Of a DNA stretch of 64,000 nucleotides, positions 1 through 64,000 are shown in pieces. The stretch comes from Dyella sp. A6 (GTDB lineage: Bacteria; Pseudomonadota; Gammaproteobacteria; Xanthomonadales; Rhodanobacteraceae). The stretch covers positions 1,488,001-1,552,000 of the forward strand of contig NZ_CP132911.1 in assembly GCF_036320485.1 (NCBI RefSeq). The letters are read 5' to 3'. The position numbers and the translations under genes are program-made. The notes beneath the pieces are model-generated. The model saw nothing but the letters and a program-made list of their open reading frames with translations, was not told the origin of the DNA and did not search any database. Position 1 is the first letter of the stretch; every line of letters starts with the position of its first letter.

Positions 1-1
1 C

Positions 2-1447
2 ATCTGGGCCCTACAGCTTTCCGGCCTGGGTACGACCCTGAGCGGCATCAACTTCATCGTGACCATCCTGCGCATGCGCGTGCCGGGCATGAAGCTGATG
101 CAGATGCCGGTGTTCACCTGGACCGCGCTGGTCACCAACATCCTCATCGTGGCCGCGTTCCCGGTGCTGACCGTGACCCTGGCCCTGCTGGGTGCCGACC
201 GCTACCTGGGCATGCACTTCTTCACGAACGGCTTCGGCGGCAACGCCATGATGTACGTGAACCTGATCTGGATCTGGGGCCACCCAGAGGTATACATCCT
301 GATCCTGCCTTGCTTTGGTGCGTACTCCGAAATCATCGCCACTTTCTGCGGCAAGCCGCTGTTCGGCTACAAGTCGATGGTCTATGCAACCGTGGCGATC
401 GGCGTGCTGTCCTTCCTGGTGTGGCTGCACCACTTCTTCACCATGGGTTCGGGCGCCGACGTGAATGCCTTCTTCGGCATCATGACGATGATCATCTCGA
501 TTCCCACCGGGGTGAAGGTATTCAACTGGCTGTTCACCATGTACCGCGGCCGCATCCGCTTCACCGTGCCGGTGCTGTGGACGATCGGCTTCATGGTCAC
601 CTTCGTGATTGGCGGTATGACCGGCGTGCTGCTGGCGGTGCCGGGTGCCGACTTCGTGCTGCACAACAGCCTGTTCCTGATTGCCCACTTCCACAACATG
701 ATCATCGGTGGCGTGGTGTTCGGCTGCCTGGCGGCCATGAACTACTGGTTCCCGAAAGCGCTGGGCTTCAAGCTTGAGGAGCGCTGGGGCAAGTGGTCGT
801 TCTGGTGCTGGCTGGTCGGCTTCTACGTGGCCTTCATGCCGCTGTACATCCTGGGCTTCATGGGCGCTACCCGCCGCATGCAGCACTACGACAACGTTGC
901 CTGGCAGCCGTACTTCGTGGTGGCCTTCATCGGCGCGGCGATCATCTTCGCGGGTATCGGCTTCACCCTGCTGCAGGTGTTCGTGAGCGTGCGCAACCGT
1001 GAGGCGAACCGCGATCTCACCGGTGATCCGTGGGGTGGTCGCACCCTGGAGTGGTCGACCAGCTCGCCGCCGCCGTTCTACAACTTCGCGGTGCTGCCGA
1101 AGATCGATTCGCTGGACCAGTTCTGGCACGACAAGGAAGCGGGTACGGCCTACCGTCAGCCGGCCAAGTACGCCGATATCCACATGCCGCGCAACACCGG
1201 CGTAGGCGTGATCATGGGTGGTTTCGGCGTGGTGCTTGGCTTTGCCCTGATCTGGCACATCTGGTGGATGGCCATCCTGGGCCTGGTCGGCATGGTCGGC
1301 ACCTTCCTGACCCGCGCCTATGACCGCGATACCGATTACTACGTGCCGGCCGCCGAGGTCGAGAAGATCGAGCGTGCCCGCATGGTGCCGCTGCAGGGCC
1401 TGATCGACCGTGTCGACCCGGCCTCGTCCGAACAGAGGGTTGCCTAA
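2..1447 (+). CDS. cyoB: Cytochrome bo3 ubiquinol oxidase subunit I (5' end outside window)
   Basis: The C-terminal 481 codons of the haem-copper quinol oxidase catalytic subunit, an inner-membrane proton pump that reduces oxygen with ubiquinol electrons. The reading frame is open to the window edge, so the start lies upstream; the internal ATG at 59 is not the start. Visible ligand motifs are HPEVY (CuB His with the cross-linked Tyr, first base 281), the HH pair at 428-433 (CuB) and AHFH at 683-694 (high- and low-spin haem His). Several hydrophobic transmembrane helices follow, ending in a hydrophilic tail. cyoC follows after 3 bases, the usual cyoABCD order. Confidence 0.96.
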
Positions 1448-1450
1448 GCC

Positions 1451-6497
<5,047 letters not shown>

Positions 6498-6517
6498 GCC
6501 GCGCGACAACCGCGTCC

Positions 6518-6844
6518 ATGCTGCGCTGGGTCGCCGTGCTGTTGCTGCTGTTGCTGATCGGCCTGCAGGTCATGCTGTGGTCGCATCACGGCGGCATGCC
6601 CGAGGTGAACAGCCTGCACCAGGCCGTGAAGAAGCAGGCCGACGAGGATGCACGTCTGCTCCAGCGCAACCAGTCGCTGGAAGCCGACGTGCACGACCTC
6701 AAGCACGGCAACGAAGCGATCGAGGCGCGCGCCCGTGCCGAGCTGGGCCTGATCAAGCCTGGCGAGACTTTCTACCAGGTGATACCGAAATCGGCGGCCA
6801 GCGCTGCCGTGCCGCCAGTCGACGACGGTACGGGGGGGCATTGA
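6518..6844 (+). CDS. ftsB: Cell division protein FtsB
   Basis: A 108-residue bitopic division protein of the FtsQLB complex. It has a short cytoplasmic N-terminus, one transmembrane helix (about residues 4-22, Leu/Val-rich), then a periplasmic coiled coil (about 30-75) and a family-typical ARAELGLIKPGETFYQV motif. The ATG at 6518 gives the expected length (about 100). The position between eno and ispD is the conserved one in gammaproteobacteria. Its stop overlaps the TTG start of ispD. Confidence 0.94.
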   Translation: MLRWVAVLLLLLLIGLQVMLWSHHGGMPEVNSLHQAVKKQADEDARLLQRNQSLEADVHDLKHGNEAIEARARAELGLIKPGETFYQVIPKSAASAAVPPVDDGTGGH

Positions 6845-7536
6845 GCGGCGCCGGGCTATGGTGCGTCGTCCCCGCCGCGGGACGGGGCACGCGCGTCGGC
6901 GGTGACTGCCCCAAGCAGTACCTTCCGCTGGCCGGCAGGCCGATGATCCTGCATACGCTGGAACGGCTTGCCGCCTGCCGGCGCATTGCCGGCCTGCTGG
7001 TGGTGCTGGGTGCACACGACGGATTGTGGCCGGGCATCGAATCCCTGCACGGCAAGCCGGTGCGTACCACCACCGGTGGTGCGGAGCGCTGCGACTCGGT
7101 GCTGGCCGGCCTCGACGCCTTGCCTGCCAACGTCAGCGCCGATGCCTTCGTGCTGGTGCACGATGCGGCCCGCCCATGCGTGCGTCTTGCCGATATCGAA
7201 CGGTTGATCGAGCGGGCCGGTGCTGCCGACGGCGGTCTGCTGGGCGCGCCGCTGCGCGACACCTTGAAGTACGCCGATGCACACGGGCAAAGTGAACGCA
7301 CCGAACCACGCGACCGGCGCTGGCGTGCCTTCACACCACAGATGTTCCGACGCGCCGCACTTGCGGCTGCGCTGCGCGTATCGGCCGCGTCGGGTACTGC
7401 TGTCAGTGACGAGGCCATGGCAATGGAGCTTGCCGGTACGGCGCCGCTGCTGGTCGAAGGTGCGGAGGACAACATCAAGGTGACTACGGCGGCGGATTTC
7501 GCGCTGGCCGAGTTCCTGCTTTCGAGGACGTCATGA
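6841..7536 (+). CDS. ispD: 2-C-methyl-D-erythritol 4-phosphate cytidylyltransferase
   Basis: A 231-residue MEP-pathway enzyme transferring CMP to methylerythritol phosphate. The nucleotide-binding signature is [19 protein letters not shown] near the N-terminus, with [11 protein letters not shown] in the middle, both diagnostic. The frame has no ATG before the signature; TTG at 6841, overlapping the ftsB stop as TTGA, gives the right N-terminus. The stop overlaps ispF by 4 bases. A frame open from 6274 lies inside eno and ftsB and is ignored. Confidence 0.95.
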
Positions 7537-8009
7537 TGCGCATAGGCCAGGGGTTCGATGTACATGCGTTCGGCGACGGCGACCATGTCGTGCTGGGCGG
7601 AGTGCGGGTGCCGCACCGACGCGGCGTGGTGGCGCATTCCGATGGCGATGTGGTGATCCACGCGCTGTGCGACGCGATTTTTGGTGCGCTGGCACTGGGC
7701 GATATCGGCAAGCATTTCCCGCCCTCCGACCCGCGCTGGCGCGATGCAGACAGCCGGCAGTTCCTGCGTCACGCCGCGTCGTTGATGACGCAGCAGGGGT
7801 ATCGACTGGGCAATGCCGACGTCACCGTGATCGCGGAGGCGCCGAAGGTTGGGCCGCATGCGCAGGCCATGCGCGAAAACCTGGCAGCTGACCTGGGTTG
7901 CGGGCCCGATCGCATCAGCATCAAGGCAACCACCACCGAAAAACTGGGCTTCACCGGCCGCGGCGAGGGCATTGCCGCCCAGGCTTGCGTGTTGCTGGAG
8001 CGGGTATGA
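7533..8009 (+). CDS. ispF: 2-C-methyl-D-erythritol 2,4-cyclodiphosphate synthase
   Basis: A 158-residue homotrimeric metal enzyme of the MEP pathway, acting two steps after IspD. Metal ligands are visible in GQGFDVHAF (Asp and His) and in the [14 protein letters not shown] motif. The C-terminal region [21 protein letters not shown] is the family signature. It overlaps ispD at the start and mgtE at the end (ATGA, 8006-8009), so ftsB-ispD-ispF-mgtE look translationally coupled. Confidence 0.97.
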
Positions 8010-9451
8010 GCGAACCAGACTCGTCCAGCGCGACCCAGCGGGCGCATGCCCAGCTCGAAGCCACGATCCGGCTGCTGCAACGACAGAAGCTGATCGAACG
8101 GGTCGCGCATGACCAGCATGGTCCGCGCCAGGAGCGTCTCGAGACCCTGGTGCACCGGCAGAACCGTGCCGAGCTTCAGCACCATCTCGAGCGCCTGCAT
8201 CCGGCCGATCTTGCCTACATTCTGGAGGCGCTGCCGCTCAACGACCGTCTGGCTGTCTGGCAGCTGGTAAGAGCCGATCGCGACGGCGAGATCCTGCTGG
8301 AGGTTTCCGACGCGGTCCGCGAATCGCTGATCGCCGACATGGACGATCACGAGATCCTCGCCGCCGTCGAACCGCTGGATGCGGACGAGCTGGCCGACCT
8401 GGTCGAGGATCTGCCGAGCGCCGTGCTGCCCGAGCTGATGGCCAGTCTCGACGTGGAGCAGCGCGAGCGCGTGCAGTCGGCACTGTCCTATCCGGACGAT
8501 CAGGTCGGCGCGCTGATGGATTTCGAGATGGTCACCATCCGCGAGGACGTGACGCTGGAAGTCGTACTGCGTTACCTGCGTCGTTTCGACGAACTGCCCG
8601 AGCAGACCGACAAGTTGTTCGTGATCAACCAGGACAACCTGCTGACCGGGGTGCTGCCCCTGAAGTGGCTGTTGCTCAATGCGCCCGACAAGCGCGTCGG
8701 CGAGGTGATGGCGCGTGACGTCAACACCTTTCATCCCGACGACGATGCCTACGAGGCCGCCCAGGCATTCGAACGCTACGACCTGATTTCCGCACCGGTG
8801 GTCGACGCTGGCGGCCTGCTGGTCGGTCGCCTCACCATCGATGTCATGGTCGACCTGATTCGCGAGGAGGGCGAGTCGGAGATGTTCGGCCGTGCCGGCC
8901 TGCGTGAAGAAGAAGACATCTTCGCCCCGGTGTGGGCGTCGCTGCGCAACCGCTGGAGCTGGCTGGCGATCAACCTGGTGACCGCATTCCTGGCGTCCCG
9001 CGTGATCGGGCTGTTCCAGGGATCGATCGAAAAGCTGGTGGTGCTGGCCTCGCTGATGCCCATCGTGGCCAGCATCGGCGGCAGCTCGGGCAACCAGACC
9101 ATCATCAAGATCGTGCGCGCGGTGGCGATGGAGCAGGTCGGCATGAGCTCCATTCTGGGGCTGTGGCGCAAAGAGCTGGCGGTGGCGTTCTTCAATGGCC
9201 TGATCTGGGGCGGGGTGATCGGCATCGTGGTGGCGCTGATGTATCACGATCCGGCACTCGGCGCGGTAATGACCGTGGCGATGGTGCTGGAGCAACTGCT
9301 CGCCGCCTTCATGGGTGTGGGCATTCCGATGATGATGGTGCGGCTGGGGCGTGATCCGGCCATGGGTTCCAACATCTTCCTGGTCTTCATGACCGACAGT
9401 GGCGGCTTTTTCATCTTCCTCGGACTGGCGACGATGTTCCTCATGCATTGA
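8006..9451 (+). CDS. mgtE: Magnesium transporter MgtE
   Basis: A 481-residue inner-membrane magnesium channel/transporter. Residues about 50-170 form the helical MgtE N domain, about 175-300 two CBS domains that sense cytosolic magnesium, and about 320-481 the five-helix pore. The pore has [10 protein letters not shown] and the C-terminal FMTDSGGFF segment, matching the conserved Asp-containing motif of helix 5. The ATG at 8006 overlaps the ispF stop. A magnesium channel at the end of a division/isoprenoid operon is unexpected but is clearly cotranscribed by spacing. Confidence 0.94.
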
Positions 9452-9571
9452 CGGTCCGGCCCAACCGGGCGGACCGAGGCCAGGCCGGTGTCATGCCGTG
9501 GGTTGATTGTTCCGCAAGGTGCGCGGCCCGGCTGGCAACCACCATTTCTCATTCCTGACGCAGTATTCCCA

Positions 9572-10597
9572 ATGGACAACCCGCACGACCAACTACCTTT
9601 CGCCCACGGCGGCCCTCCGCTGCACGCCGTGCTGCGTGCCACGCCTGACGACTTCCGGGTCGACGAACAACTGGGTTATGTCGCCGACGGCGAGGGCGAG
9701 CATGTCCTGTTGACGGTGCGAAAGCGCGGCGCGAACACCGACTGGGTGGCTGGGCAACTGGCGCGCTTTGCCGGCGTCAGCCCGGTGGCGGTGGGTTATG
9801 CCGGGCTCAAGGACCGCCACGCGGTCACCACACAGACATTTTCCGTGCAGCTGGCCGGCAAGCCCGAGCCGGACTGGGCCGCGTTCCCGCATGACGAGGT
9901 GCAGGTACTGGCCTCGGCCCGGCATCGGCGCAAACTGAAACGCGGCGCGCTGGTCGGCAACCGCTTCGTGCTGGTGCTGCGCGAGGTCAGTGGCGACCGC
10001 GAAGCGGCCGAAACGGTGCTTGCGGCGATCGCCGCGCGCGGCGTGCCGAACTATTTCGGTGAGCAGCGCTTTGGCCACGGTGGCGCCAATGTCGAGCGTG
10101 CCGAGGCGATGTTCGGCGGGCGTCGGGTCGACCGCAAAACCCGCTCGATGCTGTTGTCGGCGGCGCGCTCGCAGCTGTTCAACGCGGTGCTGGCCGAGCG
10201 CGTGCTGGACGGCAGCTGGGATCGTGGACTGCCGGGCGAGATCTGGTCGCTGGCCGGCTCGCGCTCCTGGTTCGGTCCGGAGCCTTTCGATGATGTGCTG
10301 GCTGACCGCCTGGTCCGTGGCGACATTCATCCGTCGGGTCCGCTGTGGGGTATCGGCGACACCCCAGCAACCGATGCGGCCGGCCGGTGCGAGCGCCGGG
10401 TGGCTGAAGGCGAGCCCGAGCTGGTGGCTGGACTGCAGGCTGCCGACATGGAACAGGAACGTCGCCCGCTGCGGCTGCTGTCACGCGAGCTGACCTGGCA
10501 CTGGATCGATGCGGCGACGCTGGAAGTCAGCTTCGAGCTGCCTGCCGGCAGCTATGCCACGGTAGTGATGCGGGAGCTGGCGAGAAGTGAGAAGTGA
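9572..10597 (+). CDS. truD: tRNA pseudouridine(13) synthase TruD
   Basis: A 341-residue enzyme that isomerises U13 in tRNA-Glu. The catalytic Asp lies in GYAGLKDRHAVTTQ (about residue 80); the family motifs NYFGEQRFG and SAARSQLFN follow. The ATG at 9572 (MDNPHDQLPF) fits the family length (about 350). An in-frame start at 9488 would add 28 residues without similarity. No good Shine-Dalgarno is visible. It is separated from mgtE by 120 bases containing only a weak hairpin (9452-9476) without a T tract. Confidence 0.95.
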   Translation: MDNPHDQLPFAHGGPPLHAVLRATPDDFRVDEQLGYVADGEGEHVLLTVRKRGANTDWVAGQLARFAGVSPVAVGYAGLKDRHAVTTQTFSVQLAGKPEPDWAAFPHDEVQVLASARHRRKLKRGALVGNRFVLVLREVSGDREAAETVLAAIAARGVPNYFGEQRFGHGGANVERAEAMFGGRRVDRKTRSMLLSAARSQLFNAVLAERVLDGSWDRGLPGEIWSLAGSRSWFGPEPFDDVLADRLVRGDIHPSGPLWGIGDTPATDAAGRCERRVAEGEPELVAGLQAADMEQERRPLRLLSRELTWHWIDAATLEVSFELPAGSYATVVMRELARSEK

Positions 10598-10645
10598 GCG
10601 CGCCGGCACGGCTTCACGTACTTCCGCTTTTTGCCACTGACGCTG

Positions 10646-11194
10646 TCACTGACGTTTGAGCAGTACCACGACCGCGCCGGTACCGCCCTGCGCGGGCCGG
10701 GCTGATGCGAAAGCCACTACATCGTCGCGTCGGCGCAGCAGTCTGTCGGTCAGGGCCTTCAGTACCGGGCCCGCTGCCTTCGAACGCAATCCCTTGCCAT
10801 GCACGATGCGCACACAGCGCAGTTCGTGATCGTGGGCCTCGGCCAGGAACTCGACAATGCTGATCTGGGCGGCTGCGGCATTCATGTGGTGCAGGTCGAG
10901 TTCGTCCTGCACACTGAACTGGCCCCGCTTGAGCTGCCGCAACAGACGGGGCGGATAACCGTCGCGCAGGAAGCTCAACTCTTCGCCAACCTCGATCTGG
11001 GCCGGATCGAACGCCATGTCCAGTAGCTCCCCGGCAACGGCAGCCTCGTCGGCGGCGAGCATGTGCGCGCGCGGCGCTGGCTTGGGACCGGTCGGCGGTG
11101 CAGGAACGGGAGCCAACCGCCGGACCTCGCCGATGGCGTCATGGAAAAGACGGATATCGTCTTCGCTGACCGGGTTGGCAGGGCGGCGCTTCAT
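10646..11194 (-). CDS. Smr-domain protein (SmrA/SmrB-like endonuclease family)
   Basis: A 182-residue protein with a C-terminal Smr (small MutS-related) domain, about residues 95-180. Key motifs are LDLHHM (family LDLHG-like) and [10 protein letters not shown], followed by the [17 protein letters not shown] end seen in stand-alone Smr proteins. The N-terminal 90 residues are proline-rich and probably flexible. Stand-alone Smr proteins are nucleases; SmrB cleaves mRNA at collided ribosomes. Whether this one has that job cannot be decided here. It is convergent to truD and divergent from surE. Confidence 0.85.
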
Positions 11195-11360
11195 GTCCCC
11201 ATGCTATCCAAACCGGCCCGTCTGCACAGCGATTTCCGCACGCTGTGGACGTGAAGTGCCACATGCGGTGAAACCACCTGCTCGCTCCGGTAGACTCCAG
11301 TTCATCGAAGATGTGTGCGAGCCGTGGCGGTCGCACGCGGTAACGTTCTTACGGATCATC

Positions 11361-12149
11361 ATGCGAGTTCTTGTCAGCAACGACGATGGCGTGGATGCAG
11401 TGGGCATTCGTGTACTCGCCGAACGTCTTGGTGCGGTCGGCGAGGTGACGGTAGTGGCCCCCGACCGGGACCGCTCCGGTGCCAGCAATTCCCTCACGCT
11501 CGATGCGCCCATCCGTGCTTCGCGCATGGACAATGGTTACTACCGGGTGGCCGGTACGCCGACCGACTGCGTGCACCTGGCACTATCCGGTCTGCTCGAC
11601 AACGAGCCGGATATCGTCGTCTCGGGCATCAACAACAGCTCCAACCTCGGCGACGACGTGATCTATTCCGGCACGGTATCGGCCGCGATGGAAGGGCGTT
11701 TCCTGGGACTCCCGGCGATCGCGGTGTCGCTGGTCAGCGAGGATCACAAGGGCGTGCATTACGCATCGGCGGCGCAGGCCGTGCTGATGTTGATGCGCCG
11801 CCTGCTGGTCGACCCACTACCGGCGGATACCATTCTCAACGTCAATGTGCCGGACCGCCCCTGGGCAGATATCCACGGCTTCGAAGTAACGCGACTGGGA
11901 CGGCGTCACCGCGCCGAGCCCTGCATCCGCCAGGTCGATCCGCGCGGCCGGCAGATATGGTGGATCGGACCGGCTGGCGATGTGGACGACGCGGGTCCGG
12001 GCACGGACTTCAACGCGGTGCAGCGCGGCTATGTCTCGGTAACGCCGATCCACGTCGACCTGACCCGCTTCCAGGCACTGGAGAAGGTCAGTAGCTGGAT
12101 GGAGTCGCTGGTTGACGACGCGGCCGCGCCCGGTCACAAGGTGGCCTGA
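11361..12149 (+). CDS. surE: 5'/3'-nucleotidase SurE
   Basis: A 262-residue metal-dependent nucleoside monophosphate phosphatase of stationary-phase survival. The N-terminal VSNDDG motif holds the metal-binding Asp pair; [20 protein letters not shown] is the second metal and phosphate site. The ATG at 11361 sits directly at the conserved N-terminus; the upstream open frame to 11016 overlaps the divergent Smr gene. It is first gene of surE-pcm-yqaA-nlpD, the conserved order, with pcm beginning 3 bases after its stop. Confidence 0.96.
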
Positions 12150-12152
12150 GCG

Positions 12153-12851
12153 ATGAACGTGCATCCATTACCCGCATCGGCACTGAAGGGCGAGGGGGTC
12201 ACGTCGCAGCGCGCCCGTGACCGGCTTGCCGAGCAGCTCAAGGAAAGCGGTATCCGCAATCCGCACGTGATCGATGTCATTCGCAATACGCCCCGCCATC
12301 ACTTCATCGACCAGGCGCTGCATACGCGGGCCTACGAAAACACCGCGCTGCCGATCGGGCACGGCCAGACGATCTCGCAGCCATGGGTCGTGGCCCGCAT
12401 GACAGAGGTGCTGCTGGAGCACTTCGAACAGCGCGGTGAAGCTGCGCCACAGAAGGTGCTGGAGATCGGCACCGGTTCGGGTTATCAGGCGGTGGTGCTG
12501 GCGGCGCTGGTGGGGCAGGTCTACACGGTGGAGCGGATCGAGGAACTGCTGCGCCAGGCGCGACGTCGTTTCCGCCAGCTGGGCCTGGCCGACATCCGCT
12601 CGCGCTATGACGACGGCAAGCTTGGCTGGAGCGACGAGGCCCCGTTCGACGCGATCATCCTGACCGCGGCCGGGGACGCGATTCCAAGCGCACTGCTGGA
12701 TCAGCTCAGCCCCACCGGCGTACTGGTGGCACCGGTCGGTTCGCCCAGCAGCCAGGTGCTGCTGCGCATGCGTGGCGATGGCAGTGGCGATTTCGAACAG
12801 GAGGAACTCGGGCCTGTCAGCTTCGTGCCGCTGCTCGGCGGCATTGGCTGA
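12153..12851 (+). CDS. pcm: Protein-L-isoaspartate O-methyltransferase
   Basis: A 232-residue SAM-dependent repair enzyme that methylates isoaspartyl residues in aged proteins. The SAM-binding loop is EIGTGSGYQ (about residue 105), followed by [10 protein letters not shown] and the [10 protein letters not shown] motif. The substrate region includes [16 protein letters not shown]. Length agrees with the family (about 210-225). It begins 3 bases after surE, and its stop overlaps the next start as TGATG. Confidence 0.97.
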
Positions 12852-13459
12852 TGCGGCTGTTCGGGCGTCTTTACGCGCGAGTCCTGACCTGGGCGCGTCA
12901 TCCACGCGCCGTGCATTACCTGTGTGGTCTGAGTTTCGTCGAGGCGTTCATTTTCCCAGTGATGCCGGAAGTGATGCTCGCGCCGATGATGCTGGGCAAG
13001 CGGCATCGCGCTTTTTTCTACGCCAACATCAGCCTGCTGTTTTCGCTGGGCGGCTCGCTGGTCGGTTATGCGCTGGGGCACTGGGCGTTCCAGGCACTGA
13101 CTCCCGCACTGGATGCATTGCACTTGCTGGCGCCCATCGAGCATGGCGTGGAGTATCTGCGCGGACAGATGCACTTGCACTGGGTTGGCCTGATGCTGGT
13201 GCTGTTCCTGGCCGCGCTGCAGCCGGTCGTGCCGATGAAGTTCGTGACCTGGGCCGCGGGCATCGTTGGTGTGCCGGTCCTGCCGTTCCTGTTGTGCATC
13301 CTGCTCGGACGCGGCAAGCGTGTCTGGTTGCTGGCGCTGCTGGTCCGGCTGTTCGGCGAGCGTGCGGAACTGCTGCTGCACAAACACGTCGAAACAATCG
13401 GCTGGGCCGTGTTGGCGCTTCTGCTGGCGCTGGTTCTGTGGTGGTTTGGCTTACGATAG
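12851..13459 (+). CDS. YqaA-like DedA/SNARE-associated family membrane protein
   Basis: A 202-residue inner-membrane protein of the DedA (VTT) superfamily, YqaA branch. There are about five hydrophobic segments; the conserved SFVEAFIFPVMPEVML re-entrant motif lies at about residues 28-43, and a later segment (LQPVVPMKFVTWAAG) carries the second half-motif. DedA proteins are implicated in lipid carrier flipping, but this branch has no assigned substrate. It overlaps pcm by one base and sits between pcm and nlpD. Confidence 0.88.
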   Translation: MRLFGRLYARVLTWARHPRAVHYLCGLSFVEAFIFPVMPEVMLAPMMLGKRHRAFFYANISLLFSLGGSLVGYALGHWAFQALTPALDALHLLAPIEHGVEYLRGQMHLHWVGLMLVLFLAALQPVVPMKFVTWAAGIVGVPVLPFLLCILLGRGKRVWLLALLVRLFGERAELLLHKHVETIGWAVLALLLALVLWWFGLR

Positions 13460-13466
13460 TGCACGA

Positions 13467-14411
13467 ATGAAAACACGGACATCCCCCGGTATGCTGGCGC
13501 CCATGAATGGAGCGATTCGATGGTTGGCAGGGGTCGGCACGCTGTGCGTGCTGGCGGCCTGCAGCTCGGTAGTGGTGCAGCCCGCCGCGGGTGCACGCCG
13601 TACGTCGCAGGTGTCGCGCGACACTTCCCGACAGCACTCGGGCAGTTACCGCGTGGTCAGGGGCGACACGCTGTATTCGATCGCTTTCCGCAACGGGCTC
13701 GATTTTCGCGATCTCGCCCGTTGGAACGGTATCAGCGCGCCTTACACGATCTGGCCGGGGCAGGTGCTGCAGCTATCGCCCGGACACGGCACGGCGACTG
13801 CACGGCGCCCACCGGTACGGCATGCTGCTGCCTCCACTGCATCGCATGTTTCGTCCGGAGTCGGTTTCGAGACGGTGAAGCCTGCCGGACATTCCATAGC
13901 CGTAGCGGGTGAGGCCGCCAGTGGAGCGCGCATGCCGGCGCATGCCACTTCATCGGCCGTGCCGGCATCCAGCGGGTCTGCAGTGTCGCCGCCCGCGGCA
14001 CCGGTGTCGGTGGCCTCGACGGGTGGCAGCCGCTCGGTCGGCGGGATCGTCTGGCACTGGCCGACCAGCGGTTCGGTGATCAAGGGATTCCAGAACAGCG
14101 ATGCGATTCCGGGCATCGAGATCGCCGGCACGGCCGGTGAGCCGGTGCGTGCTGCGGCCGATGGTGTCGTGGTCTACAGCGGTAACGGCCTGGTGGGTTA
14201 CGGCGAACTGATCATCATCAAGCACAACGACAGTTTCCTGTCCGCGTATGGCCACAACCGCGAGCGGCTGGTGACCGAGGGACAGCACGTGAAGGCTGGG
14301 CAGGTGATCGCCAGGATGGGGTCCAGCGGTACCTCGCGCGACGAGCTGGAGTTCCAGATCCGTCGGGACGGCAATCCGGTGGACCCGCTGGACTATCTGC
14401 CCAAGCGCTGA
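13467..14411 (+). CDS. nlpD: NlpD-type lipoprotein, amidase activator (LysM + degenerate M23)
   Basis: A 314-residue envelope lipoprotein. The signal peptide ends in the lipobox LAAC (Cys at about residue 32). A LysM domain (about residues 60-103, YRVVRGDTLYSIAF) binds peptidoglycan. A Ser/Ala/Pro-rich linker leads to a C-terminal M23-like domain (about 195-314). Zinc-ligand positions are lost: GIEIAG stands where active enzymes have an HxxxD motif, and LEFQIR where they have HxH. This is as in E. coli NlpD, which activates AmiC rather than cutting wall itself. Starts at 13491 and 13503 are equally possible; no clear Shine-Dalgarno decides. rpoS does not follow. Confidence 0.9.
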   Translation: MKTRTSPGMLAPMNGAIRWLAGVGTLCVLAACSSVVVQPAAGARRTSQVSRDTSRQHSGSYRVVRGDTLYSIAFRNGLDFRDLARWNGISAPYTIWPGQVLQLSPGHGTATARRPPVRHAAASTASHVSSGVGFETVKPAGHSIAVAGEAASGARMPAHATSSAVPASSGSAVSPPAAPVSVASTGGSRSVGGIVWHWPTSGSVIKGFQNSDAIPGIEIAGTAGEPVRAAADGVVVYSGNGLVGYGELIIIKHNDSFLSAYGHNRERLVTEGQHVKAGQVIARMGSSGTSRDELEFQIRRDGNPVDPLDYLPKR

Positions 14412-14789
14412 TCAGGCTTCGGGCAGGATGAAGGCGGCAACGACATGTCGCCCTTCGCCGGCCAGCAGGTCATAGGTGCGCGCGGCTGCCGCGTTGTCCA
14501 TCACCTCGATGCCGACACCCTTGCGCAGGAACCCGGCCATGAACGCCGCGGCCGGAAAGACCTGGCGGGAACCGGTGCCCAGGACGACCAGTTCCGGCTC
14601 CAGCGCCAGCAGTGCATCGACATGGCTGGCATCCAGCATGCCGGCATCGGTCACTGGCCAGTTCTCGACGGCCTGGCGCGGGGTCAGCAGGAAGCTGCCG
14701 GTAAGATCGCGGTCGACCACGGTAATAGCGTGCTCGCTCACGCGGCGCACGAACAGGATGTCGTCGGGACGTTCCAGCGAAAGATCCAC
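14412..14789 (-). CDS. Mth938-like domain protein (DUF498 family)
   Basis: A 125-residue protein matching the Mth938/NDUFAF3-like fold: an N-terminal PDDILFVRR segment, then LTGSFLLTPRQAVENW, the central LLALEPELVVLGTGSRQVFP and the GIEVMDNAAAARTYDLLAGEGRHVVAAFILPE end. Bacterial members have no firm function; the mitochondrial relative assists complex I assembly. I chose the GTG at 14789, 13 bases after the yhbY stop, because residues encoded further upstream are yhbY read out of frame. The stop abuts the convergent nlpD stop. Confidence 0.82.
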   Translation of the reverse strand: MDLSLERPDDILFVRRVSEHAITVVDRDLTGSFLLTPRQAVENWPVTDAGMLDASHVDALLALEPELVVLGTGSRQVFPAAAFMAGFLRKGVGIEVMDNAAAARTYDLLAGEGRHVVAAFILPEA

Positions 14790-14802
14790 GTGCGGATCCT
14801 CG

Positions 14803-15099
14803 TCAGCGCGGCAGGGCGAGTTTGGGCTCGTCCTCGTTGCGGCGGAACAGCACCAGGGTGTGGCCGATCTGCTGGACGTTCTCGGCGTGGGTGCCTTCGG
14901 CCAGGTAGGCAATTTGTGCTTCGCGTTCTTCCTTGTCGCCGCCGGACAGCTTCACCTTGACCAGCTCGTGATGACTCAAGGCGCCGTCGAGTTCCTTCAG
15001 CACGGCCTCCGTTGCGCCCTTGGCGCCCAGCAGGACCACCGGGCTGAGATCGTGCGCGAGGCTGCGAAGGTAGCGCCGCTGGGAAGGGGATAGGGCCAT
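14803..15099 (-). CDS. yhbY: CRM-domain ribosome assembly RNA-binding protein YhbY
   Basis: A 98-residue protein consisting of one CRM domain, with the RNA-binding loop [17 protein letters not shown] (GxxG) and an early [15 protein letters not shown]. coli YhbY (97 residues) binds pre-50S particles. The internal ATG at 15099 (MALSPSQ) fits the family; 12 extra codons upstream do not. It is divergent from rlmE, another 50S assembly factor, with 84 bases between starts, the conserved arrangement. Confidence 0.94.
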
Positions 15100-15183
15100 G
15101 CGTTCAGTCTCGGATTCGCGGTCGGTGGACTGCAAAGGGTATCATGGGCCCTTGTCCCCCGTATCTGTGGCCGTTGCCGACCC

Positions 15184-15830
15184 ATGTCCCGCAGCAAAAG
15201 CAGTTCCCGCTGGCTGCGGGAGCATTTCGACGATGTCTATGTGAAGAAGGCGCAGGCCGAAGGCCTGCGTTCGCGTGCGGTATTCAAGCTGGAGGAGCTG
15301 CTCGAGCGCGACCGCCTGCTGAAACCCGGCATGCGGGTGGTGGATCTTGGCGCGGCCCCCGGGGGCTGGTCGCAGCTGGTGCGGCAGCAACTCGGCGACA
15401 GCGGTACGGTCGTGGCGCTGGACATCCTGCCGATGCAGGGTATTGCCGGGGTGGACTTCCTGCAGGGCGATTTCCGCGAGGAGAGCGTGCTGCGGGAGCT
15501 GGAAGCCCGGCTGGACGGACAGAAACTGGATCTTGTGCTGTCGGACATGGCCCCCAATATGAGTGGTGTGGCGCTGGCGGACCAGATCCGGGCAATGGAT
15601 CTGGCCGAGCTGGCACTGGATTTTTCCCGGCAGTGGCTGAAGCCGGGCGGCGCTTTCCTGATCAAGTTGTTCCAGGGGGCGGGCTTCGACGATTACCTGC
15701 GCACCTTGCGCGCGGACTTCGCGCGCGTGACTATGCGTAAACCCAAGGCCTCCCGCGCGCGTTCGCGTGAGGTGTACGCGCTTGCTACGGGCCGAAAGGC
15801 TCCCGGCGGGCACAATGGCGAGAACCGCGC

Positions 15831-15834
<4 letters not shown>
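15184..15834 (+). CDS. rlmE: 23S rRNA 2'-O-methyltransferase RlmE (FtsJ/RrmJ)
   Basis: A 216-residue enzyme that methylates the ribose of U2552 in 23S rRNA. The SAM site is [12 protein letters not shown] (about residue 58); the K-D-K-E catalytic tetrad is consistent with [27 protein letters not shown] and the C-terminal SREVY. Length is normal (about 209). It overlaps ftsH by 4 bases (ATGA at 15831), the widely conserved rlmE-ftsH operon. Confidence 0.97.
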
Positions 15835-17771
<1,937 letters not shown>

Positions 17772-17798
17772 TCCGGCAGCACGGTCGATCAGCACAGA

Positions 17799-17834
17799 AA
17801 GCAAAAGGGCCACCTCGCGGTGGCCCTTTTGCTT
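17799..17834. terminator. Bidirectional terminator between ftsH and the arsC-like gene
   Basis: A perfect 16-bp stem (17799-17814 with 17819-17834) and 4-base loop. The arm AAGCAAAAGGGCC gives a T-rich 3' tail on both strands. A nearly identical arm is found at 33507. Confidence 0.9.
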
Positions 17835-17888
17835 GATACCCGATACAGATACGCGGGGCGATGGATGCCTCGCGCATTGCGCCGGCAG

Positions 17889-18233
17889 TCAGAGGATGGC
17901 GAGGATCGCCTCGGGCGGTCGTCCAATGACGGCACGTCCGTTCGCACAGACGATCGGGCGCTGGATCAGCTTCGGATGCGTCACCATGGCCGCGATCAGT
18001 GCATCGTCGTCGACAGCCGGATCACCGAGTCCCAGCGTCTTGTAGGCCTCTTCGCCGGTACGCAGCAACGATCGCGCGTCGATGTTCAGCAGATCGAGCA
18101 GTTTGCGGATCTGCCCGGCATCAAGCGGTGTGTCGAGGTAGTGGATCACCTCGAACGATGCGCCATGCTGCTCGAGCAGGGACAAGGCTGCCCGGGACTT
18201 GGAGCAGCGGTTGTTGTGGTAGATGCGGATCAT
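17889..18233 (-). CDS. ArsC-family thioredoxin-fold reductase
   Basis: A 114-residue protein of the glutaredoxin-dependent ArsC/YfgD family. The single catalytic Cys is at residue 10 in YHNNRCSKSR, and the C-terminal IQRPIVCANGRAVIGRPPE carries the conserved Arg-Pro region. Full-length arsenate reductases of this type are 115-140 residues and use glutathione; YfgD-like members have no proven arsenate activity. There is no ars regulator or efflux gene nearby, so a resistance role is unsupported. It starts 19 bases after rluB on the same strand. Confidence 0.88.
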   Translation of the reverse strand: MIRIYHNNRCSKSRAALSLLEQHGASFEVIHYLDTPLDAGQIRKLLDLLNIDARSLLRTGEEAYKTLGLGDPAVDDDALIAAMVTHPKLIQRPIVCANGRAVIGRPPEAILAIL

Positions 18234-18252
18234 CGCGTCAGGCACCGCTGTA

Positions 18253-19596
18253 TCAGCGGTTACCCGAACGGTTGCCGCCACGCCCGCCGCCGCCGCCGTG
18301 CGGCCGTCCGCTGCCCTGTTTCTGCGGGCGCTTGCCGGCGGGGCGGCCGGCCGTATTCTGGCCGGGACGCTTGTTGTTGCTGTTGGCACGGTTGCCGCCA
18401 AAGCCGCCGCCGGCGCCGGCGCCGCGCTTGCCGAACGGCTTGTCGCCGCTGCCGCCACGATTGCCCTCACGGCTGTCGCCGGCGAACCAGGTGCGCACGG
18501 AAGGCAGTTCCTGGCCCGGTGCCACGCCACGCTTGTTCTTGCGCTTGCCGTTGCCCGGCGCGCGCTCGGGGCGGGCGATGTTGCCGTTGACTTCCTTGCC
18601 CGGGCGGCGCTGCTTCTGGCGGCCGCGTGCGGGTTCTTCCCGAATCCGGTCGAATGCACGCAGTTCACGCGCTTCGTCGTGATAGGCGCCGCTCCATGCC
18701 GCTGGTGCCTGGTCGCCCGGACGGTATTCGGTGACATTGCGGTTCGCGCGGCGCTGGTGCAGCACCGGGCTCAGCGTGAGCACGGGCTGCGCCGGGCCAA
18801 GGCCGCTGACCTGGCGCAACTGCTTCACGGCATCTTCGCCCAGCGATTCGCAGTCGCCCCGGCGCAGCATGCGCGGCAGTTCGATGTTGCCGTAACGGAT
18901 GCGCTTGAGCCGGCTGACCAGATAGCCCTGCGAGTCCCACAGGCGACGGACTTCGCGGTTGCGACCTTCGCGGATCACGACACGGAACCAGCTGTGGCTG
19001 CCGCCGCGGCTGATCACGGCGATCTCGTCGAAACGGGCCGGACCATCTTCCAGCTCTACGCCGGCCTTGAGCTTCTCGATCACCTCGTCGGGCACTTCGC
19101 CGTGCACACGGCACAGGTATTCGCGCTCCAGACCGCTCTTGGGATGCATCAGGGCGTTGGCCAGTTCACCGTCGGTGGTCAGCAGAAGCAGGCCGGTCGT
19201 GTTGATGTCCAGTCGGCCCACGGCGACCCAGCGCGCGCCCTTGAGGCGCGGCAGCTGTTCGAACACGGTGGGACGGCCTTCCGGATCGTCACGGGTGGTC
19301 ATCACGCCTTCGGGCTTATGGTAGATCAGCACCTCGGCGCTGTCCCGGCTGTCGGTGGCGACCACGAACTGCTTGCCGTCCACGACCACGCGGTCGCCGG
19401 CATGGACGCTTGCGCCGATGCCGGCGGGCGTACCGTTGAGTTCGACCTCGCCAGCCTGGATACGCTGTTCGAGCATACGGCGGGAGCCCAGTCCGGCATT
19501 GGCCAGCACCTTGTGCAGACGTTCTTCCAGGGGGGCGGTTTCTTCGTTGCGCACGGAGCGCTTGAGTGTCAGGACGGATTTCTGCGGCGCAGTCAT
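18253..19596 (-). CDS. rluB: 23S rRNA pseudouridine synthase RluB with long basic tail
   Basis: A 447-residue enzyme modifying U2605 of 23S rRNA in E. coli. There is an N-terminal S4 RNA-binding domain (about residues 22-80) and an RsuA/RluB catalytic domain with the nucleophile Asp at about 130 in GRLDINTTG, plus RNREVRRLW later. From about residue 275 a 170-residue tail of Gly, Arg, Lys and Asn is low in complexity and strongly basic, a common but variable RluB feature. Its ATG overlaps the scpB stop by 4 bases. Confidence 0.94.
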   Translation of the reverse strand: MTAPQKSVLTLKRSVRNEETAPLEERLHKVLANAGLGSRRMLEQRIQAGEVELNGTPAGIGASVHAGDRVVVDGKQFVVATDSRDSAEVLIYHKPEGVMTTRDDPEGRPTVFEQLPRLKGARWVAVGRLDINTTGLLLLTTDGELANALMHPKSGLEREYLCRVHGEVPDEVIEKLKAGVELEDGPARFDEIAVISRGGSHSWFRVVIREGRNREVRRLWDSQGYLVSRLKRIRYGNIELPRMLRRGDCESLGEDAVKQLRQVSGLGPAQPVLTLSPVLHQRRANRNVTEYRPGDQAPAAWSGAYHDEARELRAFDRIREEPARGRQKQRRPGKEVNGNIARPERAPGNGKRKNKRGVAPGQELPSVRTWFAGDSREGNRGGSGDKPFGKRGAGAGGGFGGNRANSNNKRPGQNTAGRPAGKRPQKQGSGRPHGGGGGRGGNRSGNR

Positions 19597-20522
19597 GCGC
19601 GTTGCTCCTCGGTATCTTGCTCGGCGGTGCCGTTTCCGGCTTCCGCGCGATCCGCTGCCTCGGCGGCAGTGGGGGGGACGGATGGATGGACGTCGGCTGG
19701 GGCCAGTTCGCTGGCGGCTTCGGCGTCGTTGCTTGTTTCAATCGGCCCGGTGTCGACCTGGCTGGCGGTGACGGGGGCGTTGGTCGGTTGGTTATCGGTG
19801 TCGGCTTGCAGCAGAGCCTGCAGGTCGTCTGCACTGGCCTGGTCAGCATGGGGGGCCGATGGGCTGGTCGCGTCCGGTGCCGTTTCGCTATCGGCAGTAT
19901 CGGTGGTGTCTGATTCGTCCGCATCGGGATCGATGGGCAGGTCCTTGATGACACGCGCAGGCAGGGGCGGCTGTTCCAGGCTGAGCTGGGGGTCTTCCAT
20001 GTCGCGGATTTCCGACAGGGGCGGCAGCTCGTCCAGCGATTTCAAATTGAAGTAGTCCAGGAAAATGCGCGTAGTGCCGAACAGTGCCGGTCTGCCGGGT
20101 ACGTCGCGGTGGCCGACCACGCGTATCCATTCGCGCTCTTCCAGCGTCTTGATGATGTTGGACGACACGACCACGCCGCGGATCTGCTCGATTTCCGGGC
20201 GGGTGATCGGCTGGCGGTAGGCGATCAGCGCCAGGGTTTCCAGCAGGGCACGCGAGTAGCGACTCGGGCGCTCGGTCCACATGCGCGATATCCACGGCTG
20301 CAGGTCTTGCCTGACCTGGTAGCGGAAACCGGAAGCGACCTCCCTGAGTTCGACGCCGCGGCCTTCGCATGCCTGGGCCAACTGCTCGAGCGCTCGTGCG
20401 ATGTCATCGCGCGCCACGGCGTCCTCTTCGTTGAAAAGGTCGCCGAGCTGGGCCAGCGTCAGCGGCTGGCTGGCCGCCAGCAACGCCGCTTCGATAATCG
20501 GTTTGAGTTGCTCGATCTGCAT
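19593..20522 (-). CDS. scpB: Segregation and condensation protein B with acidic tail
   Basis: A 309-residue kleisin-interacting subunit of the SMC-ScpAB condensin complex. Residues 1-185 hold the two winged-helix domains (ALLETLALIAYRQPITRPEIEQIRGV is diagnostic). From about residue 195 to the end lies a disordered Asp/Glu/Ala/Thr-rich tail of about 110 residues that typical ScpB (180-220 residues) lacks. It lies 36 bases after scpA and overlaps rluB, the usual scpA-scpB-rluB order. Confidence 0.94.
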   Translation of the reverse strand: MQIEQLKPIIEAALLAASQPLTLAQLGDLFNEEDAVARDDIARALEQLAQACEGRGVELREVASGFRYQVRQDLQPWISRMWTERPSRYSRALLETLALIAYRQPITRPEIEQIRGVVVSSNIIKTLEEREWIRVVGHRDVPGRPALFGTTRIFLDYFNLKSLDELPPLSEIRDMEDPQLSLEQPPLPARVIKDLPIDPDADESDTTDTADSETAPDATSPSAPHADQASADDLQALLQADTDNQPTNAPVTASQVDTGPIETSNDAEAASELAPADVHPSVPPTAAEAADRAEAGNGTAEQDTEEQRA

Positions 20523-20558
20523 GGCCTGTCGTGGATGCGGATACTCGGTGTGAATGGG

Positions 20559-21461
20559 CTATTCGCCGGCCGCTGCCGGCATGTCGTCTGCGCCTTCAAG
20601 CGCGTCTTCGCGGGTTTCGGCCCTTGCCCGGACGTAGATCGGTGCCAATGGCTCTTCCTGCACGATCTCCACCAGCATTTCCTTGGCCAGCTCCAGCATG
20701 GCGAGAAAGGTGACCACTACGCCGAGGCGTCCTTCGGTCACGTCGAACAATGTCTCGAAGCGACTGAAATGGCTGTTGTCCAGCCGGCTCAGCAGTTCGC
20801 CCATGCGCTGGCGCACGCTGAGTGCTTCGCGCTTGATCGCATGGTGGCCGAACAGTTCCGCGCGGCGCATCACGTCCTTCAGCGCCAGCAGCATTTCTTT
20901 CAGGTCCAGTGGTGGCGGCAGCTTGACCACGTTGCGCTCGCCGGTGTCCGCCTGCACGGCGACCGTGTCGCGTTCCAGCCGGGGCAGGGCATCGATGTCC
21001 TCGGCGGCCTTCTTGAAACGCTCATATTCCTGCAGCCGTCGTACCAGTTCGGCGCGGGGGTCATCCTCTTGGCCATCTTCCACCGGCGGCCTGGGCAGGA
21101 GCAGGCGCGACTTGATCTCGCCCAGAATCGCGGCCATCAGCAGGTATTCCGCCGCAAGCTCCAGCCGCATCACGTCCCGCATCATGTCGATATATTCCAT
21201 GTATTGCCGGGTTATTTCGGCAATCGGAATATCCAGAATGTCCAGATTCTGTCGGCGGATCAGATAAAGCAGCAGATCCAGCGGTCCCTCGAATGCCTCC
21301 AGGATGACTTCCAGCGCATCCGGCGGAATGTACAGATCCTGCGGCATCTGCAAGACGGGTTCGCCACGCACGACCGCCAGCGGCATTTCCTGCTGCTGAG
21401 GGACAGGTGCGAAAACACCTTGCGGTTTTTCTACCAGCTGAGACTCTGGCTCAGTGCTCAT
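20559..21461 (-). CDS. scpA: Segregation and condensation protein A
   Basis: A 300-residue kleisin subunit of the SMC complex. The N-terminal SMC-head binding region includes FEGPLDLLLYLIRRQNLDILDIPIAEIT (about residues 59-86); the C-terminal winged helix includes VTFLAMLELAKEML. An N-terminal extension of about 45 residues and a short acidic C-terminus are additions to the core. It is first gene of the leftward scpA-scpB-rluB-arsC-like operon; its promoter must lie in the long upstream gap. Confidence 0.94.
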   Translation of the reverse strand: MSTEPESQLVEKPQGVFAPVPQQQEMPLAVVRGEPVLQMPQDLYIPPDALEVILEAFEGPLDLLLYLIRRQNLDILDIPIAEITRQYMEYIDMMRDVMRLELAAEYLLMAAILGEIKSRLLLPRPPVEDGQEDDPRAELVRRLQEYERFKKAAEDIDALPRLERDTVAVQADTGERNVVKLPPPLDLKEMLLALKDVMRRAELFGHHAIKREALSVRQRMGELLSRLDNSHFSRFETLFDVTEGRLGVVVTFLAMLELAKEMLVEIVQEEPLAPIYVRARAETREDALEGADDMPAAAGE

Positions 21462-22228
21462 CGATGCATGTCGTCGGGCCGCACGGTGCGGCAGGCAGTG
21501 CGTTCAACACACCCGGAACCTTCCCCCTGGTCGGTCGGGACTTTCAAAGGTCTTCGATTCCGCCTGCAAGGCCGTGCCTGATTGCGTTCCATGCGCAAAG
21601 ACGGAGTTACGGCGGAGCAGCAGGATGAAGGCGTTGATTACGGCTTCGATCGGGCGGTCTGCCGCAATTTGCCTTTGTCCGGTCCGGGTTGGCAGTCCAC
21701 GGTACGAGCACAAGGCTTCGCCACGCCTACACGTCGCGAGCGGTTCAAGCGGTCGGTACGGAATCGGTGGGTGCGGCGACTGCCGGCGTTTGTCGGGCAG
21801 GAGCGGCTCGCAAGTCCACCTGAAAACGAAGGGTAACGGCTGTTTGTCGGCAAGTCCAGCAGGACGCATCGCAAATTGGGGTGAGCTTCAGCTGCGCCGC
21901 TATCCAAACAGGGCGGATGCACCAAGATTGGTGGATGATGCCAGGTCGATCGATCGGACTGCGGCAGCATGTGCCCAGAAAGGTCGGTTACAGGCGAATG
22001 ACGGCCGCAGGTGCCTGAAAGTCTGTCGGATACGGCTTTCTGTGACGTGGCACACCCTTTGCATATCGGTGCTTGCAAGCGCTGATATATATATACGAAG
22101 CGCTCAGGGTGTCGGTGACGCGCGTGGTCGGCCTGAGTTGCATTGACTCTTGCCAAGGCCCGCCGAGCCGGGAAAATACCAGGAGTGCCGCATCGGACTG
22201 CGGTACGGGTGGAATTGAGGGTACGAGC
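21462..22228. other. 767-bp gap between scpA and the PilZ gene, no recognised gene
   Basis: No protein family, tRNA or known structured RNA is recognisable. The longest ATG frame is 121 codons on the minus strand (21504-21869), rich in Arg, Pro and Leu, with no domain I know. A run of TA repeats occurs at about 22083-22093. Promoters for both flanking genes must be here. The composition is close to the neighbours, so a decayed gene or a conserved RNA is possible. Confidence 0.5.
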
Positions 22229-22594
22229 ATGATCGATGACGATGCCAAGGGTCGTTCCAGTACGGAGCAGCTGCGGCCTGCGCGCATGCGCATTCAGACA
22301 ACAGTTTTGATGAGTCACGGCAACGAGTCGCATCCGACCGAGCTGGTGGATATATCGGCGACGGGTGTGCTCCTGCGTCGCCCGTTGGGCTGGAACGGCA
22401 AGCCGGGGCAGAGCTGGGTGCTCGACATGATTTTCGGCAACGATCTGCATATCCATCTGGAAGCCGAGGTCGCGCGGGTTTCCACGCATCACATCGGCTT
22501 TGCCTATACACGGATTCCCGAGGACAAGCAGGTGCCGCTTTGGAATCTGCTGGGCGGCTATGCCGACATTCTGGAGATGTGGCAGGACGAGTGA
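22229..22594 (+). CDS. PilZ-domain protein (cyclic di-GMP receptor family)
   Basis: A 121-residue single-domain protein. The PilZ c-di-GMP signature is present: an Arg-containing N-terminal loop (LRPARMRIQ, about residue 16) and DISATGVLLR (about residue 42), the D/NxSxxG motif. The rest is a short beta barrel ending in an acidic tail. The start at 22229 is preceded by TTGAGG. Such proteins couple c-di-GMP to motility or exopolysaccharide; the target is not indicated. It stands alone, facing fadD across a shared terminator. Confidence 0.88.
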   Translation: MIDDDAKGRSSTEQLRPARMRIQTTVLMSHGNESHPTELVDISATGVLLRRPLGWNGKPGQSWVLDMIFGNDLHIHLEAEVARVSTHHIGFAYTRIPEDKQVPLWNLLGGYADILEMWQDE

Positions 22595-22610
22595 TTTCCC
22601 CGGGTTCGCC

Positions 22611-22648
22611 CATAAGCAAACGCCCGCATCCGCGGGCGTTTGCTTATG
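22611..22648. terminator. Bidirectional terminator between the PilZ gene and fadD
   Basis: A perfect 17-bp stem (22611-22627 with 22632-22648), 4-base loop. The arm CATAAGCAAACGCCCGC gives TTTGCTT on leaving the stem in either direction. Confidence 0.88.
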
Positions 22649-22664
22649 GGCTGTGCGGCATGGT

Positions 22665-24353
22665 TCAGGCGCTGGCCGAAACCTTCGTTTCGTCGCGCAA
22701 TTCGCGGCGGAGAATCTTGCCGACATTGCTCTTGGGCAGGGTGTCGCGGAACTCGATGATCCTGGGGCGCTTGTAGCCGGTCAGGTTGTCGTGGCAGTAC
22801 TGCTTGAGCGCCTCTGCTGTGAGGCTGGCGTCCTTGCGCACCACGAACAGTTTCACGACTTCGCCGGAATGCTCGTCAGGCGCGCCGACAGCGGCGACTT
22901 CCAGTACCCCGGGGTGCTGCATCACCACGTCTTCGACCTCATTCGGGTAGACGTTGAAGCCGGACACCAGAATCATGTCCTTCTTGCGGTCGACGATATA
23001 GAAGTAGCCGTTGGCGTCCATCCTGGCCACGTCGCCGGTATGTAGCCAGCCGCTGTCGTCGAGCACCTTGGCGGTTTCCTCGGGGCGCTGCCAGTAACCC
23101 TTCATGACCTGCGGGCCGTGGATCATCAACTCGCCGACCTCGCCCATCGGCAGCGGCTTGTTGTCCTCGGACCAGATCGCGGCATCGGTCGACGGGATGG
23201 GCAGGCCGATCGAACCGCTGTAGGCCTTGAGGTCCAGCGGGTTGATGCAGGCGGCGGGCGAGGTTTCCGTGAGGCCGTAGGCTTCCACCAGGGTGCATCC
23301 GGTGACCTGCTTCCAGCGCTCGGCCACGGCACGCTGCACGGCCATGCCGCCGCCCAGGGTCAAGTGCAGGCGCGAGAAGTCCAGTTCGGCGAATCCGGGC
23401 GTGTTCAGCAGGCCGTTGAACAGGGTATTGACACCGGTCAGCGCAGTGAAGTGGGACTTCTTCAGTTCCTCGACAAAGGCCGGCATGTCGCGGGGGTTGG
23501 TGATCAGCCAGTTCAGTCCGCCCAGGCGCATGAAGACCAGGCCGTTCGCGGTCAGCGAGAAGATGTGGTACAGCGGCAAGGCGGTGATGATGACTTCCTC
23601 GCCTTCCTTTGCGTTCGTGCCGATCCAGGAGCCGGCCTGCAGCATGTTGGCGACCATGTTGCCGTGGCTGAGCATCGCGCCCTTGGCCACGCCGGTGGTG
23701 CCGCCGGTGTACTGCAGGAAGGCCAGGTCGTCGTGGCCCAGCTCGACTTTGGGCATGGAGTGTGCGGAGCCCTGTGCCAGCGCATCGCGGAAGCGCACCG
23801 CCTGCGGGAGGTCGTAGGCGGGCACCATCTTCTTGACGTGCTTGAGCGCGAAGTTGATCAGCGCACCCTTGGCGAAGCCGAGCAGGTCGCCGATGCCGGT
23901 CGTGACCACATGGGCCACGTCTGTTTCCGCGATGACCTGCTGAAGCGTGTGCGCGAAGTTGTCCAGCACCACGATGGCCTTGGCGCCTGCATCCCGCAGT
24001 TGGTGGCGCAGCTCGCGGGCGGTGTACATCGGGTTGGTGTTGACCACGACCAGGCCCGCGCGCAGGGCGCCGAACAGGGCGATCGGGTACTGCAGGACGT
24101 TGGGCATCATGATCGCGATGCGATCGCCCTTGGTGAGCTTGAGCTCGCCAGTCAGGTAGCCGGCGAACTGGCGGCTCATCGCATCGACTTCGGCGTAGCT
24201 GAGCTCTTTGCCGAAGCTGTGGAATGCGGGCCGTTCACCGAAACGTCCGAAGGCTTCATCGAGGACCGCGACGACCGAGGCGTAGGCATTGATGTCGATC
24301 TCTGCGGGTACGCCATCCGGATAGTGATCCAGCCACGGACGTTCGTTGCTCAT
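22665..24353 (-). CDS. fadD: Long-chain-fatty-acid--CoA ligase
   Basis: A 562-residue AMP-forming acyl-CoA synthetase activating fatty acids for beta-oxidation. The ATP/AMP motif is YTGGTTGVAKGAMLSHGN (about residue 212), the second motif VEAYGLTETSP, and the linker/A8 region GYFYIVDRKKDMILVSGFNVYPNEVEDV, the FadD signature. The start at 24353 (MSNERPW) is chosen because AGGGAA precedes it and because E. coli FadD (561 residues) has the same length; the frame is open 17 codons further. A perfect palindrome lies upstream at 24411. Confidence 0.95.
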   Translation of the reverse strand: MSNERPWLDHYPDGVPAEIDINAYASVVAVLDEAFGRFGERPAFHSFGKELSYAEVDAMSRQFAGYLTGELKLTKGDRIAIMMPNVLQYPIALFGALRAGLVVVNTNPMYTARELRHQLRDAGAKAIVVLDNFAHTLQQVIAETDVAHVVTTGIGDLLGFAKGALINFALKHVKKMVPAYDLPQAVRFRDALAQGSAHSMPKVELGHDDLAFLQYTGGTTGVAKGAMLSHGNMVANMLQAGSWIGTNAKEGEEVIITALPLYHIFSLTANGLVFMRLGGLNWLITNPRDMPAFVEELKKSHFTALTGVNTLFNGLLNTPGFAELDFSRLHLTLGGGMAVQRAVAERWKQVTGCTLVEAYGLTETSPAACINPLDLKAYSGSIGLPIPSTDAAIWSEDNKPLPMGEVGELMIHGPQVMKGYWQRPEETAKVLDDSGWLHTGDVARMDANGYFYIVDRKKDMILVSGFNVYPNEVEDVVMQHPGVLEVAAVGAPDEHSGEVVKLFVVRKDASLTAEALKQYCHDNLTGYKRPRIIEFRDTLPKSNVGKILRRELRDETKVSASA

Positions 24354-24410
24354 TGTGTTCCCTGTGTGCGAAGAATGAAGCGTCTTGTCGATGCATCGCC
24401 GCATTGGAGC

Positions 24411-24424
24411 ATACGCCGGCGTAT
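24411..24424. promoter_or_regulatory. Palindromic candidate operator upstream of fadD
   Basis: ATACGCCGGCGTAT is a perfect 14-bp palindrome centred about 64 bases before the fadD start. A weak -10-like TATGCT overlaps its promoter-proximal edge on the minus strand. This resembles a repressor site, such as a TetR-type fatty-acid regulator would use, but the regulator is not identified. Confidence 0.4.
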
Positions 24425-24481
24425 AGCGGCAAGCCGCAGTGCGGCGTACGAATGGCGGGATATGGGGCTGACGAAAGGCAC

Positions 24482-24512
24482 AAAAAAAGCCGCCCCGGCA
24501 TGCGGGGCGGCT
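24482..24512 (-). terminator. Rho-independent terminator after acnA
   Basis: On the minus strand a 9-bp GC-rich stem (24504-24512 with 24488-24496) with a 7-base loop is followed by a run of seven T. It lies 32 bases after the acnA stop and isolates fadD from acnA. Confidence 0.88.
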
Positions 24513-24543
24513 TGGTTGCGAGCTAGGCTCGCCGTCGCTCCGG

Positions 24544-27225
<2,682 letters not shown>

Positions 27226-27480
27226 GGAAAACTCCTGGCTGGATCCTGCGGCTGGGAATGGGGGGCGGTGGCGACACGTTGCCGCCGTGTCGGACCTGAA
27301 AAGACCGCAATTATCGCGCAAACGCAGCGCCGCCGTTAAGTATCGGGCCACGATCCGGCCCGGCCATGCTTCGGCGACGTGGACGTCCGGGGCAGCTAGA
27401 CTGCGTCATCGCGGTGACGTGCGGTGGGTCGCCGCCTAGGATGAAACCCCTGGCCCTCGCGCACAAACGCTTTTGATGAC

Positions 27481-28410
27481 ATGCAGCATTCGATGATTTC
27501 GTTGAACCTGGCGGCCGTCTCGCTGCGCGACCTCGCGTTGGTGCAGGCGGTGCACCGTCACGGCAGCTTCAACAGTGCGGCGCGGGCCATGCATATCAGT
27601 CCGTCGGGGCTGTCGCACCAGGTGCAGAAAGTGGAGCAGGCGCTGGGTGCGCCGCTGTTCGAACGAGGCGGCCGCAGGGTCGTGCCCACGGCTGGCGGCC
27701 GGCATCTGCTGCAGCGGATCGACGCGGTGCTGGAGGCGGCCGAGCACCTGCAGCAGGCCGCACGCGCAGGTGCCGTGGCGTTCGGTGGCGAGCTGCGGCT
27801 GGGCGTGCCGGCTTCGCTGGGGCCTTACCTGCTGCCGCACCTGATCGCCCCGTTCCCACAGCATTTTCCGGGGGCGCGGCTGAGCCTGTCCGAAGGCAAG
27901 CCGAAGGGTCTGTTGCGGCGGTTGCACGAAGGCGAGCTGGATGCCGTGCTGGCGCCGCCGTCGCCGACGCCCAGCGGGATCGTGGTGCGGCCGCTGTTCT
28001 TCGAGCCGTGGGAGGTCATGCTGCGCGCCGATCACCCGCTGTCCGGGCGGCGCACGGTGGCGCCGGAGCAGCTCGACAGTGGTGACGCCACCCTGATGTC
28101 CGAAAGCCATGCCGAAGGGCTGCCCGGTGAGGGTGCCGAACACGGCCACGTGCAGGACGTCAGCCTGGAAAGTCTGGCCGCGCTGGTGGTTCTGAGGGGC
28201 GGATATGCCCTGGTGCCGGCGCTTGCTCATGACCGGCTGGCTTCGATCCCGGATGTAGTCCTGTCCCGCCTGAAAGGACAGATGCAGGGGCGCGAGATCG
28301 ATCTCTACTGGCGCGAGGCGATGCCATGGCGGCGCGATCTGTCGGCCTTCGGCGACCTGCTGGTGACCCTCGCAGGGCGTCTGACCGGCTTGCGCAAGCT
28401 GCCTGGCTGA
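27481..28410 (+). CDS. LysR-family transcriptional regulator, OxyR-like without redox cysteines
   Basis: A 309-residue regulator: a winged helix-turn-helix at about residues 15-75 (HGSFNSAARAMHISPSGLSHQVQKVE) and a LysR effector domain (about 100-300). The closest overall look is OxyR, but in the stretch where OxyR has its peroxide-sensing Cys pair this protein reads LMSESHAEGLPGEGAEHGH, with no Cys. So peroxide sensing by disulfide is unlikely. It is divergent from acnA with a 255-bp shared region, which may be a target. ATG at 27493 is an alternative start. Confidence 0.85.
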   Translation: MQHSMISLNLAAVSLRDLALVQAVHRHGSFNSAARAMHISPSGLSHQVQKVEQALGAPLFERGGRRVVPTAGGRHLLQRIDAVLEAAEHLQQAARAGAVAFGGELRLGVPASLGPYLLPHLIAPFPQHFPGARLSLSEGKPKGLLRRLHEGELDAVLAPPSPTPSGIVVRPLFFEPWEVMLRADHPLSGRRTVAPEQLDSGDATLMSESHAEGLPGEGAEHGHVQDVSLESLAALVVLRGGYALVPALAHDRLASIPDVVLSRLKGQMQGREIDLYWREAMPWRRDLSAFGDLLVTLAGRLTGLRKLPG

Positions 28411-28419
28411 AAGACAACG

Positions 28420-29043
28420 TCAGCGATTGTCGAGGGTGGCGCCGGTCAGCAGGCCGCGTGCCAGCATGCTGCAGCGCTTGCGATGCAACAGCAGCTGCCA
28501 CTGGCGGCCTCCGATCTGCTGCCAGAGCACGGCCGAGCGGACGCCGGCCAGCAGGCTGGCGCGCACCCGCTCGACGATGGCGCTTTGCTGCAGCAACTGC
28601 GGGTTGCCCGTCACCATCACCCGTGGCCGTAGCGTGGACAGGGTCGAGGCATAAAGCTCGGCGAGTCGACCGATGACCTGGGGCGAGCCCAGCCCGAAAT
28701 GGTCGACCTGGCGTTGTGCCGTGACGATGCCCTGCTGCAGTTGGTCCAGCAGGCCGTGGCGCGACGACAGGCTGCGTTCCAGTCTGAGCACGGTGACGGC
28801 CATGCGTGTCACGGCCATGTCGCGGCTGTTCTCGTCGAGCTGCGCGATCAGGGTGCGCAGGCCCAGTCGGACATTGCCGACATTGCCGTAGACCCCGACC
28901 ACGGATGGTGCGTCGATGCGGAACACACTCTGCAAGCTGGCTTCCAGCGCCTGTTCATCGCAGCGGCCCTCGTTGGCCAGCTGCTGGGCCAGGGCGGTGG
29001 CCTGGAACAGGCCGGCGAGAGCGAGTACCCGCTCCTCGGTCAT
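28420..29043 (-). CDS. hflD: High-frequency lysogenisation protein HflD homolog
   Basis: A 207-residue mostly helical protein of the HflD (YcfC) family, peripheral to the inner membrane. Family landmarks are LALAGLFQATALAQQLA at the start, LERSLSSRHGLLDQL in the middle and RVRASLLAGVRSAVLWQQIGG near the end. E. coli HflD binds the lambda CII activator; its housekeeping role is unclear. The ATG at 29043 is preferred; a GTG at 29061 would add 6 residues and overlap mnmA. It follows mnmA directly, the conserved mnmA-hflD pair. Confidence 0.92.
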   Translation of the reverse strand: MTEERVLALAGLFQATALAQQLANEGRCDEQALEASLQSVFRIDAPSVVGVYGNVGNVRLGLRTLIAQLDENSRDMAVTRMAVTVLRLERSLSSRHGLLDQLQQGIVTAQRQVDHFGLGSPQVIGRLAELYASTLSTLRPRVMVTGNPQLLQQSAIVERVRASLLAGVRSAVLWQQIGGRQWQLLLHRKRCSMLARGLLTGATLDNR

Positions 29044-29053
29044 GGCAAAGGCA

Positions 29054-30196
29054 TCAAACACCGTCGTTTCGCTCTTGTTTCAAGGGGGAGTGTTTCAAGG
29101 GAGGTGGCAGGCCGCCGAAGGCCGCATCGGTGGCAGCGATCACGGCGCCGCCGAGACAGGTCTCGCCGTCGTAAAGCACGACCGACTGCCCGGGCGTCAC
29201 CGCGCGTTGCGCCGTGTCGAAATGGATCTCCAGGCGATCGGCATGCACCGTGACTTCGCAGTCCTGGTCGGCCTGGCGGTAACGGGTCTTGGCCGTGCAG
29301 CGGAATGATGCGGCCGGCGGCTTGCCGGCAACCCAGGTCGGTGTCTCGCTGCGCAGGTGGTGCGAGTCCAGCCAGTGATTCGCGTTGCCCTGGGCCACGT
29401 ACAGCACGTTGCTGGCGACATCCTTGCCTACCACGTACCAGGGCTCGCCGCTGGCATCCTGACGTCCGCCGATGCCCAGGCCGTTGCGTTGGCCCAGGGT
29501 GTAATACATGGCGCCCTGATGCTCGCCGACCAGGACGCCGTCCGGCCTGCGCATCTCGCCGGGGCGAGCCGGAATGTACTGGCTCAGAAACCCGCGGAAG
29601 TCCCGCTCGCCGATGAAGCAGATGCCGGTGGAGTCCTTCTTGGCATGCGTCGGCAAACCGGCCTCGCGCGCCATGCCGCGCACCTGCGATTTCTCGATCT
29701 CGCCGACCGGGAACAGGGTGGCCGCCAACTGCGACTGGCCCAGTGCATGCAGGAAATAGGTCTGGTCCTTCGAGACGTCCACCGCGCGCAGCAGACGATA
29801 CATGCCATCACGACAGTCGACGCGGGCGTAGTGACCGGTGGCGATCTTTTCGGCGCCGAGCGAGCGGGCCTCGTCGAGAAAGGTCTTGAACTTGATCTCG
29901 CGATTGCAGAGCACGTCCGGGTTGGGCGTGCGACCTGCACGGTATTCGTCGAGGAAATGTGCGAACACGCCATCCCAGTAGGCCGCAGCGAAGTTGCGCG
30001 CATGGAACGGGATGCCGAGTTGTCCGCATACGGCCAGGGCATCCTTGCGATCGGCATCGGCAGTACAGGGGCCGTAGCGGTCGTCCTCTTCCCAGTTCTG
30101 CATGAACAGGCCTTCGACCTGGTAGCCACGCTGCTGCAACAGCAGGGCGGCGACCGAGGAGTCGACGCCGCCGGAAATGCCCAGCATCACTTTCAT
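29054..30196 (-). CDS. mnmA: tRNA 2-thiouridylase MnmA
   Basis: A 380-residue enzyme that thiolates U34 of Glu, Gln and Lys tRNAs. It has a PP-loop ATP motif [13 protein letters not shown] at residues 4-16, the catalytic Cys in [12 protein letters not shown] (about 101) and the second Cys in [12 protein letters not shown] (about 198). The start at 30196 (MKVMLG) is the family start; the frame open to 30442 runs through nudJ. It overlaps the nudJ stop by 4 bases, so nudJ-mnmA-hflD are one leftward operon. Confidence 0.97.
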
Positions 30197-30717
30197 GGTG
30201 TATCCGGGCCAGGGATCCATCGGAGCGTGTCCAGCGGCAGCCGCGAACCGGCCAGCCAGGCATCGATGCTGAGCAGCACCAGCGGGCTGCGCAGACGGTC
30301 GCCCAGTGCCTCGATCTCGTCCCGGGTGAGCCAGAGCGCTTGCCGGATGCCGTCGTCGAGCGGGCGCGCCGGCTCGTGGCTCAGTGCGCGCGCCGCGAAA
30401 CTGAAACGCATGACAGCCTCGCCGTGCTCGGTGCTGCGCCACTGATGCACGCCCACCAGGGTCGTTATCTCGACGGTCCAGCCGGTTTCTTCCAGTGTTT
30501 CCCGGGCGGCGGCGGCGACCAGGCTTTCGCCATCGTCCAGGTGACCGGCAGGCTGGTTGTAGGCAAGGCGGCCGTTCACCTCTTCTTCCACCATCAGATA
30601 ACGCGCGCCGTCGGTGACGATCGTCGCCACGGTGACATGCGGGCGCCAGCGCTCGTTGGGGGGTGGGGATGGCACGATGCGGAGCAGACGGGACTGGAAA
30701 AGTGTGTATTGTGCCAT
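30193..30717 (-). CDS. nudJ: Nudix phosphatase NudJ-like
   Basis: A 174-residue Nudix hydrolase. The Nudix box [23 protein letters not shown] (about residues 58-80) is intact, with all catalytic Glu residues. [20 protein letters not shown] and the C-terminal [16 protein letters not shown] match E. coli NudJ (YmfB), which hydrolyses nucleoside triphosphates and thiamin pyrimidine pyrophosphate. The protein is about 20 residues longer at the N-terminus than NudJ, so the ATG at 30717 may be early. It overlaps mnmA as in other gammaproteobacteria. Confidence 0.92.
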
Positions 30718-30761
30718 TACCTAGGGGCGCGTGCCTCGGCTGGAATGGTGTTGCCGCGGCG

Positions 30762-30767
30762 TATAAT
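30762..30767 (+). promoter_or_regulatory. Candidate -10 element of the clpS promoter
   Basis: A consensus TATAAT lies 28 bases before the clpS ATG in the 78-bp gap shared with nudJ. The -35 region is poor; TGGAAT with a 15-base spacer is the best match. Confidence 0.5.
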
Positions 30768-30795
30768 CGGCATCGAAACCTTCCCCAGAGACGAT

Positions 30796-31122
30796 ATGGC
30801 GCACGAACCCGAACACGAGCATGGCAACGGTCACGGTCTGGCCGTGGAAACCTCGCGCCCCGAGGTGATGCGGCCGCCGTTGTTCCAAGTGGTGCTGCTG
30901 AACGATGATTTCACCCCGATGGACTTCGTGGTCGAAGTACTGCGCAGTTTTTTCGGGCTTGACCAGGAACGTGCGGTGCAGGTGATGCTTCATGTGCATA
31001 CTCGTGGTAAGGGTGTGTGCGGCGTCTTCACCCGCGAGGTGGCGGAGACCAAAGTGACCCAGGTGAACGAATATTCACGCGCTCATCAGCACCCTTTGTT
31101 GTGCACTATGGAAAAGCTCTGA
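30796..31122 (+). CDS. clpS: ATP-dependent Clp protease adaptor ClpS
   Basis: A 108-residue N-recognin that delivers N-degron substrates to ClpAP. After a disordered His-rich N-terminus (about 25 residues) come [18 protein letters not shown] (the Asn-Asp-Asp substrate pocket) and [19 protein letters not shown], both family-defining. The ATG at 30796 follows CAGAG; the upstream open frame is nudJ antisense. clpA follows after 62 bases, the standard pair. Confidence 0.96.
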
Positions 31123-31184
31123 GCGCCCCCATTTCGTAGCAATCGCGGCAGTACCGCACAGCTACCCAAGCGGAGAAGGTCCGG

Positions 31185-33458
31185 ATGTTCAGCAAGGATC
31201 TCGAAGTCACCATCGGCCATTGCTACAAGCAGGCCCGTGAGCAACGCCATGAATTCATGACGGTGGAGCACCTGCTGCTGGCGCTCACCGAAAATCAGTC
31301 GGCGCTCAGTGCCCTGCGGGCCTGCGGTGTCGATCTGTCGCGCCTGTCGGCCGACCTGGAAAAGATCATTGCCGAGACGGTGCCGGTGCTGCCCCACGGC
31401 GACGAGCGCGACACCCAGCCCACGTTGGGTTTCCAGCGCGTGCTGCAGCGGGCGGTCTACCACGTGCAGTCCTCGGGGCGGAAGGAGGTCACCGGCGCCA
31501 ACGTGCTGGTGGCGATCTTCGGCGAAAAGGATTCGCATGCGGTGTACTTCCTGCACCAGCAGGAGATCACCCGGCTGGACGTGGTCAACTACATTTCCCA
31601 CGGCATCGCCAAGATCGGCGACGAGCCGGCAGTCGGTGCACCGGGTGCCGCCGAACGCGAAGGCGAAGAGGGCGGCGAAGGCAAGGGCAACCCGCTCAGC
31701 GAATACGCCAACAACCTCAACGAGTTGGCGCTGGAAGGCCGGATCGACCCGCTGATCGGTCGCCAGGACGAGATCGAGCGCACCATCCAGGTGCTGTGCC
31801 GCCGGCGCAAGAACAACCCGCTGTACGTGGGCGAGGCCGGCGTGGGCAAGACGGCCCTGGCCGAAGGTCTGGCCAAGCGCATCGTGGACGGTGAAGTGCC
31901 GGAAGTGCTGGAGAATGCCACGATCTGGGCGCTGGACCTGGGCGCACTGGTGGCCGGGACCAAGTACCGCGGCGACTTCGAAAAGCGCCTGAAGGCGGTG
32001 ATCGGCCAGCTCAAGAAGCAGCCGGGGTCGATCCTTTTCATCGACGAGATCCACACCATCATCGGTGCCGGTTCGGCGTCGGGCGGAACCATGGATGCCT
32101 CGAACCTGATCAAGCCGATGCTGGCCTCGGGCGAGTTGCGCTGCATCGGTTCCACCACCTTCCAGGAGTTCCGCGGCATCTTCGAGAAGGACCGCGCGCT
32201 GGCCCGTCGCTTCCAGAAGATCGATGTGGTCGAGCCCTCCGTGGCCGAAAGCATCGAGATACTCAAGGGGCTGCGCAGCCGCTTCGAGGAACACCACAAC
32301 GTCACCTATACCAACGAGGCGCTGAAGGCCGCGGTCGATCTGTCGGTCAAGCACATCCCGGATCGCCTGCTGCCGGACAAGGCCATCGACGTGATCGACG
32401 AGGCGGGCGCACGCCAGCGTCTGCTGCCGGAGGACCAGCGCACCGGCACGGTCGACGTGGCCGAGGTGGAATACATCGTCGCGAAGATGGCGCGGATTCC
32501 GGCCAAGCAGGTCTCGGCCTCCGACCGCGATGTCCTGAAGAATCTCGAGCGCAACCTGAAGATGGTGGTGTTTGGCCAGGACGCGGCGATCGAGGCGCTT
32601 GCCGCGTCGATCAAGATGGCCCGTTCGGGTCTGGCCGATCCGTCCAAGCCGATCGGCAGTTTCCTGCTGGCCGGTCCCACCGGTGTGGGCAAGACCGAGG
32701 TCACCAAGCAGCTGGCGATGCAGCTCGGTATCGAGATGATCCGCTTCGACATGTCCGAGTACATGGAAGCGCACTCGGTATCGCGCCTGGTAGGTGCGCC
32801 TCCCGGCTACGTCGGCTTCGACCAGGGTGGCCTGCTTACCGAGGCGGTGACCAAGCATCCGCACGCCGTGCTGCTGCTCGACGAGATCGAGAAGGCGCAT
32901 CCGGACGTGTTCAACATCCTGCTGCAGGTGATGGACCATGGTGTGCTGACGGACACCAACGGCCGCGAGGCGAATTTCAAGAACGTGGTGCTGGTGATGA
33001 CCACCAATGCCGGTGCGGCGCATGCGTCGCGGCGCAGTATCGGCTTTGTCGCCCAGAGCCACGTGACCGATGCGATGGAAGTGATCCGTCGCACGTTTAC
33101 GCCGGAATTCCGCAACCGGCTGGATGCGGTCATCCAGTTCAATGCGCTGGATTTCGAGCACATCCTGCGTGTGGTGGACAAGTTCCTGATCGAGCTGGAA
33201 GCCCAGCTGGCCGAGAAGCATGTCGCTCTCGATGTCGACGCCGATGCGCGCCGCTGGCTGGCCGAGCACGGTTTCGACCCGCAGATGGGTGCGCGGCCGA
33301 TGGCTCGTGTCATTCAGGAAAAGGTGAAGCGCGCGCTGGCCGACGAGCTGCTGTTCGGCAAGCTTGCCGACGGCGGCAAGGTGGCGCTGGGCGTAAAGGA
33401 TGGCGAACTGCAGGTGGTCACCGAAGCCGCCGAAAAGGTGCCGGCGGTCGTCGAGTAA
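31185..33458 (+). CDS. clpA: ATP-dependent Clp protease ATP-binding subunit ClpA
   Basis: A 757-residue AAA+ unfoldase partner of ClpP. It has an N-terminal ClpN repeat domain (about 1-145), AAA1 with Walker A GEAGVGKT (about residue 217) and Walker B ILFIDEIHT, and AAA2 with GPTGVGKT (about 498) and LLLDEIEKAHPDVFN. No long middle coiled coil, which separates it from ClpB. GGAGAAGG precedes the start. It ends 48 bases before a terminator shared with infA. Confidence 0.97.
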   Translation: MFSKDLEVTIGHCYKQAREQRHEFMTVEHLLLALTENQSALSALRACGVDLSRLSADLEKIIAETVPVLPHGDERDTQPTLGFQRVLQRAVYHVQSSGRKEVTGANVLVAIFGEKDSHAVYFLHQQEITRLDVVNYISHGIAKIGDEPAVGAPGAAEREGEEGGEGKGNPLSEYANNLNELALEGRIDPLIGRQDEIERTIQVLCRRRKNNPLYVGEAGVGKTALAEGLAKRIVDGEVPEVLENATIWALDLGALVAGTKYRGDFEKRLKAVIGQLKKQPGSILFIDEIHTIIGAGSASGGTMDASNLIKPMLASGELRCIGSTTFQEFRGIFEKDRALARRFQKIDVVEPSVAESIEILKGLRSRFEEHHNVTYTNEALKAAVDLSVKHIPDRLLPDKAIDVIDEAGARQRLLPEDQRTGTVDVAEVEYIVAKMARIPAKQVSASDRDVLKNLERNLKMVVFGQDAAIEALAASIKMARSGLADPSKPIGSFLLAGPTGVGKTEVTKQLAMQLGIEMIRFDMSEYMEAHSVSRLVGAPPGYVGFDQGGLLTEAVTKHPHAVLLLDEIEKAHPDVFNILLQVMDHGVLTDTNGREANFKNVVLVMTTNAGAAHASRRSIGFVAQSHVTDAMEVIRRTFTPEFRNRLDAVIQFNALDFEHILRVVDKFLIELEAQLAEKHVALDVDADARRWLAEHGFDPQMGARPMARVIQEKVKRALADELLFGKLADGGKVALGVKDGELQVVTEAAEKVPAVVE

Positions 33459-33506
33459 GCGAGAGGGTGCCGGCTGGCAGTGCCCAGCTGGCACCTGCAT
33501 CGGGCA

Positions 33507-33543
33507 AAGCAAAAGGGCCGCGCACAGCGCGGCCCTTTTGCTT
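33507..33543. terminator. Bidirectional terminator between clpA and infA
   Basis: A perfect 17-bp stem (33507-33523 with 33527-33543) with a 3-base loop; T-rich on both exits. The arm AAGCAAAAGGGCC is identical to the one after ftsH at 17799. Confidence 0.92.
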
Positions 33544-33559
33544 GAATCGAGTCCCGCGA

Positions 33560-33778
33560 TTACTTCATGCGGTAGGTGATGCGGCCCTTGGTCAGGTCGT
33601 ACGGCGTCATCTCGATCTTGACCTTGTCGCCAGTCAGGATGCGGATGTAATGCTTGCGCATGCGGCCGGAAATATGGGCGATCACCACGTGACCGTTTTC
33701 CAGTTGCACGCGGAACATGGTGTTGGGCAAGGTCTCGAGGACCGTGCCTTCCATTTCGATGACGTCGTCTTTGGCCAT
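33560..33778 (-). CDS. infA: Translation initiation factor IF-1
   Basis: A 72-residue S1/OB-fold factor that occupies the ribosomal A site during initiation. The sequence starts [11 protein letters not shown] and contains [26 protein letters not shown], which is close to universal. The start at 33778 gives exactly 72 residues; the 16 upstream codons in frame are not coding. It is convergent to clpA. The infA/clpA neighbourhood is conserved in gammaproteobacteria. Confidence 0.98.
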
Positions 33779-33874
33779 GTGTTCCCAGGGGCTGCGGGCA
33801 GCCGTCGTGGCTGCGTAAGCGGGCAATTATGCCACGACCCGACGAATGGTTAAAGATTCATCAGTCCGCTCGTT

Positions 33875-34150
33875 TCAGCGGAAGTGTTCGTCCAGCTTGC
33901 GCTGGATTTCCTGCTCGACCATGCCTTTCAGCGGCGCCAGCATCAGGCCCAGCTCAGCGCTTACCCTGACCTGGTCGGGCGATACGCTGATGCCTCCCTT
34001 CACGCCAGGGCGGGAGAACGCGAGGGTGTCGCCCTCCCAGTGGCTTTGCATGCCGAATTTCTCGCGCATGCGTTCGGCCACTTTTTCTACGACCGCACGC
34101 GCGTCGGCCAGCGGAAGGGTGTGGGGGCGGCGGATGTCGATGCTGGGCAT
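33875..34150 (-). CDS. Polyhydroxyalkanoic acid system family protein
   Basis: A 91-residue protein of the family annotated as a putative polyhydroxyalkanoate-system protein: MPSIDIRRPHTLP, then VVEKVAERMREKFGMQSHWEGDTLAFSRPGVKGGISVSPDQVRVSAELGLMLAPLK. The fold is a small START/coenzyme-Q-binding-like layout by pattern. No PHA synthase is nearby and many hosts of this family make no PHA, so the name is weak evidence. The start at 34150 is preceded by GGACT; the longer frame to 34330 is not supported. Confidence 0.8.
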   Translation of the reverse strand: MPSIDIRRPHTLPLADARAVVEKVAERMREKFGMQSHWEGDTLAFSRPGVKGGISVSPDQVRVSAELGLMLAPLKGMVEQEIQRKLDEHFR

Positions 34151-34247
34151 GTGGGAGTCCTGAAGGCGGGGGCCACATGATACGGGAGACCCGGCTGCAA
34201 GATGCCGGGCGTCTGCTAGAGTGCCGGGATCAGAAAGCGGCCCATCC

Positions 34248-35027
34248 ATGCGCATCGAGTTCACCCATTCCGCCCGAGAGAGCTTTTCGTGGACGCAGGC
34301 GCGGTTGCGCATCGGCAGCGCCCCGGACAACGACCTGATACTGGCTGCGGATCAGGCCAGCCCGCATCACCTGTGCATCGAGCAGGATTCTCGCGGTCTC
34401 GTGCTGCGTGTCCTGCCGCCGGCCGGTCGCATCTACGTGAACGCACGCCCGGTCCGTGAGCGGGCACTGCTCCGTGTCGGCGACATCCTGAGCATTGGCA
34501 CCTGCCGCATGCAGCTGTGCGCCGATGAGGATCCCGCCGTACGCAAATTGCCGGCAATCGCCCAGCGCCAGCGCTGCACCGTGGCATTGCGTGCCGTGGC
34601 CGGCCCGCTGTCGGGCCGTGTCTGGCCGTTGCGCGAACGACTCGAGCTCGGACCCGACGGGACAGTGCCGCTGGAGCTGCCGCAGGGCGAGACCGGTTCC
34701 ATGCGCATCAGCTGGCGTGACGATGGGCAACTGGTGCTGGATACCGGCAGTCAGGTGTCCTCGCGCTATCCGTTGTACCTCAACGGGTGTTCGCTGAAGC
34801 GTCCGCTGCCATTGGCGCCCGGCGACCAGCTTGGCCTGGGCATGCACCGTTTTGTCATCGATGCGCCCGGCATGCAGCCGGAACCGGAGATCGTGCTTGC
34901 CGAACCGGTTGCCCGGAAAGCCCTGCCGGAAGATGCGGCCGGCCCGCGGGGCGAAGTCTGGTGGCTGATCGTCACGGCGGCGCTGATCGCATTGATCATC
35001 GCATTGCTGCTGGTCGTGCGCTTCTGA
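34248..35027 (+). CDS. FHA-domain membrane-anchored protein
   Basis: A 259-residue protein. Residues about 20-90 form a forkhead-associated domain (LRIGSAPDNDLILAADQASPHHLCIEQ, phosphothreonine-binding Arg/Ser/His pattern; VNARPVRERALLRVGDILSIG). Residues about 115-215 look like a second, diverged FHA-like unit (NGCSLKRPLPLAPGDQLGLG). One transmembrane helix lies at about 239-258, at the C-terminus, so the FHA part faces the cytoplasm. No Ser/Thr kinase or type VI secretion gene is in the window. The ATG at 34248 is preferred over GTG at 34221. Confidence 0.82.
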   Translation: MRIEFTHSARESFSWTQARLRIGSAPDNDLILAADQASPHHLCIEQDSRGLVLRVLPPAGRIYVNARPVRERALLRVGDILSIGTCRMQLCADEDPAVRKLPAIAQRQRCTVALRAVAGPLSGRVWPLRERLELGPDGTVPLELPQGETGSMRISWRDDGQLVLDTGSQVSSRYPLYLNGCSLKRPLPLAPGDQLGLGMHRFVIDAPGMQPEPEIVLAEPVARKALPEDAAGPRGEVWWLIVTAALIALIIALLLVVRF

Positions 35028-35119
35028 AGCAGACGTTGCCGGATGTGCCGAATCGCCATTGACGGCCGAGCGTTGCGGCACGCCATAATGCGGCCAGTGC
35101 AATCACGGGAAGCTCAGCG

Positions 35120-36205
35120 GTGAGTCAGGTCTGGAATTTCAGCGCGGGTCCGGCAGCCTTGCCGCGGCCGGTACTCGAACGTGCGCAGCGCGAGCTGCTG
35201 GACTGGGAAAGTAGCGGTGCTTCGGTGATGGAACAGTCGCACCGGGGCAAGCGCTTCATCGCTATGGCCGAGCGGGTCGAGGCCGACCTGCGCAGCCTGC
35301 TGGCGATTCCTGACGATTATGCCGTGCTGTTCCTGCAGGGCGGCGCCACCCAGCATTTCGCGCAGATCCCGATGAACCTGGCCGGCGAGGGCGGCTGTGC
35401 CGACTATGTGGTCAATGGCCACTGGGGCGCCAAGGCCGCCAGCGAAGCCGCACCCTACGTGCGAGTGAATGTCGCCGCCAGCAGCCAGTCCGATCACTAT
35501 CTGCGCCTGCCGCCGCGTTCCACCTGGACCCTGGATCCGAACGCGGCCTATGTGCATTACACGCCGAACGAGACGATCCATGGCGTGGAGTATCACGACG
35601 TTCCCGATGTCGGAAATGCGCCGCTGGTGGCCGACATGTCCTCCAGCATCCTTTCCGGCCCGCTGGACGTGTCGCGCTTTGGCCTGATCTACGCCGGTGC
35701 GCAGAAGAACATCGGGCCGTCGGGGCTGGTGCTGATGATCATCCGCCGTGATCTGCTGCAGCGGGCATCCCGGCCGATGGCCAAGATTTTCCGTTATGCC
35801 GAGCATGCGGCTGCCGACTCCATGCTCAACACGCCCAATACCTGGGGGTGGTACCTGGCCGGACTTACCTTCCAGTGGCTGAAGGACCTGGGCGGGCTGG
35901 CGGCGATGGGCGAACGCAACCGCATCAAGGCGGAACGCCTGTACGCGGCGATCGACGGCTCGGGCGGCTTTTACCGCAACCCGGTGGATGTGGCCGCACG
36001 CTCGCGCATGAATGTGCCGTTCACGCTGCACGACAGTACGCTGGACACAGACTTCCTGCGCGAATCCGAAGCGGCCGGTCTGCTGGCGCTGAAAGGTCAC
36101 AAGGCGCTGGGCGGCATGCGTGCATCGCTGTACAACGCGGTTCCGCTCGAGGCGGTCGATGCGCTGATCGGCTTCATGCGCGACTTCGCAGCCAGACACG
36201 GTTGA
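35120..36205 (+). CDS. serC: Phosphoserine aminotransferase
   Basis: A 361-residue PLP enzyme converting 3-phosphohydroxypyruvate to phosphoserine and also acting in pyridoxal phosphate synthesis. The N-terminus NFSAGPAALP and the Schiff-base Lys in YAGAQKNIGPSG (about residue 196) are diagnostic. GTG is the start codon at 35120. It heads serC-pheA-aroA, a known mixed-function arrangement in gammaproteobacteria. Confidence 0.97.
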   Translation: MSQVWNFSAGPAALPRPVLERAQRELLDWESSGASVMEQSHRGKRFIAMAERVEADLRSLLAIPDDYAVLFLQGGATQHFAQIPMNLAGEGGCADYVVNGHWGAKAASEAAPYVRVNVAASSQSDHYLRLPPRSTWTLDPNAAYVHYTPNETIHGVEYHDVPDVGNAPLVADMSSSILSGPLDVSRFGLIYAGAQKNIGPSGLVLMIIRRDLLQRASRPMAKIFRYAEHAAADSMLNTPNTWGWYLAGLTFQWLKDLGGLAAMGERNRIKAERLYAAIDGSGGFYRNPVDVAARSRMNVPFTLHDSTLDTDFLRESEAAGLLALKGHKALGGMRASLYNAVPLEAVDALIGFMRDFAARHG

Positions 36206-36281
36206 AACGGGAGACATCGGGCCTGCTCTCAGGCATCATGACGACTCACTATTTGGACGGCTTTACCGCCAGATAAACGAT

Positions 36282-37370
36282 ATGAGCGAAACCAAGACTT
36301 CGTTGTCCGATGTGCGCCAGCGCATCGACAGCATCGACCGGCAGATCCAGGAGCTGATCTCCGAACGTGCCAACTGGGCACGCGAGGTGGCCAAGGTGAA
36401 GGGCGAGGGCCTGTCGGCCATCGACTATTACCGCCCCGAGCGCGAGGCCCATGTGCTGCGCATGGTGGTGGACCGCAACCAGGGTCCGCTGTCCGATACC
36501 GAGATGGTCCGGCTGTTTCGCGAAATCATGTCGTCCTGCCTGGCGCAGGAAGATCCGCTGAAGATCGGCTACCTCGGTCCCGAGGGCACCTTCAGCGAGC
36601 AGGCCGTGCGCAAGCATTTCGGCCACGCGGCCTATGGGCTGCCACTGGGCAGCATCGAAGAGGTGTTCCAGGAAGTGGCCGCCGGCCACGCCGACTTCGG
36701 CATCGTGCCGGTGGAGAACTCGGGGCAGGGCATGATCCAGATGACCCTGGACATGTTCCTTACCTCGGATGCACGCATTTGCGGAGAGGTGGAACTGCGG
36801 GTGCACCAGTGCCTGCACTCCATGGCCGGCCGGCTGGAGGACATCCGGCGTATCTATGCGCACGCGCAGTCGCTGCAGCAATGCAAGACCTGGCTGCGCA
36901 TGAATTTGCCCGATGTGGCGTGCGAGGCGGTCAGCAGCAATGCCGAGGCCGCCCGGGTGGCGCGTCATGCCGACGACGTGGGCGCCATCGCAGGCGAAAC
37001 GGCCGGCAAGGTCTACGGGCTGAAGACCCTGGCCACGGGCATCGAGGACCGTGCCGACAATACGACCCGTTTTCTGGTCATCGGGCGCTCGCTGTTCCCG
37101 CCTTCGGGCAACGACCGCACATCGCTGCTGGTCACCGTGAACGACAAACCAGGCGCGCTCTATGACGTGCTCAGTCCGTTTGCCAAACATTGCGTCAGCC
37201 TCAATCGCATCGAGTCGCGTCCGGCGCACTCGGGCAAGTGGCAATACGCTTTCTTCATCGATATATCCGGTCACATCCAGGACGAGACATTGCAGGCAGC
37301 CGTGAAGGAAATCGAGCAATCCGTGGCGCAGCTTCGCGTACTCGGTTCCTACCCTGTGGCGCTGCCGTGA
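36282..37370 (+). CDS. pheA: Chorismate mutase / prephenate dehydratase (P-protein)
   Basis: A 362-residue bifunctional enzyme of phenylalanine synthesis. It has a chorismate mutase AroQ domain (about 5-90, RQRIDSIDRQIQELISERA), prephenate dehydratase (about 97-275, GYLGPEGTFSEQA and the catalytic NTTRF) and a C-terminal ACT domain (about 288-362). The GAL and ESRP motifs (KPGALYDVL, RIESRP) indicate phenylalanine feedback binding. It begins 76 bases after serC; its stop overlaps the aroA GTG start. Confidence 0.97.
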   Translation: MSETKTSLSDVRQRIDSIDRQIQELISERANWAREVAKVKGEGLSAIDYYRPEREAHVLRMVVDRNQGPLSDTEMVRLFREIMSSCLAQEDPLKIGYLGPEGTFSEQAVRKHFGHAAYGLPLGSIEEVFQEVAAGHADFGIVPVENSGQGMIQMTLDMFLTSDARICGEVELRVHQCLHSMAGRLEDIRRIYAHAQSLQQCKTWLRMNLPDVACEAVSSNAEAARVARHADDVGAIAGETAGKVYGLKTLATGIEDRADNTTRFLVIGRSLFPPSGNDRTSLLVTVNDKPGALYDVLSPFAKHCVSLNRIESRPAHSGKWQYAFFIDISGHIQDETLQAAVKEIEQSVAQLRVLGSYPVALP

Positions 37371-38677
37371 GCGGGCGGCTGGATTGGCGTAGCGGCCCGG
37401 CCGGGCCGCTGCAGGGCAGCGTGCGGGTACCGGGCGACAAGTCGGTATCGCATCGCTCGCTGATGCTGTCGGCTCTGGCTGACGGCACCTCACGCATTCA
37501 TGGCTTCCTGGAGGGCGAGGACACCCGCGCCACCGCAGCCGTGCTGGCCCAGCTTGGCGTGCGCATCGAGACGCCGGCGGAGGGGGAGCGGGTGGTGCAT
37601 GGGGTGGGCCTGCATGGCCTGCGGGGCAGCAGCGAGGCGCTGGACTGCGGCAATGCCGGCACCGGCATGCGCCTGCTGGCTGGCCTGCTGGCCGGCCAAG
37701 CCTTCGACAGTACCCTGATCGGCGATGCCTCGCTTTCGAAGCGGCCGATGCGCCGGGTGACCGATCCGCTGGCCTCGATGGGTGCCAGGATCGACACGCA
37801 GGATGGCCTGCCGCCGTTGCATGTACGCGGCGGCCAACCCCTGCATGGCATCCGCTACGAGCTTCCGGTGGCCAGCGCCCAGGTCAAATCCGCGTTGTTG
37901 CTGGCGGGTCTGTATGCGCAGGGTGAGACCGAGGTGGTCGAGCCGCATCCGACCCGCGACTACACCGAGCGCATGCTGGCCGCCTTCGGCTGGCCGATCG
38001 CATTCGAGCCGGGCCGGGCACGTTTGTCGGGTGGGCATACACTGAAGGCCACCGACGTCGAGGTGCCCGCCGATTTCTCCTCGGCGGCGTTCTTCCTGGT
38101 TGCCGCCAGCATCGTGCCGGGGTCCGACCTGAGTCTGCCGGCGGTGGGGCTCAACCCGCGTCGTACCGGCCTGCTCGAAGCGTTGCGATTGATGGGGGCC
38201 GACATCCGCATCGAGAACGAACGCAGCAGCGGCGGCGAGCCGGTGGGTGATCTGCGGGTGCGCTACGCGCCACTGCATGGCGTCGAACTCCCGGAGGCGC
38301 TGGTGCCCGACATGATCGACGAATTCCCGGCGCTGTTCGTCGCTGCGGCGGTGGCCGAGGGGCGCAGCGTGATCCGCGGCGCGGCCGAGCTGCGGGTCAA
38401 GGAATCCGACCGCCTGGCGACCATGGCCACCGGCCTGCGTGCACTCGGTGCCCGTATTGATGAAACACCCGATGGCGCCGTCATCGAGGGTGGGCGATTG
38501 AACGGCGGTACGGTGGAAAGCCTGACCGACCATCGCATCGCCATGAGTTTCGCGGTGGCTGGCCTGGTGGCTGCTGGCCCGGTGCGGATCAACGACTGTC
38601 GCCATGTCGCGACTTCGTTCCCGGGTTTCATGGCGCTGGCCAACGGATGCGGGTTCGCGCTGCACGAAGCGGGCTGA
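37367..38677 (+). CDS. aroA: 3-phosphoshikimate 1-carboxyvinyltransferase (EPSP synthase)
   Basis: A 436-residue shikimate-pathway enzyme joining shikimate 3-phosphate and PEP. Signatures are VPGDKSVSHRSLML near the start (PEP/S3P binding Lys), DCGNAGTGMRLLAG, and the catalytic region LVPDMIDEFPALFVAAA. Start GTG at 37367 overlaps the pheA stop (GTGA); the frame is open upstream but inside pheA. kdsB follows after 86 bases. Confidence 0.97.
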   Translation: MSGRLDWRSGPAGPLQGSVRVPGDKSVSHRSLMLSALADGTSRIHGFLEGEDTRATAAVLAQLGVRIETPAEGERVVHGVGLHGLRGSSEALDCGNAGTGMRLLAGLLAGQAFDSTLIGDASLSKRPMRRVTDPLASMGARIDTQDGLPPLHVRGGQPLHGIRYELPVASAQVKSALLLAGLYAQGETEVVEPHPTRDYTERMLAAFGWPIAFEPGRARLSGGHTLKATDVEVPADFSSAAFFLVAASIVPGSDLSLPAVGLNPRRTGLLEALRLMGADIRIENERSSGGEPVGDLRVRYAPLHGVELPEALVPDMIDEFPALFVAAAVAEGRSVIRGAAELRVKESDRLATMATGLRALGARIDETPDGAVIEGGRLNGGTVESLTDHRIAMSFAVAGLVAAGPVRINDCRHVATSFPGFMALANGCGFALHEAG

Positions 38678-38763
38678 CCGATCTCCCCGGGCGGGTCCCG
38701 CTTGCGGGGCGCCCCGGTAACGGTGCGATGCGCTAGGCTGGGCGACCTTGCCACGAGGTCGCC

Positions 38764-39537
38764 ATGTCCAGCATTCCTCCCTTCATTGTTGCCATTCCCG
38801 CGCGCTACGGTTCGACGCGCCTGCCGGGTAAGCCATTGCGCGAGATCGACGGCGTGCCGATGGTGGTCCGGGTGGCGCAGCGCGCGTTGCAGGCAGGCGC
38901 CTTGCAGGTGGTGGTGGCGGTGGACGACGTCCGCGTAGCCGACGCGCTGCAGGGGCAGGGCGTGGATGTACGAATGACGCGAGCCGACCATGCCTCCGGC
39001 AGCGATCGTTTGGCCGAATGTGCAGCATCGTGTGGCTGGGCCGACGACGCCATCGTGGTGAACCTGCAGGGCGACGAGCCGTTCGCGCCCGCCGCGGGCA
39101 TCCAAGAGGTGGCACGCGCACTGGCCGCGGACGATGCGCCGATGGCCACCCTGGCAGCGCCGATCACGGACGCACATGAACTGTTCGACCCTAATGCAGT
39201 GAAGCTGGTACGTGATGCCCGCGGACGTGCGCTGTATTTCAGTCGTGCGCCGCTGCCGTGGGCGCGTGATGCCTTTGCGTCGAACCGCGACGTGCTTCCG
39301 GCCGGTATGCCATTTCTGCGCCACATTGGCGTCTATGCCTATCGCGCGGGTTTTCTCGCCCAGTATGCGCAACTGTCGCGTACCGCGCTGGAACAAGCCG
39401 AGTCGCTTGAACAGTTGCGTGTGCTCGAGCACGGCTACCCCATCGCGGTAAGGCTGACGCCAGAGCCGTTTCCTGCCGGCATCGATACCGAGTCTGACCT
39501 GCAGCGCGCGGAGCGCTGGCTGCGCGAGGGTCGTTGA
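38764..39537 (+). CDS. kdsB: 3-deoxy-manno-octulosonate cytidylyltransferase
   Basis: A 257-residue enzyme that activates Kdo as CMP-Kdo for lipopolysaccharide core. The N-terminal [17 protein letters not shown] nucleotide-binding loop, [24 protein letters not shown] and the [12 protein letters not shown] segment define the family. Length is normal (about 250). It provides the second Kdo step in this window after kdsA and uses CTP from the pyrG product. Confidence 0.97.
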
Positions 39538-39547
39538 ACGAGCGAGG

Positions 39548-39706
39548 TCAGCGGCGCCTGCGCAGCAACGCGATGAAGGTGCCGCCCAGGGCCAGGCCCA
39601 GCAGCAGTCCGATACCAGCGCCCCACAGCGCGCCGTTGTCGCCGTCCAGTGCGGAGCCGATCAGCACGCCCAGCACGAACAACACCGGTATTGGCAGGCA
39701 ACCCAT
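39548..39706 (-). CDS. Small two-helix membrane protein
   Basis: A 52-residue protein: two hydrophobic segments (about residues 5-18 and 25-46) separated by SALDGDNGALWG, ending in four Arg. The start at 39706 has GGAG about 8 bases upstream. The frame continues to 39844 but that part runs into uvrC antisense. It resembles generic small glycine-rich membrane proteins; no function can be assigned. It is convergent to kdsB and divergent from uvrC. Confidence 0.6.
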   Translation of the reverse strand: MGCLPIPVLFVLGVLIGSALDGDNGALWGAGIGLLLGLALGGTFIALLRRRR

Positions 39707-39780
39707 GCATTCATCTCCGCAAGCCGTTATCGACGGGCCATGATACGGCTCGCGAGCCATGAACCGGCTAGAATCCGCGC

Positions 39781-41622
39781 ATGCAGCCCACATCGTCGCC
39801 GGCCTTCGACGGCAAGGCCTTTGTCCGCACGCTGACCACTTCACCCGGCGTCTACCGCTATTTCGATGCGGAAGGCGAGTTGTTGTATGTCGGCAAGGCA
39901 GGCAACCTGAAGAAGCGCGTCAGCAGTTACTTTCTCAAGCCCAACATGCAGCCACGCATCGCCGCGATGGTGGCGCAGATAGCGCGCGCCGAAATCACGG
40001 TGACGCGCACCGAAGGCGAGGCGCTGCTGCTGGAATCGCAGCTGATCAAGTCGCTCAAGCCGCGCTACAACATCCTGTTGCGCGACGACAAAAGCTACCC
40101 GTACATCTATCTGTCCGGGGGCGAGGATTATCCGCGCCTGGCTTTCCACCGTGGTGCGCGGAATCTGCCGGGGCGTTTCTTCGGGCCCTATCCGAGCACG
40201 TTCGCGGTGCGCGAAAGTCTCGGCCTGATGCAGAAGCTGTTCAAGGTGCGCCAGTGCGAGGACAGCTATTTCCGCAACCGTTCGCGCCCTTGCCTGCAGT
40301 ATCAGATCGGCCGTTGTACCGCGCCATGCGTGGCATTGATCTCGGTGCCGGACTACCGCGACGACGTGCGCCACGCCGAGATGTTCCTGGAGGGCCGCAG
40401 CAGCGCGGTGATCGACGAGCTGGCGGCCGCGATGGAGCAGGCCAGTGCCCGACTCGAATTCGAGCGGGCGGCGTCGCTTCGCGATCAGGTGGCGGCATTG
40501 CGCAAGCTGCAGGCACAGCATCACGTCCAGGGTGCCAGCGCCGACATGGATGTGATTGCCTGCCGTATCGAGTCGGGAATGGCCTGCGTGAGCGTGCTGT
40601 TTTTCCGTGACGGGATCAGCCTGGGAACACGCGATTTCTTTCCCCGCCTGCCACTCGATGCGGAGCCGGCTGATGTACTGGCCCAGTTCGTGGCGCAGTA
40701 CTACCTGGATCGGCCGGTGCCGCGTGAACTGGTGCTGGGCGAAGCGCTGGCGGAGGAGGGCATGCTGGCCGAGATGCTGGCCCAGCAGAGCGGTCATGGG
40801 GTCGAGCTCAAGCACCGAGTCCGCGGCGAGCGCGCACGTTTCCTGCAGATGGCCGAGCGCAACGCGCAGGCTTCGCTGACCCAGCGCCTGGCCAGTCGGC
40901 AGACCCTGGGTACCCGTTTCGAGGACCTGCAGAAGCTGCTGGACTTGCCCGAGTCGCCGCGTCGTCTCGAATGTTTCGACATAAGCCACACCCGCGGCGA
41001 GTTGACCGTGGCTTCCTGTGTCGTGTTTGGTCCCGAAGGGCCCGAGAAGTCGCACTACCGGCGTTTCAACATCAGCGGCATTACTCCGGGTGACGATTAC
41101 GCGGCGATGCATCAGGCGCTGACCCGGCGTTTCCGCAAGGTGGCCGAAGGCGAGGGTGCAAAGCCCGACGTGCTGCTGATCGACGGCGGCGACGGGCAGG
41201 TGGCGCAGGCGCTCGATGTTCTGGATGAACTGGAGGTCACCGGCATCCATGTCGTGGGCGTGGCCAAGGGGCCGGCCCGGCGCGCAGGCGAGGAGACCCT
41301 TATCCTGGCCGACCGGCCACCGGGACATCCTGGACGCGAGCTCCATCCCGGGTCCGCTTCGCCGGCGCTGCATCTGGTGGCCGCTGTGCGCGACGAGTCG
41401 CACCGCTTCGCGATCAGCGGTCATCGCAAGCGACGCGAGAAGGCACGCGAACGCAGTGTGCTGGAGGACGTCCCTGGCGTCGGTGCACGTCGTCGCACGG
41501 CGCTGCTGCGCACCTTCGGCGGCCTGGCCGGGGTGGAGGCCGCCGGCGTCGAGGAGTTGATGACGGTGAAAGGCATCGATCGCGGCCTGGCCGAACGGAT
41601 TTACGCTGCATTGCACGGTTGA
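39781..41622 (+). CDS. uvrC: UvrABC system protein C (excinuclease subunit)
   Basis: A 613-residue nucleotide-excision repair nuclease that makes both incisions. It has an N-terminal GIY-YIG domain (about 20-95: GVYRYFDAEGELLYVGKAGNLKKR), a Cys-containing region (QIGRCTAPCVALIS), a UVR UvrB-binding motif (about 203-238), and an RNase-H-like nuclease (about 390-540: ECFDISHTRGE, LLIDGGDGQ). A C-terminal helix-hairpin-helix pair ends the protein. pgsA follows after 69 bases, the conserved uvrC-pgsA pair. Confidence 0.97.
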   Translation: MQPTSSPAFDGKAFVRTLTTSPGVYRYFDAEGELLYVGKAGNLKKRVSSYFLKPNMQPRIAAMVAQIARAEITVTRTEGEALLLESQLIKSLKPRYNILLRDDKSYPYIYLSGGEDYPRLAFHRGARNLPGRFFGPYPSTFAVRESLGLMQKLFKVRQCEDSYFRNRSRPCLQYQIGRCTAPCVALISVPDYRDDVRHAEMFLEGRSSAVIDELAAAMEQASARLEFERAASLRDQVAALRKLQAQHHVQGASADMDVIACRIESGMACVSVLFFRDGISLGTRDFFPRLPLDAEPADVLAQFVAQYYLDRPVPRELVLGEALAEEGMLAEMLAQQSGHGVELKHRVRGERARFLQMAERNAQASLTQRLASRQTLGTRFEDLQKLLDLPESPRRLECFDISHTRGELTVASCVVFGPEGPEKSHYRRFNISGITPGDDYAAMHQALTRRFRKVAEGEGAKPDVLLIDGGDGQVAQALDVLDELEVTGIHVVGVAKGPARRAGEETLILADRPPGHPGRELHPGSASPALHLVAAVRDESHRFAISGHRKRREKARERSVLEDVPGVGARRRTALLRTFGGLAGVEAAGVEELMTVKGIDRGLAERIYAALHG

Positions 41623-41691
41623 GATGGACAGTGGTCAGCCAGCCGATGACCAAACCGTGCGACACTGGACGGCGTAACTCGGACGAGAACC

Positions 41692-42288
41692 ATGCGCATC
41701 AATCTTCCAACCTGGCTGACCTTGTTCCGCGTGGCCCTGCTGCCGGTGATGGTGGTCGTGTTCTATCTGCCGTTCCATGGACACAACATCACGGCGGCGA
41801 TCGTGTTCATCCTGGCGGCGGTGACCGACTGGCTCGACGGTTATCTGGCCCGCCGGCTCAAGATGACGTCCGCATTCGGTGCCTTCCTCGATCCGGTGGC
41901 CGACAAGCTGATGGTCGCGGTCACACTTTTCCTGCTGGTGGAGGCGCATCGTGGCGGCTGGTCGAGCATCCTGATGGCCGTGACTGCGGCGATCATCGTC
42001 GGACGCGAAATCAGCGTTTCGGCTCTGCGCGAGTGGATGGCGGAGATCGGCATGCGGGCAACGGTGAAGGTTGCCTTCATCGGCAAGCTGAAGACCGTGA
42101 TGCAGATGGTGGCCCTGGTGGTGCTGATCGTGCAGCACGAGAAGGAGGCCAAACTGCTCAGCCTCTACAACATCGGCGAATGGCTGCTGGTGATCGCGGG
42201 CATCCTGACGATCTGGTCCGGTCTTTACTATCTGCGTGCGGCCTGGCCGAGCCTGCAGGGCGAAGGGCGCGACGGTGGCGCAAAGTAA
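41692..42288 (+). CDS. pgsA: CDP-diacylglycerol--glycerol-3-phosphate 3-phosphatidyltransferase
   Basis: A 198-residue inner-membrane enzyme making phosphatidylglycerol phosphate, the committed step to anionic phospholipids. The CDP-alcohol phosphotransferase motif is complete: DWLDGYLARRLKMTSAFGAFLDPVADK (about residues 45-71). Five or six hydrophobic segments are visible. Length matches the family (about 185-200). A tRNA promoter begins 16 bases after the stop. Confidence 0.96.
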   Translation: MRINLPTWLTLFRVALLPVMVVVFYLPFHGHNITAAIVFILAAVTDWLDGYLARRLKMTSAFGAFLDPVADKLMVAVTLFLLVEAHRGGWSSILMAVTAAIIVGREISVSALREWMAEIGMRATVKVAFIGKLKTVMQMVALVVLIVQHEKEAKLLSLYNIGEWLLVIAGILTIWSGLYYLRAAWPSLQGEGRDGGAK

Positions 42289-42303
42289 AAAGGCGTCATG
42301 GGC

Positions 42304-42331
42304 TTGACGATATGATTTCACGTATTAGAAT
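42304..42331 (+). promoter_or_regulatory. Sigma70 promoter of the first tRNA-Gly gene
   Basis: TTGACG at 42304-42309, a 16-base spacer and TAGAAT at 42326-42331; the predicted start is about 7 bases before the mature tRNA 5' end. Confidence 0.75.
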
Positions 42332-42344
42332 GCGCGCCTCCGAT

Positions 42345-42420
<76 letters not shown>

Positions 42421-42430
42421 GATTCATGTC

Positions 42431-42457
42431 GAAGCCCTGGCCGATGGCCGGGGCTTC
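42431..42457 (+). terminator. Hairpin after tRNA-Gly copy 1
   Basis: A 12-bp stem with one G-T pair (42431-42442 with 42446-42457) and a 3-base loop, followed by only a weak T-rich stretch (GTCGTTTCC). Confidence 0.55.
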
Positions 42458-42603
42458 GTCGTTTCCGATGGTCATGATCATCGAACGCCGCGTCGCGACA
42501 CGGTATGCACGCACCCGCGTTGCCGTTGCGTCGGGGTCGACGAAAAAGCCTTCATCGGGGGCTTCCCATCCGGCATTCTTCTGCTAAGATTACGAGCTCC
42601 GAT

Positions 42604-42679
<76 letters not shown>

Positions 42680-42688
42680 GTTTTCCGC

Positions 42689-42719
42689 AAAACCTCGGGC
42701 ATCCGGGGTTTTGTTTTTT
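42689..42719 (+). terminator. Rho-independent terminator after tRNA-Gly copy 2
   Basis: A 10-bp stem with one G-T pair (42689-42698 with 42703-42712), a GCAT loop, then GTTTTTT. Confidence 0.85.
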
Positions 42720-42769
42720 GAGGCAGCGATCATCGGTTGGTTAGTCGACCGGCGACCGCCGCGCGCAAT

Positions 42770-42843
42770 GGCCAGGTGGCAGAGTGGTCATGCAGCGGAC
42801 TGCAAATCCGCGTACGCCGGTTCGATTCCGACCTTGGCCTCCA
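42770..42843 (+). tRNA. tRNA-Cys(GCA)
   Basis: A 74-nt cloverleaf: acceptor GGCCAGG pairs with CTTGGCC (one G-T), discriminator T, CCA encoded. The anticodon loop has GCA within ACTGCAAAT, and the T loop is GTTCGATTC. An integrase remnant starts 145 bases downstream, so its 3' end is a likely integration site. Confidence 0.95.
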
Positions 42844-42859
42844 TTGCAATCAACGACTT

Positions 42860-42882
42860 AGGCGCCTTCCGGGCGCCTTTTT
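42860..42882 (+). terminator. Terminator after tRNA-Cys
   Basis: A 7-bp stem (42860-42866 with 42872-42878), loop TTCCG, then a run of T. Confidence 0.8.
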
Positions 42883-42920
42883 CGTTTCTGGAATACGTCG
42901 AAAAAAGGGCAAAATCGGGC

Positions 42921-42948
42921 GTTTGCCACCCGTTTTCAGGTGGCAAAC
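42921..42948. repeat. Perfect inverted repeat between tRNA-Cys and the integrase remnant
   Basis: GTTTGCCACC at 42921-42930 and its exact complement at 42939-42948, with an 8-base spacer. A second, smaller pair (AACTCGC at 42946 and GCGAGTT at 42978) follows. There is no T tract, so it is not an obvious terminator. The place, between a tRNA 3' end and an integrase, is where recombinase arm sites are found. Confidence 0.6.
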
Positions 42949-42988
42949 TCGCGTAAGCTTGCATGGTTTCCGTGTATGCGAGTTTTCC

Positions 42989-43276
42989 ATGGCGACGAAG
43001 CGACGGCGCGGGCAGTCGTGGCATTACACTGCACGATGCACAGGCTTGCTGCCGCGTCTGATCTATCGGAGCTTCGATGATGAAGCCCAAGGCGACGAGT
43101 ATGTCACGGGCCTTGAGGCGTTGCTCGATCGTGGCGTGGTGCTCGATGGGCGGTATCCATCGAAGCGTGAGGCCGCCGCGTCTCAGCGCCATGGGGTGCG
43201 CTGCTATCTTGGCGCCAAGCATGTGTCGGTGGCGATGCATGTTCAAGCCCGGACGGTTTTTATCGGGAATTGGTAA
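42989..43276 (+). pseudogene. Truncated phage-type tyrosine integrase (N-terminal fragment)
   Basis: A 95-codon frame. Residues 1-51 (MATKRRRGQSWHYTAR, RLIYRSFDDEAQGDEYV, LEALLDRGVV) match the N-terminal arm-binding part of tRNA-associated phage integrases. After about residue 51 the similarity stops and the frame ends at 43276. The SAM-like and catalytic domains (R-H-R-Y residues) are absent. Position directly behind tRNA-Cys supports a decayed integrated element. Identification is by pattern only. Confidence 0.65.
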
Positions 43277-43287
43277 TGGGGGATCAG

Positions 43288-43635
43288 ATGGCCGGAATTG
43301 GTTTAATTGCGCTTCTCGCGATGTTTATTGCGGGGGCAGCGATTTATTTTCTACCCGCGATTGTCGCCACTTCACGAAAGCACCCAAACGCCACAGCGAT
43401 ATGCGTGCTGGATCTTCTGTTGGGCTGGACACTATTGGGGTGGGTGATTGCACTTGTGTGGGCATTTATGACGCCAGCGCAGGTGGTCGTGAAACGTCAG
43501 CTCCCCCCGGTTCCACCGTTAGTTTCTCGAGTGAAAAACTGCCCATTCTGTGCCGAGCCCATACAGGCTGCGGCTGTGAAATGCAAGCACTGTGGGTCAG
43601 ATCTTGCGGGAACTACCGCCGCGCCGCGTGCCTAG
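43288..43635 (+). CDS. Superinfection-immunity-like membrane protein with zinc ribbon
   Basis: A 115-residue protein. Two hydrophobic helices (about residues 1-24 and 38-60) carry IYFLPAIVATSRKHPNATAICVLDLLLGWTLLGWVIALVWAF, the pattern of the superinfection immunity (T4 Imm-like) family. The C-terminus has a zinc ribbon, CPFCAEPIQAAAVKCKHCGSDL (CxxC-CxxC, about residues 83-104). The start at 43288 has GGGGGA 7 bases upstream; ATG at 43276 would add 4 residues and touch the integrase stop. It may exclude phage DNA entry or be a general membrane protein of this fold. Confidence 0.75.
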   Translation: MAGIGLIALLAMFIAGAAIYFLPAIVATSRKHPNATAICVLDLLLGWTLLGWVIALVWAFMTPAQVVVKRQLPPVPPLVSRVKNCPFCAEPIQAAAVKCKHCGSDLAGTTAAPRA

Positions 43636-43770
43636 CTTGGCTTGTACTTTCCAATGGCGTCCAGCAACGCAACTAGGCTGCTATCTCGGGCAAGGGTTAA
43701 AGCATCCGGCGTGTCGGCCGATAACTGTTACGCACGACCGTGCTTTCTTGTCACTATCCGGAGAATTCCC

Positions 43771-43974
43771 ATGCAGGTTGCTTCTGTCAGCAGTAGCGTT
43801 GCAGCTCGCGTTCCGAGCAAGGCGCCCGAGATCAACGCAGGACATGACGGGGATGGTGACGATGGTGCCAGCAAGGCTGCGGCTGCAGCTGCATCGAGTT
43901 CTGCATCTGCTCCTGCGGCGACGGTGAATTCGTCCGGGCAGAAGGTCGGCCAGGTGGTCAACGTCAAGGCGTGA
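43771..43974 (+). CDS. Small Ala/Ser-rich hypothetical protein
   Basis: A 67-residue protein with a GGAG box 8 bases before its ATG. It has an N-terminal QVASVSSSVAARVPSK segment, a short acidic HDGDGDDG patch (about residues 25-32), an Ala/Ser run, and a conserved-looking VNSSGQKVGQVVNVKA end. There is no signal peptide or transmembrane helix. Short proteins with this layout occur in many proteobacteria, but I know no function. It stands alone between the island and prsT. Confidence 0.6.
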   Translation: MQVASVSSSVAARVPSKAPEINAGHDGDGDDGASKAAAAAASSSASAPAATVNSSGQKVGQVVNVKA

Positions 43975-44122
43975 GCCTCTCGGGCGAAGCTGACGGGCGG
44001 CGAGCCCGGCACGTCGGTCCGTCACACGATGGGTCGTGACGAACCGGTTGATGGGTGCGGATGGTTGGCGCTTTTCATCATCCACAGGCACCGTGCAGCC
44101 GGGCTGGCTGATATCGCCCCTG

Positions 44123-46933
44123 TCAGTTGGCAGCACCTCCGCCGCCGACTGTCTGGTAGAGCTGTTCGGCAGCTGGCTTTTCCGGAAAATCGGTCTTTGT
44201 CGCCAGCAGCGACTGAAGAGTTGCGCGTGCGGCTGCCTTGTCGCCCGTGCGTACCTGGGCCACGGCCAGGTGATACTGGATGGTCGCAACTCTGGGGGCA
44301 GCCGCGGCGGCTTTCGTGAGGATCGGCAGCGCGCGCGCAGGCTGGTTCGCCGAGATCATGGCCCAGCCGTAGGTATCCGCCACACCGGGAGACTGGGGCG
44401 CGAGTTTGTAGGCCTTTTCTGCCAGCTTCATGCCCTCGGGGTTGTGTTGCTGGACGTAGATCCAGGCGAGGTTGTTCAGCGCTGCAAGGTTGGTCGGGAA
44501 GCTCTCAAGGACCTTCTTGTACTGGTCTGCAGCTTCCGTGTTCTGGCCTTGGCCAAGGTAATGCTGCCCCAGCAATAGACGGGCGGCGCCATCGTCCGGA
44601 TGCTTGTTCAGCCAGTCGCGCAATCCGCTTGCGGAATGCCTGGCGCCGCTCTTTTCGAGCGCGATAAAGTTCTTGAGCACGAATTCGCGGCTGTAGTGTG
44701 CCTTCAGGCCCTCTTGGTAGGCCTGGGCGGCTTTGCTCCACGCCTTGTGCGCCATGTACAGGTCGCCCTCCAGGCCGAAACCCGCGGCCTGGGTGGCGGG
44801 CTGCTTCTGCAGTCCTCGAGCCAGGGCTATTGCGCCGGGCAGATCGTTGTCCTGCGATTTGATGAAGGCGAGCAGGGAGACGGCAGTGAGCTGGCTGGGG
44901 TTGGTCTTGAGCACCTCGAGCAGGTTGTCCTTGGCCTGCTTCGTGTCCTTGTTGAGAACCTGCGCGCGCGCAAGGTTGGTCCGGAACAGGGCGACACTGG
45001 GCGCAAGACTGACCGCCTGCTTCAGCGGGCCGAGTGCCTGGTTGTAGTTGCCATCGCTGAGTTCCGTTGCACCGAGAACATTGAGTGCCTCCGGGTTGTC
45101 CGGGGCGGCCTTTACCAACTGCTTGGCCGTGTTTCCGGCCTCGTCAAGCTGACCGTTGTTGCGGTAGAGAAGCATCAGGCCGAGATATGCGGAGGGCGAT
45201 TTTGGGGCGGCAGCGATGGCCTGCTTGAAGCGCTTGATGGCGCTGGATTTGTCACCGTTGAGCATGTCGATGCGCCCAAGTGCCGTCAGGGCTTCGGCAT
45301 TGCCCGGGCTGAGTTTCAACGCCGATTCGTAACGCGTGGTTGCGTCCTTGTAATGGCCCTCCAGTGCGTCAAGGCTGCCCAGGCTCAGCAGGGCGGTGAC
45401 GTTCGTCGAGTCCAGGTCGTGTGCGTTGGTGAACTGGGTACGGGCCTCCGTGCGTTTGCCGGCTGCGACCAGGGCGGTGCCATATAACAGGTCGGCGGCA
45501 CTGTCCTTCGGATGCCTGGCAGCAAAGTCGGCGGCTGTCTGGACTGCCAGCTCGGTCTGTTTGCTGCTCAGGTAGGCCATGACCAGCAACGAGATGCGGC
45601 TCGCCTCCGTCGGTGCATCGCTCGTATGCATCGACTTGAGCAGGCGGATTGCCTTGGCGCTGTCCCCGCTGATGATGTCCTCACGGGCCTGGGCAAGCTG
45701 CGGGTTTTCCGCTGTGCTGCTGTTTCCTGCAGGTCCGTGGGTTTCGTTGCCCCGGATGCCTGTGGTGGCGGCCTTTTGCAGCAGGGCCAGGAGTTGCGTG
45801 TCGGACCATTGCTCGGGTGCAACCGTGCGCAGCGTATCGAGCGCCTGATGCGAGCGGCCCTCGCGATAGAACGTGAGGGCCAGCAACTTGCGGGCCTGGA
45901 CGTTCTTCTGATCCATCCCCATGACGTTGCTCAGGTACATCTCGGCTTGGGCGTAATTTCCCTGTGCATAGTTGACTGCGCCCGAGAGCAGCTGCGCCTG
46001 GATGCTGTCGGGCTGAACCTTGAGCACCTGTTGAAGCTGCGAAGTCGCCTGGTCCAGATGCCCCTGGTTGTACAGCACCAAGGCATGCAGATAGTGCGGG
46101 TAGGGTTGGCCCGGCCAGCCTTTTTCCAATGTCGATACGGTACTCAGTGTTTTATCAAACTGGCTGAGCTGTGCCTGTGTATCGGCCAGTCGCGTCAAGG
46201 CATAGAAGTGTTCCTCCGGTGACCAGCCCGGATGCTTGAAGCTCAGTGCTTTCTGAAAGGCAGTCTCTGCTGTGGCAAGGTCCTTTCGGCCGACAGCGAG
46301 GTCGCCCTTGGCCAGCCAGACACGAGGATCCTCGGGCGCCGCTGCCAGAGCCTGTTGCAGGTACTGGTCGGCCGAAGCCATATCGCCCTTGGCGGCCGAT
46401 ACCCGGGCAAGGCCCGACAGTGCGCCGGGCATCCTCGGTTCTTGCTTCAATGCAGTCTGGAACGATTGCGCGGCATGGTCGTATTGATCGAGGCCGAGAT
46501 AAGCGTCACCGCGCAGCACGTTCACCTGGCTGCTGGTCGTGGGGTCTGTGATTCCAGTGTCGGACACATCCTGCAGCAGGGTGTCGTATTGTCGTGTCGC
46601 ACGCAGCAGTTGCCCCATGGGGACGACCCATTGGGCTTTCGGTACGCCGTACGTACGGGCACTCTGCAGATCGCTGAGGGCATCCTTCGGATTTCCCAGC
46701 ATCAGTGATGCCTTACCCAGCAGCAGCCATGCCGCAGCGTTTTTGTCGTCGCGCTGAAGGACCTTCTTGGCCTCGATGTACGCGGCGCGATACTCACCCT
46801 GGTCCTGATAGCGGTTACCGGTCGCTACGCTGCCGCGCCCACTGCCTGCACCGCAGCCACCGAGCAGCAGTCCCATGCACAGCAGCGTCAGGACTTGCAG
46901 TTTCGTGCACATCTTCAGCCTGATCGAGCACAT
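44123..46933 (-). CDS. prsT: PEP-CTERM system TPR-repeat lipoprotein PrsT
   Basis: A 936-residue lipoprotein: signal peptide with lipobox LLGGC (Cys at about residue 27), then some 20 or more tetratricopeptide repeats over the whole length (typical units: GNAEALTALGRIDMLNGDKS). The PrsT family is defined by linkage to PrsK/PrsR and PEP-CTERM/exosortase loci and is thought to act as a periplasmic scaffold for exopolysaccharide or sorting. The ATG at 46933 follows GAGGGTAAGGAT; the 10 upstream codons are excluded. It follows prsR after 48 bases. Confidence 0.9.
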   Translation of the reverse strand: MCSIRLKMCTKLQVLTLLCMGLLLGGCGAGSGRGSVATGNRYQDQGEYRAAYIEAKKVLQRDDKNAAAWLLLGKASLMLGNPKDALSDLQSARTYGVPKAQWVVPMGQLLRATRQYDTLLQDVSDTGITDPTTSSQVNVLRGDAYLGLDQYDHAAQSFQTALKQEPRMPGALSGLARVSAAKGDMASADQYLQQALAAAPEDPRVWLAKGDLAVGRKDLATAETAFQKALSFKHPGWSPEEHFYALTRLADTQAQLSQFDKTLSTVSTLEKGWPGQPYPHYLHALVLYNQGHLDQATSQLQQVLKVQPDSIQAQLLSGAVNYAQGNYAQAEMYLSNVMGMDQKNVQARKLLALTFYREGRSHQALDTLRTVAPEQWSDTQLLALLQKAATTGIRGNETHGPAGNSSTAENPQLAQAREDIISGDSAKAIRLLKSMHTSDAPTEASRISLLVMAYLSSKQTELAVQTAADFAARHPKDSAADLLYGTALVAAGKRTEARTQFTNAHDLDSTNVTALLSLGSLDALEGHYKDATTRYESALKLSPGNAEALTALGRIDMLNGDKSSAIKRFKQAIAAAPKSPSAYLGLMLLYRNNGQLDEAGNTAKQLVKAAPDNPEALNVLGATELSDGNYNQALGPLKQAVSLAPSVALFRTNLARAQVLNKDTKQAKDNLLEVLKTNPSQLTAVSLLAFIKSQDNDLPGAIALARGLQKQPATQAAGFGLEGDLYMAHKAWSKAAQAYQEGLKAHYSREFVLKNFIALEKSGARHSASGLRDWLNKHPDDGAARLLLGQHYLGQGQNTEAADQYKKVLESFPTNLAALNNLAWIYVQQHNPEGMKLAEKAYKLAPQSPGVADTYGWAMISANQPARALPILTKAAAAAPRVATIQYHLAVAQVRTGDKAAARATLQSLLATKTDFPEKPAAEQLYQTVGGGGAAN

Positions 46934-46981
46934 ATCCTTACCCTCGGGTTCATGCGGCAACACGCGCGGTGTCGCCCGACG

Positions 46982-48337
46982 TCACTCGGCTTTCTTCAAG
47001 CCGTATTTATCCAGAAGATCGTAGAGCGTGGGGCGACTGACGCCGAGCAGCGTGGCCGCTTGCGACACATTGCCGTGCGCCTTGGTCAGTGCCCTTTGGA
47101 TGGCACGCTTCTCGGCATCGGCACGCACCTCGTGCAGAGTCATCACATCCTCGTTGCCGACGGATCCCATGCGCAGGGCTTCCGGCCCGATCTGCTTGCC
47201 ATCGGACATGATGACCGCGCTGTTGATCGCATTCTCCAGTTGCCGCACGTTGCCCCGCCAGGGATGCGCTTCGATCATCTTCAGCGCCTTGGCCGTGAAG
47301 CCCCGCACCGGGCGACCATGGCGACTGGCGGCTTGATCCAGGAAGTGCTGCGCCAACGGGATGACATCGCCGAAGCGTTCACGCAGCGGAGGAAGTTCAA
47401 TGGTCACCTCGCTGACCCGATAGAAAAGGTCTTCGCGGAAGCGTCCGTCCTGGATCATTTCGGGCAGGTTCTGGTGGGTTGCACAGACGATACGCACGTC
47501 CACCGGAATCAATTGCCGTCCGCCGATGCGCTCCACCACGCGTTCCTCGAAGAAGCGCAACAGCTTGCCCTGCAACGGAAGCGCCATGTCGCCGATTTCG
47601 TCGAGCATCAGGGTGCCGTTGGCGGCCATCTCGATCTTGCCCTTGGTCTGCTTGTGCGCGCCCGTATACGCACCTTTTTCGTAGCCGAACAGTTCGGCTT
47701 CGAGAAGGTTCTCCGGAATGGCGGCGCAATTGATGGCGACGAAAGGTTTGTCCCTGCGCGGGCTGAGGCGGTGGATGGCTCGTGCGAACAACTCCTTGCC
47801 GGTGCCCGTTTCCCCGAGCAACAGCACGGTGGCATTGGACGGACTGACTTTCTCGACCAGTCGGCAGGCGTCGAGGATGGCGTCGCTGCTGCCCACGATG
47901 CCTTCCAGTGATGCGGTGGACTGGCTTCGCAGCCTGCGGTTTTCGGCCTCCAGCTCATGTACCCGGAATGCGCGGCCCACGATCAGCCGAAGCACGTCCA
48001 GGTCCAGTGGTTTGGAGCAGAAGTCGTAGGCGCCGTTTCCGATCGACTTCACCGCGTTGTCGCGATCACCATTGCCGGTGACCACGATGATCTTCGTGTG
48101 CGGCGCTTCGCGGAGGATCTCCGTGATGGTGGCGAATCCTTCTTCGGTACCACTGGCATCCGGGGGCAGGCCAAGGTCCTGCAGCACTACCGCGGGCTGG
48201 TGCTGGCGCAACCTGTCCAGCGCCTCGGCACGGTTGCCGGCCACGACCACTTCGTAGTCCTCGAAGCTCCAGCGTAACTGACGCTGCAGACCAACGTCGT
48301 CCTCGACGATCAAAAGGCAGCGCGGTGTATCACTCAT
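46982..48337 (-). CDS. prsR: PEP-CTERM-box response regulator PrsR (sigma54 activator)
   Basis: A 451-residue NtrC-type regulator. It has a receiver domain (about 1-125; phospho-acceptor Asp in QDLGLPP at about 54), an AAA+ sigma54-interaction domain (about 145-375; Walker A GETGTGKE, sigma54 contact loop GAYTGA, LDEIGDMALPLQGKLL) and a C-terminal Fis-type helix-turn-helix (VSQAATLLGVSRPTLYDLLDKYGL). It activates sigma54 promoters when phosphorylated, presumably by PrsK. It overlaps prsK by 4 bases. Confidence 0.95.
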   Translation of the reverse strand: MSDTPRCLLIVEDDVGLQRQLRWSFEDYEVVVAGNRAEALDRLRQHQPAVVLQDLGLPPDASGTEEGFATITEILREAPHTKIIVVTGNGDRDNAVKSIGNGAYDFCSKPLDLDVLRLIVGRAFRVHELEAENRRLRSQSTASLEGIVGSSDAILDACRLVEKVSPSNATVLLLGETGTGKELFARAIHRLSPRRDKPFVAINCAAIPENLLEAELFGYEKGAYTGAHKQTKGKIEMAANGTLMLDEIGDMALPLQGKLLRFFEERVVERIGGRQLIPVDVRIVCATHQNLPEMIQDGRFREDLFYRVSEVTIELPPLRERFGDVIPLAQHFLDQAASRHGRPVRGFTAKALKMIEAHPWRGNVRQLENAINSAVIMSDGKQIGPEALRMGSVGNEDVMTLHEVRADAEKRAIQRALTKAHGNVSQAATLLGVSRPTLYDLLDKYGLKKAE

Positions 48338-50415
48338 GATGACGTCGTCCTTCGTGCATCAGGCGGGGTTCCGACGCTCGCGGCCTCGGTCAGCGGAAGC
48401 TGGACGAAGAACACGGTGCCCTGACCCGGTGTACTGTTCACGCGTATGGTCCCACCCAGTGATTGCACGTATTCGCGCGCCTGGTAGGCGCCGATGCCCA
48501 TGCCTCTGCTGGCCTTGGTGGTGAAAAAGGGCTGGAACAGTCGGTTGTGCACGAAGTCTTCGTCCATTCCGGGGCCATCGTCTTCGATCATGATTGTCGC
48601 ATGTCCTGGAGTGCGCTGGACCCTGACCGCCACGTGCCCGTGTGCCGTCGCCGCGTCCTGCGCATTGCGGATCACGTGCGCCAGTATCGTCGCGAGCTGG
48701 TCGGGATCCGCCTTGATCCAGGCATCGTCTTCGGGTGCCACATAGTCCGGCGTGGGTGCGTGCACATGGCACGCATCGATGGCTTGCGACAGCGCCGTCG
48801 CCAACTGCACCCGGGTCGGGACGACGGGCGCCGCATCTCCACGTAGTTGCTGCAGCAGTCTCGAGATTCGACCGACCGCATTGGCTACCGTCGCGAGCAT
48901 GTCGTCCACGAAGGCTGGATTGTGTTTGTGACGTTCGGCGTTCTGTAGCAGCAAGGATTGCTGGGCTGCGATGTTCTTGAGGTCGTGCATCAGGAAAGCG
49001 GTGAGTCGGTTGAAGCCCTCGAACTGGCGAGCCTCGGCCAGTTGTCGCGCATCGGCGGCCTGTGCCAGTGCACTGGCTACCTGGGTGCCGGCGGCCCGAA
49101 GCAGGTCGATGTCTTCCCAATCGAGTGCTCGTCGTGCCCGTGCCTGGGCGAGCACCACGAATCCGACGAGCCGGTCTTCCATGACCAGCGGTGCCACGAG
49201 CCATGCATGCGGCAGGCCGGTCAATTCGGCTGGGGCGCGCAGTCGTTCATCGCCCAGGGGCGGTGGCTGGTCCAGGTCGTAGATCCAGCGGCGTTCGCAC
49301 ATGAACTCAAGCGAGGCCGCGTCTGCCGGAATGGCGATTCCTGACGGAGCAGGCATGTTCCATTGCACATTCAACACGAAATCGCCGCTCTCGCCTGGGC
49401 CGAACAGTGCGCCCGCCGGGCTGTCCATGGTCTGTGCCATGCCGCGTACCGCGCGCATGGGAAGTTCCATGTCCTTGGCCGACAACGTAGCGGTCAGGCG
49501 CAGCCACTGGTCGCGGTAGTCGTGACGAAAGCTGAAAAAGTTCTTGTGCAGGAACACCCGCAGACGCGAGCGTGCCTGGCCGGAGCTTGCGACCAGTATG
49601 ACGCTCAGCAGCGCAAAACAGACCAGCGTGATTTCTGCGACCCGTCCCCAGTCACCGCCATAGATGCGGACGTAATAGCCCCCGATCGCCGTGGCGATGA
49701 TGTAGATCGCGACGACCAGCAGGCTGGTCGAATAGAAGACAACGCGACGCGATACGCCGACAGGCAGGGACCAGCTGGGATTTCGCGTTGCCGCGATCAG
49801 GAAAAGTGGTACCAGTGATGCATCGATGAAACCGCGCGCTGCCCAGGCACTGATGTTGAATTGGCGGTACAGCACCGCGAACGAATACAGAAAGATGTCG
49901 TACGCGAACAGCACACCGAGTGCGATCAAGAGGAACTTGAGAGCCCAGCGCTGTTCCGGAGCCACGTTGCGGTAGATCTGTTCGAGGAACATCACCCCGG
50001 TGAGCGCCAGCACCAGGACGCCGACGATCGGTACGTTGACGCTGAAAGACAGTGATGTTCCCAGCAACCCGGTGGCAGGCCAGATGCAATAAATCGCCAA
50101 CAGAATCCAGAGCGTATGGGCGACGATACGCAGCCCTCGCAGTAGCCCGGACACCGGCCATGCACTGAACAAGGCACTGACGAACATGAGCCAGGCGCCG
50201 TAGCGGAGCACCTCGGCCAATAGCAGCCAGTTCACAGCTACCGCGTGTCGATAGGAGGTCCAGGCCAGGAACGCGCCCCATAAGACCATGCCCGATGTCG
50301 CCAGCAGCAACAATGCACCCGTGCGCTGACCACGCCATGCGACACCAAGCAGTGCTGTGCCGACCAGAAACGCAGCCGCAGCAATCAGGTAGCTGGCGAT
50401 GATGATGGTGTGCAT
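48334..50415 (-). CDS. prsK: PEP-CTERM system histidine kinase PrsK
   Basis: A 693-residue inner-membrane sensor kinase. About nine hydrophobic segments fill residues 1-290; a GAF-like domain spans about 315-460; the phospho-acceptor His is in FLMHDLKNIAAQQSLLLQ (about residue 480). The ATPase domain has an N box (HVIRNAQDAA), G1 (IEDDGPGMDED) and G2 (SRGMGIGAYQAREYV). The signal is unknown; a many-helix input domain suggests a membrane or lipid-linked ligand. It is first of prsK-prsR-prsT and lies 43 bases after wecB. Confidence 0.94.
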   Translation of the reverse strand: MHTIIIASYLIAAAAFLVGTALLGVAWRGQRTGALLLLATSGMVLWGAFLAWTSYRHAVAVNWLLLAEVLRYGAWLMFVSALFSAWPVSGLLRGLRIVAHTLWILLAIYCIWPATGLLGTSLSFSVNVPIVGVLVLALTGVMFLEQIYRNVAPEQRWALKFLLIALGVLFAYDIFLYSFAVLYRQFNISAWAARGFIDASLVPLFLIAATRNPSWSLPVGVSRRVVFYSTSLLVVAIYIIATAIGGYYVRIYGGDWGRVAEITLVCFALLSVILVASSGQARSRLRVFLHKNFFSFRHDYRDQWLRLTATLSAKDMELPMRAVRGMAQTMDSPAGALFGPGESGDFVLNVQWNMPAPSGIAIPADAASLEFMCERRWIYDLDQPPPLGDERLRAPAELTGLPHAWLVAPLVMEDRLVGFVVLAQARARRALDWEDIDLLRAAGTQVASALAQAADARQLAEARQFEGFNRLTAFLMHDLKNIAAQQSLLLQNAERHKHNPAFVDDMLATVANAVGRISRLLQQLRGDAAPVVPTRVQLATALSQAIDACHVHAPTPDYVAPEDDAWIKADPDQLATILAHVIRNAQDAATAHGHVAVRVQRTPGHATIMIEDDGPGMDEDFVHNRLFQPFFTTKASRGMGIGAYQAREYVQSLGGTIRVNSTPGQGTVFFVQLPLTEAASVGTPPDARRTTSS

Positions 50416-50458
50416 ATCTGAACGATGCCAGGTGCCTGGTTACATGCCATCCCCTTTT

Positions 50459-51619
50459 TCAGGCGTTGCCCATGGCCTGTTGCCGGGGTTGCGCCGCACA
50501 TCCGGTTTCGTCGTGCAAAGGCGGTAGCAGGCGTTGACGAATGTCGGCGGCCACTCGCGCAGCGGCGTGCCCATCCCAGAGGTCGGGCTTGCGCCCGCGT
50601 GCCCATTGACCCGCGAGGATGCAGTCAACCGTTTCGCCGAGTTCGGCGGTACCTACCAGCCGGTTGGTGCCCTCGGTGACCGTGATGGGGCGTTCGGTGG
50701 TGGTGCGCAGGGTCAGGCAGGGGATGCCCAGATAAGTGGTCTCTTCCTGGACGCCGCCCGAATCCGTGATGATCAGGCGTGCTCCGCAGACGAGGTTCAT
50801 GAAATCCACGTAGCCCAGTGGCTCGATGACCTGCAGCCCCGGTGCGTCGACCAGTTCGGTCCACAGGTGGAAGGTTTCGAGATTCTTGCGGGTGCGCGGA
50901 TGAACCGGGAATACCAAAGGCACTCGCGTTGCGATGCTCTTCAATTGGGCGACCAGTTCCGTCAGTTTCGCGGGCTCGTCGACATTGGACGGGCGATGTA
51001 GCGTCACCACGCCGTATTCGGTGTCTGCCAACCCGAGTTCCTGTCGGGTTGAGCGCGCCTCGATGCGGTCGCGCATCAGCTCATAGGAGTCGATCATGAT
51101 GTTGCCGACACGTGTGATCTTCTCCGCGGGCACCCCTTCGGCAGCGAGGTTTTCGTCGCCGTCCGGCGAGGGGGTCCACAGGATATCGGCGATCGCATCC
51201 GTCACCAGCCGGTTGATCTCCTCAGGCATGCAGCGGTCGCGGCTGCGCAGACCGGCTTCCAGGTGCGCCACCGTGATATGCAGCTTCGAGCCGACGAGAC
51301 TGCAGGCCACAGTCGAGTTGACATCGCCCACCACCACGATCAGGTCGGGCCGGTCGGCGACGCATGCGGCCTCGTAGGCAAGCATGACGTTGGCCGTCTG
51401 TTCGGCATGACTGCCGCTGCCTACGCCCAGATGCAGGTCAGGTTTGGGCAGGCCGAGGTCATGAAAAAAGGCATCGGACATGTTCTTGTCGTAATGCTGG
51501 CCGGTATGGACCAGTCGCAGCTTGCACCACGGTTGTTTATTCAATTCGTGGAACAGTGGCGCGATTTTCATGAAGTTCGGTCGTGCGGCTGCGATCAAAT
51601 CGATCTTGAGCTGCTGCAT
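50459..51619 (-). CDS. wecB: UDP-N-acetylglucosamine 2-epimerase (non-hydrolysing)
   Basis: A 386-residue cytosolic enzyme interconverting UDP-GlcNAc and UDP-ManNAc. Family landmarks are AARPNFMKIAPL, VHTGQHYDKNMS, VVGDVNSTVA, HLEAGLRSRDRCMPEEINR, TLHRPSNVD and the C-terminal TDSGGVQEETTYLGIPCLTLR. The last 20 residues are an unconserved tail. It supplies an activated sugar for the EPS made by the locus and leads into prsK on the same strand. Confidence 0.95.
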   Translation of the reverse strand: MQQLKIDLIAAARPNFMKIAPLFHELNKQPWCKLRLVHTGQHYDKNMSDAFFHDLGLPKPDLHLGVGSGSHAEQTANVMLAYEAACVADRPDLIVVVGDVNSTVACSLVGSKLHITVAHLEAGLRSRDRCMPEEINRLVTDAIADILWTPSPDGDENLAAEGVPAEKITRVGNIMIDSYELMRDRIEARSTRQELGLADTEYGVVTLHRPSNVDEPAKLTELVAQLKSIATRVPLVFPVHPRTRKNLETFHLWTELVDAPGLQVIEPLGYVDFMNLVCGARLIITDSGGVQEETTYLGIPCLTLRTTTERPITVTEGTNRLVGTAELGETVDCILAGQWARGRKPDLWDGHAAARVAADIRQRLLPPLHDETGCAAQPRQQAMGNA

Positions 51620-51948
51620 GATGGATATTCCCGGTTCCCTGAGGTACCGAGTGTACCAGTGGCATCATTGGGCGTGTCCTGAAGGCGTGCAGCTGTTAAT
51701 TGATAGCTCACGATGGCCGTGTCATCGGGTATATGCCATCGAACCCGATGGATACGAATGATTGCGATGGTGATGGCAAGGCCATCTCATTCGTTGCACC
51801 GTGAAGCCTATTTCCAATCCGATGGCAATCGGAGAATGAGAGTAATCGAACGCGACAATATGACCGCGACAATCCGACACGGATGCCGAGTCCCACCGAC
51901 AAGGCATTGAGCTGACGTTTGTCGGGATTTTTCCCTGCGATTGTGCCG
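51620..51948. other. 329-bp gap with overlapping hairpins between the ThiF-like gene and wecB
   Basis: No gene seen. Two hairpins share one arm: CATCGGGT (51723-51730) pairs with ACCCGATG (51743-51750), while CCATCG (51736-51741) pairs with CGATGG (51746-51751). A third small hairpin lies at 51772-51786. None has a T tract, so termination behind the ThiF-like gene is not clear. The promoter of wecB must be here. Confidence 0.45.
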
Positions 51949-52830
51949 TTATCGGCGCATGAACCGGCGGCGTGCCACGGACAGGATCAGCCGTTGAAGC
52001 GGGTTGTTATTGCCCCCCGGGCGCCAGGTGCGAGCCAGCTTGTTGCGGTAGGCGTCAAAGTGGAGGCCGTGTGGCGCCGCGATGACCTTGCCTCTGCCAA
52101 GCAGGATCTTCAATGCCTGGACTCCGGCGATACCTGCACAGATTTCGCAGGCCATGGGGGTTGAAGGTCCCTTGTGATTGGCCAGGTCCACGGCGGACGG
52201 ATCGACCAGATAGGGCTGATGCAGTACGGCGGGCGCCAGGCCCACCATGAAGCGCAGTTGCTGCTCATCGGTCGAGCGGCCGTCCATTCCAAAATACTGC
52301 TCGAATGTCATTCGCCAGGGCAGGAAGGCCAGCACGGCGGCGCCCATGCCCAGCGGCGCGGCGGTAATGGCAGGAATGCCCCGCTCGGCGCACATGGCAA
52401 ATACCTTGGCGCGGATATCGAGGACGAAAAAATCCAGCCCGTCGATATACAGGTCGACTCCCGACAGGAACTGTTCCATGTTCTCGAAGGTCACGCCGTT
52501 TGGAAATACATTGATATCCAGTTCGGGGTTGATGTCCCTGGCCATCCGGGCAACAACGTCGACCTTGGGTTGGCCGATCGTTGACTGGAACGCACCAGCC
52601 TGGCGATTCATGTTTTCCATGCCAAACCGATCGAGGTCGGCCAGGTTGAACGCCCCGATCCCGAGTCGCGTCAGCGTCAGCAGGTGGCTGCCACCGACAC
52701 CCCCCAGCCCGGCGATGGCGACACGCTTGCCGCGAAGGGTGGCCTGTTCGCCACGCGTAATCCAACCGATGGTTCGGCTGAATGCAGTTGCATAGTCGAA
52801 TGGATCATGGCTGGACGGTGCGTCAGACAT
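51949..52830 (-). CDS. ThiF/E1-like adenylyltransferase
   Basis: A 293-residue protein of the ThiF/MoeB/E1 superfamily. Nucleotide-binding GLGGVGGSHL (about residues 42-51), DLDRFGMENMNRQ (about 65-77, the Arg/Asn adenylate contacts) and DGLDFF follow the family order. A single CxxC (ACEIC, about 228) remains of the usual two zinc pairs. Such enzymes adenylate a protein C-terminus or peptide; no ubiquitin-like or ThiS/MoaD-like partner is visible. A ThiF-nitroreductase fusion family (Rv1355c type) exists, and a nitroreductase lies two genes upstream here. Confidence 0.85.
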   Translation of the reverse strand: MSDAPSSHDPFDYATAFSRTIGWITRGEQATLRGKRVAIAGLGGVGGSHLLTLTRLGIGAFNLADLDRFGMENMNRQAGAFQSTIGQPKVDVVARMARDINPELDINVFPNGVTFENMEQFLSGVDLYIDGLDFFVLDIRAKVFAMCAERGIPAITAAPLGMGAAVLAFLPWRMTFEQYFGMDGRSTDEQQLRFMVGLAPAVLHQPYLVDPSAVDLANHKGPSTPMACEICAGIAGVQALKILLGRGKVIAAPHGLHFDAYRNKLARTWRPGGNNNPLQRLILSVARRRFMRR

Positions 52831-52878
52831 GGGGGCGGGCCTATAACTTTAATCTGCGGCGCAAAGCACCAAAGAAAC

Positions 52879-52902
52879 GGCGCCGCTCCGGGAAGCGGCG
52901 CC
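52879..52902 (-). terminator. Hairpin after the PEP-CTERM gene
   Basis: A 9-bp GC-rich stem (52879-52887 with 52894-52902) and a 6-base loop. On the minus strand it is followed by GTTTCTTTGG, a weak T tract, so this may be an inefficient terminator that lets transcription continue into the ThiF-like gene. Confidence 0.6.
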
Positions 52903-52941
52903 ATTTACTCGTCACAGCTCGTCCCCGAGGCGAGAGTGGTA

Positions 52942-53748
52942 TTAAGCCTGCGTGCTGGATTCTTTCCTGCGACGGCGCATGGCGAATGCCAGAAAGCCCA
53001 GGCCGAGCCCCAGCATGCCGGCACCGGCCGGCTCCGGCACACTGCTTTTGCCTACCAGCGAACCATTGCCTTCGATCGGGTAGTAGCAGAGGCTGTTCGG
53101 GTCGGTCGACACTGACGTACAGCCGCCGGCCGGGAAGTACTGGAACGACGAGTTCAAGCTGAAGTCTGCAAATCCGCCGTGGCCATCCGAAATGCTGTTG
53201 GTGTTGAGGTAGGGCGATGCGGCGCCGCCCGACGCGTCCAGCAGGCCGTAGCCGTTGGAGCCACTCAGCGGGTCAGCTACCGTGCCGGTGACCGTGGCGA
53301 ACAGATCGCCGGTGCTTCCAAACGAAGGATTGTAGAAGCTGTGGCCGGAGAGGGTGAGCCACTCGGTACCATTCATGGCGGTGCTCGGATCCAGCACGTT
53401 GTAGCCGCCCGGTGAGGACACGTAGAACTGGAAGCTGCCTCCATCGAAGACGATCGCGTTACCGCTGATGCTGTGTACCGTGTATGAGAACGTAAAGGTC
53501 AGATCGCAGTTGCTGCAGAAGTTGTTGTTGCCATTGATCGAACCGATCTGACCATAGCCGGTGAGGGTATCGCCGACTTTTGAGACCGACGATTCACGAA
53601 GGTTAATCGACTGGATGGTCAGGTCGAGCGGATTGCTCGTGTTCCAGGTAACCCCATCCACAGTAACCGGGCTTGCGAAGGACGATCCGCTCCAAGCGAA
53701 AAGTGCCAGCGCACACGCGGTGAGCCATCCTTTGTATTTCTTGAACAT
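52942..53748 (-). CDS. PEP-CTERM sorting-domain protein
   Basis: A 268-residue secreted protein. A signal peptide (residues 1-27, ending SSFASP) is followed by a Ser/Gly/Asn-rich beta-type domain with few Lys and a Cys pair (FCSNCD). The C-terminus has the complete sorting signal: VPEPAGAGMLG, a hydrophobic helix LGLGFLAFAM and RRRRKE. Exosortase (XrtA) recognises and cleaves this signal. The start at 53748 follows GGGGAAG. A sigma54 promoter lies about 87 bases upstream. Surface function, perhaps matrix or biofilm, is inferred. Confidence 0.93.
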   Translation of the reverse strand: MFKKYKGWLTACALALFAWSGSSFASPVTVDGVTWNTSNPLDLTIQSINLRESSVSKVGDTLTGYGQIGSINGNNNFCSNCDLTFTFSYTVHSISGNAIVFDGGSFQFYVSSPGGYNVLDPSTAMNGTEWLTLSGHSFYNPSFGSTGDLFATVTGTVADPLSGSNGYGLLDASGGAASPYLNTNSISDGHGGFADFSLNSSFQYFPAGGCTSVSTDPNSLCYYPIEGNGSLVGKSSVPEPAGAGMLGLGLGFLAFAMRRRRKESSTQA

Positions 53749-54218
53749 GTTCTTCCCCGCAAGAGTTGGGAGTGAATCGATGTTGGCGCGAAGACAGGGA
53801 AGTGAAATGCCCACACTTCGCTCGCCATGGTTAAAGCACACGGCGTGCCATCATTTCAACCAATTGATATTAAAGAAAAGATTTCCATTTTTTGCTCGCG
53901 CGAATGTGCTCTTTTGTAAGAAATATCGACACTTGTCCATCGCACGCTGCTGAGCTCATGTGCATGCGCTGATCGGAAATAGGCTGCCGGAGACTTGTAA
54001 CCCTGGATGCGTCCTCGAGGGCTGTGGCATCAAGCAAGCGAGAGGTTGCGCAGTGTCGCCCGCGCACGTCGCACCAAGTCATCGCCGAGGCGCATGACAG
54101 GCAACACAGGGATTCCGTCGGTGTAAGGAGCCTCGACACTCATCGATGGCCGCACGCGTCTTGCCATGTCTTGCCGGCGACAAGGGCGCCCGAGCCAGCC
54201 CTGCATGTGGCCTTGATG
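53749..54218. other. 470-bp regulatory gap upstream of the PEP-CTERM gene
   Basis: No gene seen. It holds the sigma54 promoter at 53835 and, beyond it (53851-53950), a relatively AT-rich stretch suited to enhancer binding by PrsR and DNA bending. I see no clear inverted repeat that I could name as the PrsR site. No terminator with a T tract is visible behind the nitroreductase gene. Confidence 0.5.
53835..53850 (-). promoter_or_regulatory. Sigma54 (-24/-12) promoter of the PEP-CTERM gene
   Basis: On the minus strand TGGCACGCCGTGTGCT: a perfect TGGCACG -24 element, 4 bases, then GTGCT, with GG and GC exactly 10 bases apart. It differs from the consensus TGGCACG-N4-TTGCW at one position. The predicted 5' leader is about 75 bases. 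It fits control by PrsR, encoded nearby. Confidence 0.85.
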
Positions 54219-55274
54219 CTACGGCGCAGTGTCGAAACTTGCGGGCGCCCGTCGACCGCTCCGGTGCTGCGGGGCCGAGCGCGCATAGCCCAGTCGCAGG
54301 AATACGAGTCCATGTCCGGGGCCGCAGAGCTTGTCCAGGTCGACTCGCAGTTGCGAGCATGTCTGAAGAAAGGCTGGTTCGACCGGAACGAATCCCAAGC
54401 TGAGTACGCCGGGTGCGGCGTACGGCTGAACTGACAAGCCGGCCACAGTGGCTTCGAGCCAGACGCGTTGCAGGGCGCGGCCGCATGCCAGCACATCCTG
54501 CCGCTCATCGGATGGCATCACACACACGCACAGGCCTGGCGACAACCTGATGGGCAGGTAGGCCGAACGCCAACCGAGCAGGGTGGCGGTGCCCAGATGA
54601 TTGAACGCGCGCATTACGGCGGGGTGGCGTAGTGCCTGGAATATCGGTCGCATTGGCGGCTCCACCGCCAGCGTTGCAGGGGCCAGGCCTTCTTCGCAGG
54701 TGTTACGCCAGCCTGTCGAGAAGCGGACACTCGAGAACAGTTCGGCGTGCAGCTTCGGACTTTTGAAACGCAGCGTTTCAGCTGTCCGGATGATCCGTAA
54801 TGCGAGTTTTCGCTCGTATGGTGAAGTCGGCCAGTAGAGTCGTTGCCCCGGAATTTGCCGGGCCTGTGCTGCAAGGCGTTCTCGTGTGTTCGCATCGATC
54901 GGACCCCGCCACGGGAATCTCCGGTCGGTGTGACGTTGCTCGATGGCGGTGGCCAATGGCTCGGACCGAGCTGGCACGAGAGCCGGGTGCCAATGGATGT
55001 GGGCAACCCATTGTGGGTCGTCCTGGTGCGGAAAGGTCGCCACGTCTGCGTCGAATCCGAGTGATCGGGCATGGATGATCATGTTTTCCATGCACGCGCC
55101 AGCGGCCAGGTCGCTCAATACATGACGTGTGTCGGATACGCTTCCGCTGCGGTCTGCATCGATGTGAATGTCCAGATCATCGCCGGACCATGCAAATCGC
55201 CATGGCTGGGAATTGTCAGCCGATGGTGCGGCAATACCGGCTCGAAGAATGCTTGCTCTGGCTTCCAGGTCCAT
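54219..55274 (-). CDS. Nitroreductase-family (Acg-like) protein
   Basis: A 351-residue protein of the FMN nitroreductase superfamily, long Acg/Rv3131-like branch. The flavin-site start APSADNSQPWRF (about residues 15-26) is clear, ACMENMIIHARSLGFDADV follows, and EQRHTDRRFPWRGP is the second conserved Arg region. C-terminal half-domain: QRVWLEATVAGLSVQPYA. Acg-like proteins may bind flavin without normal turnover. It heads a leftward trio with the PEP-CTERM and ThiF-like genes. Its C-terminal about 15 residues are unconserved. Confidence 0.85.
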   Translation of the reverse strand: MDLEARASILRAGIAAPSADNSQPWRFAWSGDDLDIHIDADRSGSVSDTRHVLSDLAAGACMENMIIHARSLGFDADVATFPHQDDPQWVAHIHWHPALVPARSEPLATAIEQRHTDRRFPWRGPIDANTRERLAAQARQIPGQRLYWPTSPYERKLALRIIRTAETLRFKSPKLHAELFSSVRFSTGWRNTCEEGLAPATLAVEPPMRPIFQALRHPAVMRAFNHLGTATLLGWRSAYLPIRLSPGLCVCVMPSDERQDVLACGRALQRVWLEATVAGLSVQPYAAPGVLSLGFVPVEPAFLQTCSQLRVDLDKLCGPGHGLVFLRLGYARSAPQHRSGRRAPASFDTAP

Positions 55275-55625
55275 GGTCGGCGATTACCCGTGTGTTGAGC
55301 CTGACGGGGCTCAAGCTACCGAAGATCGGTTGCTAAGACCAACACATTCTCTGCTGGTCGGATTCACGCAATCTTCGGAGGAGGGCGACAGCCAGTCCCA
55401 GGAGTCGGTTCTACTGGCAGCCCGACTCGACAGGATGGAAGACTGTACTGATGGGCGCATGCGATGATGCAGCGCAGCCGATGCTTACGCTGGACATGCT
55501 TCAGTGCCGGATGTCCGGTGTGGTTGATGAGTGCCCAGCCAGTCTGATTCGACCTTGATCGACCGGGCTGCCGTGTACGGCCATACCTGATCTGCAGTCA
55601 TTTCCATCGGAAAGGGAGTTTGTTC
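55275..55625. other. 351-bp divergent gap between the nitroreductase gene and galE
   Basis: No gene seen. A GAGCC-TGACG-GGGCTC type hairpin lies at about 55296-55312. Promoters for both genes must be here; I find no convincing sigma54 element in either direction and no strong sigma70 pair. Confidence 0.4.
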
Positions 55626-56636
55626 ATGCGAGTTCTGGTGACAGGTGGCGCCGGCTATATCGGGTCACATACTTGCGTGGCTCTGTGCGAGCACGATTTC
55701 GAGCCGATTGTGTTCGATAATTTCTGCAACAGCTCTCCTGAGGCAGTGCGACGGGTCGAGTCCATCGTTGGGCGTCGTATACCGGTCATCGAAGGCGACA
55801 TGCGTGACCGCGAGGCGCTTCTGGACGTCTTGGAACGCCATGCCATCGAGGCAGTGGTGCACTTCGCGGCGCTGAAAGCGGTCGGCGAGAGCCTCTCCTG
55901 CCCGCTGGAGTATTTCGACAACAACATCACCGGCACGATTACGCTACTCCAGGCGATGCAGGCCAAGGCGGTACATCGCCTCGTGTTCAGTTCATCGGCG
56001 ACGGTTTACGGCGGGGCCGAGACGATTCCCGCCACCGAGGATTCCCCGTTGTCGGTGACCAATCCCTACGGCCGCACGAAGCTGGTCATGGAGCAACTGA
56101 TCGCCGACGTGTGCGCTGCGGATGCAGGTTTCGCCGCCATGATCCTGCGCTATTTCAACCCGGTCGGTGCGCATCCCAGTGGCCAGATGGGCGAAGACCC
56201 CAAGGGCATACCGAACAACCTGATGCCGTACATCGCCCAGGTGGCGGTGGGGCGACGGGACAAGCTCAGAATCTTTGGCAACGATTGGCCGACACCTGAC
56301 GGCACCGGTATCCGGGACTTCATCCACGTGATGGATCTTGCCCATGCGCATGTGGCGGCATTGCGCGGTCTGCCAAGGCAGGCGGGAGCAACCATGCTCA
56401 ATATCGGCACGGGCAAAGGTACCTCGGTGCTGGAGCTGGTCCGCGCCTTCGAGATGGCGTCCGGCCGGAACGTTCCATTTGAATTTGTCGGTCGCCGGCC
56501 GGGGGATATTGCGGAGCTCTGGGCGGACCCGTCGCTGGCGCAAGAGGTACTCGGCTGGCGCGCCGAATACGACATCGAGCGCATGTGCGAAGACACCTGG
56601 CGCTGGCAGTCCGCGTACCCCGATGGCTACGCCTGA
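55626..56636 (+). CDS. galE: UDP-glucose 4-epimerase
   Basis: A 336-residue short-chain dehydrogenase-type enzyme interconverting UDP-glucose and UDP-galactose (some members also the N-acetyl forms). The NAD motif VTGGAGYIGSHTC is at residues 6-18, and the active-site Tyr/Lys are in NPYGRTK with FSSSATVYG before it. RYFNPVGAHPSGQMGEDP is diagnostic of GalE. The ATG at 55626 has GGGAG 7 bases upstream; TTG at 55620 is less likely. It supplies galactose units to the EPS. Confidence 0.95.
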   Translation: MRVLVTGGAGYIGSHTCVALCEHDFEPIVFDNFCNSSPEAVRRVESIVGRRIPVIEGDMRDREALLDVLERHAIEAVVHFAALKAVGESLSCPLEYFDNNITGTITLLQAMQAKAVHRLVFSSSATVYGGAETIPATEDSPLSVTNPYGRTKLVMEQLIADVCAADAGFAAMILRYFNPVGAHPSGQMGEDPKGIPNNLMPYIAQVAVGRRDKLRIFGNDWPTPDGTGIRDFIHVMDLAHAHVAALRGLPRQAGATMLNIGTGKGTSVLELVRAFEMASGRNVPFEFVGRRPGDIAELWADPSLAQEVLGWRAEYDIERMCEDTWRWQSAYPDGYA

Positions 56637-56996
56637 TCGCTCCAGCGCGACCGTCTTGCGCTATGTCCCGTTGTCAGTGGTGCTGGTGCCGATCACGAAC
56701 CGATGATGATCAGCGGCCAGGACGAGTGAATTCATGCTTTCGCATTCCGATTACGTCGAGGCGCCATGGAACGGTCGTGTCATGAAACCGACGATTGTGT
56801 GAGAATCCACGAGCCCCGGCCTGGCGCCTGGTGGCGAAGGGGGAACCCGAGGGCGGACTGCGTCGACCACTCCAGGCCGACCACGTCAGGCTAAGAAGGA
56901 TGTGCATGGATTTGCGGTGCCAAGCGTCTCCTTGACTGCCGGATCGTTGCCGCGCATCCCGTTCCATCCACGTATCGACCCAACCAGGATGTCTGT
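56637..56996. other. 360-bp gap between galE and the UDP-sugar dehydrogenase gene
   Basis: No gene seen. The DNA has several near-misses to sigma54 promoters (GG and GC separated by 9 instead of 10 bases) but none with correct spacing. An AGGA box before 56997 belongs to the next gene. Confidence 0.4.
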
Positions 56997-58274
56997 ATGC
57001 GGAATGTGGAAAGCAGCAAGATCGCCATCGTCGGGCTTGGCTATGTCGGTTTGCCGTTGGCGGTGGAATATGGCAAGCGCTATCCCACCATGGGATACGA
57101 CATCAACGCCCAGCGAATCGCACGACTCAAGGATGGCCACGACGACACGCTCGAGGTTTCCAGCGAGGAACTGGCTTCATCGGGGAGCTTGGGGTTTACC
57201 GCACGCCTTGAGGACATTGCCGACTGCAATGTCTACATCGTGACAGTCCCGACACCGATCGATCGGGCCAAGCGTCCGGACCTTTCTCCCTTGGTCGGTG
57301 CCGCGGAGATGATCGGCAAAGTGTTGAGTCCGGGTGATGTCGTGGTCTTCGAGTCGACGGTTTACCCGGGGTGCACGGAAGAAGTCTGCGTGCCCATCCT
57401 GGAACGTGGCTCGGGGCTGGTGTTCAACCAGGATTTCTATGTTGGCTACAGTCCCGAGCGGATCAATCCCGGCGACAAGCAGCACCGGGTCACCAACATT
57501 CTCAAGGTCACCTCCGGATCCACGCCCGAGGCGGCGGCTTTCGTCGATCGCCTGTACGGATCGATCATCACCGCCGGCACCCATCCTGCAAGCTCGTTGA
57601 AAGTGGCGGAGGCGGCCAAGGTCATTGAAAACACGCAGCGCGACCTGAACATCGCCCTGATCAACGATCTGGCCATCCTGTTCAACAAGCTCGGTGTCGA
57701 CACGCTGGAGGTTTTGGAAGCCGCTGGCACCAAATGGAACTTCCTGCCGTTCCGTCCTGGTCTGGTCGGCGGCCACTGCATCAGTGTCGACCCGTACTAT
57801 CTGACCTACAAGGCTCAGCAGGTGGGTCATCATCCGGACGTGATCCTTGCCGGTCGTCGGACCAACGACAACATGGGGCCCTACATCGCCAGTGAAGTCA
57901 TCCGGCTGATGGTGTGCAAGGGCATCAATCCTGTCCATGCGCGTGTACTGATGATGGGGCTGACTTTCAAGGAGAACTGCCCGGACCTGCGCAATACGCG
58001 TGTCGTTGATATCGTGCAGGCGCTGAAGTCCTATGGCATCCAGGTCGATGTCCACGATCCCTGGGTGGATACGGCCGAGGCAAAGCATGAATACGGCATG
58101 GACCTGATCGCCGAGCCTGGCGAGAGTACCTACGATGCAGTTGTCCTGGCCGTGGGGCATCGCCAGTTTGCCGACCTGGGTGGTGAGGGTATCCGGCGCC
58201 TGGGCAAGCCGGTGTCGGTGCTCTACGACGTCAAGTACGTGTTGCCCAGGGATGCGGTCGACGGCCGTCTGTGA
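56997..58274 (+). CDS. tviB: UDP-N-acetylhexosamine 6-dehydrogenase (TviB/WbpO type)
   Basis: A 425-residue NAD-dependent UDP-sugar dehydrogenase making a UDP-N-acetylhexosaminuronate (GalNAcA or GlcNAcA). It has the N-terminal Rossmann motif IVGLGYVGLPLAVEYGKRY, then FNQDFYVGYSPERINPGD, the catalytic Cys in RPGLVGGHCISVDPYYL (about residue 261) and the C-terminal LTFKENCPDLRNTRV. The YVGYSPERINPGD and KWNFLPFRPG stretches favour the TviB/WbpO branch over UDP-glucose dehydrogenase. It is followed after 17 bases by a uronate epimerase gene. Confidence 0.9.
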   Translation: MRNVESSKIAIVGLGYVGLPLAVEYGKRYPTMGYDINAQRIARLKDGHDDTLEVSSEELASSGSLGFTARLEDIADCNVYIVTVPTPIDRAKRPDLSPLVGAAEMIGKVLSPGDVVVFESTVYPGCTEEVCVPILERGSGLVFNQDFYVGYSPERINPGDKQHRVTNILKVTSGSTPEAAAFVDRLYGSIITAGTHPASSLKVAEAAKVIENTQRDLNIALINDLAILFNKLGVDTLEVLEAAGTKWNFLPFRPGLVGGHCISVDPYYLTYKAQQVGHHPDVILAGRRTNDNMGPYIASEVIRLMVCKGINPVHARVLMMGLTFKENCPDLRNTRVVDIVQALKSYGIQVDVHDPWVDTAEAKHEYGMDLIAEPGESTYDAVVLAVGHRQFADLGGEGIRRLGKPVSVLYDVKYVLPRDAVDGRL

Positions 58275-58291
58275 AGCAGGAATAGTCGGAT

Positions 58292-59302
58292 ATGAAAGTT
58301 CTGGTTACCGGAAGCGCGGGTTTCATCGGGTCGGGTGTCGTGCATGCGCTGCTTGAGCGCGGCGATGAAGTGATCGGCCTCGACAATCTCAACGATTACT
58401 ACGACGTCGAGCTGAAGAAAGCGCGCCTGGCACGATTCGCCGATGATCCGCGGTACGTGCACGTTCATGCGAACTTGGAAGATCGTCGTGCCATGGAGGC
58501 CTTGTTTGCGGAGCACGTGCCGCAGCGTGTTGTCCACCTGGCAGCGCAGGCCGGGGTCCGCTATGCCGCCGAAAACCCGCACGCGTACGTGGACAGCAAT
58601 GTCACGGGATTCCTTCATGTGCTGGAGGGCTGCCGGCATCACGCAGTGGAACATCTGGTCTTCGCGTCCACCAGTTCCGTCTACGGTGCCGATACGGCGA
58701 TGCCATTTTCCGAGCATCAATCCACCGAGCACCCGTTGACGCTCTACGCCGCGACCAAGAAAGCCAATGAGCAGATGGCGCATTGCTATGCCCACCTCTA
58801 CGGCATCCCGAGCACGGGCTTGCGCTTCTTTACGGTGTACGGCCCCTGGGGGCGTCCGGACATGGCCTTGTTCCTGTTCACCCGGGCGATCCTTGCCGGA
58901 GAGCCGATCAAGGTCTTCAATCACGGCAAGCACAAACGCAGCTTTACCTATGTCGACGACATTGTCGAAGGTGTGTTGCGCAGTCTCGACAGGCCGCCGG
59001 TCAAGGATCCGCAGTGGAGCGGCAGGGAGCCCGACCCGGCCAGCAGTGGCGTTGCGCCCTACCGGATCTACAACATCGGCAACGAACATCCGGTCGAGCT
59101 GTTGCGCTATATCGAGGTGCTCGAGGAGTGTCTGGGTCGAAAGGCCGAGATGCAGATGCTGCCGCTGCAGCCGGGGGATGTGCCAGACACGGAAGCGGAT
59201 GTCTCCGATCTGGTTGCGGATGTGGGCTACCGCCCACGGGTTTCAGTGGAAGAGGGTGTGGCAGCGTTCGTGAACTGGTATCGCGAGTATTACGCTGTCT
59301 GA
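58292..59302 (+). CDS. UDP-glucuronate 4-epimerase family NAD-dependent epimerase
   Basis: A 336-residue short-chain dehydrogenase. [12 protein letters not shown] is the NAD motif; [40 protein letters not shown], the catalytic YAATKKANE and [14 protein letters not shown] are characteristic of UDP-GlcA 4-epimerases (CapI/WbnF-like), which make UDP-galacturonate. With the preceding dehydrogenase it indicates an acidic EPS. The TviB/TviC pairing also leaves a UDP-GlcNAcA 4-epimerase as an alternative. Confidence 0.9.
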
Positions 59303-59408
59303 AATTCTGCTACGTGGCCCATACGGGATCGCGAGAACATGGTCGAGCAGAACGTGCGCCGGTGGCGCGCGTCCTTGCGCACCGTTTCGGACTCGGGATG
59401 GTGGCTGA

Positions 59409-60287
59409 TTACGCCTCGACCAATATGGCCACGTCGTTGCTGCTCTCTGCGTTCACGGTGTCCGGATTCTTCAGCACGGGCATCAGGCTGGGCAAAAGAA
59501 GACCGTTTGTCTCGATGCGTTGCTCGATACCGTGACGATCCTTCAGAAAAGCAGCGATCCTGGAACCGTAAAGCTGCTCGGGCAGGAACCCGAAACGGCT
59601 GGAGAATGCGCTGCGCGGAACTGGATTGTCACGTGCATCTGCAAGGCCTCGCGGCAAAACGTCCTTCGCCAATCCTTCATGCAGGCGCAGGCGCAATAGA
59701 ACGACGGGATTGTCGCGAACCAGCGCATAGGTGGTCGGTGGTGCGAATTCCTCGAAACCGTAGCATCGCGTGTAGAACGCGGCGTGCCGCGGGTGCACGC
59801 CGATCATGATGTCGGTAACCCCGGTGTGCAGACCGAAGTAAATGGCCCATCGCATCATGTTGAAGAGGGCTTTCATTCCGCGGGCCGCAACTTCGCGGCG
59901 GTCTGCAAGCATGCCCACTTCGAGAAGCTGACGGCCTTGGTCGCGCAGCTGATCCAGGTAGGGGCGGTAGACACTGTCCAGTGCCAGTCCCAGAGGGTTG
60001 TCACGGAAAAGCGTCATGGTGTAGCCGACATTCGCCCCGTCCGGACCCCAGATCACGCAGGCATGCGGCCCAACGGCGGTGGGGCTGGCATGCAGTCCGT
60101 ACGGGTTGTCCGCGATCAATCCCGTTTGCGTGTAGCGTCGATAAACCAGGCTCCACGCGGACTCGACTTCCGCAAGGCTGCTCGCGCACATGCATGTGGG
60201 CAGGCCCCGACGTTGATCAGAGCTCACTGACCGCGTTGTGACGCCGGCGACGGTCTTGGTCGATGTCATTGAATATGTTGAGTTCAT
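59409..60287 (-). CDS. FeeM-type N-acyltransferase, PEP-CTERM/exosortase associated
   Basis: A 292-residue GNAT-fold protein. The core, about residues 40-220, matches N-acyl amino acid synthase (FeeM) and exosortase-associated acyltransferases: SLVYRRYTQTGLI, PLGLALDSVYRPYLDQLRDQGRQLLEVGMLA, MMRWAIYFGLHTGVTDIMIGVHPRHAAFYTRCYGFEEF. Such enzymes use acyl-ACP to acylate an amino acid or related amine. The C-terminal about 70 residues are an unassigned extension. The start at 60287 (MNSTYS) has GGAA upstream; the frame is open to 60680 but that part is poor in family features. It is convergent to the uronate epimerase. Confidence 0.82.
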   Translation of the reverse strand: MNSTYSMTSTKTVAGVTTRSVSSDQRRGLPTCMCASSLAEVESAWSLVYRRYTQTGLIADNPYGLHASPTAVGPHACVIWGPDGANVGYTMTLFRDNPLGLALDSVYRPYLDQLRDQGRQLLEVGMLADRREVAARGMKALFNMMRWAIYFGLHTGVTDIMIGVHPRHAAFYTRCYGFEEFAPPTTYALVRDNPVVLLRLRLHEGLAKDVLPRGLADARDNPVPRSAFSSRFGFLPEQLYGSRIAAFLKDRHGIEQRIETNGLLLPSLMPVLKNPDTVNAESSNDVAILVEA

Positions 60288-60663
60288 GGTTCCGTTACCG
60301 ATCCATGTTCCCTGATGTCGGCGTGGGAACTGCTTGCTTGAGCCAATTGAAGATGGGTCTTGTCCCTTTACTGTCTGATAGCAGCGAAACCGGCTATTCG
60401 GGGACGACACCAGTCGTTGGTCGCCATTGCCGCCCTGGTCCGGCCTGTCGGTGCTTGCTGCGGGTGGCAGCGAAGTAACCGGGCCCCCGGCGAAGATCCG
60501 GGATGCATGTTGGGGGACAGACTCATGGCGGTAACGAAACCTGAAGTAGTCGGGATGCTTGATCAAAATGCCAGGGCGTTGATGTAGTGAAGGCAAAGTC
60601 CTGTTTTTTTTGTTGCTTTTGTTATTGCATCCCTTCATGAGGGAATGTAGGGGAAATCTTCCT

Positions 60664-60679
60664 AGCATAACGTGAACCA
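60664..60679 (-). promoter_or_regulatory. Candidate sigma54 promoter upstream of the FeeM-type gene
   Basis: On the minus strand TGGTTCACGTTATGCT: GG and GC are spaced exactly 10 bases and TGG/TGCT match; the -24 side is weaker than at 53835. It lies about 377 bases before the chosen start codon, implying a long leader. Confidence 0.5.
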
Positions 60680-60857
60680 CGTATCAAGCCAAATATCGGG
60701 GGTGTTCGCCTGCTGCAGGCTGACAGCCTACCGGCGACGCAGTCTTGACTTGGTTAGGAGGAGTCTGAATTTTCGATAGTCGAATGGCCGCGATCGGGGA
60801 GAAGGTGTGCGGCCTTGTTGTTGTGCTTATTCGAAAGCATGACCGAAAGGGTGTGTT

Positions 60858-60873
60858 AATTAATATATTAATT
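60858..60873. repeat. 16-bp AT-only perfect palindrome upstream of the EPS operon
   Basis: AATTAATATATTAATT is a perfect palindrome in otherwise GC-rich DNA, 310 bases before the EPS operon start. It could be a regulator site or an H-NS-like silencing nucleation site. Confidence 0.5.
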
Positions 60874-61182
60874 TCAGTATCTTATATGTCTTTGCTGGCC
60901 CGTTGGCGATGCTTGTGGCGACGGATTCATCGCTCGCCAGACACGATGCGACTCGCTCTTGCGTCTTGTGTCCTTCTCATTGCACCGGCTTATCCAAGGC
61001 TTCAGTTGCCGCTCTTGCTTTCTTGTTCAGTCTTTGAAATGAGAACTGTGTCACACTAAATGTCCGTTGGTTGCGTGTAGAGGGGGTGCTCTTACGTAGG
61101 CAGGCGACAAAAGTCGCTGAATACCAGGCGTGAGAGCAGGCAGGGATGGCAGATCACCGTTAGGTACAAACAGGGGGCTGTC

Positions 61183-62583
61183 ATGTACCGGGCACTAAGG
61201 ATCAAGGCCGTGCGCTGGCAATTGTTGCTGGTGCTGGTCGACACAGGGCTCCTCATCGGGAGCGTTTATGCGGCCGAAACCCTCCGCTTCTGGGGGCGTG
61301 GCGCAATGAATGGCGAGTTCACCAGCGGCCAGTTCTGGCGTGCGGTGCTGGCGGCATGTGTTCTGAGCCTGGGTATGGCCGCGCTTGGCCTCTATCAGGT
61401 GCACATGCGCGCGGGATGGTTGGGGCAGCTCAGTCGCCTCTGCGTCGGTTTCATGCTCGGCGGTGTTTTCCTGGCTGTGCTGTATTACGCCATCCCGGTT
61501 GTCTATCTCGGGCGCGGCGTGCTCGGAATCACGCTTGTGATCGGTGCTTTCGCCATCGCCTTCTGGCGAATCATTTTCCTTGGGTTTCTCGATGCCAGTG
61601 TGTTGAAGCGACGCATCATCGTATTCGGTGCGGGTGAGCGCGCTGCACAAGTCGCGCGCAAGATGCGCCGCAAGACCGACCAGCGAGGGTTCAAGATTCT
61701 GGGGTACGTACCCATAGGCTCGGATACTGTCCACGTTCCGGAAATGCTGATACTGCATCCCGAAGAACCGCTTGCCGATTGGGTGGCGCAACAGGATGTG
61801 GATGAGATCGTTGTCGGCCCTGACGAACGTCGCGATACCCTGCCGGTGGATGCACTGATGCAGTGCAAGCTCCAGGGTGTCGAAGTGACCGAAATCTCGG
61901 ATTTCTTCGAGCGCGAAGCGGGCTCGATCAAGATGGACCTCACCAATCTCTCGTGGCTGGTCTACTCCGGTGGTTTCAAGGTTTCGCCGCTACGGTGCGC
62001 GTCCAAACGTGCCTTCGATGTAACGGTAGCCACCCTGGTCGCGTTGTTGGCATGGCCATTCATTCTATTGACTGCATTGGCCATACGGCTGGAGTCGGGG
62101 CCCGGTGCGCCTATCCTGTATCGGCAGGAGAGGGTTGGCGCAAATGGTCGGTCCTTCACACTGATCAAGTTCAGGAGCATGCGCGTCGATGCCGAGCGGG
62201 ACGGGATCGCGCAATGGGCGTCTACGCACGATAAGCGTGTGACGCGTATCGGCCATCTGATCCGTAAGACCCGCCTGGACGAGCTGCCACAGCTTTGGAA
62301 TGTGCTGTGCGGCAATATGAGCATCATAGGGCCTCGGCCTGAGCGGCCGCAGTTCGTGAAGGACTTCAATGTCCAGATTCCCTACTACCCGTTGCGGCAC
62401 TCCGTGAAACCGGGGCTGACCGGTTGGGCGCAGCTGCGCTATCCGTATGGCTCGTCTGTCCAAGATGCCGAGGAAAAGCTCAAGTTCGATCTGTTCTACG
62501 TGAAGAACCACAATCTGGTTTTCGATCTGGCGATCCTGATCCAGACGGTGGAAGTGGTGCTTTTCGGCCGCGGTGCGCGCTGA
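61183..62583 (+). CDS. XrtA/PEP-CTERM system priming glycosyltransferase (EpsB_2 type)
   Basis: A 466-residue membrane enzyme that starts the EPS repeat unit by moving a sugar phosphate to undecaprenyl phosphate. Four N-terminal helices (to about residue 140) and a CoA-binding-like domain (RRIIVFGAGERAAQVAR) precede the C-terminal bacterial sugar transferase domain: KRAFDVTVATLVALLAWP, FTLIKFRSM, KTRLDELPQLWNVLCGNMSIIGPRPERPQF, SVKPGLTGWAQL. This layout defines the XrtA-linked family. It is first gene of the EPS operon in the window, with AGGGGG before its ATG. Confidence 0.93.
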   Translation: MYRALRIKAVRWQLLLVLVDTGLLIGSVYAAETLRFWGRGAMNGEFTSGQFWRAVLAACVLSLGMAALGLYQVHMRAGWLGQLSRLCVGFMLGGVFLAVLYYAIPVVYLGRGVLGITLVIGAFAIAFWRIIFLGFLDASVLKRRIIVFGAGERAAQVARKMRRKTDQRGFKILGYVPIGSDTVHVPEMLILHPEEPLADWVAQQDVDEIVVGPDERRDTLPVDALMQCKLQGVEVTEISDFFEREAGSIKMDLTNLSWLVYSGGFKVSPLRCASKRAFDVTVATLVALLAWPFILLTALAIRLESGPGAPILYRQERVGANGRSFTLIKFRSMRVDAERDGIAQWASTHDKRVTRIGHLIRKTRLDELPQLWNVLCGNMSIIGPRPERPQFVKDFNVQIPYYPLRHSVKPGLTGWAQLRYPYGSSVQDAEEKLKFDLFYVKNHNLVFDLAILIQTVEVVLFGRGAR

Positions 62584-62602
62584 AACCAGGGAGATCAAGC
62601 CA

Positions 62603-63226
62603 GTGAAACTATCCACGCGAAATTTCGTATTTCTGTTGATCGTGATGAGCAGTTTGTGGTTGCTGAGTGCTTGCAGCAGCACGCCGGTCGTTCAGGATTC
62701 GGTCGCAGCACAGCCGCACACCGAGCGTTACATTATTGGTCCGGGTGATTCGCTGGACATCTTCGTCCGCGATAACCCGAACCTCACCACGACGGTTCCT
62801 GTACGGCCGGATGGGCGCATTTCAATACCTTTGGTCCAGTCCATCATGGCCGCGGGCAAGACGCCGGACCAGTTGGCGGGTAATCTCGAGAAGGATCTGG
62901 GCCGTTACATCCGGTCGCCCATGGTCACCGTGATCGTGAAGAAGTTCGTGGGTGCCTACAGCCAGCAGGTGCGTGTGGTCGGTCAGGCGACAACGCCCAA
63001 GGCTGTTCCCTACCGCAGCGGGATGACCTTGCTGGACGTGATGATCGACGTCGGCGGACTGACCAAATTTGCGGCCGGCAACAACGCCAAGATCATCCGC
63101 AAGCTACCTGACGGCCGGGAGCAGACCATCCCGGTCCGCCTTGGCGACCTGATGAACGGCTCAATCAAGAACAACGTCGTCATGCGCCCGGGGGATATCC
63201 TGATCATCCCCGAGTCGCTGTTCTGA
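62603..63226 (+). CDS. XrtA/PEP-CTERM system exopolysaccharide export lipoprotein
   Basis: A 207-residue outer-membrane polysaccharide export protein of the Wza/GumB-like family. The signal peptide ends in the lipobox LLSAC (Cys at about residue 24). The polysaccharide biosynthesis/export domain is YIIGPGDSLDIFVRDNPNLTTTVPVRPDGRISIP (about 43-76), followed by an SLBB-type domain (VRVVGQATTPKAVPYRSGMTLLDVMIDVGG). GTG at 62603 is the start, with AGGGAG 9 bases upstream. It lies 19 bases after the glycosyltransferase gene. Confidence 0.92.
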   Translation: MKLSTRNFVFLLIVMSSLWLLSACSSTPVVQDSVAAQPHTERYIIGPGDSLDIFVRDNPNLTTTVPVRPDGRISIPLVQSIMAAGKTPDQLAGNLEKDLGRYIRSPMVTVIVKKFVGAYSQQVRVVGQATTPKAVPYRSGMTLLDVMIDVGGLTKFAAGNNAKIIRKLPDGREQTIPVRLGDLMNGSIKNNVVMRPGDILIIPESLF

Positions 63227-63269
63227 CGTCATGGTGGTGGATAAACGACAATCTTGGCGACATCGGTAA

Positions 63270-64000
63270 ATGGCGATGCAGAATCAACACTTCGATTTGC
63301 ATGAAATCCTGCAGAACGTGTTGCTGGAGTTTCGTGCCGCCTGGCGCTATCGCTGGCATGCTCTGATCGTCGCATGGTGTCTGATGATTCTGGGAGCGGC
63401 GCTTGTATTCAGCCTGCCCAACAAGTATCGGGCCAATGCCCAGGTCTACGCAGATACCGAGGCGTTGACGAATCCATTGCTCAGAGGCGTTGCTGTTCAG
63501 CCCAATGTGCAAGAGCGGTTGAAAATCATTACCCATACGCTGCTGACGCGTCCCAACATCCAGGCTGTGGCGGACAACACAGGCCTTTCATCGCGTGCCA
63601 CGACACCCGAAGCCAGAGAGCAGTTGCTGAGCAGCCTCGGTGACGCAGTACAGGTCAATGAGGCCGGCACCAAGTATCTCTACAACATCAGCTATACCGA
63701 TCCAGACCGCAAAATGGCGGAAAAGGTGGTCCAGGCGTTCCTGCAGATATTGATGAACGATACGCTGGGAGCGAATACGGCTGCCACGGATACGGCACAA
63801 AACTTCCTGCGGCAGCAGGTCGCCGATTACAACCACAAGCTCAACGATGCTGAGAGCAAGCTTGCGGCGTTCCAGGCGGCAAATGTCGGCTATATCCCCA
63901 GCCAGGGCGGCAGCGATTATTTCTCGCGGCTGCAGACGGCCGAGACCCAACTGCAGAGCCTGCAGGATCAATACGAAACGGCCGTTGCCAGCCGCGACAC
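63270..64000 (+). CDS. XrtA system polysaccharide chain-length determinant (3' end outside window)
   Basis: The first 243 codons of a Wzz-type co-polymerase, open to the window edge. After an amphipathic start comes a transmembrane helix (about residues 31-50: HALIVAWCLMILGAALVFSL), then the periplasmic Wzz domain (YRANAQVYADTEALTNPLLRG) and the beginning of a coiled coil (from about residue 180). Full members are about 500 residues. The ATG at 63270 is chosen; 63276 is an alternative. The spacing of 43 bases from the export gene fits one operon. Confidence 0.92.
   Translation, partial: MAMQNQHFDLHEILQNVLLEFRAAWRYRWHALIVAWCLMILGAALVFSLPNKYRANAQVYADTEALTNPLLRGVAVQPNVQERLKIITHTLLTRPNIQAVADNTGLSSRATTPEAREQLLSSLGDAVQVNEAGTKYLYNISYTDPDRKMAEKVVQAFLQILMNDTLGANTAATDTAQNFLRQQVADYNHKLNDAESKLAAFQAANVGYIPSQGGSDYFSRLQTAETQLQSLQDQYETAVASRD

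Follow-up and report, generated by a model that had tools for sequence, protein, structure and literature searches.

In the analysed window, by which we mean the whole stretch of 64,000 nt, three consecutive minus-strand ORFs encode a PRK08223-type ThiF-like protein, a PEP-CTERM protein, and an Acg/Rv1355c-type nitroreductase (Table 1; coordinates are positions within the window and the strand sign is given per feature). A preliminary description of the same DNA had named these three genes at these positions, and the profile matches agree with it, but a FeeM-type N-acyl amino acid synthase encoded in the same block had been overlooked. The order ThiF/PEP-CTERM/nitroreductase is identical in three named relatives, L079 (Rhodanobacter thiooxydans LCS2), L080, and L081, which argues that the arrangement is not due to chance. 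By its gene content the locus fits an XrtA/PEP-CTERM system: matches over the respective cut-offs were obtained with the PrsK, PrsR, PrsT, EpsB2, XrtA, chain-length, deacetylase, and FemAB models, and matches below the cut-off with the tyrosine kinase (205 of 231 bits) and ATPase (315 of 325 bits) models.

Table 1. Features of the locus, with positions in the window, strand and basis of the assignment
Feature	Position	Strand	Basis
prsT, TPR protein of the XrtA system	44123..46963	-	TIGR02917 558 bits, cut-off 312
prsR	46982..48337	-	TIGR02915 664 bits, over cut-off
prsK	48334..50415	-	TIGR02916 670 bits, over cut-off
UDP-GlcNAc 2-epimerase (wecB)	50459..51619	-	TIGR00236 301 bits, cut-off 210
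ThiF-like predicted cyclase, PRK08223 family, 293 aa	51949..52830	-	Pfam ThiF 6.8e-40; NCBIfam PRK08223 440 bits, cut-off 266
14-bp hairpin between PEP-CTERM stop and ThiF start, terminator- or attenuator-like	52875..52906	-	sequence and predicted fold
PEP-CTERM surface protein, 268 aa, PepA-like at low score	52942..53748	-	Pfam PEP-CTERM 23.2 bits, cut-off 20.7
Sigma-54-like promoter TGGCACGCCGTGTGCT, 87 bp before the PEP-CTERM start codon	53835..53850	-	score 15.2 of 16.7
Acg/FDO-type nitroreductase, 351 aa	54219..55274	-	Acg family 163 bits (below cut-off of 199); Rv1355c family 2.2e-45; PRK14851 6e-39
galE (nucleotide-sugar gene)	55620..56636	+	over cut-off; NF007956/TIGR01179 and NF011729 are the models for galE and the TviB-like gene as a pair
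TviB-like dehydrogenase (nucleotide-sugar gene)	56997..58274	+	over cut-off (models as for galE)
Epimerase-like nucleotide-sugar gene	58292..59302	+	Pfam Epimerase 3e-56; no NCBIfam model shown reached its cut-off
FeeM-like N-acyl amino acid synthase, 292 aa from ATG at 60287	59409..60287	-	Pfam FeeM 8.6e-36; FeeM 2G0B 3.8e-6
XrtA-system glycosyltransferase EpsB2	61183..62583	+	TIGR03013 539 bits, cut-off 393
XrtA, outside the window	about 71731-72510		TIGR03109 271 bits, cut-off 208

The PEP-CTERM gene and its flanking elements

The middle ORF is listed from a GTG at 53841, and the ATG at 53748 fits a signal peptide. The Pfam PEP-CTERM model found only two places in the whole genome, one of which is the window protein. 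With the PepA model (NF033554), residues 10-262 were aligned at 38.8 bits, which is below the cut-off of 80 bits, and the predicted fold, which is poor (pLDDT 65), gave no structural match at an E-value of 0.001 or better. The PEP-CTERM family scan comprised 46 of the 61 neighbouring ORFs from the window and the named loci, with no coverage given per member. Since the 12 largest PEP-CTERM clusters, compared profile against profile, yielded only one pair with a probability over 30, we do not claim a single PEP-CTERM family from this comparison.

The preliminary description had grouped the three genes as one leftward trio. A sigma-54-like site is located in front of the PEP-CTERM gene, and a strong hairpin lies between this gene and thiF. 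In L079, L080, and L081 the PEP-CTERM gene is likewise preceded by sigma-54-like sites, which score 15.7, and long hairpins are present in the same position. The two elements, which also occur in these three relatives, make one simple operon doubtful. Three sigma-54-like sites with a score of at least 15 were found in the window, including the one before the PEP-CTERM gene. At a threshold of 13, the sites occurred at chance frequency (53 vs 56), and for this reason only the high-scoring site shared with the relatives was used. The hairpin was not among the hits of the consensus terminator scan, which overall were as numerous as expected by chance (8 vs 8.3).

Families and key residues of the three enzymes

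N-acyl tyrazolones and tryptazolones are made by an acyltransferase, a ThiF cyclase, and a flavin oxidase, as described in PMC10404671 and PMC12856293. The window proteins were aligned with a plasmid-borne relative of TrzS. The window ThiF-like protein is predicted from its sequence to activate an N-acyl amino acid by adenylation and to cyclise it. Its nearest solved sequence is TcdA (3.4e-17), and its predicted fold (mean pLDDT 88.9) has ThiF 1zud as the best structural match, whereby MccB, PaaA, and TcdA are among the matches to solved sequences or folds. AclA was a structural match as well, for which the literature search yielded no relevant paper. G41, G43, G44, G46, R76, K89, and D133 are invariant in an alignment of 23 rows, and the nucleotide-binding loop and the adenylation Asp of a ThiF-type cyclase are both present. 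D133 aligns with D202 of the TrzS relative and is most likely the counterpart of Asp217 of TrzS. ThiF/MoeB sulphur-carrier E1 enzymes carry two conserved CxxC zinc motifs. The single CxxC of the window protein (C228, C231), noted in the preliminary description, is not a conserved feature, as Cys occupies position 228 in 16 and position 231 in 21 of the 25 aligned sequences.

The nitroreductase is a predicted flavin-dependent desaturase. Acg 2YMV is the nearest solved sequence (2.3e-10), and the identity to the TrzS relative is only 25%. Q283 is aligned with the equivalent of Gln651 of TrzS and R169 with that of Arg540, whereby the equivalence was deduced via an offset of 13 to the plasmid relative rather than from the M. 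smegmatis sequence itself. A plasmid neighbour of the TrzS relative was considered as TrzA and rejected, having only a weak match to TrwB.

The ORF of the synthase extends to 60680 (59409-60680), and the internal start was preferred because the counterparts in L079-L081 have 268-275 aa. The protein also matches the N-terminal part of PRK14852 (3.6e-18). In L079-L081, the synthase gene is the next long ORF past the nitroreductase gene, at a distance of 0.5-1.6 kb and in divergent orientation; in the window it is located 4 kb from the nitroreductase gene with three sugar genes intervening. When the window synthase was the only seed of an iterative profile, no relatives were recovered from the first contig set, and the synthase counts are based on family-level matches and a larger contig set. 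A FeeM-family match is present in 18 of the 26 ThiF-carrying class genomes, compared to 31 of 248 others. The three small acyltransferases that were scanned beside ThiF (one in G124, two in G128) all match TIGR03694 over the cut-off, which NCBIfam names “PEP-CTERM/exosortase system-associated acyltransferase.” Seven genomes, which come from 13 hand-picked ones out of 25 named loci with a nitroreductase and without an acyltransferase, carry the ThiF-nitroreductase pair without an XrtA-locus gene within about 10 kb, and in these XrtA has a strong FeeM-family gene at a distance of 8.6-9.7 kb.

Linkage to XrtA and PEP-CTERM genes across genomes

Enrichment near xrtA or prsK had been set beforehand as a test in the preliminary description, and this enrichment was found. 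In a class sample of 274 genomes (26 ThiF carriers and 248 others), XrtA is present in 24 of the 26 carriers vs 27 of the 248 others (p 3e-18) and PrsK in 24 vs 51 (p 3e-13), whereby the p-values are indicative because the samples were “drawn evenly” and related genomes are not independent. The second, phylum-level sample consisted of 16 carriers and 382 others and shares G000, G107, and G139 with the class sample. Here, any exosortase match occurs in 14 of 16 carriers vs 57 of 382 others, and the association with strict XrtA is weaker (9/16 vs 26/382). XrtA over the cut-off is absent from two class carriers (G098, G249) and from seven of the 16 phylum-sample carriers, five of which have a lower-scoring exosortase. 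Overall, the link of ThiF to the XrtA/PEP-CTERM system is strong.

For the analysis of gene neighbourhoods, 106 loci were reduced to 103 distinct ones by dropping three duplicates. They include 80 named loci, which are the best by identity of at least 481 confirmed. The relatives came from genome searches plus one scan of contigs, and many contigs are short. PEP-CTERM genes were identified with a regular expression, and XrtA-locus genes, acyltransferases, and exporters with our own profiles with seeds from the window or the class. Within 8 kb of ThiF, a nitroreductase gene was found in 85 of the 103 loci, an acyltransferase gene in 72, and both in 57, with the best 80 of at least 481 included in these counts. 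The pairing of ThiF and nitroreductase, which had been known to the preliminary description from fused proteins, is thereby borne out, and in 30 of the 85 loci both form a single ORF. The fused state changed 17 times over the tree, with at least six changes forced by starred branches.

The nitroreductase had no match within 8 kb in 18 loci, five of them with short flanks. A genome-wide search at 1e-10 gave no match in seven of the nine class genomes concerned (G010, G055, G066, G107, G124, G249, and G259), and G223 and G247 have weaker matches elsewhere in the genome. Thus, a third, oxidative step is not universal. An acyltransferase was not found within 8 kb in 31 loci, ten of them with short flanks.

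A PEP-CTERM gene lies within 2.5 kb in 58 of the 103 loci, again with the best 80 of at least 481 included, and the density of such genes in the kilobase next to ThiF/nitroreductase is about 17 times that at a distance of 4-10 kb. In the 24 loci without XrtA-locus genes in reach, a PEP-CTERM gene is still present in 16. A PEP-CTERM neighbour is as common beside PrsT (25/42) as beside the nitroreductase (43/70) and is rare beside the acyltransferases (6/65 and 4/27).

A proposed N-acyl oxazolone pathway

All three enzyme types of N-acyl oxazolone synthases are present at the locus, namely a ThiF cyclase, an FDO/nitroreductase with R169 and Q283, and an N-acyltransferase. Because the FeeM-like, ThiF, and FDO/nitroreductase domains match the tyrazolone and tryptazolone enzymes, we consider it likely that the block encodes an N-acyl oxazolone (azlactone) synthase in split form, as part of the XrtA/PEP-CTERM/EPS system. 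From the observed gene content, homology, conserved key residues, and linkage, we infer the reactions and the site of action. The FeeM-type synthase would transfer a fatty acyl chain to the amino group of an amino acid, the free carboxylate would be adenylated by the ThiF-like enzyme with ATP, and ring closure by the amide oxygen would give a 5(4H)-oxazolone, in which the flavin nitroreductase would then desaturate the C-alpha/C-beta bond. The lipid would be made alongside the XrtA exopolysaccharide and the PEP-CTERM protein and most likely acts in the envelope or matrix that these build.

Alternatively, an N-acyl amino acid may still be the substrate of these enzymes, with ThiF handing its adenylate on to a different nucleophile, to form an ester or amide lipid or to react with a sugar, and the end product would then not be an oxazolone. 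The loci that have ThiF and an acyltransferase without a nitroreductase (among the 18 of 103 without one within 8 kb) would be in line with this, as would the diversity of small-substrate E1-like enzymes such as MccB, PaaA, and TcdA, and the polysaccharide deacetylase of the locus could leave free amines. However, oxazolones are the products of those members of this enzyme combination that have been characterised (PMC10404671, PMC12856293), and the window retains the full set of three enzymes together with the residues tested in TrzS, so that we give this reading an outside chance. Considerably less probable is the substrate proposed in the preliminary description, in which E1-like adenylation and flavin tailoring would target the PEP-CTERM protein or the C-terminus of a small peptide. 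The recurrent PEP-CTERM neighbour would suit it, and PepA of Aquincola gives three blot bands, from which the authors infer processing and modification (PMC9850573). Yet a cytoplasmic, ATP-using ThiF would presumably have to act before the signal-peptide protein is exported, and the CxxC on which the idea drew is not conserved. The suggested tie of an adenylation/flavin step to PEP-CTERM sorting or EPS is supported by the genomic linkage, but the peptide or protein substrate is not supported. A role in thiamine or molybdopterin synthesis, with thiF placed here by accident, is practically ruled out in spite of the common ThiF/MoeB fold, since the protein stays far below the ThiF (82.7 vs 275 bits) and MoeB (59 vs 377 bits) cut-offs, the Dyella genome has four other PF00899 matches, three of them much stronger, and ThiF strongly co-occurs with XrtA.

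The proposed oxazolone synthase resembles OxzAB, TyzACB, and TrzAS in combining an acyltransferase, a ThiF cyclase, and a flavin-dependent oxidase of the nitroreductase family, in having ThiF and the oxidase fused or adjacent, and in conserving the residues tested in TrzS. It differs from them in that a PEP-CTERM gene separates the genes, which lie within an XrtA/EPS locus, and that the synthase is of the FeeM/PRK14852 type. In a Nitratidesulfovibrio, one protein of 989 aa comprises FeeM, ThiF, and nitroreductase domains, with the length and domain order of NCBIfam PRK14852, and it is encoded beside XrtA-type and PEP-CTERM genes, including those of a TIGR03013 glycosyltransferase and THxN PEP-CTERM proteins; unlike the window genes, it is fused, plasmid-borne, and from another phylum. 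Craig et al. are said to have linked N-acyl amino acid synthases to PEP-CTERM/exosortase in 2011; compared to such synthases (TIGR03694), the window adds a cyclase and an oxidase that would lead to an oxazolone. The pepA-prsT region of Aquincola shares the PEP-CTERM gene, a sigma-54 promoter, and a stem-loop behind it, whereas ThiF and nitroreductase are absent from the main text of PMC9850573, as far as available. PEP-CTERM or exosortase is not mentioned in the available sections of PMC10404671 and PMC12856293. Neither this type of pathway nor the link between synthase and PEP-CTERM is new, whereas the tie of cyclase and oxidase to XrtA and to a recurrent PEP-CTERM neighbour is new within the literature searched.

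In Methylomonas LW13, disruption of the N-acyl amino acid synthase of the PEP-CTERM system led to the loss of a distinct polysaccharide band, which was restored by complementation (PMC11072679). In the gradient syringe the mutants did not multiply either, and thus the loss of the band may stem from growth. As a variant of the oxazolone reading, to which we assign a slim chance, the oxazolone could be a reactive acyl donor rather than the end product, which would open on amines after export and anchor the lipid on the matrix. The amines could come from the deacetylated XrtA polysaccharide or the neighbouring PEP-CTERM protein. If true, the exosortase system, for which we know of no anchor, would include a step of chemical anchoring. 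More generally, an oxazolone lipid for the matrix is predicted in many EPS-makers, e.g., Rhodanobacter, Janthinobacterium, Massilia, Thauera, and Methylomonas, which are among the named loci. The recurrent association suggests where N-acyl oxazolone lipids may be used, and it names the PEP-CTERM neighbour as the protein partner to examine first.

The enzymes of the Dyella XrtA locus

The three ORFs that the preliminary description had read as genes for a ThiF-like enzyme, a PEP-CTERM protein, and a nitroreductase were all recovered in the 3.72-Mb single-contig genome, of which bases 1488001-1552000 form the window. Profile scans revealed that an XrtA locus encloses them, with prsT, prsR, prsK, and wecB on one flank and three sugar genes, EpsB2, a chain-length determinant, a tyrosine kinase, an ATPase, a deacetylase, FemAB, and exosortase A on the other. 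ThiF matches the NCBIfam model PRK08223 in full (440 bits vs. a cut-off of 266) and shares 86% identity with ThiF of Rhodanobacter thiooxydans LCS2, whereas the Acg/Rv1355c-type nitroreductase scores under the Acg cut-off. Pfam and NCBIfam scans identified the middle gene as encoding a PEP-CTERM protein with a PepA match under that model's cut-off, and it is one of only two places in the genome matched by the Pfam PEP-CTERM model. A FeeM-type N-acyl amino acid synthase gene had been overlooked (Pfam FeeM, 8.6e-36; match to FeeM structure 2G0B), which probably starts at 60287. Three sugar genes separate it from the nitroreductase gene, which lies 4 kb away in the same orientation; in three related loci (L079, L080, and L081) the synthase gene is the next long ORF past the nitroreductase, 0.5-1.6 kb off and on the opposite strand. 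Third-position G+C sets the nitroreductase and synthase genes apart from the other window genes measured (0.72-0.78), and both are perhaps later arrivals. The UDP-sugar dehydrogenase hints at an aminosugar-acid EPS resembling Vi polysaccharide.

Features of the window and of loci in other genomes
Feature	Position	Strand	Observation
Long ORFs	34221-38665; 31086-33512		zero NCBIfam matches at 1e-15; strand assignment of some may be wrong
ThiF	51949-52830	minus
PEP-CTERM protein	52942-53748	minus
Nitroreductase	54219-55274	minus	third-position G+C 0.65-0.66
UDP-sugar dehydrogenase	56997-58274		above TviB cut-off
FeeM-type synthase	59409-60680	minus	third-position G+C 0.65-0.66
Other Pfam PEP-CTERM place	G000:C1:2421317-2421397
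FeeM synthase fused to cyclic-nucleotide-binding domain	L060:722-1954 (G237); L064:15611-16855 (G147)		close to ThiF
MMPL, DUF1302, LolA-like genes	L066:13353-18228		adjoin ThiF
LolCE-like ABC permeases	L046:9020-12226		adjoin ThiF
ThiF	G592 C1:290481 and 286888; G608 C1:148687 and 145071		in each genome, the two positions are those of ThiF and of an exosortase ~3 kb away, under XrtA cut-off

A putative split oxazolone synthase

The three enzymes probably constitute a split N-acyl oxazolone synthase. In NCBIfam, the window synthase matches only the N-terminal segment of PRK14852; later portions of this 989-position model match ThiF and nitroreductase. A plasmid of Nitratidesulfovibrio vulgaris encodes a 989-aa protein with the domain order FeeM-ThiF-nitroreductase and 31%, 48%, and 29% identity, respectively, to the window proteins. 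This protein adjoins a TIGR03013 XrtA glycosyltransferase, a TPR protein, a sigma-54 regulator, and three PEP-CTERM proteins (two of them THxN). OxzAB of Pseudoalteromonas is reportedly an oxazolone synthase. N-acyl tyrazolones (TyzACB, PMC10404671) and tryptazolones (TrzAS, PMC12856293) are the products of an acyltransferase that works together with a ThiF cyclase and a flavin-dependent oxidase. In an alignment with a different plasmid protein, a relative of TrzS, Q283 and R169 of the window nitroreductase match the equivalents of TrzS Gln651 and Arg540 (Gln in 9/9 and Arg in 8/9 aligned rows), and D133 of the window ThiF is most likely the equivalent of Asp217. Structure comparison gave ThiF, MoeB, and AclA as best fold matches; the nearest solved relative by sequence is TcdA, which cyclises the carboxylate of an amino acid attached to a tRNA nucleoside.

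Among 103 distinct ThiF loci, many on short contigs, ThiF and nitroreductase form one ORF in 30 and lie within 8 kb of each other in 85. The fused state changed 17 times on a tree with unsettled bootstrap, on which starred branches force at least six changes. No nitroreductase was found within 8 kb in 18/103 loci, and seven of the nine class genomes concerned gave zero genome-wide matches at 1e-10, G010 and G124 among them. In these two genomes and at three Thioalkalivibrio loci (L141, L143, and L148), ThiF and an acyltransferase lie inside the XrtA locus without a nitroreductase nearby; such loci might yield an unoxidised product. Where ThiF is adjoined by small acyltransferases, all three scanned exceed the TIGR03694 cut-off, and the FeeM fusions to a cyclic-nucleotide-binding domain make allosteric control of lipid synthesis possible. 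Lipid exporter genes (MMPL/LolA/DUF1302 or LolCDE-like) occur somewhere in the stretch covered in 41/103 loci, a count that has no background control; those at L066 and L046 are candidate lipid exporters, and the locus of the window yielded none.

Association with XrtA and PEP-CTERM proteins

The enrichment alongside xrtA and prsK that the preliminary description had anticipated is borne out. In 274 gammaproteobacterial genomes, related ones not being independent, ThiF exceeded the cut-off in 26, PrsK in 75, and XrtA in 51, with FeeM-family matches in 49. XrtA was present in 24/26 ThiF carriers vs. 27/248 other genomes, PrsK in 24/26 vs. 51/248, and a FeeM-family match in 18/26 vs. 31/248. PrsK lay within ~25 kb of ThiF in 13 of the 16 carriers having both on one contig (counted by hand) and on a different contig in eight further carriers. 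A second, phylum-wide sample comprised 398 genomes (G000, G107, and G139 being common to both) and contained 16 ThiF carriers, of which 14 had an exosortase match (57/382 others) and nine XrtA over the cut-off (26/382 others); the remaining seven lacked XrtA at that cut-off. The ThiF genes near sub-cut-off exosortases in G592 and G608 suggest that the association may extend to further types of exosortase. At least two XrtA-locus genes were in reach in 47/103 loci (40 without counting PrsT), and in many contigs examined the ThiF unit lies between prsT and the chain-length gene.

Across the 103 loci, PEP-CTERM gene density was 0.206 per kb in the first kb beside the ThiF/nitroreductase unit, and 11 such genes occurred in 919 kb at 4-10 kb from it; 58 loci had one within 2.5 kb. 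Among loci with >4 kb on both sides, a PEP-CTERM gene was near in 16/24 with no XrtA-locus gene in reach, 11/16 with one, and 24/40 with two or more. Within 2 kb, it accompanied nitroreductase in 43/70 cases, ThiF in 36/85, and PrsT in 25/42, so PrsT is associated too and part of the peak may arise through it; the counts were 0/12 for PrsK, 0/16 for PrsR, 1/26 for chain-length genes, 0/7 for XrtA, and only 6/65 and 4/27 for acyltransferases. Of 61 neighbour proteins, 46 were scanned (E 1e-5): EDSAP-1 matched 34, THxN 34, PepA 33, and the bare C-terminal sorting model only 10.

Aquincola pepA is preceded by a sigma-54 promoter and followed by a stem-loop, and its overexpression in an rpoN1 mutant restored flocs and bound EPS (PMC9850573). 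The window and L079-L081 have the same layout: their sigma-54-like sites reach scores of 15.2-15.7 out of 16.7, and long hairpins are present. From this layout, the PEP-CTERM gene is probably strongly expressed under the predicted sigma-54 site and thiF less, rather than as one plain operon. Before the nitroreductase and synthase genes of these four loci no such site was found except a weak one in L079.

Known links and separation of the parts

The link between synthase and PEP-CTERM, reportedly described by Craig in 2011 according to citing papers, and the oxazolone pathway are already known. Searches, with most subscription papers outside their reach, found only unrelated mentions joining exosortase with oxazolone and none joining PEP-CTERM, nitroreductase, and ThiF. 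Disruption of the PEP-CTERM-system N-acyl amino acid synthase in Methylomonas LW13 abolished a distinct polysaccharide band, which complementation restored, and the mutants did not multiply in the same set-up (PMC11072679). Methylomonas contributes the ThiF loci L090, L118, and L139 to our set.

In 31/103 loci, 10 of these with short flanks, the search within 8 kb of ThiF yielded no acyltransferase. Thirteen genomes, from 25 named loci with ThiF and nitroreductase but no acyltransferase found at that distance, were searched as a whole. All 13 had a FeeM-family match, only weak (28-33 bits) in four, and 11 had XrtA over the cut-off. In nine of them the pair additionally had zero XrtA-locus genes in reach: two had only a weak FeeM match and no XrtA over the cut-off, and seven (G274, G275, G276, G278, G279, G280, and G282) carried a strong FeeM-family gene 8.6-9.7 kb from XrtA. 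Thus, the parts can separate, with the synthase staying at the XrtA locus.
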